A stretch of DNA of 42,823 nucleotides, taken from the IMG/VR virus record IMGVR_UViG_3300032241_000902, positions 1-42,823 of that record; one strand, 5' to 3'. Positions 1-42,823 of this stretch are shown here, one piece after another (position 1 is the first letter of the stretch; each line of letters opens with the position of its first letter). The notes below the pieces were generated by a model, which made no database searches, was not told the DNA's origin, and saw only the letters and a list, made by a program, of their open reading frames with translations. The position numbers and the translations under genes were made by a program. Source of the stretch: a virus.

Positions 1-358
1 CCAATACCCTGCGTGTAAATTGTTCTCGTGCCTCTATGTATGACGTTTCAGCTTTAGATTTACAATAAAATAATATCTGTCGATGAAAGTTTTCTTGACC
101 TAACTGCGCAATATCTTTGAGTAGTTCATCTGAAGATCCATAATATTCTCTCCAGTCACTGTCAATTTTACTGCGGATTTTCTTTTTTTTCTTAGTGCCG
201 TTTTTTAATTTTACTGTTCGATAAGTAGTTTTAGAAAATTTTGCTAGTTTTTTGCCTATGTACATACGCCCTGTAACTGTATTTGTTATAAGATAAACAA
301 ACCCAATACAATCCTCGGGCAATTCTTCTATTAATTGATTTTTATAGTACCAAGACAT
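1..358 (-). CDS. GIY-YIG nuclease-like protein (3' part outside window)
   Basis: The N-terminal 119 residues are visible; the gene continues past the window start. The protein shows a GIY-YIG-type core: FVY at residues 20-22 and YIG at 33-35, within GFVYLITN...RMYIGKK. A lysine-rich stretch, the motif WREYYGSS, and a later segment reading AETSYIEAREQF follow, where a catalytic Glu would be expected. GIY-YIG domains cut DNA and in T4-like phages are found in Seg-type homing endonucleases and in stand-alone nucleases. It starts 3 bases after the stop of the upstream 92-residue gene, so it is the last visible member of the gp55-gp47-gp46 operon. Whether it is a mobile homing enzyme or a domesticated nuclease cannot be told from this part. 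The fold call is fairly secure; the role is open. Confidence 0.7.
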   Translation of the reverse strand, partial: MSWYYKNQLIEELPEDCIGFVYLITNTVTGRMYIGKKLAKFSKTTYRTVKLKNGTKKKKKIRSKIDSDWREYYGSSDELLKDIAQLGQENFHRQILFYCKSKAETSYIEAREQFTRRVL

Positions 359-361
359 ACA

Positions 362-640
362 CTAATTAGTGTCTGTCGAGTCCTTAACTTGTGCCTTTTG
401 GTTTGCCTTACGTGCTCGTTTTGCCTGATCTAGATGTACACGATATTGCTGTACATGTTCTCTACGTTCTCTTGCTATGATACGAATCTGCGCTAACCAG
501 TAGCGCATATTTTCTCCTGCTCTGCGTGTGCCTTTGCTTTGCCAATCTTGATTTGCCTTAAAGTATTCGCGAAAAGCTGCCATGAGTCGTTCATGCGATT
601 CCTCATTTTGATAAGCAACTGGTTCAACGTGTTTACTCAT
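362..640 (-). CDS. small conserved helical protein of unknown function
   Basis: A 92-residue, highly charged protein with no signal peptide or membrane segment. Most of it (about residues 12-80) looks like long amphipathic helices rich in Arg, Lys, Glu and Gln, for example around SHERLMAAFREYFKAN and IIARERREHVQQYRVHL. From memory, similar small proteins occur beside gp46 in other marine T4-like phages, but I know no function for them. Its start overlaps the end of gp46 by 8 bases, and the nuclease-like gene follows 3 bases after its stop, so it is co-translated with the recombination genes. A DNA- or protein-binding accessory role in recombination or replication would fit the charge and position, but that is inference only. 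Confidence 0.75.
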   Translation of the reverse strand: MSKHVEPVAYQNEESHERLMAAFREYFKANQDWQSKGTRRAGENMRYWLAQIRIIARERREHVQQYRVHLDQAKRARKANQKAQVKDSTDTN

Positions 641-2411
641 TGATTTCTAAATCGTTTGCATAGGATGTATAACCGTTTTCCTTAACAACCTTGAGCACAT
701 TGTTTACACGACCGATCAGTTCGTCCTTGTGCGATATTAAGAAAATATTCTTCTTACGTTCGCGACTCATCTTTTTAAGTACAGCCAGTGCACCTTCTAC
801 TCCAGCCGCATCCAATCCGTTGTCAATCAGCTCGTCTACAAACAATAGATTAATACCTTGATATAAACTTTCCCACACATCTCGGAAACTCCACGACAAA
901 CTTAAGATCAAACGATTACGTTCACCGCGACTCAAGTTGTCAAAGTCCAAATCTTGACCTAACTGTGTAATTTCTACACTTAGATCATTTTGGAATAGTA
1001 CAGTATGTGGTAACCCCATACGGTCTAGATAGTAAGTAAGCCTATTATTCAGGTATGCTAGATTCTGATCAATAATCTTCTTACGGATAAAACTATCCTT
1101 ACTGGTTAACAGTTTTAGTAGAAACTCTTGATGTTCTTTTAAACTGTTAAGATTATTAACATGGTCCCAAGAGATTTCCTGTATGGCTGTGTCCATGAGT
1201 TCATCGATTTGTTCTTGGTAAGTGTCGGTTTCGTGTGACTTGGCTACGAGTTGATTCTCTAGAGTCTTAAGATTGTTCTGATGCTTAAGAGCTTCCTCAA
1301 CAGTGTCATAGTAAGTATTGGGTCGAGTATTTAACTCGCCCAGAGCAGTGATTTCTGTTTGTATTTTATCTAGGTCCAGTGTGACCTTATCATAATATCG
1401 TTGTGCTTCCTGCAGGTGCTCGGTGGCCTTAGCGGTCATTTGCTCATGTTTATGATCATGTAGCTCTTGTTCACAAGCGTGACAGGTCTTACTTGCCAAT
1501 AGGCCGAGCTCACGTTCATACTTCGTAACGCTTCGCTCCGCTTGCGCTATCGCGCTTTCTAATGTAGCACGTTCCTTTTCCAGGCTTTTCAGCTTCGCTG
1601 ATTTTTCTAGATAAGCCTTAAGATCACTATGTTTGATTAATTCAGTTTCGATATCCACACTTTCAAGTTCTACAATGGCTCTACCGATCTTTTCTAGTTC
1701 AGAGCCATGCTGATTACGCCAAGCACTTTGTCTTGTTAAAAGATTGTCAATGCTTTTCTGTATATTTTCGTTGCTTTTCTTGATAGCTTCGATATTAGCA
1801 GTTTCTTGTAGAATAGAATCTTTAGTTTGTCTTACTAATTCTTTTAGTGCTTCTGCTTTTTCACTTAGGATTGTAATACCTAACAACTGTTCAATAATGA
1901 CCCTTTGATCGTTAGCCCGCATGCTAAGGAACGGCTCTGTATAAGTGTTTAAGGCAACAATATGCTTGAACATATCATGGCTCATGCCTAGCAAATCGTC
2001 TAGATCTTTTTGTGTTTCTCTAACATCGCCTTGTGCTTCGTCAGTTTCTTCTTCCTCTTGTGCAATGTCATTGACAAAAAACTGTAGTACATTAGGCTTG
2101 CGGCCACGTTCGATACGATAATCAACTCCGTCTTTTTCAAAAGCCAACGTAACCAACATGTTCTTATTGTTGGTTTTATTAATAAGATTATCTTTTTTAA
2201 TGTTAGTCAGCGCATTGCCAAACAAGGCATAGCTAAGTGCATTAACAATAGTAGTCTTACCGGTACCATTACGACTTCCGCTGTCGTCACCGCCTTGATC
2301 TAAGTTCTCACCTAGTACAAGTGTTAGGTTTTCTTGTGCAAAATTTACAGCCTGGGTTTGATTACCCACACTCATAAAATTTTTAACAGTCAGTTCCTTT
2401 AGTTTAATCAT
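633..2411 (-). CDS. 46: gp46-like recombination endonuclease subunit (SbcC/Rad50-type ATPase)
   Basis: A 592-residue SMC-like ATPase, the large subunit of the phage gp46/gp47 complex (Rad50/SbcC family) that resects DNA ends for recombination-dependent replication and host DNA breakdown. Visible in order: Walker A ending NGTGKTT at residues 48-54, preceded by the GENLDQGGDDSG insertion seen in many phage gp46 proteins; long coiled-coil arms; a zinc-hook CHAC at about residues 309-312 between the arms; ABC signature LSRGERNR near 493; Walker B LLFVDELID near 523; and a histidine switch segment LISHKDEL close to the C-terminus. The first Walker A position is Ser rather than Gly. The start codon overlaps the stop of gp47 by 4 bases (ATGA), which implies translational coupling and matched amounts of the two partners. 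Length matches T4 gp46 (about 560). Confidence 0.95.
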   Translation of the reverse strand: MIKLKELTVKNFMSVGNQTQAVNFAQENLTLVLGENLDQGGDDSGSRNGTGKTTIVNALSYALFGNALTNIKKDNLINKTNNKNMLVTLAFEKDGVDYRIERGRKPNVLQFFVNDIAQEEEETDEAQGDVRETQKDLDDLLGMSHDMFKHIVALNTYTEPFLSMRANDQRVIIEQLLGITILSEKAEALKELVRQTKDSILQETANIEAIKKSNENIQKSIDNLLTRQSAWRNQHGSELEKIGRAIVELESVDIETELIKHSDLKAYLEKSAKLKSLEKERATLESAIAQAERSVTKYERELGLLASKTCHACEQELHDHKHEQMTAKATEHLQEAQRYYDKVTLDLDKIQTEITALGELNTRPNTYYDTVEEALKHQNNLKTLENQLVAKSHETDTYQEQIDELMDTAIQEISWDHVNNLNSLKEHQEFLLKLLTSKDSFIRKKIIDQNLAYLNNRLTYYLDRMGLPHTVLFQNDLSVEITQLGQDLDFDNLSRGERNRLILSLSWSFRDVWESLYQGINLLFVDELIDNGLDAAGVEGALAVLKKMSRERKKNIFLISHKDELIGRVNNVLKVVKENGYTSYANDLEINE

Positions 2412-3421
2412 AGGCTATTATAAATGGATAACAAGATATTCTTGTCGTAGGTTTCGCTTTCAATATTGATAATCTGACTAGATACAATCTGATCTACACT
2501 TTCAAACGCCTGTATATCAATGTTTGTGTTAATTTCAACATCTTTCTTCTCGGCAATCAAGGTTAGTTCACGTATATCATAGTCACCAATAAACTTTTCT
2601 TTGATAAAACTAGCTTCTTCGTAAGTAATATCTATGTCTAGTGTAACACGAAGATGTTGCTTGGGCAAGATAATCGAGTCTGCTTCGTCAATAAGCTGAC
2701 TCAATTTAACTGTACGAAAGGTAGGTTGCCCTGGCCAACTAAAGTATTCTGGTGTACCTCCCCACTCTAACACCATCATTCCGCGCTCATCGTCCCATGC
2801 ATCTGCATAGTTATGAGGAAATGCATTGCCAATATAGATCATATTCTGCTGTTGTTGGCGTTTGTGGAAATGTCCGCTGAATCCTAACTCGTAATTTTTG
2901 AAACTACTAAGTTGAATTTCACCATGATCGGGCATCTGTACCATGGCATTCATAAAGAAACTGGGCAATTCAAAGTGACCAAAGATGTATTTGCCACCTT
3001 TCTTGCCTACAGCTCGCCACTCTTCTCCTACAAGCCATGGACAGAGTGTGACATCTCCAATGGTAGTCGGTTCGTGGACAACTGTAATCCCGGGAATGTA
3101 TTTGCCAAACTCAACACTATGGATGTCTCGTTTGTCTTTATAGTAAAGATCGTGATTGCCAGGAAAAAAGAAAAAATTATCAAACGCTCTTCCCAGCTTT
3201 TCCAAAGCCCTAAGGCTATAATCCATAGTAGTAATGTTGAGACTATTGCGATTGTGGTGCCAATCGCCCATAAAAATTCCTGTATCACAGCCTTGCTCCT
3301 TGGCTTTATCAATGTACCAATCGACAAAATCTTCGCAATCTTGATTGTGTATTGACGAATTACTCTTAAGACCGAAGTGTATATCGGTAAAACAAGCAAC
3401 TTTTTTAAATAAATTTGTCAT
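2408..3421 (-). CDS. 47: gp47-like recombination endonuclease subunit (SbcD/Mre11-type)
   Basis: A 337-residue calcineurin-type metallophosphoesterase, the nuclease partner of gp46. All metal-binding phosphoesterase motifs are present: DIH at residues 13-15, GDWHH at 52-56, GNHD at 88-91, the HFELP histidine at 149, and GHFH at 183-186. In this family these residues hold two metal ions (typically Mn) that drive 3'-5' exonuclease and endonuclease activity on DNA ends opened by the ATPase. The C-terminal 100 residues should bind the gp46 coiled-coil base. Its start overlaps the gp55 stop by 4 bases and its stop overlaps the gp46 start by 4 bases. The length is as in T4 gp47 (339). I see no defects in the active site. 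Confidence 0.95.
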   Translation of the reverse strand: MTNLFKKVACFTDIHFGLKSNSSIHNQDCEDFVDWYIDKAKEQGCDTGIFMGDWHHNRNSLNITTMDYSLRALEKLGRAFDNFFFFPGNHDLYYKDKRDIHSVEFGKYIPGITVVHEPTTIGDVTLCPWLVGEEWRAVGKKGGKYIFGHFELPSFFMNAMVQMPDHGEIQLSSFKNYELGFSGHFHKRQQQQNMIYIGNAFPHNYADAWDDERGMMVLEWGGTPEYFSWPGQPTFRTVKLSQLIDEADSIILPKQHLRVTLDIDITYEEASFIKEKFIGDYDIRELTLIAEKKDVEINTNIDIQAFESVDQIVSSQIINIESETYDKNILLSIYNSL

Positions 3422-4251
3422 TCTTGGCTTTCATCAAATCGTTTAATAGCAGCAGCATGCTCTCCTGAACCAGTTCTGCTGTAGCTAGGATTCATTCCGT
3501 TCATTTCTAGAATGTCATCACGGATGTTTTGATTACGTTTTTCGGTATTGATAACACGAACAAAGCTATTAGTTACGGCTGCTGTGAAATAAGCAAACGG
3601 ATTATCTGATTTGCTCTCATCAAATTGCAAGCCAATCTGTGTTAATTGTAAAATAGCCATACCTTTCATTTCATCGTTATAGGTATAACCCCGAACATTG
3701 CCACGTGTAGCATAGCGTTCGCACAACTTGATCATCATCTTAGCCAAGGTATTTGTAATTTGTCCAGCATCTTTATCAAAGTGACCTTTTTCTAAGTCGC
3801 CCTTCCAATGACTTTTGCCTACGCAGATAAGTTTTTTTGGATCCTCATCATCAAATTTCCAGTGCTGGAACGGAGGAAAGTTTACTTTGTCTCTATGATC
3901 GGCAAGACTTTTAGGATTTTTCTTACGAGTACTATTCAAAGGGATATGATCAAAGCTCATAATTCTAAAAACAACATCTGTTTTACCTATTTTTTTGTAG
4001 TCAACTTCGCAATCTGCTTGTTTAATTTTCTCTCCCAGCGCCTTACGTCTTTGATATTCAGCATCTCCTAGACGTTTAGCTTGATTACGTTTAGCTTCTG
4101 CTATGCTTCTAATATTAATTTTATCTACACTAGGCAGAATGAGATCATATTGATGATATTCAGGTTTGATAAAACTGCAATACGAGCTTTTTGACTTATG
4201 GATCTCAGCTAACATATCTTTGTTATTTAGGTAATTTACTTTTGCGTTCAT
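3418..4251 (-). CDS. 55: late-transcription sigma factor, gp55-like
   Basis: A 277-residue homologue of T4 gp55, which replaces sigma70 on host RNA polymerase and recognises TATAAATA late promoters. Two blocks align by eye with T4 gp55: the N-terminus KVNYLNNKDML (T4 KYNYVNNKELL), and the sigma region 2-like core at about residues 160-250, including GYTYNDEMKGMAILQL, LQFDESKSDNPFAYFTA and FVRVINTEKRNQNIRDD. Between them lies about 120 residues absent from T4 gp55 (185 residues), containing basic stretches and VNFPPFQHWKFDDEDP. The T4 C-terminal clamp-binding peptide (SLDFLYE) is not recognisable; the protein ends AAIKRFDESQE. It is first in the minus operon, behind a sigma70-type promoter, with an AAAGGA ribosome site 11 bases before the start. 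Confidence 0.92.
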   Translation of the reverse strand: MNAKVNYLNNKDMLAEIHKSKSSYCSFIKPEYHQYDLILPSVDKINIRSIAEAKRNQAKRLGDAEYQRRKALGEKIKQADCEVDYKKIGKTDVVFRIMSFDHIPLNSTRKKNPKSLADHRDKVNFPPFQHWKFDDEDPKKLICVGKSHWKGDLEKGHFDKDAGQITNTLAKMMIKLCERYATRGNVRGYTYNDEMKGMAILQLTQIGLQFDESKSDNPFAYFTAAVTNSFVRVINTEKRNQNIRDDILEMNGMNPSYSRTGSGEHAAAIKRFDESQE

Positions 4252-4276
4252 CCTGTTCTCAGTCCTTTAATGTCTA

Positions 4277-4305
4277 ATTATAAACTACGCACATTAAAAA
4301 GTCAA
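4277..4305 (-). promoter_or_regulatory. sigma70-type early promoter for the gp55-gp47-gp46 operon
   Basis: Read on the minus strand, TTGACT (4305-4300) and TATAAT (4282-4277) are separated by exactly 17 bases. This matches the bacterial sigma70 consensus at 11 of 12 positions. Predicted transcription starts near 4270, giving a leader of about 19 bases that opens almost directly with the AAAGGA ribosome site. The -35 hexamer shares base 4305 with the oppositely oriented late element at 4305-4312. Confidence 0.75.
4283..4294 (+). promoter_or_regulatory. 12-base late-promoter upstream element, copy 1
   Basis: AACTACGCACAT is repeated exactly at 10336-10347, and with 9 of 12 matches at 28987-28998. 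In each case it ends exactly 12 bases before the TAAATA of a late promoter, so it would sit near -37 to -26. Here it also lies inside the spacer of the opposing sigma70 promoter. Function unknown. Confidence 0.5.
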
Positions 4306-4312
4306 CTAAATA
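4305..4312 (+). promoter_or_regulatory. late promoter (gp55-type) for the tail/baseplate run
   Basis: ACTAAATA, a variant of the T4 late element TATAAATA, lies 23 bases before the ATG at 4336. The ribosome site is AGGAA at 4325-4329. The predicted transcript starts near 4318. The 12-base element AACTACGCACAT (4283-4294) precedes TAAATA by 12 bases, as it does before gp6. Confidence 0.6.
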
Positions 4313-4335
4313 TTGTATCAATTTAGGAATTTAAT

Positions 4336-5388
4336 ATGGCATTTGGTGATAGCTTACTTCAAACCGTTTCAAACGTTAACGGCCTTGCCAACGGCATTTC
4401 TGCTGGAGTTAACCTTGCCAACAATTTAAGTTCTGCTTTGAGCACAGGGCTTAATATTGCTGGCGGAGTATCTAGTGCGCTACGCAGCATCAACTTACCT
4501 GCCGGTGGAGATCCAACTGGCGGCCTACTTGGATCTGCTTCAGCTACATTTGGTGGAGATGCTAGTCCTGCTGATTGGCGAGTTCGATTAAGCATGGCTA
4601 ATGCTCCTAGTTTTCAAAATAGTTCTGTGCTAGCACCATTAAAACAAGCTGGCGGATTAGTATTTCCATATACACCCTCAATTAATATTGCTAGCAGCGC
4701 CAAATATAGCCAAATACAAACAACGCATACCAATTATACATTTCAAGCATTTCAGCATAGCGAGCCGGGAACTATTACAATTACAGCCCCAATGAACGTA
4801 GAAGATTCAACACAAGGGTTATACTGGATTGCTGCCGTGCATTATTTAAGAAGTTTGACTAAAATGTTCTCAGGATCTGATGCATTGGCCGGTAATCCTC
4901 CTCCAGTTATATTTTTAAACGGTTACGGAAATTATGTTTTTAAAAATATCCCTGTAGTAGTAACCCAGTTTCAAACTACATTGTCTAATGATTGCGATTA
5001 TATTGCAGTTGGTGCACCAGCTAGCGATGCAGGAAGTAGTAGTCCTTTAGGCGATATTGCATCTGCAGCCAGTGCTATTGGTGGCATAGCAGGCATTGCT
5101 GGTGCTATACCAGGACTTGGAAATCTTGCCGGACAAGTAGGTAGTATTGCCGGTGCTGTAGGAAATCTTGCCGGTGCTGCAAATGCTGTTGGCAATTTGT
5201 TAGGCGGTGCCGGCGGCGGCGCAGTTGGTCTTGGTGGCGCTGTAACCGGTGATGTAAGTCATGTGCCAACTAAAAGCGAATTTACAGTTACTCTGCAACC
5301 GGTATATAGTAGAAATAGTTCTAGATATTTCAGTTTAGATCAATTCGTATCAGGTGGTTATTTGAATAATCAATTTGGATATATCTAA
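4336..5388 (+). CDS. tail-tube-like/baseplate structural protein (gp48/gp54 candidate)
   Basis: A 350-residue virion protein, first gene of the late run. Residues 80-226 and 309-350 look like one beta-rich domain of the tail-tube type, with PYTPSINI, TITAPMN, the block NPPPVIFLNGYG and then NIPVVVTQFQTTL, closed by PTKSEFTVTLQPVYSR and FSLDQFVSGGY. From memory, these phrases recur in baseplate/tube proteins of marine T4-like phages. Candidates are the tube-initiating proteins gp54 or gp48, but I cannot assign which. Two regions are odd: residues 5-70 and an internal segment at 229-307 are almost entirely Gly, Ala, Ser, Leu and Ile, like hydrophobic helices, and the second interrupts the beta domain. 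It is followed 2 bases later by gp53. Confidence 0.6.
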   Translation: MAFGDSLLQTVSNVNGLANGISAGVNLANNLSSALSTGLNIAGGVSSALRSINLPAGGDPTGGLLGSASATFGGDASPADWRVRLSMANAPSFQNSSVLAPLKQAGGLVFPYTPSINIASSAKYSQIQTTHTNYTFQAFQHSEPGTITITAPMNVEDSTQGLYWIAAVHYLRSLTKMFSGSDALAGNPPPVIFLNGYGNYVFKNIPVVVTQFQTTLSNDCDYIAVGAPASDAGSSSPLGDIASAASAIGGIAGIAGAIPGLGNLAGQVGSIAGAVGNLAGAANAVGNLLGGAGGGAVGLGGAVTGDVSHVPTKSEFTVTLQPVYSRNSSRYFSLDQFVSGGYLNNQFGYI

Positions 5389-5390
5389 TT

Positions 5391-5690
5391 ATGGCAACTT
5401 ATAAAAATACAAGTCCCTGGTATACAACACAAGTAAAAAATAATTATCTTGATGTACTAACAATCAGACCAGTTAGTGCTGAACCTGATGATTTTTATTA
5501 TACTATAGAAGCACAATATGCGTATAGACCTGATCTATTAGCTTTTGATTTATACGGCACAACTCAATTATGGTGGGTATTTGCACAACGTAATATGAAC
5601 GTTATAGAAGATCCTATATTAGATTTTGTTCCGGGTACGGGGATTTATATTTGTAAAAAAGCTAGTTTGACTAAAGTATTAGGATTGTAA
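5391..5690 (+). CDS. 53: baseplate wedge protein gp53
   Basis: A 99-residue protein of the phage gp53 family, a component of the baseplate wedge. In T4, gp53 joins neighbouring wedges around the hub. The family's hallmark stretch is clear: YAYRPDLLAFDLYGTTQLWW (residues 44-62), then VFAQRNMNVIEDPILDFVPG and a final IYICKK. It is about half the length of T4 gp53 (196 residues), as in many marine T4-like phages, so only the core fold is present. It sits between a tube-like protein and the hub protein, with gaps of 2 and 1 bases, as expected for a co-translated baseplate cluster. Confidence 0.9.
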   Translation: MATYKNTSPWYTTQVKNNYLDVLTIRPVSAEPDDFYYTIEAQYAYRPDLLAFDLYGTTQLWWVFAQRNMNVIEDPILDFVPGTGIYICKKASLTKVLGL

Positions 5691-5691
5691 T

Positions 5692-7992
5692 ATGGGTTTA
5701 TTTGATAACCTTGGTGCAACTGTAACTTCTAATATCTCCGGAGCAATCAATGCTGTGTCCACGGGAATAGCATCGGGGCTATCCAGTGTTACAAATGCAT
5801 TGTCTGGAGTCACATCGTCATTAACAGGCGGTCTATCGGGCATAAGTGGTCAAGCTGCAATCAGCAGTGCACTGTCTGGTGTTGCTAGTTCACTAGGAAT
5901 TGCCCCCGGAAGTACTTTTCCATTGCCAAATCCTTTATTCAAGTATGCAACATATAATTACATTATTGGATTAAGTTCAATTCCTGATTCTTATCTTAGC
6001 AATCCAGATAGTACCTATAGAGCAGGAAAATACGGCGATATTATTGCAAAGTCAGCTAGTATAGATCCTGATAATAGGATTAAAATTCCTCAAGGCTCAT
6101 TTGAATTTTATATAGAAGATCTTAAAATTGAAAGCAATATTGGTCACATGAGCGGAACTAATACACATGTTACTAATCTTTCTTTTAAAGTAATTGAACC
6201 TTATAGTATGGGTCTATTTTATACTGCTCTTCAGCAAGCAGCAGATAAAAATTCGCACACTAACTGGAATGTAGCACCTTTTCTTTTAACTATAAATTTC
6301 AAAGGTAATACAGAAACTGGAATAATGGAAGACATTCCTGGAACCGATAGGCAATTTCCTATACAAATTACTGGTATGGATATGACAGTTAATCAAGAAG
6401 GTGCTGTTTATAATTGTACAGGGATAGGATATAGCACTGTTGCTCTTCAAAATAGCAACAAAAACTTTTTAAGTGATATTTCAGTTAGGGGAAAATCAGT
6501 AGGGGAAATATTACAGTATGGTGAAAAGAGCCTACAAACTATTTTAAATCAAAAATTACAAGAAGTTGCTGATACTAACGGTATTGAAGTTGCCGATAGA
6601 ATCTTGATATTATTTCCACAAAACCAAGCTTCAAATTCTACTAATCAAGCAGCAACCGGCGATAGCGAAACATCTCCAGGTTCGGCTACGGTAGACCCAA
6701 CGCCATTGCCGTCAGATTATCTAGCATCATTAAATGTAACAAACAAAGCAGTCACAGATAAACTTAGTATTCTAGTGCAAGACCCGTCATCTATGAACAA
6801 TATTGGTCAAGCTAAGTTAGGATTTGATGAAATAAGAAAAGCAGATGCTCCTATGGCTGGCGCAAGAGAATCTTATGACGAGAAAAAGAAAATCAATGTT
6901 AGAAGTAAAAATGGTGTAGATCCTCAAGTGACCGAGATGAAATTCAGTCAAGATACTGATATTTTAAATGCAATCAATCAAGTTATTCTAGCTAGTCAAT
7001 TTGTTATAGAATCTTTAGACCCAGGCAAAATTACACCAGAAGGATACAAAGATTGGTGGCATATAGATACACAGGTATATCAGTCAGGTGTTGAAAATAA
7101 AGCAACTGGTCTTAAACCTAGATTATTAGTATATAGAGTCCTGTCTTATCACGTACATCAAAGTTCAGGACAAACAGCTCCTAGCACTAAAACAGTTGGT
7201 TTAGATGGCCCATTACAAGATCAAGTGGTTAAAGAATATAACTATATCTATACAGGAAAAAATGTAGATGTATTGAAATTTGACATAAAGTATACTAATA
7301 ATTTTATAGATACTTTGCCAGCAGACGGTACATCGGGCACGCAGGATTATAAAACAGCTGCCGATCAAGGTGGTGCAAAAGCTTCTAATCCAGTAACTCA
7401 AGAAGAAGCTCTTAATAATACTGGTAATTCGCCTCCAATAATTCCAGGTACTTCTCCTACAGCCGTAGTTTATACAGGTACTAAAGCAAAAACAGATAAA
7501 CTTGGTGGAGGCGGAGCTGAACTTCCGGCTACTCGCGCTGCTCGTGCGTTTTTTGATAGAGCAATGAAAGGAACTGATATGGCAGATTTGTCAATGGACA
7601 TTATTGGTGATCCATATTATCTTGCTTCCTCGGGCGTAGGAAATTATACAGCCCAGCCTCTTACAGAAAATCTCAATACTGATGGAAGTGTAAATTATCT
7701 ATCAGGCGAAGTACATGTTAGTGTTAATTTTAGAACACCTATTGATATTAAAAATAATGGATTATATAATTTTGATAATCCGTTACAATCTATTGCTATG
7801 ATAAGCGGATTGTATCGTGTTAATCAAGTTACACATACATTTTTAAAAAATGAATTTAAACAAACTTTAATAGGCAGTCGTCTGAGATTGCAAGAAATTC
7901 TCGGTGCTGGTTCTCCAGCTGCTGGTATTTCTGCTGACAATACCAAAGTCAATGCAAAAGACGATAACACACAAGAAGAATCTGGAACATAA
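5692..7992 (+). CDS. baseplate hub protein, gp27-like
   Basis: A 766-residue structural protein placed directly before the gp5-like spike. In T4-type tails the hub trimer (gp27) clasps gp5 and continues the tail tube. Residues 1-75 are a low-complexity Gly/Ala/Ser/Val stretch. A structured part then begins at FPLPNPLFKYATYNY (76-90). The middle (about 300-345) is a Ser/Thr/Pro-rich linker. The C-terminal portion carries features typical of hub proteins: IIGDPYYLASSGVGNY and the closing IAMISGLYRVNQVTHTF with KQTLIGSRLRLQEIL. It is about twice the size of T4 gp27 (391). The call rests on these C-terminal motifs plus position; the middle section is unassigned. Confidence 0.7.
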   Translation: MGLFDNLGATVTSNISGAINAVSTGIASGLSSVTNALSGVTSSLTGGLSGISGQAAISSALSGVASSLGIAPGSTFPLPNPLFKYATYNYIIGLSSIPDSYLSNPDSTYRAGKYGDIIAKSASIDPDNRIKIPQGSFEFYIEDLKIESNIGHMSGTNTHVTNLSFKVIEPYSMGLFYTALQQAADKNSHTNWNVAPFLLTINFKGNTETGIMEDIPGTDRQFPIQITGMDMTVNQEGAVYNCTGIGYSTVALQNSNKNFLSDISVRGKSVGEILQYGEKSLQTILNQKLQEVADTNGIEVADRILILFPQNQASNSTNQAATGDSETSPGSATVDPTPLPSDYLASLNVTNKAVTDKLSILVQDPSSMNNIGQAKLGFDEIRKADAPMAGARESYDEKKKINVRSKNGVDPQVTEMKFSQDTDILNAINQVILASQFVIESLDPGKITPEGYKDWWHIDTQVYQSGVENKATGLKPRLLVYRVLSYHVHQSSGQTAPSTKTVGLDGPLQDQVVKEYNYIYTGKNVDVLKFDIKYTNNFIDTLPADGTSGTQDYKTAADQGGAKASNPVTQEEALNNTGNSPPIIPGTSPTAVVYTGTKAKTDKLGGGGAELPATRAARAFFDRAMKGTDMADLSMDIIGDPYYLASSGVGNYTAQPLTENLNTDGSVNYLSGEVHVSVNFRTPIDIKNNGLYNFDNPLQSIAMISGLYRVNQVTHTFLKNEFKQTLIGSRLRLQEILGAGSPAAGISADNTKVNAKDDNTQEESGT

Positions 7993-7994
7993 CA

Positions 7995-9896
7995 ATGGCA
8001 GACCGAGACTTTGACGGACCAACAGATAGTACTATAGCCCAGCCAGAGAGCAAACCTGGACCTTTTAGAGCAAAGGTGGTTGCTCACGGAGATTCTAGCT
8101 ACGGCGGAAAGTTGAAAGTTCAACTATTGCATGATGTTGGAAATAGCGACCGTGAAGGAGAAACACACGATGTTATGTACATGAGTCCGTTTTTTGGCAG
8201 GACAGATGTAAAACATAACGGTAAAGATAATGACTATAACAATACACAAAAAAGTTATGGTTTCTGGGCGGTGCCTCCAGATGTAGGATCTACTGTAGTT
8301 GTTATTTTTATTGAAGGTAATCCTAAACGCGGATATTGGTTTGGTTGTATACAAGATGAAGATGTTAATTTTATGCTTCCAGGGTATGCAGCTACAGAAA
8401 ATAATGTAGAAGGCGGCCTAGATACTCCTTACGGACACGCAGCAAGGGTACCCGTTGCTGAATATAATAAAAATTATCCTAGCAACAACTCTACTGGTGA
8501 CAAGACAAAGATTAAAAAACCAGCCCATCCGTTTGCACAACAACTAGCCGACCAAGGTTTGTTATTAGATGATACAAGGGGCATAACAACTAGTAGTGCT
8601 AGGCGTGAATTTCCTAGTATGGTATTTGGTATTAGTACACCTGGTCCTCTTGACAAGCGATCTGGTGCTCAAACAGGTGCTTACGGAACATCGGATCATC
8701 AGATAAGAAATGCGCCAGTGAGTAGATTAGGTGGTAGTAGTTTTGTTATGGACGACGGAGATGATCATTACTTAAGAAAATCTAGTCCTAGTAAAAGCGG
8801 CCCTGACTATGCAGCAGTAGAAGAAAACGAAACTGGGGGCGATGTGACTCGTCCTCATAATGAACTAATTCGTCTGCGCACTCGTACAGGCCATCAAATT
8901 TTATTGCATAATAGTGAAGATTTAATTTATATTACAAACAGCAGAGGCACTGCTTGGATAGAATTAACTAGTGATGGTAAAATTGATGTGTATGCACAAG
9001 ATAGTATTAGTATGCATACTGAACAAGATTTTAATTTTTATGCCGGCCGTGATTTTAATTTCGAAGCAGGCCGTAATTTCAATACTAAAGTTACTGGAGA
9101 ACATCATACACATGTTCTTAAAGATCAAATTTTAATTGTAGACGGCAACCAAACAATAAAAATTGCTAAAGATGTAAACAAAACTTATGAACAAAAATAT
9201 ACACACACAGTACAACAATCTGTAAACAAGGTTTATAATGATACTTTCTTACATCATGTTGTAGGGCAAGTAGATTGGACATTTGATGCTAGCCTTAATT
9301 GGAATACTGGAGTTGCCGGCGGTGGTGATGTTAATGCTAGTTTTGGTGGAAATGTGACTACAAAAGTTGCTGGTACAGTTAATGAAACAATTGTTGGAAG
9401 TGTAATAAAAACTATTCAAGGATCGTTCGATCTCAATACATCTGGACATAACAATTTTACTGCCGGCGCTACAACAAATATTAAGAGTAGTGGCGATCAC
9501 ATAGAAACAGCCGCTAATATTCATATGAACGGACCAGCAGCTACTACTGCAGCTATAGCTAGTGCTCCAGGCACGCCAACAGCTGCCATAGATGCCGAAT
9601 TGCCTAAAGTTTTACAAACTAGTACATTGCCGGGGCCTCCTAACGGTGCCGAATTAGTACAGAGTATTATGCGGCGTGTTCCTACAACAGAACCTTATCC
9701 TCAGCATGAAAATTTAGATCCTGAAAAATATAAACCGAGTAAGACGGATAGAGATGCAGACACGCGGTATGAAGGAAATAGTACTAGTATGGCTGATGCT
9801 GCTACATACTGGAAAAAATACACAACTAACCCAGACACATTTACTAGGAATCCTCCAGTTGAAGATTCTTACCAACAAAACAATGAGGAGGTATAA
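7995..9896 (+). CDS. 5: baseplate central spike protein, gp5/VgrG-like, no lysozyme domain
   Basis: A 633-residue spike protein. Residues 15-130 form an OB-fold as in gp5/VgrG: PFRAKVVAHGDSSYGGKLKV, then YMSPFFGRTD, VPPDVGSTVVVIF and KRGYWFGCIQDE. Residues 285-510 are repetitive beta-strands of the gp5C triple-helix type (IRLRTRTGHQILLHNSEDL, then DFNFYAGRDFNFEAGRNF and similar). The C-terminal 120 residues carry RRVPTTEPYPQHENLDPEKY, which I recall from other marine T4-like spikes. T4 gp5 has a T4-type lysozyme between OB-fold and helix; here residues 135-285 are unrelated and Gly/Pro-rich, so cell-wall cutting must come from elsewhere. Gene context hub-gp5-gp25 supports the call. Confidence 0.88.
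   Translation: MADRDFDGPTDSTIAQPESKPGPFRAKVVAHGDSSYGGKLKVQLLHDVGNSDREGETHDVMYMSPFFGRTDVKHNGKDNDYNNTQKSYGFWAVPPDVGSTVVVIFIEGNPKRGYWFGCIQDEDVNFMLPGYAATENNVEGGLDTPYGHAARVPVAEYNKNYPSNNSTGDKTKIKKPAHPFAQQLADQGLLLDDTRGITTSSARREFPSMVFGISTPGPLDKRSGAQTGAYGTSDHQIRNAPVSRLGGSSFVMDDGDDHYLRKSSPSKSGPDYAAVEENETGGDVTRPHNELIRLRTRTGHQILLHNSEDLIYITNSRGTAWIELTSDGKIDVYAQDSISMHTEQDFNFYAGRDFNFEAGRNFNTKVTGEHHTHVLKDQILIVDGNQTIKIAKDVNKTYEQKYTHTVQQSVNKVYNDTFLHHVVGQVDWTFDASLNWNTGVAGGGDVNASFGGNVTTKVAGTVNETIVGSVIKTIQGSFDLNTSGHNNFTAGATTNIKSSGDHIETAANIHMNGPAATTAAIASAPGTPTAAIDAELPKVLQTSTLPGPPNGAELVQSIMRRVPTTEPYPQHENLDPEKYKPSKTDRDADTRYEGNSTSMADAATYWKKYTTNPDTFTRNPPVEDSYQQNNEEV
9885..9892 (+). promoter_or_regulatory. strong ribosome binding site for gp25
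   Basis: GAGGAGGT lies at the very end of the gp5 gene, 6 bases before the gp25 ATG. It is the longest match to the anti-Shine-Dalgarno sequence I noticed in the window. It suggests gp25 is made at a higher rate than the spike protein before it. Confidence 0.7.
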
Positions 9897-9898
9897 TT

Positions 9899-10333
9899 AT
9901 GTCTAGCCTATTTACAAAAACACAAGTATCGTCTGCGCCTGTGGCTAGCCATCCAGGTTCTAGGAGATATAGAGGGTTTAGCACAGTAAGTACACATACT
10001 GAAAATTATAAATTATACGATTTTGAATTGATTAAACAAGATTTGTTGAATAATTTTTATGTTCGTCAGGGCGAAAGACTAATGAATCCTACATTTGGAA
10101 CAATCATATGGGACGTAATATTTGAACCATTAACTGACGAATTAAAAAATGCAGTACTACAAAATGTAAATCAAATTTTTAACAGTGATCCTAGGATTCG
10201 CGTAGGTAGTATTGTTATTACTCCGTACGAGACCGGTTTAGAAATACAATGTGAATTAATATATGTGCTGTATAATATACAACAAAAATTGCAAATGCAA
10301 TTTGATCAAGCCAATGGATTTAGCCTACAGTAA
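9899..10333 (+). CDS. 25: baseplate wedge protein gp25
   Basis: A 144-residue member of the GPW/gp25 family, the most conserved wedge component in contractile tails. In T4 it forms the (gp6)2-gp25-gp53 core and nucleates sheath assembly. The family core is obvious: DFELIKQDLLNNFYVRQGER (41-60), then MNPTFGTIIWDVIFEPLTDE, LQNVNQIFNSDPRI and a C-terminal strand ending IYVLYNIQQKLQMQFD. The N-terminal 38 residues are a Ser-rich, probably flexible extension beyond the T4 start (T4 gp25 is 132 residues). A very strong ribosome site precedes it. The next gene, gp6, begins 50 bases later behind its own late promoter. Confidence 0.93.
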   Translation: MSSLFTKTQVSSAPVASHPGSRRYRGFSTVSTHTENYKLYDFELIKQDLLNNFYVRQGERLMNPTFGTIIWDVIFEPLTDELKNAVLQNVNQIFNSDPRIRVGSIVITPYETGLEIQCELIYVLYNIQQKLQMQFDQANGFSLQ

Positions 10334-10335
10334 TT

Positions 10336-10347
10336 AACTACGCACAT
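10336..10347 (+). promoter_or_regulatory. 12-base late-promoter upstream element, copy 2
   Basis: AACTACGCACAT is identical to 4283-4294 and, as there, ends exactly 12 bases before TAAATA. The intervening bases also share TCAA just before the promoter. It lies in a 50-base gap between gp25 and gp6 that has no gene on the other strand. Confidence 0.55.
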
Positions 10348-10357
10348 AATTTTATTC

Positions 10358-10365
10358 AATAAATA
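10358..10365 (+). promoter_or_regulatory. late promoter for gp6 and the giant baseplate gene
   Basis: AATAAATA matches the T4 late consensus TATAAATA at 7 of 8 positions and lies 18 bases before the gp6 start. The ribosome site AGGA at 10374-10377 is 6 bases before the ATG. No other promoter is evident before the 15 kb gene downstream, so this element probably serves both. Confidence 0.65.
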
Positions 10366-10383
10366 CACTTATTAGGATAAATC

Positions 10384-13300
10384 ATGAGCTCAACGGATAG
10401 ACAAAATAATCTTTTAATTGCCGAAAACTGGCAAAAAATTTATCAGTCTTTTAAAAACGCAAACTTTCAAAGCTACGATTTTGATAATCTGCGTCGTACG
10501 ATGATTGATTATATCCGTACAAACTTCCCAGAAGACTTTAACGACTACATCGAATCAAGCGAGTATCTTGCTCTAATTGATCTTATTGCCTATATTGGCC
10601 AAAGTATTGCATTTCGCGTAGACCTAAATGCACGTGAAAACTTTTTAGAACTAGCAGAACGCCGTGACAGCATTTTACGACTAGCACGTATGATCGGCTA
10701 CAACGCTAGTAGAAATATTGCTGCCAAAGGCTTGTTAAAATTTAACACAGTTAGCACAAGCGAAAATGTAATTGATAGCAACGGACGAAATTTATCTGGA
10801 CAGTATATAACTTGGAATGACCCTAGCAATGCTAACTGGCACGATCAGTTTATCAAAGTTATTAACGCTGCACTACCTGCAACTAGTCAATTTGGTAATC
10901 CTATAGACAGTGCAACAATTTACGGAGTCCCGACAGCCCAATATAGATTTAATTCTTCTAATACTAACGTTCCAATTTATAATTTTAATAAAACTGTTTC
11001 TGGACGTAGTATGAATTTTGAAATTACTAGTACTACTTTCAGCGGGAAAACGTATATCTACGAAGAAGCTCCTAAAATTGGCAATCAAATGGCTTGTGTT
11101 TATAGTGACGATGGCTTCGGAGCAAGTAGTCCAGGTACTGGCTTCTTTTTTAATTTTACACAAGGTACAATGAATACCGGCGCTTTTACAGTTAGTCAGC
11201 CAACTAGTAATCAGCAGATAGATATTGCTACACAAAATATTAATAATACCGATGTATGGTTATACAGTTTAGATCAAAGTACTGGTTTAGAAAACACATT
11301 ATGGACCCAAGTTCCTGCTACAACTGGAAATAATGTAATTTACAATAGTCTAAGTGCAAAAATTAAAAATATTTATAGTGTAGTTACACGAGCAAGTGAT
11401 GCTATTAGTCTAAGTTTTAGTGACGGAACATTTGGTAATTTACCTTTGGGTAATTTTAGAACTTACTATAGAGTAAGCAATGGTTTTAATTACACTATTA
11501 ATCCTGCAGACATTGTTAACATCGTTGTATCTATTCCTTATACAAGTGCAAAAAATACAGCAGAACTTTTAACAATTAGTCTTAGCCTTGCTACTAGCGT
11601 GACAAACGCTGCCACATCTGAAACAAATGCCAGCGTTAAAACTAATGCTCCACAGACATATTATACACAAAATCGTATGATAACTGGCGAGGATTATAAT
11701 ATTAGTCCCCTTAGTGCTAATTTAAATGTAGCCAAAGTGCAAGCTGTTAATAGAACCAGTAGCGGAATAAGTCGGTATTTTGACCTAACAGATCCAACTG
11801 GAAAATACAGTAAAACAACTTTGTTTGCAGACGATGGTGTCATATACAACGAAAATTATAATTCAACCGCAAATTTTACCTATGTCACACAAACAGACAT
11901 TCAAGGTGTTATCTATAACAAAATTTACGATATCTTAAATACTCCTAATTTGAGAAATTTTTACTATTCAAATTATTTAGATTTCTTAAACGTTAGTCTT
12001 AATATTCAATGGAATGCTGTTACTAATGATAGCAACACTTCAAGTGGATATATCAGTCTTGTTTCTTTACTTTCTGGTAATAACAATGCACCTTTGCAAG
12101 TTGGGTCATTTACCGCAACAGATTTAAAATATCTCACAGTAGGATCTATAATAAAATTTACAGCTCCTGCTGGTTATTATTTCAATACTATTACAAACAA
12201 ACTAGTAGCAGGAACAGCTACAGTTCCAAATTCGTCAAATTACTTATGGGCTGAAGTTGTTAGTGTAGCAGACGATGGTACAGCCAATAATACAGGAGTA
12301 TTATCTACAACAACACAAGGTCCGATTGTATTGAATAAATCGATTCCTTCGCTTGCTGTTGCTACACAAATTATTCCTCAGTTTGTAACAACAATTAGTC
12401 CTACTGTCATAACAACTATGATAGATTTAATATTTGCTAATGACAGCTTTGGTTTGAGATATGATGCTACTACACAAAGTTGGCAAATTATTTTTGCAAA
12501 TAATTTAAATGTTACAAATCCTTTTAGCCTTGGTAATCAGGGCGATACTAGTAATCTTCAATTAGATTCTAGTTGGATGTTATTGTTTACAACAAACACC
12601 GTTCAGTATACCGTGACAACACGTAATCTACGATATATATTTGAAAGTGATAATCAGGTAACTTTTTACTTTGACAGTAACACCACTATCTATGATACTA
12701 TTTCTAGTAATACAGTTTCAGATACTATTAAAGTTTTAAGCATTAATTCGCAACCTGATCTTACTACTCCTTTTACACAAGATTTAACTTGGCAAATTGT
12801 AAGCGAGTACACTGGTCAAGATGGATATATTGATCCTAAAAAACTTGTTATAACTTTTGCTGATTCCAACGGAAACGGAATTGTAGATAATCCGCAATTG
12901 TTTTTAGATATTGTTGCACCATCAACTAATCCATTAACAAAATATATTGTGGAACAGAAATACGCTATTTCCGAAGGACAAGAAGATTACAAATATGTTG
13001 CTAATGATCCAAGTTCAGGCCCAGTTTTAATATTTCCGACCCAGGCTAGTGCAGGAGCTTTAACACAATATGCAGATGGTACTTATTTCTACTTTGTAGA
13101 TACAGCAACTGTGTTTAAATTGACACTATCTACCGGACAGTTAAGTCCTAGTTTAGATTATGAAGTGTATATTGGCCGACCAGAATTAAAATTTCAGTAT
13201 GTACATAGTGCTGATTATAATAGTAGAATTGACCCAGGTGCAAGTAATATCATAGACATTTATGTACTAACAACAGATTATGATTCTGCTTTTAGACAAT

Positions 13301-13866
13301 GGGTGACCAACGGTGCTACAGGGACAACACCATTGCCTCCAAGCAGTGATCAGTTAAACACATTGTTAAGTCCAAACTTAAATCTAATAAAATCTATCAG
13401 CGATGAAATAATTTATCACCCTGTTAGTTATACATTGTTGTTTGGAGCACAAGCCGATCCTAGTCTTCAAGCTACTTTTAACGCAATGATTAACCCATCT
13501 AGTGCTGTATCATCTGCAGATGTTCAAGCAAGAATTTTACAAGCAATTAATACATTCTTTGCTTTAGAAAATTGGAACTTTGGAGATACATTTTACTTTA
13601 CTGAATTAAGCACTTATGTAATGAACAAACTAGCACCTGATTTAATTTCGTTTGTAATTGTTCCAAGCCAACCAGGTTTATATTTCGGCAATTTATTTGA
13701 AATACAGTGTGCAACTGATAATATATTCTTAAGTTGTGCTACGACAGCTAATATTGTTATTGTTACCGGACTCACCGGAACTAATTTAAAAACAATCAGC
13801 TCTACACCTACAAATAGTCTTACCAGTAATCAGTCAGTGACTACTGCTCCAAACACAGGAAAATAA
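10384..13866 (+). CDS. 6: baseplate wedge protein gp6 (enlarged)
   Basis: A 1160-residue homologue of T4 gp6 (660 residues), the wedge subunit that dimerises to form the inner ring of the baseplate. The N-terminus is the most recognisable part: NWQKIYQSFKNANFQSYDFD, then YIRTNFPEDFNDYIESSEY and ENFLELAERRDSILRLARMIGY (about residues 84-105). The C-terminus, near residue 1053, reads INTFFALENWNFGDTFYFTE, the baseplate-J-like helical end that contacts neighbours. Between these the protein is mainly Ser/Thr/Asn-rich beta sequence, and most of the extra 500 residues relative to T4 lie there. It is followed after 4 bases by the giant gene, whose ribosome site lies within the gp6 coding end. Confidence 0.9.
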   Translation: MSSTDRQNNLLIAENWQKIYQSFKNANFQSYDFDNLRRTMIDYIRTNFPEDFNDYIESSEYLALIDLIAYIGQSIAFRVDLNARENFLELAERRDSILRLARMIGYNASRNIAAKGLLKFNTVSTSENVIDSNGRNLSGQYITWNDPSNANWHDQFIKVINAALPATSQFGNPIDSATIYGVPTAQYRFNSSNTNVPIYNFNKTVSGRSMNFEITSTTFSGKTYIYEEAPKIGNQMACVYSDDGFGASSPGTGFFFNFTQGTMNTGAFTVSQPTSNQQIDIATQNINNTDVWLYSLDQSTGLENTLWTQVPATTGNNVIYNSLSAKIKNIYSVVTRASDAISLSFSDGTFGNLPLGNFRTYYRVSNGFNYTINPADIVNIVVSIPYTSAKNTAELLTISLSLATSVTNAATSETNASVKTNAPQTYYTQNRMITGEDYNISPLSANLNVAKVQAVNRTSSGISRYFDLTDPTGKYSKTTLFADDGVIYNENYNSTANFTYVTQTDIQGVIYNKIYDILNTPNLRNFYYSNYLDFLNVSLNIQWNAVTNDSNTSSGYISLVSLLSGNNNAPLQVGSFTATDLKYLTVGSIIKFTAPAGYYFNTITNKLVAGTATVPNSSNYLWAEVVSVADDGTANNTGVLSTTTQGPIVLNKSIPSLAVATQIIPQFVTTISPTVITTMIDLIFANDSFGLRYDATTQSWQIIFANNLNVTNPFSLGNQGDTSNLQLDSSWMLLFTTNTVQYTVTTRNLRYIFESDNQVTFYFDSNTTIYDTISSNTVSDTIKVLSINSQPDLTTPFTQDLTWQIVSEYTGQDGYIDPKKLVITFADSNGNGIVDNPQLFLDIVAPSTNPLTKYIVEQKYAISEGQEDYKYVANDPSSGPVLIFPTQASAGALTQYADGTYFYFVDTATVFKLTLSTGQLSPSLDYEVYIGRPELKFQYVHSADYNSRIDPGASNIIDIYVLTTDYDSAFRQWVTNGATGTTPLPPSSDQLNTLLSPNLNLIKSISDEIIYHPVSYTLLFGAQADPSLQATFNAMINPSSAVSSADVQARILQAINTFFALENWNFGDTFYFTELSTYVMNKLAPDLISFVIVPSQPGLYFGNLFEIQCATDNIFLSCATTANIVIVTGLTGTNLKTISSTPTNSLTSNQSVTTAPNTGK

Positions 13867-13870
13867 TCTA

Positions 13871-16800
13871 ATGGCCAATAATAATGTTATCGGTGAAAAA
13901 GGACTTAGTGCAAATTTACTACCTAAGTTTTATCAAACTATAGCCAACAAAAAGTTTTTACAATCTACAGTTGATCAATTATTTCAACCAGGTACACTAA
14001 CAAAAACTACTGGATATATCGGTAGAGAAAATGCTAAAGCTAGTACAGGTGCAGATGTATATGTTAAAGCTGCAGATGCTATTAGACAGAACTATCAATT
14101 AGAACCCGGAATAACGGTTACTGATAATCTGGGTAATGTAACATTTTTCAAAGATTATGTTGACTATATTAATCAAATTAATGTATTTGGCGGAAATACT
14201 AAAAATCACAATCGATTAAACAAACAAGAGTTTTATAGCTGGGATCCCCATATTGATTGGGATAAATTTGTTAACTTTCAAAATTATTATTGGCTTCCGT
14301 ACGGACCTGATACTATTACGGTATACGGACCTCATGCTACTATTAATACTACTTACAATGTAAAAATTCAATCAGAAGGTGCAAACAATCAATATATCTT
14401 TACTCCAGATGGTGCAACACCAGATCCTGTATTAAAACTTTACAGGGGAGTAACTTATACTTTTAATATTAGTAGTCCAGGCAATCCTTTTAGTTTTAAA
14501 ACAGTACGATCGTTAGGTACTGACCATCGTTATTCTTACTTAACATCTATAGATAATTATGGAGTAACATCAGGAACGGTTACATTTACTGTTCCTGAAA
14601 ATGCGCCTAGTATACTTTTTTATCAAAGCGAAACCGATATAAATTTAGGCGGAGTTATTGAAATATTTTCAATAAATGCAGATACTACTATTGATGTTGC
14701 ATCTGAAATTTTAGGAAAATCTTCAGTAACGTTGCCTGATGGTACTGTATTAAGCAATGGAATGAAACTGGCTTTCGGAGGAAATGTTACTCCTGCTGAA
14801 TATGCCAATGGTCAATTTTATGTTGAAGGTGTTGGCATAGCAATTAAATTAATCCCTGAAACAGTATTAGAAGTAGTGAGCACTTATTCTACAAATGAAT
14901 CCATACCTTTTGATAGTGTAGGATTTGATAAAGAACCTTGGGAAACAGCTACCGGATATGCAGGATCTGTTGATTATATTACAATTAATCGAGCAAGTCG
15001 CGATCATAATCCTTGGTCAAGGTATAATCGTTGGTTCCATCAAGATGTCATTAATGCTAGTGCAGTTTACAATAATAACACTCCTATTTTAGATCAAACT
15101 TCAAGAGCTACTAGACCTATTATTGAGTTCCAGTCAGATTTAAGATTATTTAATTTTGGAACAAAAGCTATTATAGATGTTGATATTTTAGACAATACAA
15201 CTGGTAATACTAGTTTAAACAAAAATGCTATACCAGTATTTACAGCTATAGAAGGACAAACTGGGTACAATGAGCCTACAACAGTAGCAACTGTATCTAT
15301 TGCACTATCTCCTGGTATGCTAGTATTGTTCACAGGTGATCCAGATCCTTTAGTACAAAATAAAATTTTCCGTGTAGAGTATTTAGACGTAAAACATTTA
15401 AACGGCGGCAGCAATCAGTTGCACTTAGTTGAAGTAGCAACTCCGGAATTGGACCAAGTAGTACTAGTTAAACAAGGAAAATTTCAAGGACAAATGTTCT
15501 GGTTTAACGGAACAACTTGGATTCAGGCACAGCAAAAAACTACAGTAAATCAACCACCACTATTTGATATTTTTGATAGTAATGGAGTAAGTGTTGGAGA
15601 TACTACAGTTTATAACGGCAGCACATTTATTGGAACTCGAGTATTTTCTTACAAACAAGGTTCAGGATCAGCTGATAATGTTTTAGGATTTCCGCTAAGT
15701 TATCAAAATGTTAGTAATATCGGTGATATTGTTTTTAACTTTAATCTGGTAACTGATACTTTTGAGTATAAAAAAACAGCTATTGTTGAAACACAAAAAC
15801 TTGATTCTGGATTCTTATCTATCTTGGACTATGCAGGAAATACAGAATATGTCAATGGCTGGCAAACCTGTAAAGTCGATTCAGCACAAGCAGCAATAAG
15901 AATTTATAAAAATTCAGGATTAGTTAATAATTTTAGAATAGACATTTACGATGATATTAATAGTCTATCAGATCTCGTTGTCAGAGTTTATATAAATGGC
16001 AAGAGATTAGATCCTAGTCTGTGGACTTTAACTAATAGAGGATTGTATAAAAACATTCGATTAACAAACTCCATTGCACTAACAGATGTATTGACTATTA
16101 AAGCATTTTCAGCGCAACCTATTAATAGTAATGGATATTATGAAATTCCTGTTAATTTGCAAAATAATCCGCTAAATGCCGAGATTGGAGATTTTACTCT
16201 AGGGGAAGTTATCAATCATGTTGATAGTATTATCGATAACTTATATCAAACTGTAAACAATCAAGGAATGTTGACTAGCCAATTTGTTGGAGTATTCCCA
16301 GGCGACAGTGATCTGCGCAATCTTGGGAATGTAACTCCTTACGGAACAAAGTTTGTACAACACAGCGGACCGTTGAGTCTAGGAATTTATCATACAACTT
16401 CTGAAACTAATAATATAATTAAAGCAATAGAGCAATCTAGAGAAGATTATAATAATTTCAAAAGAAACTTTATCAGTACTGCTACTAATCTAGGTATAGA
16501 CGGCGACCCTGTTACTATTGTTAATCAAGTTTTACAAAAATTAAATGCAGATAAACCGCATGTTGCTCCATATTATTTTAGTGATATGGTGCCGTACGGG
16601 GCATGCGTAGTAACTGATTTAACTGTAATTGATCACAGAATTCGTCAGTATCCATTGAGTGCTGTATTCACTCTTGATACACTGAGCAACAAAGCTGTAG
16701 GTGTATATCTTAACGGAGTACAATTAATTCACGGACAAGATTATACGTTTAGTAATCAAGGATTTGTTATTATTGATTCTAGTGTTTCTATTATCAATGG

Positions 16801-19800
16801 TGATACAATCAGTACTTATGAATATGATAGTACTGATGGATGTTTTGTTCCTTCTACACCTTCTAAACTAGGTATGTGGCCTGTATATGCTCCAAAAATA
16901 TATACAGACACAGCTCTTGTAGACCCACAAACTGTTATTCAAGGCCACGATGGAAGCGTTATTCTTGCCTATGGCGACTACAGAGATGAACTGTTACTGG
17001 AATTAGAAAAAAGAATTTTTAATAATATCAAAGTCAAATATGATACAGATATCTTTGATATAACAGACTTTATTCCAAGTTATAACAGATCCACAGATTA
17101 TAATGTATCGGAATTTAATGAAGTATTAGCTCCTAATTTTTATAAATGGACCAGTTTGGTTGGAAAAGATCTAACTACTCCGTTAAACTACGACAGAACA
17201 AATAGTTTTACATATAACTATTCTTTCAATACAGCACCGGATGGAACAGGATTGCCAGGTTACTGGAGAGGTGTGTATCGCTGGTTGTTAGATACCGATC
17301 GTCCTAATATCTGCCCTTGGGAAATGCTAGGATTTAGTATACAACCATCGTGGTGGATAGCAGTCTATGGGCCTGCTCCGTATACAAGCAACAACTTACC
17401 AATGTGGCAAGATATTGCAGCAGGCATTGTAAGGCAGCCAGGAGTACCTATTGCCTATAAACCTAAATTCGCAAAACCATTTTTAGTAGATCGTTTACCT
17501 GTAGACGAGTTTGGCAACTTGATTAGCCCGCAACAATCAGGTCTAGCTACTGGTATGGTTCGACCAAGAATTGATAATAATTTTGTATTCGGCGACGGTA
17601 GTCCAGTTGAATCTGCGTGGGCACGCAGTAGTTACTATCCATTTTCAGTAATAATTGCTTCTATTCTGTTAACACCTGCAAAATCATTTGGTATTCTATT
17701 AGACAGATCTAGGATTTCTAGGAATGTAGCAGGACAACTTGTATATTCAGAAACTGGTTTGCGTATTAAGCCGTCGGACATTGTACTACCCAGTGTCTAT
17801 TCAAGTACTACTCGAGTTCAAACAGCTGGCTTAGTAAATTATATTGTTGATTTAATTTTTAATTATATTTTTAGTAATAATATTGTTGGTTATAATTCTT
17901 ATGCAACTGATCTTGCAACAATGGATGTAAAACTAAGTTATAGAGTCGGTGCATTTACGAATAAAAGTCAATTTAATTTGTTGTTAGAGTCTAAGACTCC
18001 AAGTAGTTCGGGTAATGTTTTTGTTCCTACCGAAGATTATTCTGTATTCTTAAATAAATCCAGTAGTGTTGAAAAGTTGGTATACAGTGGAGTTGTAGTA
18101 ACTAAGCTATCAACTGGTTTTGAAATAAAAGGTTACAGTATTACTCAACCATATTTCAAATACTATGCACCGAAGAATACCGGTGTGTCGATTAATGTTG
18201 GAGGCATATCTGAGAATTTTGTTAATTGGTCAGAAAATCAAACTTATACTACTGGTACAATAGTTCAGTATGGTGGAAAATACTATAGAACAATTTCTAT
18301 GGTCACATCATCTACTAGCTTTGATTCGACAGAATTTGTTCCTTTGAGTAGTCTGCCTATTACTGGCGGCGCAAATGCTTATATAAGAACTGGCTGGGAT
18401 AAATCTACAACTTTAGTTGCACCTTATGGTACGCTATTTGCAACTATTCAGGATGTAGTAGATTTTCTAATAGGGTATGGAGAAAATCTAAAAGATCAAG
18501 GATTTACATTTGACGATTTTAATAATAATCTAGATTTAGTGGCTAACTGGGAAACTAGTGCACGAGAATTTTTATTCTGGACTACACAAAATTGGAGTTC
18601 AGGACAGGATAAGTGGAGCGACTGGGCACCAAATCAACCTTATACTTACGGTAGTATTGTAAGATACGAAGGAGATTATTATAGCGCATTGACCAACATA
18701 GCTGTCTCTTCGCTGTTCGATTCTACCAAATGGTCCTTATTACCAGGGTTGAGTAATGTTGGTAGTAGTGTTATCAGTTTAAGTCCTAGTGCTAATGGTA
18801 TAAACTTTACTACAAATCTCACAGTAGTTGATAGTATAACTAACAAATTTAATCCTTACGAAATATTTAAAGTTGACGGTACTCCATTAGAAGTTGCTCA
18901 TATCGATAGTTATCGTCAAGAAAATAATGTAACTTACAGTCCTAGAACTACTGACGGTATATACGGCGCAGCGTTTTATCTAGTACAAAACGAACATGTA
19001 GTTGTCATTAACAATTCTACTATTTTTAATGATGTAATTTATAATCCAGCTAGCGGCTATAGACAAGAACGACTAAAAGTCAGTGGCTATATTACAAATG
19101 GTTGGTACGGTGGCCTAGACATTCCAGGATTTATTTTTGACGCTGCTGCTATTGAGTTATGGCAACCTTATAAAGATTATAATTCAGGCGATATTATATC
19201 TTATCAAAATTATTATTATAGTGCAAATAAATTTATTGCAGGTGAATCTAAGTTTACAGCTTCAAATTGGACGCAACTATCAGGAAAACCTACAAGTCAA
19301 ATTTTACCCAATTGGACAAATAGTGCAACACAATTTAGAGATTTTTATAGTTTAGAAGTCGATAGCTTCGATACCGCCCAACAGCAGATGGCACAGCACT
19401 TAATTGGATATCAAAAGCGACAATATCTTCATAATATCGTCCAAGACGATGTTAGCGAATTTAAATTCTACCAAGGAATGATTCGTGAAAAAGGAACACA
19501 GAATGTTCTTAATAAATTATTTGATGTACTGAGTTCTGACGCAGAAGAAAGTCTAACATTCTACGAAGAATGGGCGTTGCGTGTAGGACAATATGGAGCT
19601 GCTAATGCCTTTGATGATGTTGAATTTATTTTAGATCAAGGAAAATTTAATAGAAGTAATCCGCAAGCAACTGTACTGGTTAATAGTTTTGATAGCACTA
19701 TTAATCCTTTTGTGATCCAACAGACGCCTAATGATGTTTATGTTAAACCCCTAGGTTATGAGTCAACTCCATTCCCTGTAGTAGAAAACTTTCAACCTTT

Positions 19801-22800
19801 CTTAAGAAGTGCAGGCTATGTTAATACAGCAGATGTGTTTTTAAGTTTAGGTAGCATTTCTCAACTAACTAGCCAAACAGTGGATACTATTACATCTGGA
19901 GTTTACTATGTTATTTTATCTGTAGGTACCACTGATTTTACACAATTAGGTGCTACTAGTAATACAGCAGGAATATCTTTTAAAGCATCCAGTGCCGGAA
20001 TTGGAACTGGAACAGTTTCTGTTGATGTTACACAAGTAAATGAAGGTGCATATATTTGGTGTGCATTTGATAACACATTTAGTGTTAACAGTTGGAATGT
20101 TTATAGATTGACAGATGTAAATATTCGTGTAGAAAATTTAACTTATAGTAACAATGTTTTAACAATAACTTGTCAAAATCTTGTAAAATTAAGTGTAGGT
20201 TCTTATATAGGACTAATGCTAGATACTAGTATATCTATCAAAGGACTAAACGGGTTTTTCAAAATTACAAGTGTAAAACTGAATACATTTACAGTATCGG
20301 CAACTGTAACAGGTTTACCTACACAGTTTAATAATGCTGCAAATTTAATTGTCTATAGTTTAGTATCACAAAGATCTAATTCGATTGATACAATAGATAC
20401 TATACTTCCTAAAAGTATTAAATCAGGAAATTTTATTTGGACAGACGATAGCGGTGACGGTAAATGGGCATCGTGGATATATAATCCTGTTTATAAAAAA
20501 TCGTCTATTTCAAATGTTTTAACTTCAAATAATTTACAATTTGGTAGAAACATTGCAATGAGCGTCCAGGGAAATATTGCAGCTGTAAGCATGCAAACTG
20601 GCCAAATTAGTACATATGATAAAATTGGTCGATCTGTGGCTTGGACACAGCGACAATATATTCAAGTACCTTTTATTGCAAATAATAATGTAAATGCTAT
20701 TAATACTATTGCAACAACGCTTGCTATTAGTGCTGACGGATCTTGGCTTGCTACAGGTTCACCAGCAGCAGGATTTATAGCAACTAGATATGTAGGGCCA
20801 TACAATTCTTCTAATACGTACTCAAGTGGTGACATTGTATCTTATTCAGATATGTATTACAAGGCTGTAGTATCGGTTCCTACAAATCAAACTCCAAACA
20901 CAGCTTCTTACTATTGGAATCTTGTTTTTTATATTCCTGTAGATCTTACAGCCAGTAATTCAATTTTAGCACAACAGGGTGTTATTAGCCTATATAAGAA
21001 AGATGCTAATAATTTATATCAATTAGTAGATAGTATTATTAGTCCAATACCTTCGGCAAATGAAAATTTTGGATCTAGCTTAGTCTTTGATGATAATAAT
21101 TTGTTTATTGGTGCTAGCGGATACAATAATTCAACTGGAAGAGTTTATAAATTAACCTATAATACAGTCGAAGAATTTTATACATTCTATGACGACATAG
21201 GTAGTTCAGGAAAAACTATTAAAGTTTTGAGTTCCGCCGGAATTGTTGCTGGACAATCTGTTAACGGCACAGGGTTCACCAAAGGCCAACTAGTTGATTC
21301 AGTATTGACTAGACTAGTGTTTACAGCTATTAGCGGCTTACCAGGGTATATTCGGGATACTCAAAATAATAATGTTCCAATAACATCTATTACAGCCGGA
21401 ACAATTGTATCGGGAACTGGTATTTTTAACAATACATCTGTAGTAAGTGCTGGAACCGATGTTAGTGGTAAAAGTTACATTTTAGTTCGAAGTGTACAAG
21501 ATTTAGCTCCGACAATTTCAACAATTATATTAACTAATGGTACTACATCTTTTAATGTAATTGTTAATTCTGTAGTAAGTGCAGCAACAATTATTTTAAC
21601 ACAGGCACCGGACTCGACACCGTCTGGAAAATTAACTTTTTCCACTACAGCGTGGCAATACTCTGGAATTATTGGATACGGCGACGCAATTAATAATTTT
21701 TACGGAAGCCATTTGTCTTTAAGTTTAGATGGATCTACATTATTAGTATCAGCTTCTGGCGGCCATGTTGGCAAAGTTTATATCTATCGTCCAGGAACAA
21801 CAGTACAAACAATTACAGGGCTTGACAATAGTTTTGGTTCAAGTACTGCTATTTCGTCAGACGGTGATTATATTGCAATAAGCAACGAATTATCTGCAAC
21901 TAGTAAAATTAATGAGCACGGAACTGTTGGAGTATACAAACTTACAAACAATCAGTTTGTTAAGATACAAGATATTCGTGATCATTATCTTGATCTTGGT
22001 AGCAACTTCGGAACTAAAGTTGCTTTTATGAATAATTCATCTACCTTGGTAGTTTATAGTGAAAACGCTGCAGGTTCGATTGAAACAACTATCGATGTAT
22101 ATTCTGTGTTACTATCAAATAGTCAGACCTTGTATGGTACTCCTTATGTTAATAGTACTGATTTAAACAAATCATTAACAGCAACTACATTTGATAAGGA
22201 ATCGACAAAGTTTACTACAACAGTGCCAGGGAGCGGGCGCATTGATATCTATGATAGATATAATACTACTTGGGTCTATAGTGAAAGCATTGTAAACGAA
22301 GATCAACAATTAGACGGCTTTGGTTTAGGTTTTGCTGTTGGTAACAATAATATTCTAGTAGGTTCGCCTTTGGCAACAGTTAAGACTAATCTTAATTCTG
22401 GATTGGTTTATGCTTATACTAAATCACTGAACGCTTTAAGCTGGACAAAATTCAGATCGCAAATCGATGTTGTTGATATTAGTAAACTTAAAAAATCTTT
22501 CTTATATAATAGAATTAATAACGAACTAGTAACTTATTTAGATGTTATAGATCCAATACAAGGAAAGATTGCAGGACCGGCAGACGAAGAAATAAAATAC
22601 AAAACATTTTATGATCCAGCGGTGTATTCCTATTCTGACGGAACTGTCGATGTAACAGTTAGTAACGGTACATATTGGTCCAATAATCAGTTAGGTCAAT
22701 TATGGTGGGATCTCAGAACAACTAAATTTGTTACTCCTTATTTTGCAGATGTAGCTTATAGAAACAATATATGGAATCAACTTGCACCTGGCGCAAGTGT

Positions 22801-25800
22801 GGATGTCTATGAGTGGATTTCTACAAACCTTACACCAAACCAATGGGATGCGCAAGCAGATACACCTGCTGGGCTAGCTCTTGGTATAAGTGGTACAAGT
22901 TTATACGGAAACAGTGTATATACAGTTCGCCAGCGTTATAATTCAGTCACACAAAAATTTGTTAATACTTATTACTATTGGGTTAAAAATAAAGCCCTTG
23001 TTCCTACAGTAGCTGGCCGACAAATTTCTGCACAAGCAGTATCTAATCTGATTTCTAATCCAAAGAACGCTGCCTATACATATATGGCACTGATTGGAAA
23101 AGATTCTTTCAGCCTAGTTAATGCTTACCAATATCTTAGCGATACCAAGATTGCCTTGGCGGTTGAATATTGGAATACTGATAGTATACACCGAAACATA
23201 CATAGCCAATGGAAATTAATCAGTACTGATACCAGTGTCGATCTTCCACATACTATTGAACAAAAATGGATCGACAGCTTGTGTGGTGTTGACACAGTTG
23301 GTCGCCCTGTTCCTGATATTAATTTGCCGTTTAAATTAAAATATGGCATTGAAAATCGCCCTCGTCAAGGTATGTTCATCAATAGAGTAGAGGCACTAAA
23401 AGAATTTGTCGAAGCTGCTAATATTGCATTAGCAATAAATCAAATTGTTAAAAATTATAATTTAACTGGATTAGAATCTTACGATGCTGAACCTAATGTG
23501 ATTACAGGCTTGTATGATACAACACTAGATACTTCTGTAGAATTATCGTATGTTAATACAGCATTATTCCAACGTGCTATACTAGTACCGATTATTACTA
23601 ATGGAAATATTACTGGAATTAATGTGGTAAACTCGGGAAAAGGTTATCTAATTGCTCCATATGTTAGTATTATTGGTCCAGGCAAAGGCGCAGTTGTTAG
23701 AGCAATCATTGACACTCTAGGTAGAATTGTAAATGCAACTATAATATCTCCAGGATATGGTTACGATAGTACAACTACCTGTAGCGTAAGGGATTATAGT
23801 GTACTAGTGCATAGTGATTCTCAAGCAAACGGTGCTTGGAGTATCTATTCTTTTGACCCAACTTATATTGATAATGCATCTGGGCTAGTCACTGGATTAT
23901 GGTCTAGAATTTTAACACAAAGTTACGATGTTAGAAACTATTGGACGTACATTGATTGGTACGGGTCCTATTCTGATGCTACAAATAAAGTTTTATACAC
24001 AGCTACACAATTTACAGCTGCTGATCATATTGTACAAACTTATGCTGATTTAAATTCTATCTCAGTATCAATTGGAGAAGTAGTTAAGGTAGCAACAGTT
24101 AATACAGGCGGATGGGAGCTTCTTTACAAGTATGCAGATTCCACAAGTATTGATTGGACATTAAGTTACAGTGTAGTAGGTATACAAAATGGTACAATAC
24201 AATTAAGTAGTAGTTTATATCAAACTGATTTTACAGCGGTAGGCTACGATGCTAGCATCTATGATGGTGGGTCGTTTGACGTTAAGGCGGCCACTGAGTT
24301 AAGATTAATCTTAACAACATTGAAGAATGATATCTTTATTAATACACTAAAAGGAACTTATTTAGATTTATTCTTTAGAAGTGTGCGTTATGCACACAGC
24401 GAGCAATTGTATCTTGATTGGATATTTAAAACTAGTTTTGTTAGAGCTACTCATAATGTAGGTGCTCTAGGACAACCTGTGTACTATCCTATTGATAATC
24501 TAAGTAATTTTCAAAATTATGTTGATGAAGTTAAGCCTTACAAGACTAAAATTCGAGAATATATAAGCGATTATACAGCACTAGATACTGCAGAATCTGC
24601 TGTTACAGATTTTGATTTACCTCCAGTGTATACAAATAATCAATTAACATTGATGCATACACAAGTAGTTAATGAAAAAATTAATGTAGACTCGACACAA
24701 ATAAACACTTATCCTTGGAAATTCTGGGCAGATAATACTGGATATACTGTTACTGAATTAAAGATTGTTGATGGAGGCTCAGGCTATATCACAGAACCGC
24801 AGATTGTTTTTAGTAGCTCTAGTGGATCAGGGGCAACCGCGGTAGCTTACTTTACAAATGGTGTTATCAATAGATTAATATTGTTAACGTCTGGTCGAGG
24901 GTATCTATCTGCACCTACAGTAAGTATAATTGGCGGCTTAGGCATTGGCGGCGTTGCTGCTAGAGCTATTGCAATAATTGGCGATGGAGTAGTTAGATCT
25001 AATCTAGTAGGAATAAAATTTGATAGATTAACCTATGGCAATTATATTACAGATATAAATGTTACGACTACCCACTCAGGATCGGGTTCTTTATTACAAT
25101 TTTCATTAGAGTGGGCTCCTGATATTCGTGTAGGGCAATCAACTGTTACAATTGACAATGTATTAGTTCTAAGAGAATTGTATACACTATCTATCGTTAG
25201 TTCAATTAAATCTGGATATACACAGTACTCTGGAATAATAACGTTTACCTCGCCCCCGACTAAAGGGTCTGCAATCGTAATAACATACAAAAAAGATGTT
25301 TCTTTACTTAATGCTGCAGATAGAATTGAATTTTTCTATAATCCTGTAACCGGAGAACTAGGTAAAGATTTGAATCAGCTAATGACAGGAATCGATTACG
25401 GCGGAACTATTGTAGGAAATTTAGGGTTTAATACGGGGCTCGGGTGGGGCGAATTTGTCTATGCAACCCAAGGCTGGGATACATTTGACCCAGCATTTAA
25501 TGACTATATCGTAACTGTCGACGCCGGTACTAGTTTTAATTTTACATTACCATATACTCCTGCACAAGGTACAGAAATTAATGTATATTATACTGAAAAG
25601 TTGTCAACATCTGTTGTATCGGATGGTGTGCAACTGATGTATCCGTTTAGTGTATATTTGTTCCCAGTAGAAGCTACGATTCAAACAATACTAGCCTCTC
25701 AAACACCTGCGCATGTTACAGTTTCGACAAATGTTGCTAATCCAACACTTGATTTATTCTCTATCTCAACAAATGTTCAGGCTTCTTTAGTTGCAGAATC

Positions 25801-28800
25801 TGGCACCGCTGGTCAATCAACTATTGTGTTTAGTAATGTACTTAATGTAGTTTTTGGTCAGTATGTATCAGGAGTTGGCGTAGAATTTGGTACAACTGTC
25901 TCTGGTTATACGGAAACAACAGTAATTTTATCTAATAATTTATTTTTAGATGCAACTGGATCTTACACATTCTTTTCTTTAGGTAAAATTTTAACTGTTA
26001 CCGATACTTCAGGCATTGGAGTTGGGATGGGTATTGTAGGCAATGGGTTTAACACACAGTATGTAACTAAAATTCAAAATTCTACAACTTTATACATTAG
26101 TACTCCGCCTTCTTCTGTTATCCTATCAGGCGAGTCTCTTATTTTTAGTGGAAATGTTGCAGGTTCGACAACACTTTATTTAAATTCGGTCGCTAATATA
26201 AATGTTAATGATGTTGTAACTTGTAGTCAAAATTCTGTTCTTGGATACAATACTACAGTAGTATCTATAGATGCAATCAATTCTGCTGTTGAATTGAGTC
26301 AGATTTTATACTCTAGTGTGATAAATGATATTAATTTTACATTTAGTAAAGTACTACAACAGCCAACAGATGCGTCATCATTTCCAAATGGTACTTTGTT
26401 ATTAACTAATCCTGTTCCTGCTGGTAGTACACTTGTTATTTCTGGTTATCCTGCTGTTGGTATTCGTATAGATGCAGAAGATTTTGACCCTAATACCGGA
26501 ATATCGCAGACTAACCCAAATGCTATAATGCCTTCGGTAACAATATCAAGAGTGAGTTCTCAATATTTGACAGTTAATTCATTTGCAGACGGCAGTACAA
26601 CTTATACAATCAATGTGCCGCTCACTTATGCACCTGAAACAGATGGTAGTATTGTTATAATACGTCAAAGTACTAGTGACGGCACTATTGCTCCTGTAGA
26701 AGTAGATACATACTTGACTAGTGGAGATCTAAATTATTCGAATGGAATTTACCTCACAGCATCAGGAATAAGTGCAGATGATATTGTTATGGACGGCGAT
26801 GGATTCGTTACTACAACAACCAGTCCTGCACCAGAAGAAGTTGTTCCTGGCCAAGTAGTAGATGCACTAGCTGTTAAAGTATATGACAGACCGACTTCAG
26901 GAAGTGCAAAAATTGATGTTGAAAATTATATTGCATCTGGATCTATGGCAACTTTTAATTTAAAAGAATCCCTAAGTAGTAAACGTTCAATTATTGTTAA
27001 AGTTGATAATGCTATTCAAACATTGAATATAGATTACACAGTCGATTATGAAACACAATCGATTACTTTTGATACCACACCGTCTGCCGGACAAGTAGTA
27101 ACAATCTTTAATATTGGTTATGCAGGAGAAAATATTTTAGATATTGACTATTTTGTAGGAAATGGAGTAACAACTGAGTTTATTACAAAAGCTCCGTGGC
27201 TAGATAGTGTTTCGTCTGCAGTCTATATTAACGGTGTTGCAAGCAATGTACAATTGTTCAAAACAGATAATTCATATTTGTTAAGCAATCTAGTTGGTAT
27301 TAGATTTATCAATGCACCAACAAGCGGAGTTTTAATTAATTATATTATTGTTAGTGGTAATCAGCCAACATTTGCTATAACTAATACAGAAACTATTGCT
27401 GCAAATGGCAATACTTCATATACCTTAGCATACCCTATTGGAGAAACATTGCCTGACGAACCTAATATGATAGTTCGTGTTAATCAGCAAATTTTACCAG
27501 GACCAGTATCGGTATATTTTACTATTGCTAGCAATAGACTAACTTATACAATTGATAACAATCGTGTACCTCCTTACACGGTATCAGCTGCTGATGTTGT
27601 TGTAACTGTCTCAGGTGTTATTTTAGTTGATGGCAAAGATTATGTTTTAGATCTTGGAGGCGTGTCTATAAAAATTACTAAAGAAATTTATAAACAATAT
27701 TCAGGAAAACAGATAGTAATTAGTGTAAACACTGGCCAAGGATATACATATAATCCATCTACCAGACAAATTACATTCTCTACTCCATATTCTAATACAG
27801 ACATAGTGGAAGTATTCAGTGCATACCGTCATGATACTTTAGACTTGCAAAGAACTGCAATTACAGTAGATTCTAGCGTAAATCTAACACCAGATTCTAT
27901 GGAATTTTATTCCTATCAATCAATTATTGGCGGGACTATTGTATTAGATAGAAGTGTGTTAAACGAAAGCTATATTTGGGTAGTTAAAAATACTGAATTA
28001 CTAACTCCGGGCGTTGATTATAAATTAAATGATGATCATACAAGTATTCAACTAGCTCTTAATCCTGATATAACTGATACTATCACTTTAATTACATTTG
28101 GTAGCAATATTATTAAATCCGGAATATCATATATGCAATTTAAAGATATTCTTAATAGAACTTCTTACAAGCGTTTAAATGCTAACAAACGTAGTAAACT
28201 AGTTACCGATTTGCATTGGAATAGTACTTCTATCGAGTTAGAGGATGCAACTAACTTTGAAACGCCTGCACAAAACTTAAATATTCCAGGAGTAGTCGAG
28301 ATACGAGGTGAACGTATTGAGTATTTTGGTAAAATTGGAAATATTTTAATTAATCTACGTCGGGGCACTCTAGGAACTGGTATTAATACTTTAGTTAAAA
28401 CTGGGAACTTTGTACAGGATATCGGCAGAACAGAAACGATTCCATACCAAGATTCGGTTAGTACTAGTACCATTGTATCAAATGGCACAAATACAGTACC
28501 GTTAGGATTTGTACCTAAGTCGGTTAACGAAATAGAAGTATTTGTCGGCGGCTATGATATTAGTGCTGTATGGGCATCAGGTGTTGAATACTCTGTAGGG
28601 ACTGTGGTTAATAATGGAAGTTATACATATCGTTGTATTACAGCACACACTAGTGGGTCTACATTTTCTCTAGATTCTGCTAACTGGGCGTTTTTCATTG
28701 GAAATATCAGGCTTAAGAAAGAATCTTATAAGGTATTTAATGTTAATGTTGCTCCGTATAGCCCGGCCGGTGATGTAACATTCCCTGCAGACTTTTCAGT

Positions 28801-28981
28801 AGACGGCGCTACAGCAAAAATAACATTAACTAATTTGTTATCTATAGGAACTCAAATTACCGTAGTTAAAACAACCGGAGTTGCGTGGGATAATGCATCT
28901 AGCATACTATATGACGATAGCAAAATTGCTCAATTCTTGAAAGATGCTCCAGGAATTTGGTACTCGAGCTATAAAACTTAA
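13871..28981 (+). CDS. giant baseplate wedge/virion structural protein at the gp7 position (5036 residues)
   Basis: A single open frame of 15.1 kb. The N-terminal 170 residues (GLSANLLPKFYQTIANKKFL; YVDYINQINVFGGNTKNHNR; WDPHIDWDKFVNFQNYYWLP) belong to a family of very large virion proteins I recall from marine T4-like phages. Its place directly after gp6 is that of T4 gp7 (1032 residues), so I infer a gp7-like wedge arm. Seen inside: chitin-binding-like modules (W...Y..G.IV.Y...YY) near residues 1450, 1580, 1760, 2306 and 4897; an FG-GAP-like beta-propeller at about 2220-2855; GSGY/GKGY beta repeats near 3250 and 3635; a tandem G.G.V.G.G module at about 3985-4160; and a C-terminal YKRLNANKRSKLVTDLHW block followed by IPGVVEIRGERIEYF and LRRGTLGTG. 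Ribosome site AGGA at 13857-13860 lies in gp6. No frame break is seen. Confidence 0.85.
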   Translation: MANNNVIGEKGLSANLLPKFYQTIANKKFLQSTVDQLFQPGTLTKTTGYIGRENAKASTGADVYVKAADAIRQNYQLEPGITVTDNLGNVTFFKDYVDYINQINVFGGNTKNHNRLNKQEFYSWDPHIDWDKFVNFQNYYWLPYGPDTITVYGPHATINTTYNVKIQSEGANNQYIFTPDGATPDPVLKLYRGVTYTFNISSPGNPFSFKTVRSLGTDHRYSYLTSIDNYGVTSGTVTFTVPENAPSILFYQSETDINLGGVIEIFSINADTTIDVASEILGKSSVTLPDGTVLSNGMKLAFGGNVTPAEYANGQFYVEGVGIAIKLIPETVLEVVSTYSTNESIPFDSVGFDKEPWETATGYAGSVDYITINRASRDHNPWSRYNRWFHQDVINASAVYNNNTPILDQTSRATRPIIEFQSDLRLFNFGTKAIIDVDILDNTTGNTSLNKNAIPVFTAIEGQTGYNEPTTVATVSIALSPGMLVLFTGDPDPLVQNKIFRVEYLDVKHLNGGSNQLHLVEVATPELDQVVLVKQGKFQGQMFWFNGTTWIQAQQKTTVNQPPLFDIFDSNGVSVGDTTVYNGSTFIGTRVFSYKQGSGSADNVLGFPLSYQNVSNIGDIVFNFNLVTDTFEYKKTAIVETQKLDSGFLSILDYAGNTEYVNGWQTCKVDSAQAAIRIYKNSGLVNNFRIDIYDDINSLSDLVVRVYINGKRLDPSLWTLTNRGLYKNIRLTNSIALTDVLTIKAFSAQPINSNGYYEIPVNLQNNPLNAEIGDFTLGEVINHVDSIIDNLYQTVNNQGMLTSQFVGVFPGDSDLRNLGNVTPYGTKFVQHSGPLSLGIYHTTSETNNIIKAIEQSREDYNNFKRNFISTATNLGIDGDPVTIVNQVLQKLNADKPHVAPYYFSDMVPYGACVVTDLTVIDHRIRQYPLSAVFTLDTLSNKAVGVYLNGVQLIHGQDYTFSNQGFVIIDSSVSIINGDTISTYEYDSTDGCFVPSTPSKLGMWPVYAPKIYTDTALVDPQTVIQGHDGSVILAYGDYRDELLLELEKRIFNNIKVKYDTDIFDITDFIPSYNRSTDYNVSEFNEVLAPNFYKWTSLVGKDLTTPLNYDRTNSFTYNYSFNTAPDGTGLPGYWRGVYRWLLDTDRPNICPWEMLGFSIQPSWWIAVYGPAPYTSNNLPMWQDIAAGIVRQPGVPIAYKPKFAKPFLVDRLPVDEFGNLISPQQSGLATGMVRPRIDNNFVFGDGSPVESAWARSSYYPFSVIIASILLTPAKSFGILLDRSRISRNVAGQLVYSETGLRIKPSDIVLPSVYSSTTRVQTAGLVNYIVDLIFNYIFSNNIVGYNSYATDLATMDVKLSYRVGAFTNKSQFNLLLESKTPSSSGNVFVPTEDYSVFLNKSSSVEKLVYSGVVVTKLSTGFEIKGYSITQPYFKYYAPKNTGVSINVGGISENFVNWSENQTYTTGTIVQYGGKYYRTISMVTSSTSFDSTEFVPLSSLPITGGANAYIRTGWDKSTTLVAPYGTLFATIQDVVDFLIGYGENLKDQGFTFDDFNNNLDLVANWETSAREFLFWTTQNWSSGQDKWSDWAPNQPYTYGSIVRYEGDYYSALTNIAVSSLFDSTKWSLLPGLSNVGSSVISLSPSANGINFTTNLTVVDSITNKFNPYEIFKVDGTPLEVAHIDSYRQENNVTYSPRTTDGIYGAAFYLVQNEHVVVINNSTIFNDVIYNPASGYRQERLKVSGYITNGWYGGLDIPGFIFDAAAIELWQPYKDYNSGDIISYQNYYYSANKFIAGESKFTASNWTQLSGKPTSQILPNWTNSATQFRDFYSLEVDSFDTAQQQMAQHLIGYQKRQYLHNIVQDDVSEFKFYQGMIREKGTQNVLNKLFDVLSSDAEESLTFYEEWALRVGQYGAANAFDDVEFILDQGKFNRSNPQATVLVNSFDSTINPFVIQQTPNDVYVKPLGYESTPFPVVENFQPFLRSAGYVNTADVFLSLGSISQLTSQTVDTITSGVYYVILSVGTTDFTQLGATSNTAGISFKASSAGIGTGTVSVDVTQVNEGAYIWCAFDNTFSVNSWNVYRLTDVNIRVENLTYSNNVLTITCQNLVKLSVGSYIGLMLDTSISIKGLNGFFKITSVKLNTFTVSATVTGLPTQFNNAANLIVYSLVSQRSNSIDTIDTILPKSIKSGNFIWTDDSGDGKWASWIYNPVYKKSSISNVLTSNNLQFGRNIAMSVQGNIAAVSMQTGQISTYDKIGRSVAWTQRQYIQVPFIANNNVNAINTIATTLAISADGSWLATGSPAAGFIATRYVGPYNSSNTYSSGDIVSYSDMYYKAVVSVPTNQTPNTASYYWNLVFYIPVDLTASNSILAQQGVISLYKKDANNLYQLVDSIISPIPSANENFGSSLVFDDNNLFIGASGYNNSTGRVYKLTYNTVEEFYTFYDDIGSSGKTIKVLSSAGIVAGQSVNGTGFTKGQLVDSVLTRLVFTAISGLPGYIRDTQNNNVPITSITAGTIVSGTGIFNNTSVVSAGTDVSGKSYILVRSVQDLAPTISTIILTNGTTSFNVIVNSVVSAATIILTQAPDSTPSGKLTFSTTAWQYSGIIGYGDAINNFYGSHLSLSLDGSTLLVSASGGHVGKVYIYRPGTTVQTITGLDNSFGSSTAISSDGDYIAISNELSATSKINEHGTVGVYKLTNNQFVKIQDIRDHYLDLGSNFGTKVAFMNNSSTLVVYSENAAGSIETTIDVYSVLLSNSQTLYGTPYVNSTDLNKSLTATTFDKESTKFTTTVPGSGRIDIYDRYNTTWVYSESIVNEDQQLDGFGLGFAVGNNNILVGSPLATVKTNLNSGLVYAYTKSLNALSWTKFRSQIDVVDISKLKKSFLYNRINNELVTYLDVIDPIQGKIAGPADEEIKYKTFYDPAVYSYSDGTVDVTVSNGTYWSNNQLGQLWWDLRTTKFVTPYFADVAYRNNIWNQLAPGASVDVYEWISTNLTPNQWDAQADTPAGLALGISGTSLYGNSVYTVRQRYNSVTQKFVNTYYYWVKNKALVPTVAGRQISAQAVSNLISNPKNAAYTYMALIGKDSFSLVNAYQYLSDTKIALAVEYWNTDSIHRNIHSQWKLISTDTSVDLPHTIEQKWIDSLCGVDTVGRPVPDINLPFKLKYGIENRPRQGMFINRVEALKEFVEAANIALAINQIVKNYNLTGLESYDAEPNVITGLYDTTLDTSVELSYVNTALFQRAILVPIITNGNITGINVVNSGKGYLIAPYVSIIGPGKGAVVRAIIDTLGRIVNATIISPGYGYDSTTTCSVRDYSVLVHSDSQANGAWSIYSFDPTYIDNASGLVTGLWSRILTQSYDVRNYWTYIDWYGSYSDATNKVLYTATQFTAADHIVQTYADLNSISVSIGEVVKVATVNTGGWELLYKYADSTSIDWTLSYSVVGIQNGTIQLSSSLYQTDFTAVGYDASIYDGGSFDVKAATELRLILTTLKNDIFINTLKGTYLDLFFRSVRYAHSEQLYLDWIFKTSFVRATHNVGALGQPVYYPIDNLSNFQNYVDEVKPYKTKIREYISDYTALDTAESAVTDFDLPPVYTNNQLTLMHTQVVNEKINVDSTQINTYPWKFWADNTGYTVTELKIVDGGSGYITEPQIVFSSSSGSGATAVAYFTNGVINRLILLTSGRGYLSAPTVSIIGGLGIGGVAARAIAIIGDGVVRSNLVGIKFDRLTYGNYITDINVTTTHSGSGSLLQFSLEWAPDIRVGQSTVTIDNVLVLRELYTLSIVSSIKSGYTQYSGIITFTSPPTKGSAIVITYKKDVSLLNAADRIEFFYNPVTGELGKDLNQLMTGIDYGGTIVGNLGFNTGLGWGEFVYATQGWDTFDPAFNDYIVTVDAGTSFNFTLPYTPAQGTEINVYYTEKLSTSVVSDGVQLMYPFSVYLFPVEATIQTILASQTPAHVTVSTNVANPTLDLFSISTNVQASLVAESGTAGQSTIVFSNVLNVVFGQYVSGVGVEFGTTVSGYTETTVILSNNLFLDATGSYTFFSLGKILTVTDTSGIGVGMGIVGNGFNTQYVTKIQNSTTLYISTPPSSVILSGESLIFSGNVAGSTTLYLNSVANINVNDVVTCSQNSVLGYNTTVVSIDAINSAVELSQILYSSVINDINFTFSKVLQQPTDASSFPNGTLLLTNPVPAGSTLVISGYPAVGIRIDAEDFDPNTGISQTNPNAIMPSVTISRVSSQYLTVNSFADGSTTYTINVPLTYAPETDGSIVIIRQSTSDGTIAPVEVDTYLTSGDLNYSNGIYLTASGISADDIVMDGDGFVTTTTSPAPEEVVPGQVVDALAVKVYDRPTSGSAKIDVENYIASGSMATFNLKESLSSKRSIIVKVDNAIQTLNIDYTVDYETQSITFDTTPSAGQVVTIFNIGYAGENILDIDYFVGNGVTTEFITKAPWLDSVSSAVYINGVASNVQLFKTDNSYLLSNLVGIRFINAPTSGVLINYIIVSGNQPTFAITNTETIAANGNTSYTLAYPIGETLPDEPNMIVRVNQQILPGPVSVYFTIASNRLTYTIDNNRVPPYTVSAADVVVTVSGVILVDGKDYVLDLGGVSIKITKEIYKQYSGKQIVISVNTGQGYTYNPSTRQITFSTPYSNTDIVEVFSAYRHDTLDLQRTAITVDSSVNLTPDSMEFYSYQSIIGGTIVLDRSVLNESYIWVVKNTELLTPGVDYKLNDDHTSIQLALNPDITDTITLITFGSNIIKSGISYMQFKDILNRTSYKRLNANKRSKLVTDLHWNSTSIELEDATNFETPAQNLNIPGVVEIRGERIEYFGKIGNILINLRRGTLGTGINTLVKTGNFVQDIGRTETIPYQDSVSTSTIVSNGTNTVPLGFVPKSVNEIEVFVGGYDISAVWASGVEYSVGTVVNNGSYTYRCITAHTSGSTFSLDSANWAFFIGNIRLKKESYKVFNVNVAPYSPAGDVTFPADFSVDGATAKITLTNLLSIGTQITVVKTTGVAWDNASSILYDDSKIAQFLKDAPGIWYSSYKT
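20545..22430 (+). other. beta-propeller-like (FG-GAP) section in the giant protein
   Basis: About residues 2220-2855 contain at least six blade-like repeats that combine a phase of 'FG', a DG-type turn and a hydrophobic strand. Examples are LQFGRNIAMSVQGNIAAVSM, ISADGSWLATGSP, NFGSSLVFDDNNLFIGASGY, FYGSHLSLSLDGSTLLVSAS, SFGSSTAISSDGDYIAISNE and DGFGLGFAVGNNNILVGSP. Blades typically end with VYKL/VYIY/VYAY strands. Such repeats form propellers that bind proteins or sugars. Confidence 0.65.
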
Positions 28982-28986
28982 TGATA

Positions 28987-28998
28987 AAATACTCAGAT
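28987..28998 (+). promoter_or_regulatory. 12-base late-promoter upstream element, degenerate copy 3
   Basis: AAATACTCAGAT matches AACTACGCACAT at 9 of 12 positions and ends exactly 12 bases before TAAATA (29011-29016). The spacing is the same as for the two exact copies, which is why I list it despite the mismatches. Confidence 0.4.
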
Positions 28999-29008
28999 AA
29001 TACTACCA

Positions 29009-29016
29009 GATAAATA
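29009..29016 (+). promoter_or_regulatory. late promoter before the gp8-position gene
   Basis: GATAAATA, 7 of 8 matches to TATAAATA, sits 20 bases before the ATG at 29037, in the 55-base gap after the giant gene. The ribosome site is AGAGAG at about 29025-29030. It probably transcribes the small structural gene and the first two fibre genes, which follow with almost no gaps. Confidence 0.6.
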
Positions 29017-29036
29017 TTAGATAAAGAGAGATTAAC

Positions 29037-29648
29037 ATGCAGACTAACGACGCAACTGGAATTCACATAGAAGGTCATATTAAGATCTTTGATCCTGTTT
29101 CTAAAGAGATATACATTAATAAACGTAATGCGATTCATTACGAAAATATGAGTATTGCACTTGCTAGCTCGCTCGCCAATGTAACTACCGGCGGGTTTGT
29201 CTATCAAATGGATTTTGGCAACGGCGGCACAGCTATTGATCCTACTGGAATTATTACCTATTTGACTCCAAATACTAGCGGCACCAATGCTAGTTTATAT
29301 AATAAAACTTACAGTAAAATAGTTGATCCTACTAGCGGAACCAATACTGATCCTACTAGAAATTTTACAGAAATTAGACACGTTACTGGCACAAATTATA
29401 CTGATGTATTTGTTACCTGCTTGCTAGACTACGGTGAACCTAACGGCCAATCTGCATTTGATACAGTTAATGATACAAATAGTACATATACATTTGACGA
29501 GTTAGGATTACGATCATATAGTACAACTGGTGATAGTTTATTATTAACGCACGTAGTTTTCCATCCTGTACTAAAAAGTCTAAATCGTCTAGTACAGATA
29601 GATTATACTGTGCGTATTCAAAGCCTAACAGGCTTAGTTTCAGTATAA
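29037..29648 (+). CDS. small virion structural protein at the gp8 position
   Basis: A 203-residue beta-rich protein following the giant wedge gene, where T4 has gp8. I do not see convincing gp8 sequence features (T4 gp8 is 334 residues), so the name is withheld. Recognisable phrases are GIHIEGHIKIFDPVSKEIYI near the start, YQMDFGNGGTAID, FDELGLRSYSTTGD, and the closing LNRLVQIDYTVRIQSLTG. From memory, similar proteins of marine T4-like phages are annotated as structural. The C-terminal strand resembles ends of phage tail and baseplate proteins. A late promoter precedes it, and the first fibre gene starts 10 bases after its stop, so a role at the wedge-fibre interface is a reasonable guess. 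Confidence 0.65.
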   Translation: MQTNDATGIHIEGHIKIFDPVSKEIYINKRNAIHYENMSIALASSLANVTTGGFVYQMDFGNGGTAIDPTGIITYLTPNTSGTNASLYNKTYSKIVDPTSGTNTDPTRNFTEIRHVTGTNYTDVFVTCLLDYGEPNGQSAFDTVNDTNSTYTFDELGLRSYSTTGDSLLLTHVVFHPVLKSLNRLVQIDYTVRIQSLTGLVSV

Positions 29649-29658
29649 GGAGCAATAA

Positions 29659-31878
29659 ATGACATATCAAGTTCAATTTACTGATTCTACAAATCCTAAT
29701 AAACAGCCAATTCAAGTTGCAGACGGCACAGTTAACACTAGTGCTACCAGTCTTGGGTTTGCAGGAAGAGGATATCCAGGCTATGCTCCTATTATTGCAG
29801 ACGATTTGTTGCATTTATTAGAAAATTTTGCAGCACCAACAGCTCCGTCTAACCCAGTTCAAGGTCAATTATGGTATGATACTAGCGTTAATGTATTAAA
29901 AGTTTTTGATAGTACAAGTTGGTCAACTGCAGGAAATTTAAAAAAGAGTTCAAGTGCACCTGCAATAGCAAATAGTATTGCCGGAGATTTGTGGGCCAAT
30001 GTAGCAACAAATCAACTATATTTGTTTACCGGCGGGTCGTGGGTTCTTATTGGTCCACAATTTAGTACTGGCACTAATACCGGGCCTATAGTTGACTCTA
30101 TAATTGACACAAACAATATTACACACTATGTAATTGGAATGTATGCTAATACTAATTTAATTTCTATTATTAGCAAGGAAAAATTTATTCCAAAAATTCC
30201 AATTGCTGGATTTAATACAATTTATGAAGGTATCAATTTAAGTTCTATTAATTCTACATATAATGCAACTACTAATCCAACTCCTACTAGATTTTATGGA
30301 ACATCAACGTCGTCAGATGCATTATTAGTTAATAATATTGTTGTTAGTTCTAATAATTTTCTAAGAAGTGATATAATTAGTACTTCTGATAGTCAACTAA
30401 ACATTAGATCAGATCAGGGCATACAGCTTGGCTCAAATTTAGGGTTTGTAATCGATGTTGAAAACGGCAGTCCTACTTTAAAGTCCACCATCGGAGGAGT
30501 AAGTTTAAATGTAAAATTAACTAATTCTGAAGGCGCAACTAATACAGTATTGCATATTGATTCTAGTCAACGTGTAAGTATTAATGGAATTGCACCGCAA
30601 TCTGAATTAGATGTAGCTGGATTAATTACAGCTAGTTCTGGATTAAACATTACTGGTGCTAGAAATAGTACGTATACAAGAGCAACTCCTTTCACAACGG
30701 CTACTGGTAGTATTGTTACTCAAGGCGGTTTAAGCGTGGGGTTGGACAGTAATTTTGGAGGAAAAATTACTGTTTATGGCCAAGCAACTTTAAGCAATGT
30801 AGATTCTAGCGGTACTCCTACACCGGCATCTGTACTAGTTCCAGGATACACAACTAATTCAACAGAAGCAACAAATCTAAATTTACCAAATGTTTCAGTT
30901 CCACTATATGACATTGGAACCGCTACTAGACCTTTTAGAAATATATATGCTACAAACTTCTCTGGTAATTTTTCTGGAACTTTTACTGGAACATTAGAAG
31001 GTAGTACAAATGGTACAGCTGCAGGACTTGCTAGTCCTACAGTATTCAGTCTAGTCGGCGATGTTAGCAGTAACAATGTTAGTTTTAACGGACAAACAGA
31101 AACTGGCACCGCAATTTTCAATACACAAATTAATCAAAACTTTGTTTCTGCTAAACCTTTAGCAACTGATTCATTCGATACCGATGCGGTATTAATTTAT
31201 CGATCTGGAACTGGGTTAATGCAAATGACAAAATCTGTAATTTTGTCACATGTTCCTACAATACCTGTCGGAACTATCTTGCCATTTGCCGGAACTACAG
31301 TTCCGACAGGCTACTTACTATGCGATGGATCTGAAGTCTTAATTAGCGAATACTCAATATTATATTCAAAAATTTTGTTTACTTATAAAGCTCGTAATTT
31401 ATTAAAAGGGGCTGGAACATTTGCATTACCTGACTTAAGAGGCAGATTTCCACTTGGTGCTGATAACATGAATAATGGGAATACTGTTCCAAGTGCAGAT
31501 GGATCAGGTAATTTAATCAGCACAACTACTGATTTAAATGGAAATACAAGCTCTTCTGCTAAACGAGTAAACGAATCTACGGCTAGTGTTGTTGGATTAG
31601 GTAACACATTGGCTACAGGTACAGCTACACTAACGTCAAGTAATTTGCCTGATCATACTCACACACTTAATAACGGACATAGTCAATACTTTGCCGTGAA
31701 TACACCTAATGAAGCTCCAGATAGTACAGCTCAACCTAATAAAGGAACCACTGGAGGCTCCGGCACAGGTAGCGCAATTTTAAATACAGGCGGAGTAAAT
31801 GGTAGTTCAAACTCGCCTATCAATATTATGAATCCGTATCTTACTATCAATTATATAATTTTTACTGGTAATATTTAA
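29659..31878 (+). CDS. tail fibre protein with tail-collar tip domain (fibre paralogue A)
   Basis: A 739-residue fibre. Residues 1-135 form the N-terminal domain shared with the next two genes (paired blocks around LLHLLENFAAP, GQLWYDTSVNVLKVFD, GDLWANVATNQLYLF and SWVLIGPQ), probably the virion-attachment end. A shaft of Ser/Thr/Asn-rich beta sequence follows. From about residue 534 there is a phage tail-collar domain: IPVGTILPFAGTTVPTGYLL, CDGSEV, FALPDLRGRFPLG and, near 667, NLPDHTHTL, whose His-x-His resembles the metal-binding site of T4 gp12. It could be the short tail fibre or a receptor-binding distal part. Ribosome site is AAGGAG 7 bases before the start. A striking inverted repeat lies within the collar coding sequence. 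Confidence 0.85.
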   Translation: MTYQVQFTDSTNPNKQPIQVADGTVNTSATSLGFAGRGYPGYAPIIADDLLHLLENFAAPTAPSNPVQGQLWYDTSVNVLKVFDSTSWSTAGNLKKSSSAPAIANSIAGDLWANVATNQLYLFTGGSWVLIGPQFSTGTNTGPIVDSIIDTNNITHYVIGMYANTNLISIISKEKFIPKIPIAGFNTIYEGINLSSINSTYNATTNPTPTRFYGTSTSSDALLVNNIVVSSNNFLRSDIISTSDSQLNIRSDQGIQLGSNLGFVIDVENGSPTLKSTIGGVSLNVKLTNSEGATNTVLHIDSSQRVSINGIAPQSELDVAGLITASSGLNITGARNSTYTRATPFTTATGSIVTQGGLSVGLDSNFGGKITVYGQATLSNVDSSGTPTPASVLVPGYTTNSTEATNLNLPNVSVPLYDIGTATRPFRNIYATNFSGNFSGTFTGTLEGSTNGTAAGLASPTVFSLVGDVSSNNVSFNGQTETGTAIFNTQINQNFVSAKPLATDSFDTDAVLIYRSGTGLMQMTKSVILSHVPTIPVGTILPFAGTTVPTGYLLCDGSEVLISEYSILYSKILFTYKARNLLKGAGTFALPDLRGRFPLGADNMNNGNTVPSADGSGNLISTTTDLNGNTSSSAKRVNESTASVVGLGNTLATGTATLTSSNLPDHTHTLNNGHSQYFAVNTPNEAPDSTAQPNKGTTGGSGTGSAILNTGGVNGSSNSPINIMNPYLTINYIIFTGNI
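31264..31310 (+). repeat. 12-bp perfect inverted repeat inside the collar domain
   Basis: CCTGTCGGAACT (31264-31275) is the exact reverse complement of AGTTCCGACAGG (31299-31310), with a 23-base loop. The loop contains a second copy of GGAACT (31291-31296) that could pair instead with the right arm as GGAAC-TACA-GTTCC. RNA from this point could therefore adopt two exclusive hairpins. Confidence 0.75.
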
Positions 31879-31879
31879 C

Positions 31880-33814
31880 ATGAGCTATACTATAACACAT
31901 ACCGATGGAACAACATTAACAGTTATACCAGATGGTCAAATTAATCAAACAGTAACTGACCTAACACTGATAGGAAAAAATGCTACAAATTACGGCGGGT
32001 TTTTTAACGATAATTTTATAAGACTTTTAGAAAATTTTGCCAGTACAAGTGAACCAAATAATCCAATTGAGGGACAATTGTGGTATGATACAACAGAAAG
32101 TCGTTTAAAAATATACAGTAAAATTAATGGATTTACAGGAACAAGCGGAACAATAGTTTCACCTACACCGCCTAGCAATATTACTCAAGGCGATATTTGG
32201 ATTGATAATACAAATGGTCAGCTATATTTCAACGATGGCCTATCTACAAAATTAGCCGGACCATTGTTTACTAACAGTCAAGGAACTAGCGGGTTTAATA
32301 TAGAAACAGTAACAGATATTAACGGGCAAAGTCATACTATTGCTGTGCTTTATGTTGCTGGAACAATACTAGGAATTTTTAGTAAAGATACATTTATACC
32401 TTCTGCGCCAATATCGGGATTTACTAATACAGCTCAATTTACAGGCTACCAAACAAATAATATTTTAACAGTTGTAAAAATTAATTCAGGTAGCATGAGT
32501 GTTAATCAAACTATTACAGGTACTAGTATTTTATCAAATACACAAATTACTAGTCAATTAACTGGTGATACTGGTAGTACAGGTACTTATACAGTTAGTA
32601 CAAGTGCAAATATTGGGTTGGCAGGTAGTCCAGTTACACTGACTGCGGTAAGCGATGTTATTAAGATTGGATTTAATACAAGCTCATATCCTGGTGTAAT
32701 TTTTAATGCAATTGCATCCGAAGCAAACGCATTATTAGCTGCCGATGGAAGTTTAAAAACAGCAGAAAGTTTTTTAACTGTTGACGGAAACAGCACAACA
32801 AATGGTTCGATAACAATACAAAACCCTAGTCCCTTAACACTTGGTGTAAATTCCAATGTTACCTTAACATTTAATACATTTACTAATACATTTCAGTTGC
32901 AATCAAATGTTATTAATCAAAATTTTGACATCAATTTGCAAACAGCAGGTAGTTTACAAACAGCTATGCATTTTGATACTCAACATCAACGTGTGGGAAT
33001 TTATAATGTGAATCCTCAGGCTATGTTAGATGTTGCAGGTGATGTAATTATTGAAGGAAACTTAACAGTCAACGGTACAACTGAAATAATTAGTAGCACT
33101 ACGGTAACTATAGCAGATAAAAATATTGTATTAGGGCAGACTCAAACGCCAACAGATACTACAGCTAGCGGAGGCGGCATCACAGTTGCTGGGCTTACTA
33201 GTAAAACTATTACATGGGCTGGCACAGCAACCAGTAGCAGTGCATCATCTAATGCAGGTTATTGGAATTTTAGTGATTTTATCAATGTTGGATCATCCGG
33301 TACTAGCGCAGGCTATTATCTTAATGGACAACCGGCTGTTACTGTGAATACAAATAATACACAGTTTAGCCTAGGATCTAATATAACTAGTTCTTCTTTG
33401 ACTAGTGTTGGTACATTAACAAATCTTCAAGTTAGCAATTTGTATATTAATGGCAGCACAATTAGCTATGTAAACGGTTCTCAATCAAACGGTACAGTAT
33501 ACCTAGTGCCAAAAGGAAATGGCACTGTTGATGTTAGTGGTGCAAGAATTAGTAATTTACAAGCACCACTTTCTAGTTTAGATGCAGCCAATCAACAGTA
33601 TGTAGTCACCCAAGTTACAACAGCACCCTTGGGTATCGGTTTAATAACCACTGGTTATAATAATACTACAATTGGAACATCGCTATTGACCAAAATTTTC
33701 CCTCCTAGCGAACACGGCAATTTAACAATTTGTAGGGTTCAATGCTCCGATAGCACACTAAAAGAATACATGTTAATAGGCGGAACTTGGAGTTGGCAAT
33801 TTGATATTGTCTAA
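31880..33814 (+). CDS. tail fibre protein (fibre paralogue B)
   Basis: A 644-residue fibre starting 1 base after the stop of paralogue A. The N-terminal 135 residues repeat the shared attachment domain (TLIGKNATNYGG; RLLENFASTSEPNNPIEGQL; GDIWIDNTNGQLYF). Residues about 188-258 carry an inserted module (SGSMSVNQTITGTSILSNT; GDTGSTGTYTVST) of a type scattered through phage structural proteins and related to segments of the giant protein. Near residue 391 lies EGNLTVNGTTEIISSTTVTI with IADKNIVLGQ, a block common in long tail fibres of T4-like phages. The C-terminus (DAANQQYVVTQVTTAPLGIG and a compact end) differs from A and C, so the tip is probably distinct. Confidence 0.8.
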   Translation: MSYTITHTDGTTLTVIPDGQINQTVTDLTLIGKNATNYGGFFNDNFIRLLENFASTSEPNNPIEGQLWYDTTESRLKIYSKINGFTGTSGTIVSPTPPSNITQGDIWIDNTNGQLYFNDGLSTKLAGPLFTNSQGTSGFNIETVTDINGQSHTIAVLYVAGTILGIFSKDTFIPSAPISGFTNTAQFTGYQTNNILTVVKINSGSMSVNQTITGTSILSNTQITSQLTGDTGSTGTYTVSTSANIGLAGSPVTLTAVSDVIKIGFNTSSYPGVIFNAIASEANALLAADGSLKTAESFLTVDGNSTTNGSITIQNPSPLTLGVNSNVTLTFNTFTNTFQLQSNVINQNFDINLQTAGSLQTAMHFDTQHQRVGIYNVNPQAMLDVAGDVIIEGNLTVNGTTEIISSTTVTIADKNIVLGQTQTPTDTTASGGGITVAGLTSKTITWAGTATSSSASSNAGYWNFSDFINVGSSGTSAGYYLNGQPAVTVNTNNTQFSLGSNITSSSLTSVGTLTNLQVSNLYINGSTISYVNGSQSNGTVYLVPKGNGTVDVSGARISNLQAPLSSLDAANQQYVVTQVTTAPLGIGLITTGYNNTTIGTSLLTKIFPPSEHGNLTICRVQCSDSTLKEYMLIGGTWSWQFDIV

Positions 33815-33833
33815 AAATTAAAAGCTAAAACGG

Positions 33834-33841
33834 TATAAATA
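33834..33841 (+). promoter_or_regulatory. late promoter, perfect TATAAATA, before fibre paralogue C
   Basis: TATAAATA is an exact T4 late consensus, 22 bases before the ATG at 33864. The ribosome site AAGGAACGAG is at about 33850-33859. The 49-base intergenic gap holds nothing else that I recognise. The 12-base upstream element is absent here. Confidence 0.75.
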
Positions 33842-33863
33842 CTAGGAATAAGGAACGAGCGAG

Positions 33864-35381
33864 ATGTCATACACGATTAAGCATTATAATGGTACTTTAC
33901 TAACTACAGTTGCAGATGGAACCATTGATACAAGCACCGATCTTACCCTAATTGGTAAAAATTATGCCGGATATGGCCAGTCACAAAATGATAATTTTGT
34001 CTGGTTATTAGAAAACTTTGCTAATACTACACAGCCACCCAACCCGCTAGCAGGTCAAGTATGGTTTGATAGTGCAAATTTAAAGCTGAAATTTTATGAC
34101 GGAAGTCAGTTTAGAACAGCAGGCGGTACAGAAGTTAGCGGAACTCAGCCTGCAGGGTTGACCACAGGCGATTTATGGTTTGATACACAAAGTGATCAAC
34201 TTTTTGTCTATAATGGTTCTACATATACACTAATTGGTCCCCAAGGTATTGCCGGTGCGCAACCGACTGAAATGCAAAGTATTCAAGTTAAAGATCTTGA
34301 AAACGGTGCAACGCATGATATTATCCAAGCCATTGTTAATGGTCAAGTGGCATTTATTATTAGCCCTGATACTTTACCATTTACCTTGGATCCTTCTATC
34401 AACGCTATTACAGGCTTTGATAAAATACATCAAGGTATTACACTAGCATATACTCAAAATTCAGATAACGGCGTAACAAACAGCAGCTCTGCTTATAGAT
34501 TCTGGGGAACAGCTACCAATGCAGATAGACTAAACGGTCTTGATGCAAGTAATTATTTGACATCTTCAAACCCTAAATTTAGTGCTTCGGTGAGTTTTTC
34601 AGATTTAGGGTATACAGTTGGCGGCTCAGGCGGCACTTATACTAATAAATTACAAGTAAGTATTACTAATAACGGACTTACGCCAACATTCCAAGCTGTT
34701 GCAAACGATACTATTTTATTCCAAACAACTAGTAGTGGTACAACATATCCGTTAACAATTAAAGGTAGCGATTTATTACCAGGCGGCTCATTGCCGGCAA
34801 ACGGATTTACTAGTACTAATGTAAACAATATCGGTAGTAGTGCAGCAGTATGGGCCAATGTTTATGCTACAAATTTTATTGGTACAGCTACTAATGCTAA
34901 TTATCTATCATTGGGTGGTACTTTTGTGCAAGCAACAACAGCCAGTTCAGCAAACACTATTGTAGGCAGAGACAGCAATCAAGACATCTTTGCAAATATT
35001 ATCCATGGTACCGCTACTACAGCTAACTACGCAGATTTGGCCGAAAAATATCTTGCAGATGATACATATGAAACTGGCACAGTTGTTAGTGTAGGTGGCG
35101 AAGCTGAAATTACAGCCAGTAGCAAGGGAGAGTTAGCTATTGGTGTTATCAGCGAACACCCTGCATTTAGAATGAATCAGACCTTAGTAGGCGGTGTCTA
35201 TGTTGCACTAAAAGGCCGTGTTCCTGTTAAAGTGATTGGCCCTATTACAAAAGGACAACGTTTATCTGCTGCTGATAACGGTTATGCAGAAATGGCTTCT
35301 GATAATACGTTGGTGTTTGCTATAGCATTAGAAACAAATTTAACAGATTCAGTAAAAATTGTCGAGTGTGTCATACTTTAA
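33864..35381 (+). CDS. tail fibre protein with self-processing-like C-terminus (fibre paralogue C)
   Basis: A 505-residue fibre. The N-terminal 135 residues are the third copy of the shared attachment domain (TLIGKNYAGYGQ; WLLENFANTTQPPNPLAGQV; GDLWFDTQSDQLFVYNG). A short shaft includes WGTATNADRLNGLDASNYL and GSSAAVWANVYATNFIGTAT. Residues 388-505 begin YADLAEKYLADDTYETGTVV and continue through AIGVISEHPAF, LKGRVPVKVIGPITKGQRL. This C-terminal block is frequent in phage fibres and resembles the intramolecular chaperone/peptidase G2-type ends that trimerise the fibre and may be cleaved off; cleavage is not shown by the sequence. It has its own perfect late promoter. Confidence 0.8.
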   Translation: MSYTIKHYNGTLLTTVADGTIDTSTDLTLIGKNYAGYGQSQNDNFVWLLENFANTTQPPNPLAGQVWFDSANLKLKFYDGSQFRTAGGTEVSGTQPAGLTTGDLWFDTQSDQLFVYNGSTYTLIGPQGIAGAQPTEMQSIQVKDLENGATHDIIQAIVNGQVAFIISPDTLPFTLDPSINAITGFDKIHQGITLAYTQNSDNGVTNSSSAYRFWGTATNADRLNGLDASNYLTSSNPKFSASVSFSDLGYTVGGSGGTYTNKLQVSITNNGLTPTFQAVANDTILFQTTSSGTTYPLTIKGSDLLPGGSLPANGFTSTNVNNIGSSAAVWANVYATNFIGTATNANYLSLGGTFVQATTASSANTIVGRDSNQDIFANIIHGTATTANYADLAEKYLADDTYETGTVVSVGGEAEITASSKGELAIGVISEHPAFRMNQTLVGGVYVALKGRVPVKVIGPITKGQRLSAADNGYAEMASDNTLVFAIALETNLTDSVKIVECVIL

Positions 35382-35389
35382 AATAAATA
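35382..35389 (+). promoter_or_regulatory. late promoter before appendage protein 1
   Basis: AATAAATA begins immediately at the fibre C stop codon and lies 22 bases before the ATG at 35412. It matches TATAAATA at 7 of 8. The surrounding 30 bases are almost all A and T. Confidence 0.55.
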
Positions 35390-35411
35390 GTTTTTAAAAT
35401 AAAAGTTAAAA

Positions 35412-36383
35412 ATGGCAACATCTCCGTCAGTCGGATCTAAAATCCTTGCTAGTGATTATAATACACTACAATCTAAGGTCGCGGCTGTAATGGGGGCAGG
35501 ATCCAGTAATTATGGATATGGGCAAACAAGCCCAAGATATGTTAGTAGTCAAATTACGGGCACTCCTACAATTACAGTAACTCAATGGCAAAATTTGCGT
35601 AATGATTTAATTAACGCATATACACACCAGGGGAATATTGGTAATTTAACAATTCCACCAGTACCTACTACAACAGCAAAAGTTACATCAGCAGATTATG
35701 CATTATATTCTGCCCTAGCAACATCGATTTACAATAATGTAAATATTACACCTCCATCGAGCCAAGCAAGTCTTACTTCTTTTACTGCAGGGCAACGTAC
35801 TACAGCATGGAATGGAACAGTATACCACGTAGTAACTTTAAATTTTACAACAGCTAATGCAGCTAGATATTACTTTAATGCAGGCGGAAATTTTCAATTT
35901 ACTGCTAGTTTAATTAATTATCCTGGGTATCCAGGGTATGGTTCAGCAGATGCTAGCTATGCTAAAGATAGCGATTGGAATATGCTATTGTCTAATATGG
36001 GTACCATTACATTTAACTACAATAGCACCGCTTGTTCGGGTTCATATACTAGCATATTGAATAATGTTGGATATTATCAATTAACTACAACTCCTCAAAC
36101 CATTTTTCAAAAAAAAACATCTAGCCCATATTATACAAATAATCAATACGATATTTTAGCAAGTGTAAACGCTACCGGATCAATTGTTACATTTAGTATT
36201 CAATTTGCTGATATAGCATCTATTACTGGCATACAAGGGCTTGCTGATGGTAGCATTGACGAAAATGTAGAAGGAACATTAACTAGTCAAGTTCAAGCAT
36301 ATTATGCCACTTCTAGTCCGGGTGTAGGGGTTCAAGTTAGTTTACCTACTTATAGTGCTACAATGACAGGTGGTACAGCTTAA
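35412..36383 (+). CDS. virion appendage protein, short paralogue
   Basis: A 323-residue protein that is homologous along its whole length to residues 1-310 of the next gene. Shared stretches include NPSVGSKIFASDYNALQSKV in the longer copy (SPSVGSKILASDYNTLQSKV here), VTQWQNLRNDLINAY, RYYFNAGGNFQFTASL, and the identical QKKTSSPYYTNNQYDI. The family is recurrent among tail-end genes of T4-like marine phages as I remember it, but its function is not known to me; the position after the fibres suggests a tail-fibre or baseplate attachment. There is no signal peptide, membrane segment or collar domain. It has its own late promoter. Confidence 0.7.
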   Translation: MATSPSVGSKILASDYNTLQSKVAAVMGAGSSNYGYGQTSPRYVSSQITGTPTITVTQWQNLRNDLINAYTHQGNIGNLTIPPVPTTTAKVTSADYALYSALATSIYNNVNITPPSSQASLTSFTAGQRTTAWNGTVYHVVTLNFTTANAARYYFNAGGNFQFTASLINYPGYPGYGSADASYAKDSDWNMLLSNMGTITFNYNSTACSGSYTSILNNVGYYQLTTTPQTIFQKKTSSPYYTNNQYDILASVNATGSIVTFSIQFADIASITGIQGLADGSIDENVEGTLTSQVQAYYATSSPGVGVQVSLPTYSATMTGGTA

Positions 36384-36390
36384 CTTTGTT

Positions 36391-36398
36391 AATAAATA
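36391..36398 (+). promoter_or_regulatory. late promoter before the Ig-array appendage protein
   Basis: AATAAATA lies 23 bases before the ATG at 36422, with AAAGGTAG ribosome sequence at about 36411-36418. A TATAAT hexamer (36404-36409) follows it, but its -35 partner is poor, so I favour the late promoter. Confidence 0.55.
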
Positions 36399-36421
36399 TA
36401 CTGTATAATAAAAGGTAGAAA

Positions 36422-39406
36422 ATGGCAACAAACCCTTCAGTTGGATCAAAAATTTTTGCTAGCGATTATAATGCATTGCAATCAAAAGTTGCGGCTGTAA
36501 TGGGATCGGGATCTGGTAATTATGGTTACGGGCAATCGAGCCCGCAATATACTAGTAGTCAAATAGTAGGTACACCAAATATTACGGTGACACAATGGCG
36601 AAATCTTCGTAATGATTTAGTTAATGCCTATAGGCATCAAACCGGATCATCGGGAGTACTTGCAATTCCAGCCGTACCTACTACTGCTGCAAAAGTTACA
36701 GCATCGGATTATGTATTATATGCTGGACTAGCAAATTATGTTTATAATAATGTTAATGTAAAACCGCCTTCTAGCCAAGCTAGTCTTACTGCTTTTCCTT
36801 CGGTACAACGTACATCATCATGGAACGGAACAGTTTATCATACATTTATATTAACATTTGCCACAGCAGATGCAGCTAGATATTACTTTAATGCAGGCGG
36901 CAATTTTCAATTTACTGCTAGCTTAACCAACTATCCTGGATCTCCAGGTTACGGATCTGCAGACGGTAGTTATAACAAAAATAACGATTGGGCCATGTTG
37001 TTGACTAATATGGGTACTATTAGTTTTAATTTAAATTCTACTTCGACAACTGGATCGTATGATATACTTGCAAGTAATATTGGTTTTTATCAATTAACTA
37101 CGACAGCACAAACAATTTTTCAAAAGAAGACATCTAGCCCGTACTACACAAACAATCAATATGATATTTCGGCAAGTATTAATGCTGGCGGCAATGTAAT
37201 AACTTTTAGTATACAATTTGCAGATCTTGCAACTGGTAATGTAGATGAAAACATAGAAGGAACGCTAACTAGTCAAGTACAGGCTTATTATGCCACTGGT
37301 ACAAATGTAGTAGTTAGCCTACCATCTGTTACATCAAATACATTGACTGGTGGTGCAATTGTAGTTCCACCTCCACCACCTCCACCACCACCTCCTCCTC
37401 CGGTAATTACATTAACTGTGACTCCTTCTTATGTCAATACATCTAGTTATCGTGTTGGAGTACCAATAAATCAGACTTTTACTGTTTCTGGAGGCTCAGG
37501 CTCTTATATTTGGGCTGTAACCGGATACCTCGATCCAGGAGTATCTCTTTCTCCCCTAAGTGGATCGACAGCTGTATTAAGCGGAACCCCAACAGGTACA
37601 GGTGTAAATAGTTTAGTTTGGAATATTATATTACAAGTACATGATAGCAATTATGATTACGGTAATGCAACTATTACTGGAACAATGTTACCAGCTTATG
37701 TACCAACGCCTAGCTATGGTGCACTAACTGTTTCTCCAAATCCTGCAGTAGATGGAACTTCTATATCAGTATCAGCAGCAACTAATAATGCTAGTGGAAC
37801 GGCATACGCATTGATTGTATTTGATAAAAATAGCTCAAGAGTCGTTAATCAGACAGGCACTATTAGTTCAAACGGGCAAACTATATCTGGTTCATTTACA
37901 GCTAGCTATGCTGTTCAACCTTATCTTGTTACATTTGATCTTAATGGATTAACAACTGAAAGCACGTCTTTAACAGTAACACCAGCACCATATATTAGTT
38001 CTTATGGTTGGACACCGGTTGGTCCAATTACAGCGGGCACTTTTGCGGAATTTGATACTACAGTTGTTAACGGTGTTGGACTGTCATATACCATTGGTAT
38101 TTCTGGACACAGCACTCAAACCGGAACAATTACAGCTAATCCCCAAGTGATTAGCACAGGTGCGGTTCTTTCTTTTGCAGGTTCTATTAGTGCCAGTGCT
38201 TCCGTAAGCGGATTAAGTACTGTATCTAGAAGTATTGTAGTCAATACTATCCCTTCGCAACCAGTTATTAGTACGTATTCTGGTTCAAACTCAACTTGGT
38301 ACGCTAATAGCACTAGTCCTGGCGGCACTATCGGCGGAAGTTATCTTGGTTCAATCAGTGCTGGATCCTATACAGGGCCAGCATCATTTACTGTTTCATT
38401 CGGTGCGTTAGTTGGATCTAGTACTAATGGATATTTTCCTTATACATTCACAGCTCCTTCTGTACCCGGTAATTACTCATTCGTTGCTACAGTGACTTCT
38501 TCAGTTGGTGGGCTTACTGCTAGTGTAACTATATCTTTCACGGTGATACCTGCAGTATCGCCCCCGTCTATTACTTCACATGGATTTGATGCACTGAGCC
38601 CTTGCGCAGACGGAACTAGAGTGACATATAGTATGGTAGTAGCTAATGCTGCTACTGGCAATCATGCTGGTGTTGTTACTGTTGCTGGTCAAAATAATGT
38701 ATACTATACAACCGGAAGTGTTCCTATTACAACAAATCCGCAGACTATTTCTTATACATTTACAGCTACATATGCTGATAGTGGTCTTGGAGGTTATGAG
38801 GGAATTTACGCTACTGATTTTGAAGTACCCGGCAGCGCCACTGTTGATCGGTTAATAGTTTCCGCACCGCCAAGTGTTGTGCATGGATTCTACCCAGCAA
38901 CAGTCGTGGCATCCGGAACTAGTGTATACTATTCCGTTGAAGTCTACGATGGTGTTGGAGATACTCTTAGTATTGTTGTTGCTGGTGCTACTACTATATA
39001 TAATTCTGGAACAGTTACTGTTACACGTAATCCTCAGAGTTATACGTACTCGTTCACAGCTGATTATGCAAGCAGCAATAACGGCATTTTTACAGCAAAC
39101 TATACCTCACCATCTGGAAATGGATCAGAGACACTACTAGTATTAGCTCCACCACCACCACCAGTAGCACTTGACTCGTCTGCTGCTGTGACACTTCACC
39201 AAGCAATATTTGTCACTCCGACTGTATCAAACGGCTCATATACAACTACAACATTGGTAGCAAATAATACCGGTGGCGGAGTAACAGCATCTGGTAATGG
39301 TTTTTATGTGGATAAAATTCTTACTGGACCGGAAACATTTACATTTACTGTAACTGGTCCAGGCGGAACTAGTAATGTAGCAACATTTACTCTTAGAGAT
39401 GCATAA
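36422..39406 (+). CDS. virion appendage protein with polyproline hinge and Ig-like array
   Basis: A 994-residue paralogue of the preceding gene. Residues 1-310 are the shared domain. Residues 316-327 are twelve consecutive prolines, a rigid hinge. Residues 328-425 form a putative Ig domain (VGVPINQTFTVSGGSGSYIW; LSPLSGSTAVLSGTPTGTG). Four to five further Ig-like units of 90-100 residues start near 427, 522, 614, 715 and 817, with recurring Pro turns and the phrase T.NPQ.I/Y.Y.FTA.YA in the last two. A second hinge of five prolines (910-914) precedes a C-terminal beta domain. Ig-like domains on phage virions typically bind cell-surface sugars weakly and aid adsorption; that role here is inference. 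Confidence 0.75.
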   Translation: MATNPSVGSKIFASDYNALQSKVAAVMGSGSGNYGYGQSSPQYTSSQIVGTPNITVTQWRNLRNDLVNAYRHQTGSSGVLAIPAVPTTAAKVTASDYVLYAGLANYVYNNVNVKPPSSQASLTAFPSVQRTSSWNGTVYHTFILTFATADAARYYFNAGGNFQFTASLTNYPGSPGYGSADGSYNKNNDWAMLLTNMGTISFNLNSTSTTGSYDILASNIGFYQLTTTAQTIFQKKTSSPYYTNNQYDISASINAGGNVITFSIQFADLATGNVDENIEGTLTSQVQAYYATGTNVVVSLPSVTSNTLTGGAIVVPPPPPPPPPPPPVITLTVTPSYVNTSSYRVGVPINQTFTVSGGSGSYIWAVTGYLDPGVSLSPLSGSTAVLSGTPTGTGVNSLVWNIILQVHDSNYDYGNATITGTMLPAYVPTPSYGALTVSPNPAVDGTSISVSAATNNASGTAYALIVFDKNSSRVVNQTGTISSNGQTISGSFTASYAVQPYLVTFDLNGLTTESTSLTVTPAPYISSYGWTPVGPITAGTFAEFDTTVVNGVGLSYTIGISGHSTQTGTITANPQVISTGAVLSFAGSISASASVSGLSTVSRSIVVNTIPSQPVISTYSGSNSTWYANSTSPGGTIGGSYLGSISAGSYTGPASFTVSFGALVGSSTNGYFPYTFTAPSVPGNYSFVATVTSSVGGLTASVTISFTVIPAVSPPSITSHGFDALSPCADGTRVTYSMVVANAATGNHAGVVTVAGQNNVYYTTGSVPITTNPQTISYTFTATYADSGLGGYEGIYATDFEVPGSATVDRLIVSAPPSVVHGFYPATVVASGTSVYYSVEVYDGVGDTLSIVVAGATTIYNSGTVTVTRNPQSYTYSFTADYASSNNGIFTANYTSPSGNGSETLLVLAPPPPPVALDSSAAVTLHQAIFVTPTVSNGSYTTTTLVANNTGGGVTASGNGFYVDKILTGPETFTFTVTGPGGTSNVATFTLRDA

Positions 39407-39420
39407 TTCACTTTGAAATG

Positions 39421-39442
39421 TTACACAATACACTTAGTGTAA
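39421..39442 (+). terminator. weak hairpin, possible terminator after the fibre genes
   Basis: TACAC-TTA-GTGTA (39429-39441) can fold, or alternatively TTACAC with GTGTAA (39421-39442). It is followed by ATTTATTAT rather than a clean T-run. It is the only hairpin between the last late gene and the downstream early-type promoter. The call is weak. Confidence 0.3.
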
Positions 39443-39474
39443 TTTATTATCATAAAAATAATCATCACTGGCCA

Positions 39475-39503
39475 TTGACAAGATAATTAAACTAGTATAT
39501 TAT
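39475..39503 (+). promoter_or_regulatory. sigma70-type promoter for the glycosyltransferase operon
   Basis: TTGACA (39475-39480, perfect -35) and TATTAT (39498-39503, 5 of 6 for -10) are separated by 17 bases. The predicted start is near 39510, followed by the ribosome site GGAG at 39513-39516 and the ATG at 39523. There is no TATAAATA here, unlike the fibre genes, so this operon should be read by host sigma70 polymerase early in infection. Confidence 0.75.
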
Positions 39504-39508
39504 ACTAG
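39492..39508 (+). promoter_or_regulatory. 17-bp palindrome over the -10: candidate operator
   Basis: CTAGTATA-T-TATACTAG is a perfect inverted repeat with 8-base arms around a single central T. It spans the whole -10 hexamer and runs almost to the predicted start site. Such placement is typical of a dimeric repressor site, though a short hairpin in AT-rich DNA is an alternative. No second copy was noticed by eye. Confidence 0.55.
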
Positions 39509-39522
39509 CTACGGAGTTATCT

Positions 39523-39873
39523 ATGGACGAAAGAATCGAAAAAGCCTTTAGCGTAGCCAATTACATGGCTACGCTATCAAATCAAAGACGCATTATTTTA
39601 GAAGAGTATAATCAAAATTTGATATACTATATCAATGGTGCAACATTTAAAATCTCATACGAGCTTATTAGTTTTGTAAAAGTATTGATTGAAGTTGGAA
39701 ATACAAAAGATGTTATCTTAATTGATAACAATAATTTTCCAATTTTGATTGAAGACTTGGAAGAATTTTTAAATAGTTTAGTAGCACAATATTTGGAAAC
39801 CGTAACTACATACGCCGACAAGTTTAATGAAATAAAAATTAAACGAAAAATTGCGGATATTGTCGACCTATGA
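39523..39873 (+). CDS. conserved hypothetical protein, first gene of the glycosyltransferase operon
   Basis: A 116-residue soluble protein with no recognised domain. The N-terminus (IEKAFSVANYMATLSNQRRI) is helical, the middle holds a beta-like NLIYYINGATFKISYELISF, and VILIDNNNFPILIEDLEEFL leads into a charged C-terminal helix. From memory, close relatives sit after the tail-fibre genes in other marine T4-like phages, which argues for a conserved job, but I know no function. Its stop overlaps the next start as ATGA (39870-39873), so it is translationally coupled to a glycosyltransferase. The start is supported by GGAG 6 bases upstream and the promoter just before it. Confidence 0.75.
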   Translation: MDERIEKAFSVANYMATLSNQRRIILEEYNQNLIYYINGATFKISYELISFVKVLIEVGNTKDVILIDNNNFPILIEDLEEFLNSLVAQYLETVTTYADKFNEIKIKRKIADIVDL

Positions 39874-40709
39874 GCCAAGGTGTTGTTATCTTTGCTCAAA
39901 ATAATGCTGATATAGACTATATAAAATTATCAGTATTTGCAGCTAGGCAAGCACAGAAGTACCTTGACTTGCCTGTTAGTTTAATCACTGATAGTCGCAG
40001 TTGGCTAGAACAAAGTTTTCCCGATCACCCGTTTGATCAAATCATAGATGTAGACTATACAGTATCTGCACAACGTAAAAATTTCTTTGATGGTGCATTG
40101 ACATCTAAAACTCTAGAGTGGCGGAATTTTGCTCGTAATCGAGCATACGATCTTACTCCATACAACACCACACTAGTGATTGACAGCGACTATATTATTA
40201 ATAGCAGTAATTTAAAATCAGCGTTTAATAAAGATACTAACTTGCAAATATATTCTTCTAGCATGGATCTTGCCGCTTGGCGAAACACTGATGAATTTAC
40301 TCGTATCAATATGTTTAGTATTCCATTCTATTGGGCTACAGCATTTGTATTTGAAAAAAATAAAATTACTGAAGCTTTTTTTGATCTAGTTGCTTATATA
40401 AAAGCAAATTGGAATTATTATAGAATACTTTATAATATTGATACTATGTTATTTAGAAATGACTATGCATTTAGTATTGCTATACATATCATGGGAGGCT
40501 CCAGTTTTGTTACAGAACTTCCAGGTACAATGGTTTTTACAAAAGACAAGGATTTGTTAATTACCATGCAAGACGATCAATTGCAATTTTTACTTGAGAA
40601 AAAAGATTACATCGGTGAATACATTGCAGCAAAAACTAAAGGTATGGACATTCATGTTATGAATAAATTTAGTCTTAGTAGATTTATTGATGGAGGTTCA
40701 GGTGTTTAA
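39870..40709 (+). CDS. glycosyltransferase-like protein 1 (GT-A type)
   Basis: A 279-residue protein paralogous to the next gene. The N-terminus GVVIFAQNNADIDYIKLSVF resembles the nucleotide-sugar binding start of GT8-like enzymes. The key motif is TLVIDSDYII at residues 101-110, a D-x-D (D105, D107) that binds metal and the sugar nucleotide. EWRNFARNRAYDLTPY just before it is the position where such enzymes place an Arg-rich acceptor or diphosphate contact. The C-terminal half (NWNYYRILYNIDTMLFRNDY) is helical. No signal peptide or membrane anchor, so it acts in the cytoplasm or on virion proteins. Donor and acceptor are unknown. There is no strong ribosome site; translation probably depends on the ATGA overlap with the gene before. 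Confidence 0.75.
   Translation: MSQGVVIFAQNNADIDYIKLSVFAARQAQKYLDLPVSLITDSRSWLEQSFPDHPFDQIIDVDYTVSAQRKNFFDGALTSKTLEWRNFARNRAYDLTPYNTTLVIDSDYIINSSNLKSAFNKDTNLQIYSSSMDLAAWRNTDEFTRINMFSIPFYWATAFVFEKNKITEAFFDLVAYIKANWNYYRILYNIDTMLFRNDYAFSIAIHIMGGSSFVTELPGTMVFTKDKDLLITMQDDQLQFLLEKKDYIGEYIAAKTKGMDIHVMNKFSLSRFIDGGSGV
40692..40697 (+). promoter_or_regulatory. ribosome binding site that fixes the GTG start of glycosyltransferase 2
   Basis: GGAGGT is spaced 4 bases before GTG 40702 and lies inside the end of glycosyltransferase 1. It overlaps the alternative ATG at 40690, which makes that ATG an unlikely start. Confidence 0.65.
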
Positions 40710-41532
40710 AGGATTTGTAGTACTAGCTCAAAATACCAGGGATGTTGACTATGTTCGGCAAGCCTATGCGTTGGCACTAAGTATAAAAAATAGCCAAACT
40801 ATTACTAATATATCTTTAGTGACAGACGAATCTGTACCAGAAGAATATCAAACAGTATTTGATAAAATAATTCCTATTCCGTTTGACACTACAGCAGAAC
40901 CTACTCCTTATCGAGCAGAAAATCGTTGGAAAATATATCATGCAAGCCCGTATCACGAAACAATTGTTTTAGATACAGACATGCTATTACTAGAAGATAT
41001 AAGCTCTTGGTGGAGTTACTGTAGCAACTATGACGTACATTATACTAGTAGAATTCGAAACTATAAATTAGAAGTGGTTGAGGATCGAGTTCATAGGCGA
41101 GCATTTATTAGTAATCAACTTGCTAGCCCTTATAGCACTTTACATTATTTTAAAAAGTCTCCGACTGCATATGAGTTTTATAAAGTATTAGAATTTGTAT
41201 GTAATAACTGGGAATGGTGCTGGAACAAATTTGCTCCTATAGATTACCAAATCTGGTTAAGTATGGACCTTGCTGTAGCTATTGCAATTGAAATTACAGG
41301 AATGCATGAGCAAGTACTAGATGTTAATAGTCCTTTAGAATTCGTCCATATGAAATCTCATCTTCAGAATTGGCGAGTCAATGCAAGTAGTTGGCAAAAT
41401 TTTGTATTAACCAATTTTGGCAATACCTTGACAGTATCAAATATACCACAACATAAGGTATTCCATTATGTAGAAAAAGATTTTCTATCAGATGAGATTA
41501 TTGCTAAATTAAAGGATATGACACGTGGCTAA
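40702..41532 (+). CDS. glycosyltransferase-like protein 2 (GT-A type), GTG start
   Basis: Taken from GTG at 40702 (277 residues). GGAGGT at 40692-40697 is spaced 4 bases before it, and starting here makes the N-terminus FKGFVVLAQNTRDVDYVRQA line up with protein 1. The in-frame TTG (40687) and ATG (40690) upstream would lie on or before the ribosome site. D-x-D is at residues 91-93 (IVLDTDMLLL), preceded by ENRWKIYHASPYHET. A later FVHMKSHLQNW near residue 222 resembles the C-terminal metal-binding His block of GT8 enzymes. From memory, similar proteins are widespread in T4-like marine phages. The start overlaps the preceding stop by 8 bases (GTGTTTAA). Confidence 0.8.
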   Translation: MFKGFVVLAQNTRDVDYVRQAYALALSIKNSQTITNISLVTDESVPEEYQTVFDKIIPIPFDTTAEPTPYRAENRWKIYHASPYHETIVLDTDMLLLEDISSWWSYCSNYDVHYTSRIRNYKLEVVEDRVHRRAFISNQLASPYSTLHYFKKSPTAYEFYKVLEFVCNNWEWCWNKFAPIDYQIWLSMDLAVAIAIEITGMHEQVLDVNSPLEFVHMKSHLQNWRVNASSWQNFVLTNFGNTLTVSNIPQHKVFHYVEKDFLSDEIIAKLKDMTRG

Positions 41533-42163
41533 AATTTCTCGTAAAAAAAGAATAGTAGAAGATCAACCAGTAGTACAAAAATATTATGTACACTATGATC
41601 CAACAACTAATCAGATAGTCAGTGTTAACAATCATAGGAATGAAGATTATACACATGCTGTAGAGATTTCATTTGACGAATACGACAGATTAGTCACTGG
41701 TAGAGATAAGTTTAATGATTTTTATATTGGCGTAGTAATTCAATCAGACGGATCAGCCACTACTGGATTAATTTCTAAAAAAATAATTCAAGAACATAAT
41801 TTTAAGAATAGATTTTTAGCATGGATTGAAAAAGAACAAGATCTTGCAGACATCTATATCCATTGGGATCAATATAATGCTCAATGGGTATTTTTAGTAT
41901 CTGACGAATTTAGACAAAAATACTATGATAACAAATTGCCTGTTAGTGCAATAAGTTTTTTTGTCACTTTAGGTAAAGATCCTAATTTTCTATTAAGATC
42001 GATTGAAATGGATTTAAAAAAATTAGTTGAAGATAAAATTGTTATTAAATTTGAAAGCAAATGGGAATCAAATATCGATATGATTTCGTTAACCGCTAAC
42101 TTATCAAGTTTATGTTATTCATTAAAAGTTTGGAGAACACGTGAACAATATCAAAGTAATTGA
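41525..42163 (+). CDS. conserved hypothetical protein between glycosyltransferases, GTG start
   Basis: A 212-residue soluble protein with no domain I can name. The first 17 residues are basic (AKISRKKRIVEDQ), followed by a mixed beta section (KYYVHYDPTTNQIVSV) and a compact middle (DIYIHWDQYNAQWVFLVSDE; ISFFVTLGKDPNFLLRSIEM). I recall similar proteins beside glycosyltransferases in other T4-like marine phages. GTG 41525 is supported by AAAGGA at 41511-41516 and an 8-base overlap with the previous stop (GTGGCTAA), the same geometry as the gene before. It could be an accessory or acceptor protein for the glycosyltransferases; that is only inferred from the fixed neighbourhood. Confidence 0.7.
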   Translation: MAKISRKKRIVEDQPVVQKYYVHYDPTTNQIVSVNNHRNEDYTHAVEISFDEYDRLVTGRDKFNDFYIGVVIQSDGSATTGLISKKIIQEHNFKNRFLAWIEKEQDLADIYIHWDQYNAQWVFLVSDEFRQKYYDNKLPVSAISFFVTLGKDPNFLLRSIEMDLKKLVEDKIVIKFESKWESNIDMISLTANLSSLCYSLKVWRTREQYQSN

Positions 42164-42823
42164 ACAAGATATAATTTTTCTCAGTTATGATGAACCCAAC
42201 GCTGAGAAAAATTACGCAGATTTGTTGACAAAAGTACCATGGGCAAAACGTGTGCATGGAGTTAAAGGATCTGATGCAGCACATAAAGCCTGTGCTGCAA
42301 AATGCGAAACTGAGTATTTTGTCACAGTGGACGGCGACAATATTGTCGATCCTGCATTTCTTGAAGTTGAAATTGATTTAGACAAGTTAGGTTTAACTAA
42401 GGATTATGTTTTTAGTTGGTGTGGCAATGTACATGTTAACGGACTTATGTATGGTAATGGCGGCCTTAAAATGTGGACACCTGAGTTTGTTAATAATATG
42501 CGCACACATGAAAACTCAGATCCAAACGATACTAAAGGCCTAGTTGAATTTTGCTTTGATGAAAAATACTATCAATTTAACGAAAACTACAGTGAAAGTT
42601 TTACTAATGCAACACCCTTTCAGGCATGGCGTGCTGGTTTTCGTGAAGGTGTAAAGATGAGCTTAGATCAAGGTGCTAAGGTCGAGGATCTTAAAACTGT
42701 TTGGTGGCAGAATTATCATAGATTAGTTGTTTGGTGTAATATCGGTGCAGATGTTGCCAATGGACTATGGAGTATTTATGGTGCTAGAGAAGGTGCATAT
42801 TTAACCAACTGTACAGATTGGGA
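42141..42823 (+). CDS. glycosyltransferase-like protein 3 (DGDN motif; 3' end outside window), GTG start
   Basis: About 227 residues are visible from GTG 42141, supported by GGAGA at 42132-42136 in the preceding gene, which it overlaps by 23 bases. The frame is open to the window end. The N-terminus reads IIFLSYDEPNAEKNYADLL, then VPWAKRVHGVKGSDAAHKAC and YFVTVDGDNIVDPAFL, with D-x-D at residues 64-66 in the GT2-like position. Later blocks include GNGGLKMWTPEFV and TPFQAWRAGFREGVKMSL. This is a different family from the two upstream proteins and matches a group I recall in cyanophage-like T4 relatives as putative glycosyltransferases. Activity and substrate are unknown. I see no frameshift. 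Confidence 0.75.
   Translation, partial: MNNIKVIEQDIIFLSYDEPNAEKNYADLLTKVPWAKRVHGVKGSDAAHKACAAKCETEYFVTVDGDNIVDPAFLEVEIDLDKLGLTKDYVFSWCGNVHVNGLMYGNGGLKMWTPEFVNNMRTHENSDPNDTKGLVEFCFDEKYYQFNENYSESFTNATPFQAWRAGFREGVKMSLDQGAKVEDLKTVWWQNYHRLVVWCNIGADVANGLWSIYGAREGAYLTNCTDW

Follow-up and report, generated by a model that had tools for sequence, protein, structure and literature searches.

The gene for the late sigma factor gp55 and a run of tail genes diverge from a gap of 84 bases (4252-4335) in the window, by which we mean the whole stretch of 42,823 nucleotides of viral DNA analyzed here (IMG/VR record IMGVR_UViG_3300032241_000902). An initial annotation placed in this gap both a promoter for gp55 and, on the opposite strand, a late promoter that gp55 itself would activate. 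The locus thus raises the question of whether both promoters are real, how far they are interlocked and whether the arrangement could let gp55 limit its own synthesis.

Two opposing promoters in the gap upstream of gp55

PHROGs matches bear out the minus-strand genes gp55, gp47 and gp46 of the initial annotation, and its placing of tail genes on the plus-strand side also holds, as we find virion and baseplate genes there (Table 1). After the first virion gene, the plus-strand order by PHROGs is baseplate wedge, virion, hub/lysozyme and two more baseplate wedge genes; the names gp53, gp5, gp25 and gp6 are assigned to plus-strand genes by analogy with T4. Immediately before promoter C, a single ORF of 5036 aa occupies 13871-28981 amid the tail genes. 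At the other end of the locus, relatives carry 3' of gp46 a hairpin (for example, AGAAGAACGTAAGTTCTTCT) followed immediately by TAAATA and a new gene (L039, about 9983-10034, and some 15 other loci, by eye), an arrangement that resembles a terminator and a late promoter back to back.

Residues 148-239 of gp55 match T4 gp55 in the cryo-EM complex (chain 7d7c_F; phmmer 1.3e-5). We built an AlphaFold2 model of the whole protein from 27 sequences (mean pLDDT 85), and its similarity to 7d7c_F is evident with Foldseek (E 0.02, probability 1.00) and VIA (Z 12.5, rmsd 3.4, 120 aligned). This sigma region-2 homology places the protein in the gp55 late sigma factor family. Ahead of the T4-like part come about 147 residues, which are partly conserved in the alignment and confidently modeled as part of the whole protein. 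The C-terminal tail looks polar in the alignment, by eye, a hydrophobic C-terminal clamp-binding motif being a trait of the family.

Re-reading of the sequence reproduced to the base the promoter positions of the initial annotation, including base 4305, which is common to the minus-strand -35 and the plus-strand ACTAAATA. The gp55 promoter, with a spacer of 17 bases, scores 11 of 12 against the sigma70 consensus (TTGACA/16-18/TATAAT), as a sigma70-type promoter should, and this is the joint top score among 47 promoter-like sites at positions 1-12000 of the window. The same scan yields no excess over shuffles (47 versus 43.4 sites), and thus proves nothing by itself. On the plus strand, ACTAAATA is a TATA-like 8-bp element about one helical turn before its predicted start, as in T4-type late promoters (consensus TATAAATA), and its first two bases differ from the TA of that consensus. 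The predicted starts, at 4270 and 4318, are 48 bp apart, which fits within one polymerase footprint. A run of 20 near-consensus sigma70 promoters was seen at 27-39 kb of another record (G001), several of which share TTTTGG and some AAGTGCGCTATAAT; this stretch may represent the early region of the group.

Plus-strand TAAATA occurs in 15 copies in the window, six of which touch intergenic bases (binomial P ~6e-9, given an intergenic total of 448 of 42,823 bases that depends on our own gene list), and none of the 19 minus-strand copies does so. Counted on both strands, TAAATA is about three-fold rarer in the window than in dinucleotide shuffles (34 versus 96) and TATAAATA is five-fold rarer (2 versus 10), a scarcity that may reflect selection against stray late promoters, in counts that include any effect of coding constraint.

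Scanning IMG/VR with gp55, we retained the best 80 loci, at 83-90% identity. A divergent structural gene was seen in 74 of them, and the other six hold just 22-269 upstream bases. All 76 loci whose upstream sequence reaches 130 bases have TAAATA at the expected place; the other four of the 80 were too short to count. With rows anchored on TAAATA and the window included, the early -35 (GTCAA on the other strand) is in register exactly in 73 of 77 rows and with at most one mismatch in 76, and the early -10 (ATTATA on the other strand) exactly in 74 and with at most one mismatch in all 77. The -35 is damaged in locus L073, and L050 has an odd gp55 start. The initial annotation had expected both elements to be conserved when the gap is aligned in relatives, and they are.

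Mean pairwise identity, computed on 65 distinct combinations of gap and gp55 core, is 98.5% for the early -10 and 96.0% for the early -35, and 88.5% and 73.4% for the two parts of a box in the spacer that is described below. For comparison, four-fold sites in gp55 reach 47.8%, and the flanking columns of the gap 43% and 60%; the 100% identity of TAAATA is uninformative here because TAAATA is the alignment anchor. Length changes, by eye, are confined to both leaders, with none between the promoters. To judge from these alignments, the gap is under selection, and they support the conclusion that both promoters are real and that their geometry is fixed in close relatives. It is this conservation and register, and not the promoter scan, that we count as real evidence for the two promoters.

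Table 1. Features of the window that bear on the two promoters (coordinates in the window)
Feature	Coordinates	Strand	Evidence and remarks
gp55, late sigma factor, 277 aa	3418..4251	-	phrog_12791 7.7e-73, phrog_234 3.5e-26
gp47, SbcD-like nuclease subunit	2408..3421	-	phrog_100 7.8e-65; overlaps gp55 by 4 bases; presumably same operon
gp46, SbcC-like subunit	633..2411	-	phrog_77 6.7e-101; overlaps gp47 by 4 bases; presumably same operon
-10 hexamer TATAAT, gp55 promoter	4277..4282	-	sequence; exact in 74/77 rows; predicted start ~4270
-35 hexamer TTGACT, gp55 sigma70-type promoter	4300..4305	-	sequence; GTCAA in register in 73/77 rows
Late upstream box AACTACGCACATTAA	4283..4297	+	late -35 to -21; inside gp55 promoter spacer; recurs at promoters B, C and D
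Late -10 element ACTAAATA	4305..4312	+	TAAATA core in 76/76 relatives with enough sequence; predicted start ~4318
Virion structural gene behind late promoter	4336..5388	+	phrog_12050 1e-41; first in run of baseplate and virion genes
Promoter B, before gp6-like gene	10336..10365	+	box 10336-10350, TAAATA 10360-10365; TAAATA in 75/75 loci
gp6-like baseplate wedge gene	10384..13866	+	phrog_10646 4.5e-294
Promoter C, before phrog_11259 gene	28987..29016	+	box AAATACTCAGATAAT 28987-29001, TAAATA 29011-29016; TAAATA in 80/80 loci
Gene behind promoter C, function unknown, between virion genes	29037..29648	+	phrog_11259
Intergenic late-type TAAATA	33836..33841	+	box not seen (by eye)
Intergenic late-type TAAATA	35384..35389	+	box not seen (by eye)
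Intergenic late-type TAAATA	36393..36398	+	box not seen (by eye)

The upstream box of the late promoter

Conservation in the spacer of the gp55 promoter goes beyond what a sigma70 spacer requires. The conserved sequence in this spacer, hereafter the box, adjoins the gp55 -10 and had gone undescribed in the initial annotation. CTACGCAC recurs 22 bases before a second TAAATA of the window (10338 and 10360), ahead of the gp6-like gene. We compiled four sets of upstream sequences: A, the gp55 gap; B, the gp6-like gene; C, the gene at 29037; and D, the tail tube gene. Set B excludes five of 80 gp25 loci, probably for a short flank in most cases. The box consensus, compiled by eye, is AAAC-TA(C)GCA[CG][AT]T[AT]AT at late -35 to -21.

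The box prediction carries over from one promoter to another. After merging of identical 56-base rows, 58, 40 and 63 distinct rows remained for sets A, B and C, with the window included. A matrix made from set A finds the box best at offset zero in 33/40 rows of B and 47/63 of C; the corresponding values are 55/58 (A) and 44/63 (C) for the set B matrix, and 56/58 (A) and 33/40 (B) for the set C matrix. Mean cross-set scores are far above all 500 shuffles, which were single-base rather than dinucleotide shuffles. In set C, roughly one distinct row in four has no box at that place.

A pattern search in 25 contigs found the box in 32 places, versus two for the reversed pattern; the pattern was built from known sites, and most matches are theirs. 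The leftover matches were taken as five pieces, three of which lie before a gene called tail tube by PHROGs, while one yielded no ORF and one did not fit the pattern applied. TAAATA is present in 34 of 43 distinct upstreams of tail tube homologues, the nine without it belonging to homologues at 29-41% identity. The box is best at offset 0 (10 rows) or +1 (18 rows) in 28 of the 31 distinct tail tube rows tested (27 of 31 with a longer matrix) and best elsewhere in three. Across the four promoters its register agrees within one base, and its orientation and distance are asymmetric and near-fixed.

In G026, a 345-kb relative, we scored all 73 intergenic TAAATA sites that lie 3-80 bases before an ORF, with ORFs called crudely both here and for the gaps considered below (ATG starts, at least 60 aa). 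The four top scores (13.5, 13.4, 10.0 and 9.2), all at offset 0, belong to the promoters of the gp55 gap, of gp6, of set C and of the tail tube gene, and the fifth is 3.7; the tail tube set was not used in building the matrix, and the G026 set C site was among its rows. The other 69 of the 73 sites are without the box, and the sheath, baseplate hub and head-tail adaptor promoters of G026 do not stand out in this scoring. We rejected the box as a general late element, given that just four sites stand out. Its distribution in the aligned and scored sequences indicates that it marks a small group of virion-gene promoters. Two other box-like sequences were noted: a reverse-oriented one at about 7990-8025 of L252 (345-kb relative), just upstream of TAAATA before a 598-aa phrog_4474 protein, and a partly box-like near-palindrome, AAACTAGTATATTATACTAGCTA, in a 116-base gap without TAAATA at 39407-39522 of the window.

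Several other roles for the box were considered. As part of the sigma70 promoter it was rejected on three grounds: the other TTGAC-N17-19-TATAAT sites listed for 17 related contigs are without it (by eye); promoters B, C and D carry it, and the early hexamers are not conserved there in aligned relatives; and a distant clade keeps it by the late -10, with the early promoter elsewhere. An action in RNA was rejected because the box is upstream of both predicted starts at the gp55 gap and comes after an apparent terminator (by eye) at the tail tube gene. A MotA-like site was set aside because too little DNA separates the box from the gp55 -10; the MotA box is described at -30 of middle promoters (PMC2988021).

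Since the box accompanies the late -10 both in the distant clade and at the three other promoters (B, C and D), we assign it to the late promoter. On this assignment, the late promoter at the gp55 gap is bipartite and the gp55 promoter sits inside it. The overlap is by the same reading larger than the initial annotation described, as the conserved part of the spacer is then an element of the late promoter.

The gap in distant jumbo phages

PA5oct gp55 recruited a distant clade of 48 loci, in which late sites were found in 45 of 47. The gaps are mostly longer there. Of these 45 loci, 29 have TTGAC at a distance of 37 nt from TAAATA and seven have no TTGAC. Thus, the shared base of the initial annotation can be read at 4305 in the window but is not essential. 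The box is altered in this clade, and its best offset is +1 for 19 of the 38 distinct rows and 0 for three (shuffled maximum, three at any offset). The early promoter does not include it, as it has the early -35 on one side and the late -10 on the other. Five of 41 distinct gaps have no TAAATA, in our view through the choice of an inner gp55 start, and four of 41 have no sigma70 match of 9.

We also examined 14 named jumbo phage records, among which PA5oct and MIJ3 have almost the same gap sequence. Every one of the 14 has gp55 and its neighbor in divergent orientation, with TAAATA in the gap on the neighbor's side. The neighbor is annotated as structural in nine (PA5oct, MIJ3, RaK2, 121Q, Hallingskeid, XaC1, GAP32, CBB and BF; in Hallingskeid with a small ORF in between), hypothetical in Munch, Vibrio 2.275.O and SCTP-2, and a nucleotidyltransferase in Phosso and Atu_ph07. 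The best sigma70-like match reaches 10/12 in six records, 9 in seven and 8 in one, so that a sigma70 promoter is uncertain in several of them. In RaK2, 121Q, Munch, Hallingskeid, GAP32, CBB and BF, TATAAT was found by hand 28-30 nt from TAAATA (25 nt in the window), within longer gaps of 115-131; these phages are related and do not represent seven independent cases. The one cyanophage examined has no such gp55 layout. Overall, the records support the view that a divergent gp55 with a late element on its neighbor's side has been kept in distant jumbo phages, usually together with a sigma70-like match.

G026, PA5oct and the window together have 38 divergent gaps, six of which pair a late element with an opposite-strand sigma70 match of at least 10. 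The gp55 gap is the only one to do so in the window. It is also the only divergent gap of G026 found with an overlapping pair, a second gap having the two elements about 220 bases apart. PA5oct has three such gaps, one of which is that of gp55.

Possible regulation at the gap and comparison with known systems

We propose that host polymerase with its main sigma factor would transcribe gp55, gp47 and gp46 leftward from TTGACT/TATAAT. The gp55 protein, probably with a clamp system as in T4, would then reprogram polymerase to start rightward at ACTAAATA and transcribe the baseplate genes. The late promoter used would be bipartite, combining its -10 element with the box at -35 to -21 that a small set of virion-gene promoters employs. 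Because the box takes up the stretch between the gp55 -35 and -10, both polymerases need the same DNA and should not bind together, and occupancy of the late promoter should cap further gp55 synthesis. The virus may therefore stop making its own late regulator as tail building starts. Promoter use, mutual exclusion of the polymerases and the fall in gp55 synthesis are what we infer from the conserved sequences and spacing of the promoters and the box. The gp55 promoter is putatively of the early class, and may instead be a middle promoter; its CBB counterpart was placed in a second class.

We consider interleaved promoters, with gp55-polymerase at the late promoter limiting gp55 synthesis, to be the best explanation of the gap, at a probability of roughly 0.55. 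It is favored by the maintenance of the overlap with fixed hexamer register and by the sharing of the box with late promoters that have no conserved early hexamers. Against it, the 37-nt distance in the distant clade weakens the overlap, the best sigma70-like match is at most 9/12 in eight of the 14 named records, interlocked spacing would forbid insertions and deletions even without regulation, and something else may already have silenced the early promoters at that stage. Also, T4 gp55-polymerase is described as binding a consensus late promoter weakly (PMC2988020), so that occupancy of the late promoter may be too low for occlusion.

Alternatively, the overlap may reflect nothing but compactness: a head-to-head gap of 84 bases leaves no room for separate promoters, and the overlap would then be purposeless, with gp55 transcription ended earlier by other means. 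Such economy would suit a window with just 448 intergenic bases, and the loosening of the overlap in the longer gaps of the distant clade fits it as well. However, the 115-131 gaps of RaK2 and its six relatives listed above retain TATAAT at 28-30 nt, the 37-nt distance is itself fixed in most distant-clade loci, and the divergent gaps of G026 hold no other such overlap; we see compactness as a possible but rather doubtful account. That AT-rich DNA merely looks promoter-like, by chance or as an alignment artefact, would agree with a promoter scan no richer than its shuffles, but is barely credible in view of the conservation, the fixed register and the transfer of the box prediction between unrelated promoters.

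The selectivity of the box could also point to a third factor, a phage protein that binds it, aids gp55-polymerase at the four box promoters and blocks the gp55 promoter between its -10 and -35. The large drop to the fifth score in G026 is in line with this, as are the asymmetry of the box, its near-fixed distance and orientation, and its position next to the gp55 -10. The candidate binding protein is hypothetical, however, and polymerase, the N-terminal extra part of gp55 or a gp33-like factor could equally read the box; moreover, repression through the box cannot be general, because the distant clade has the box at a place that is not part of the gp55 promoter. We therefore regard this explanation as improbable. 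Returning to the interleaved promoters, a broader proposal can be made with some hesitation: these jumbo phages might possess a subclass of T4-type late promoters (tail tube, gp6, gp53-neighbor and a further gene of the virion module) that carry a second element at -35 to -21. Its reader could be a regulator, a gp33-like protein or the additional N-terminal region of gp55. The element would at the same time form part of the gp55 promoter, and turning tail genes on and gp55 off would then be one event.

Interlocking of a late sigma factor's own promoter with one that the factor activates would be a simple and testable form of feedback. In T4, the shut-off of early transcription is described as independent of AsiA and incompletely explained (PMC2988021), and a local feedback by gp55 would be of use where the shut-off is only partly explained. 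Because the box singles out four promoters, it suggests that the timing or scale of late genes can be set separately, and it also offers a sequence signature for spotting such promoters in uncultured jumbo phages. Within the main texts searched, mostly of papers outside subscription, we recognized no report of the promoter overlap or of the box, and a term search found no promoter terms in the MIJ3 paper as available (PMC6892783). What appears to be new is that some T4-like late promoters form a sub-group with an upstream element, and that this element is nested with the late sigma factor's own promoter.

As far as the cited accounts describe the gp55/gp33/gp45 late system of T4, the present system resembles it in that TAAATA stands at about -11 to -6, the gp55 homologue has an identical sigma region-2 fold and structural genes lie downstream (PMC2988020, PMC7892883). 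T4 late promoters are stated there to have neither -35 conservation nor an upstream element, whereas four promoters here carry a conserved box at -35 to -21 and depart from that rule; gp55 also differs from its T4 counterpart in the length that precedes the T4-like part. Late positions -13/-12 read A(A/C) here, nearer to the a/gC reported for Aeh1. The late promoter is predicted to work like that of T4, yet by the stated rule it would not be a standard member.

CBB and GAP32 have a predicted sigma70-like promoter before gp55 and an ATAAATA late motif before structural genes (PMC5259590), together with a divergent gp55 gap, as here. In CBB, ATAAATA was reported in 35 places and the authors detected no gp33 or gp45 homologue; the gp55 promoter was placed in a predicted second class with a TGAAACG -35, and the account, supplements aside, mentions neither the overlap nor an upstream late box. 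The functional analogue is the switch at the A2c, A2b and A3 promoters of phi29, where early promoters and a late one occupy a single short region and are switched jointly from early to late. There, as described, the proteins p4 and p6 carry out the switch (PMC3100819), whereas here the polymerase of the late sigma factor would itself do so, repressing the gene for that sigma factor.

Follow-up and report, generated by a model that had tools for sequence, protein, structure and literature searches.

Late transcription in phage T4 is the textbook case of promoters without upstream recognition that are activated by the replication clamp. The -35 region of T4 late promoters has no sequence conservation, and gp33 contacts only the DNA backbone in the region upstream of the late -10 element (PMC2988020, PMC7892883). 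The sites of the T4 protein DsbA are A/T-rich and of low affinity, occur at two promoters and have no effect on late transcription in vitro (PMC2988020). For the jumbo phage CBB, an ATAAATA late motif has been described together with a -35-like motif, TGAAACG, which is unrelated to the dyad presented below, and neither a gp33 nor a gp45 homologue was reported (PMC5259590).

The stretch of viral DNA analysed here (the window, 42,823 nucleotides) shares two traits with T4-type late transcription, namely TAAATA elements upstream of virion genes and a sigma factor of the gp55 family of its own, and departs from a third, in that a dyad is conserved upstream of TAAATA where T4 has no -35 conservation. 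The window encodes a gp55 of 277 aa together with SbcC- and SbcD-like proteins; a virion operon, in which a tail-lysozyme hub gene and gp25 are found, is followed by gp6, by an ORF of 5036 aa and by genes of tail-fibre type. The gp55-like gene lies on the minus strand (3418..4251; phrog_12791, E=7.7e-73; phrog_234), and residues 148-239 of its product match T4 gp55 in PDB entry 7d7c (E=1.3e-5). At its N-terminus the protein is about 125 aa longer than T4 gp55, and for this strongly conserved extension a model of moderate confidence gave no significant PDB fold match; its C-terminal tail is polar, and an obvious hydrophobic clamp-binding end was not seen. Judged by gp55 and gp6, the window is most closely related, among named phages, to PA5oct, Phosso, Atu_ph07 and the jumbo phages 121Q, RaK2 and CBB, with identities of 32-47%. 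The 5036-aa ORF runs uninterrupted from 13871 to 28981, directly 3' of gp6, and in PA5oct, Phosso and Atu_ph07 this position is taken by large virion structural genes.

A dyad at fixed distance from TAAATA

A sequence-only reading of the window had drawn attention to a 12-mer, AACTACGCACAT, repeated exactly at 4283-4294 and 10336-10347 and ending in both cases 12 bases before TAAATA. Our check of the sequence bore out the coordinates, the distance (TAAATA at 4307..4312 and 10360..10365, both on the plus strand) and the intergenic position of both sites, in a window of which only 3.4% is intergenic. The TCAA that was thought to be shared is present in both gaps, though its register is off by one base between the sites; at site 1 it is part of the reversed TTGAC of the gp55 -35 hexamer, which site 2 lacks. 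The first TAAATA lies upstream of a 350-aa virion structural gene (4336..5388, plus strand; phrog_12050), called gp48-like from gene order only, and the second upstream of the 1160-aa gp6-like baseplate wedge gene (10384..13866, plus strand; phrog_10646, E=4.5e-294). The record holds no other exact copy of AACTACGCACAT. On a rough estimate from base composition, pairs of TAAATA sharing a 12-mer are expected 8e-5 times at one given offset and 0.002 times over 29 offsets.

The earlier reading had set a fixed spacing in relatives against random placement, and a search of relatives for the 12-mer with its spacing found gap 12 to be enriched. We scanned 2.9 million viral contigs of IMG/VR for AACTACGCACAT-N(0-30)-TAAATA and obtained at least 119 stretches; among the 120 matches listed, 91 have gap 12 and 13 have gap 11 (104/120), with five or fewer at any one of the other gaps from 0 to 30. 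In loci fetched with gp25, the 12-mer with up to 3 mismatches occurs 46 times at gap 12, against 3 times for the rest of the gaps from 0 to 40 taken together. Site counts, here and below, are inflated by the common ancestry of the relatives and do not represent independent events. We reject a chance repeat of the 12-mer, since the spacing is kept both in the IMG/VR matches and in the loci fetched with gp25 and other proteins.

The 12-mer is the asymmetric, readable part of an 18-bp dyad, with the halves ATWAWNTRC and GYANWTWAT meeting at its centre, and is not a one-sided -35 box. A near-perfect palindrome (ATTAACTACGTAGTTAAT) stands at the same position upstream of the tail-tube genes of relatives, and in 80 tail-tube loci the best match to the palindrome AACTACGTAGTT has gap 11 in 64 and gap 12 in 14 (78/80). 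Column frequencies among 21 tail-tube representatives are mirrored about the centre (A13 G8 at -2, T13 C8 at +1), and 46 of 50 distinct 18-mers have 6-9 of their 9 pairs complementary, as against about 1.3% of genome 18-mers. Such mirror-image columns indicate a symmetric dimer as the binder. A one-sided weight matrix had masked the symmetry because its sites were chosen by the asymmetric 12-mer.

When up to one mismatch to the symmetric consensus ATWAWNTRCGYANWTWAT is allowed, the window contains three matches (at 4280, 10333 and 28984), all of them intergenic and all at late promoters, compared with 0.4 expected from shuffled sequence. The predicted operator at site 1 (4280..4297; ATAAACTACGCACATTAA, 1 mismatch) lies between the gp48-like gene and gp55 and is kept in gp55 loci, while that at site 2 (10333..10350; ATTAACTACGCACATAAT, 0 mismatches) lies between gp25 and gp6 and is kept across gp25-gp6 intergenic regions. 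Site 3 (28984..29001; ATAAAATACTCAGATAAT, 1 mismatch in the centre), which the sequence-only reading had missed, is a weaker, degenerate predicted operator; its 12-mer, AAATACTCAGAT, lies at gap 12 from a TAAATA (29011..29016, plus strand) upstream of a 203-aa gene (29037-29648; phrog_11259), and its counterparts in the relatives G001, G003 and G004 are still more degenerate. Literature searches with the palindrome string returned only one unrelated paper, and those on late-promoter upstream elements returned nothing matching. Elsewhere in the window, at 39492-39508, a perfect inverted repeat of 17 bases (CTAGTATATTATACTAG) forms a second operator-like site that differs from the dyad in sequence; it overlaps the -10 of a sigma-70-like promoter at 39475-39503 (TTGACA 39475-39480, N17, TATTAT 39498-39503) preceding a 116-aa ORF at 39523.

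Targets and placements among relatives

By sequence, the element is found in a large group of uncultured T4-like phages, where it is predicted to act on genes of the tail and baseplate, on gp55 and on a conserved gene of 94 aa. A search of 50,697 phage records turned up no cultured member of this group, those nearest to it being PA5oct-like. A second scan of IMG/VR, with the palindrome AACTACGTAGTT, gave at least 100 distinct sites; among the 100 listed, 57 are at gap 11-12, and the genes that follow them are those of the tail tube, gp48-like protein, gp6, gp25 and the gp26-like hub. Twelve sites at gap 0 were set aside, as they mostly look like the coding sequence of one gene. Gap 11-12 to TAAATA is found before genes of several unrelated families, namely those of the tail tube, the gp26-like hub, gp6, gp25 and the gp48-like protein as well as the 203-aa gene, so that the spacing to the core promoter is fixed across unrelated genes. 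When up to 1 mismatch is allowed, a distance of 10-13 bases to the following TAAATA is kept by 52/53 distinct sites in gp25 loci, 60/62 in gp55 loci and 54/54 in tail-tube loci, all fetched by protein similarity; the consensus read backwards, as a control, has 3, 2 and 2 matches in the respective loci.

At the same threshold, six large relatives (79-356 kb) carry 2-7 dyad sites each, and 3 of the 7 in the 356-kb relative are the tail-tube, gp48-like and gp6 promoters, with likely chance matches among the remainder. No site was found in G020, a contig that the palindrome scan had picked up at gap 7, and PA5oct, Phosso, Atu_ph07, SCTP-2 and 121Q have 1, 0, 0, 3 and 0 matches, which is no more than the backward-read control. 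In most relatives a stem-loop followed by a T-run, resembling an intrinsic terminator, lies immediately 5' of the dyad at the tail-tube genes (L399-L478), so that tail-tube transcription appears insulated from upstream genes.

Other placements occur as well. The dyad is reversed at one promoter (G004, 7060), and at some other genes it abuts, overlaps or follows TAAATA. For instance, it abuts TAAATA upstream of the gp26-like genes in G001, G003 and G004, and of 66 distinct regions 5' of the 94-aa gene, most have it just 3' of TAAATA and about 10 have an additional copy upstream. In G016 (356 kb; L605, ~1470-1500) a dyad directly 3' of TAAATA (MKKVVFINGGAGR...) precedes a 307-aa gene, a further possible target outside the tail genes.

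A different situation is found at gp55 itself. Read on the minus strand, the sequence through site 1 is that of a sigma-70-type promoter, divergent from the virion operon and made up of TTGACT (-35; 4305-4300), 17 bases and TATAAT (-10; 4282-4277), which the operator overlaps, with the gp55 start following at 4251. The GTCAA and ATTATA around the 12-mer at site 1 are therefore this promoter reversed. TTGAC-N17-TATAAT occurs without mismatch in 59/65 distinct gp55 upstream regions of relatives, and the dyad spans the spacer in 29/30 distinct TTGACN-N17-TATAAT promoters from gp55 loci. Since site 1 is both the spacer of the gp55 promoter and the upstream region of the divergent TAAATA, two promoters are within reach at once, and one site can, to judge from this arrangement, act on the gp55 promoter and on the promoter of the divergent tail operon together.

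A possible dual regulator and its alternatives

At tail and baseplate late promoters the centre of the operator lies 17.5-18.5 bp 5' of TAAATA, or about -29/-30 from the expected start site. In T4 numbering, taken from the contacts at -12, -9 and -8 (PMC7892883), TAAATA would lie at about -11 to -6 and the dyad at about -38 to -21. The element looks like the docking site of a two-part regulatory protein, which would govern the switch to tail production. Our main reading, to which we give a probability of about one half, is a dual regulator that, as a dimer at the dyad, would activate the late tail promoters and repress gp55. At tail and baseplate promoters the bound dimer would contact the gp55-RNA polymerase and activate transcription, and in the -35/-10 spacer of the gp55 promoter the same dimer would block the host-type polymerase, so that one binding event would turn synthesis of the late sigma factor off and the divergent tail operon on. 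A dimer at a fixed spacing to the -10 element fits an activator touching the gp55 polymerase, and a dimer within the sigma-70 spacer of gp55 fits a repressor. From the observed dyad, its spacing, its gene set and the gp55 promoter sequence we infer that a protein binds the element, that this protein is a dimer, and whether it activates or represses at a given promoter; the putative regulator is most likely phage-encoded.

In some phages the site overlaps the -10 or the start site of the 94-aa gene and of gp26-like genes, which suggests repression there, and given such repressor-like positions, activation at the other late promoters is read from the spacing alone. The dyad could instead be the operator of a pure repressor, a dimer blocking every promoter that it occupies (gp55, the tail operons and the 94-aa gene), for example in order to delay tail relative to head genes, or for later shut-off. 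A site just 3' of TAAATA at the 94-aa genes, sometimes with a second palindrome upstream, one abutting TAAATA before gp26-like genes and one occupying the sigma-70 spacer of gp55 are all positions typical for repressors; however, blocking does not require a spacing as strict as the gap of 11-12 that unrelated tail promoters keep, and we consider this reading possible though rather improbable.

That the phage exploits the site of a host transcription factor is unlikely. Our searches name no phage binder, and the form of the operator is typical for bacterial dimeric regulators, but the element stays with the orthologous phage genes in many aquatic contigs that are unrelated to one another and presumably belong to phages of different hosts.

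The sequence-only reading had proposed either a site for an activator, which survives here, or a -35 contact made by gp55 itself, and the latter we regard as very unlikely. Direct recognition of a -35-type element by the enlarged gp55, or by a gp33-like protein bound to the flap, would agree with the position of the 12-mer at about -35 to -24 and with the conserved N-terminal extension. Against it stand the symmetry of the dyad, its reversed use and other positions, and the fact that it also lies within a sigma-70 promoter, the one that drives gp55. Moreover, PA5oct, Phosso and 121Q have an enlarged gp55 of the same family (40-47% identity across 91-99% of the query) and lack the element, and the dyad is absent from three late-type promoters of the window, with TAAATA at 33836..33841, 35384-35389 and 36393-36398 (plus strand), all before tail-fibre-type genes. 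A structural element in DNA or RNA (a hairpin, or a replication or packaging signal) is highly improbable, as at late promoters the element lies upstream of the transcript, its dyad is interrupted and degenerate rather than a strong hairpin and its spacing to the -10 is fixed, even though an inverted copy near the 94-aa gene can pair with it.

As the regulator, the 94-aa protein is the leading, though doubtful, candidate. Its gene is present in all four large relatives, and near its promoter the element occurs as often as three times, but family, PDB and fold searches with the protein show no DNA-binding match. We did not adopt it as the regulator, because it has no recognised DNA-binding fold and because the gene is also present in PA5oct, Phosso and Atu_ph07, which lack the element. 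Just 5' of its start codon, across the ribosome-binding site, lies the inverted copy (L319-L398; e.g. L321 TAAATATATGCGTACATATTTGGATACGCATAATG), whose arms show a full match to the element in 24 and a near match in a further 26 of the 64 cases scored. When transcription reads through from upstream, element and inverted copy could pair as a hairpin in the transcript, a structure that would be missing from late transcripts. A homologue of the 94-aa protein with 57% identity is found in a contig of a Caballeronia temeraria isolate (L630, 513 kb), among small genes without assigned function, a region that is possibly phage or prophage.

Comparison with known systems

In T4 middle promoters a MotA box near -30 is combined with a sigma-70 -10 element, and the likeness to our element lies in an activator site some 30 bp 5' of the start that replaces the -35 element. 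The MotA box, however, is not a dyad of this sequence, and its partner is a sigma-70 -10 rather than TAAATA; the element in the window, which pairs with TAAATA, thus does not form a MotA-dependent middle promoter. Lambda-type switches have a dimer operator between divergent promoters, where one binding event can affect both, though here one promoter of the pair is of sigma-70 type and drives a late sigma gene, and the other is a late promoter of gp55 type. The RaK2/121Q/PA5oct/CBB jumbo phages have the gp55 family, the gp6 family and the gene order in common with the window, but the dyad is absent or at control level in the phages scanned (PA5oct, Phosso, Atu_ph07, SCTP-2 and 121Q). T4 DsbA is alike in being a small phage DNA-binding protein with sites that overlap late promoters (PMC2988020), whereas here a defined 18-bp dyad stands at a fixed spacing.

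There is also a likeness to the T4 late promoter with gp55, gp33 and gp45 (PMC2988020, PMC7892883), in the TAAATA-type -10 before virion genes and the gp55-family sigma factor. The T4 activator gp45 is a DNA-tracking clamp that is not site-specific, whereas in this phage a subset of promoters has a sequence-specific dyad. A profile of the gp45 clamp (PF02916) had no match in five large relatives, whose records are possibly partial, and control genomes also fell below the cut-off. As a tentative possibility, clamp-driven late transcription may be replaced or supplemented in these phages by a site-specific dimeric activator dedicated to tail genes that also represses the late sigma gene. If the dual regulator is real, these phages would have a built-in switch separating tail from other late expression, and, so far as the literature searched shows, no late promoter of gp55 type would have been known before to carry a sequence-specific site for an activator. 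The dyad offers a direct way to look for the regulator and to study the timing of head versus tail synthesis in T4-like phages. Set against T4, it would be an added sequence-specific layer in some relatives, a large group of aquatic phages, directed at tail genes and also at the late sigma factor.
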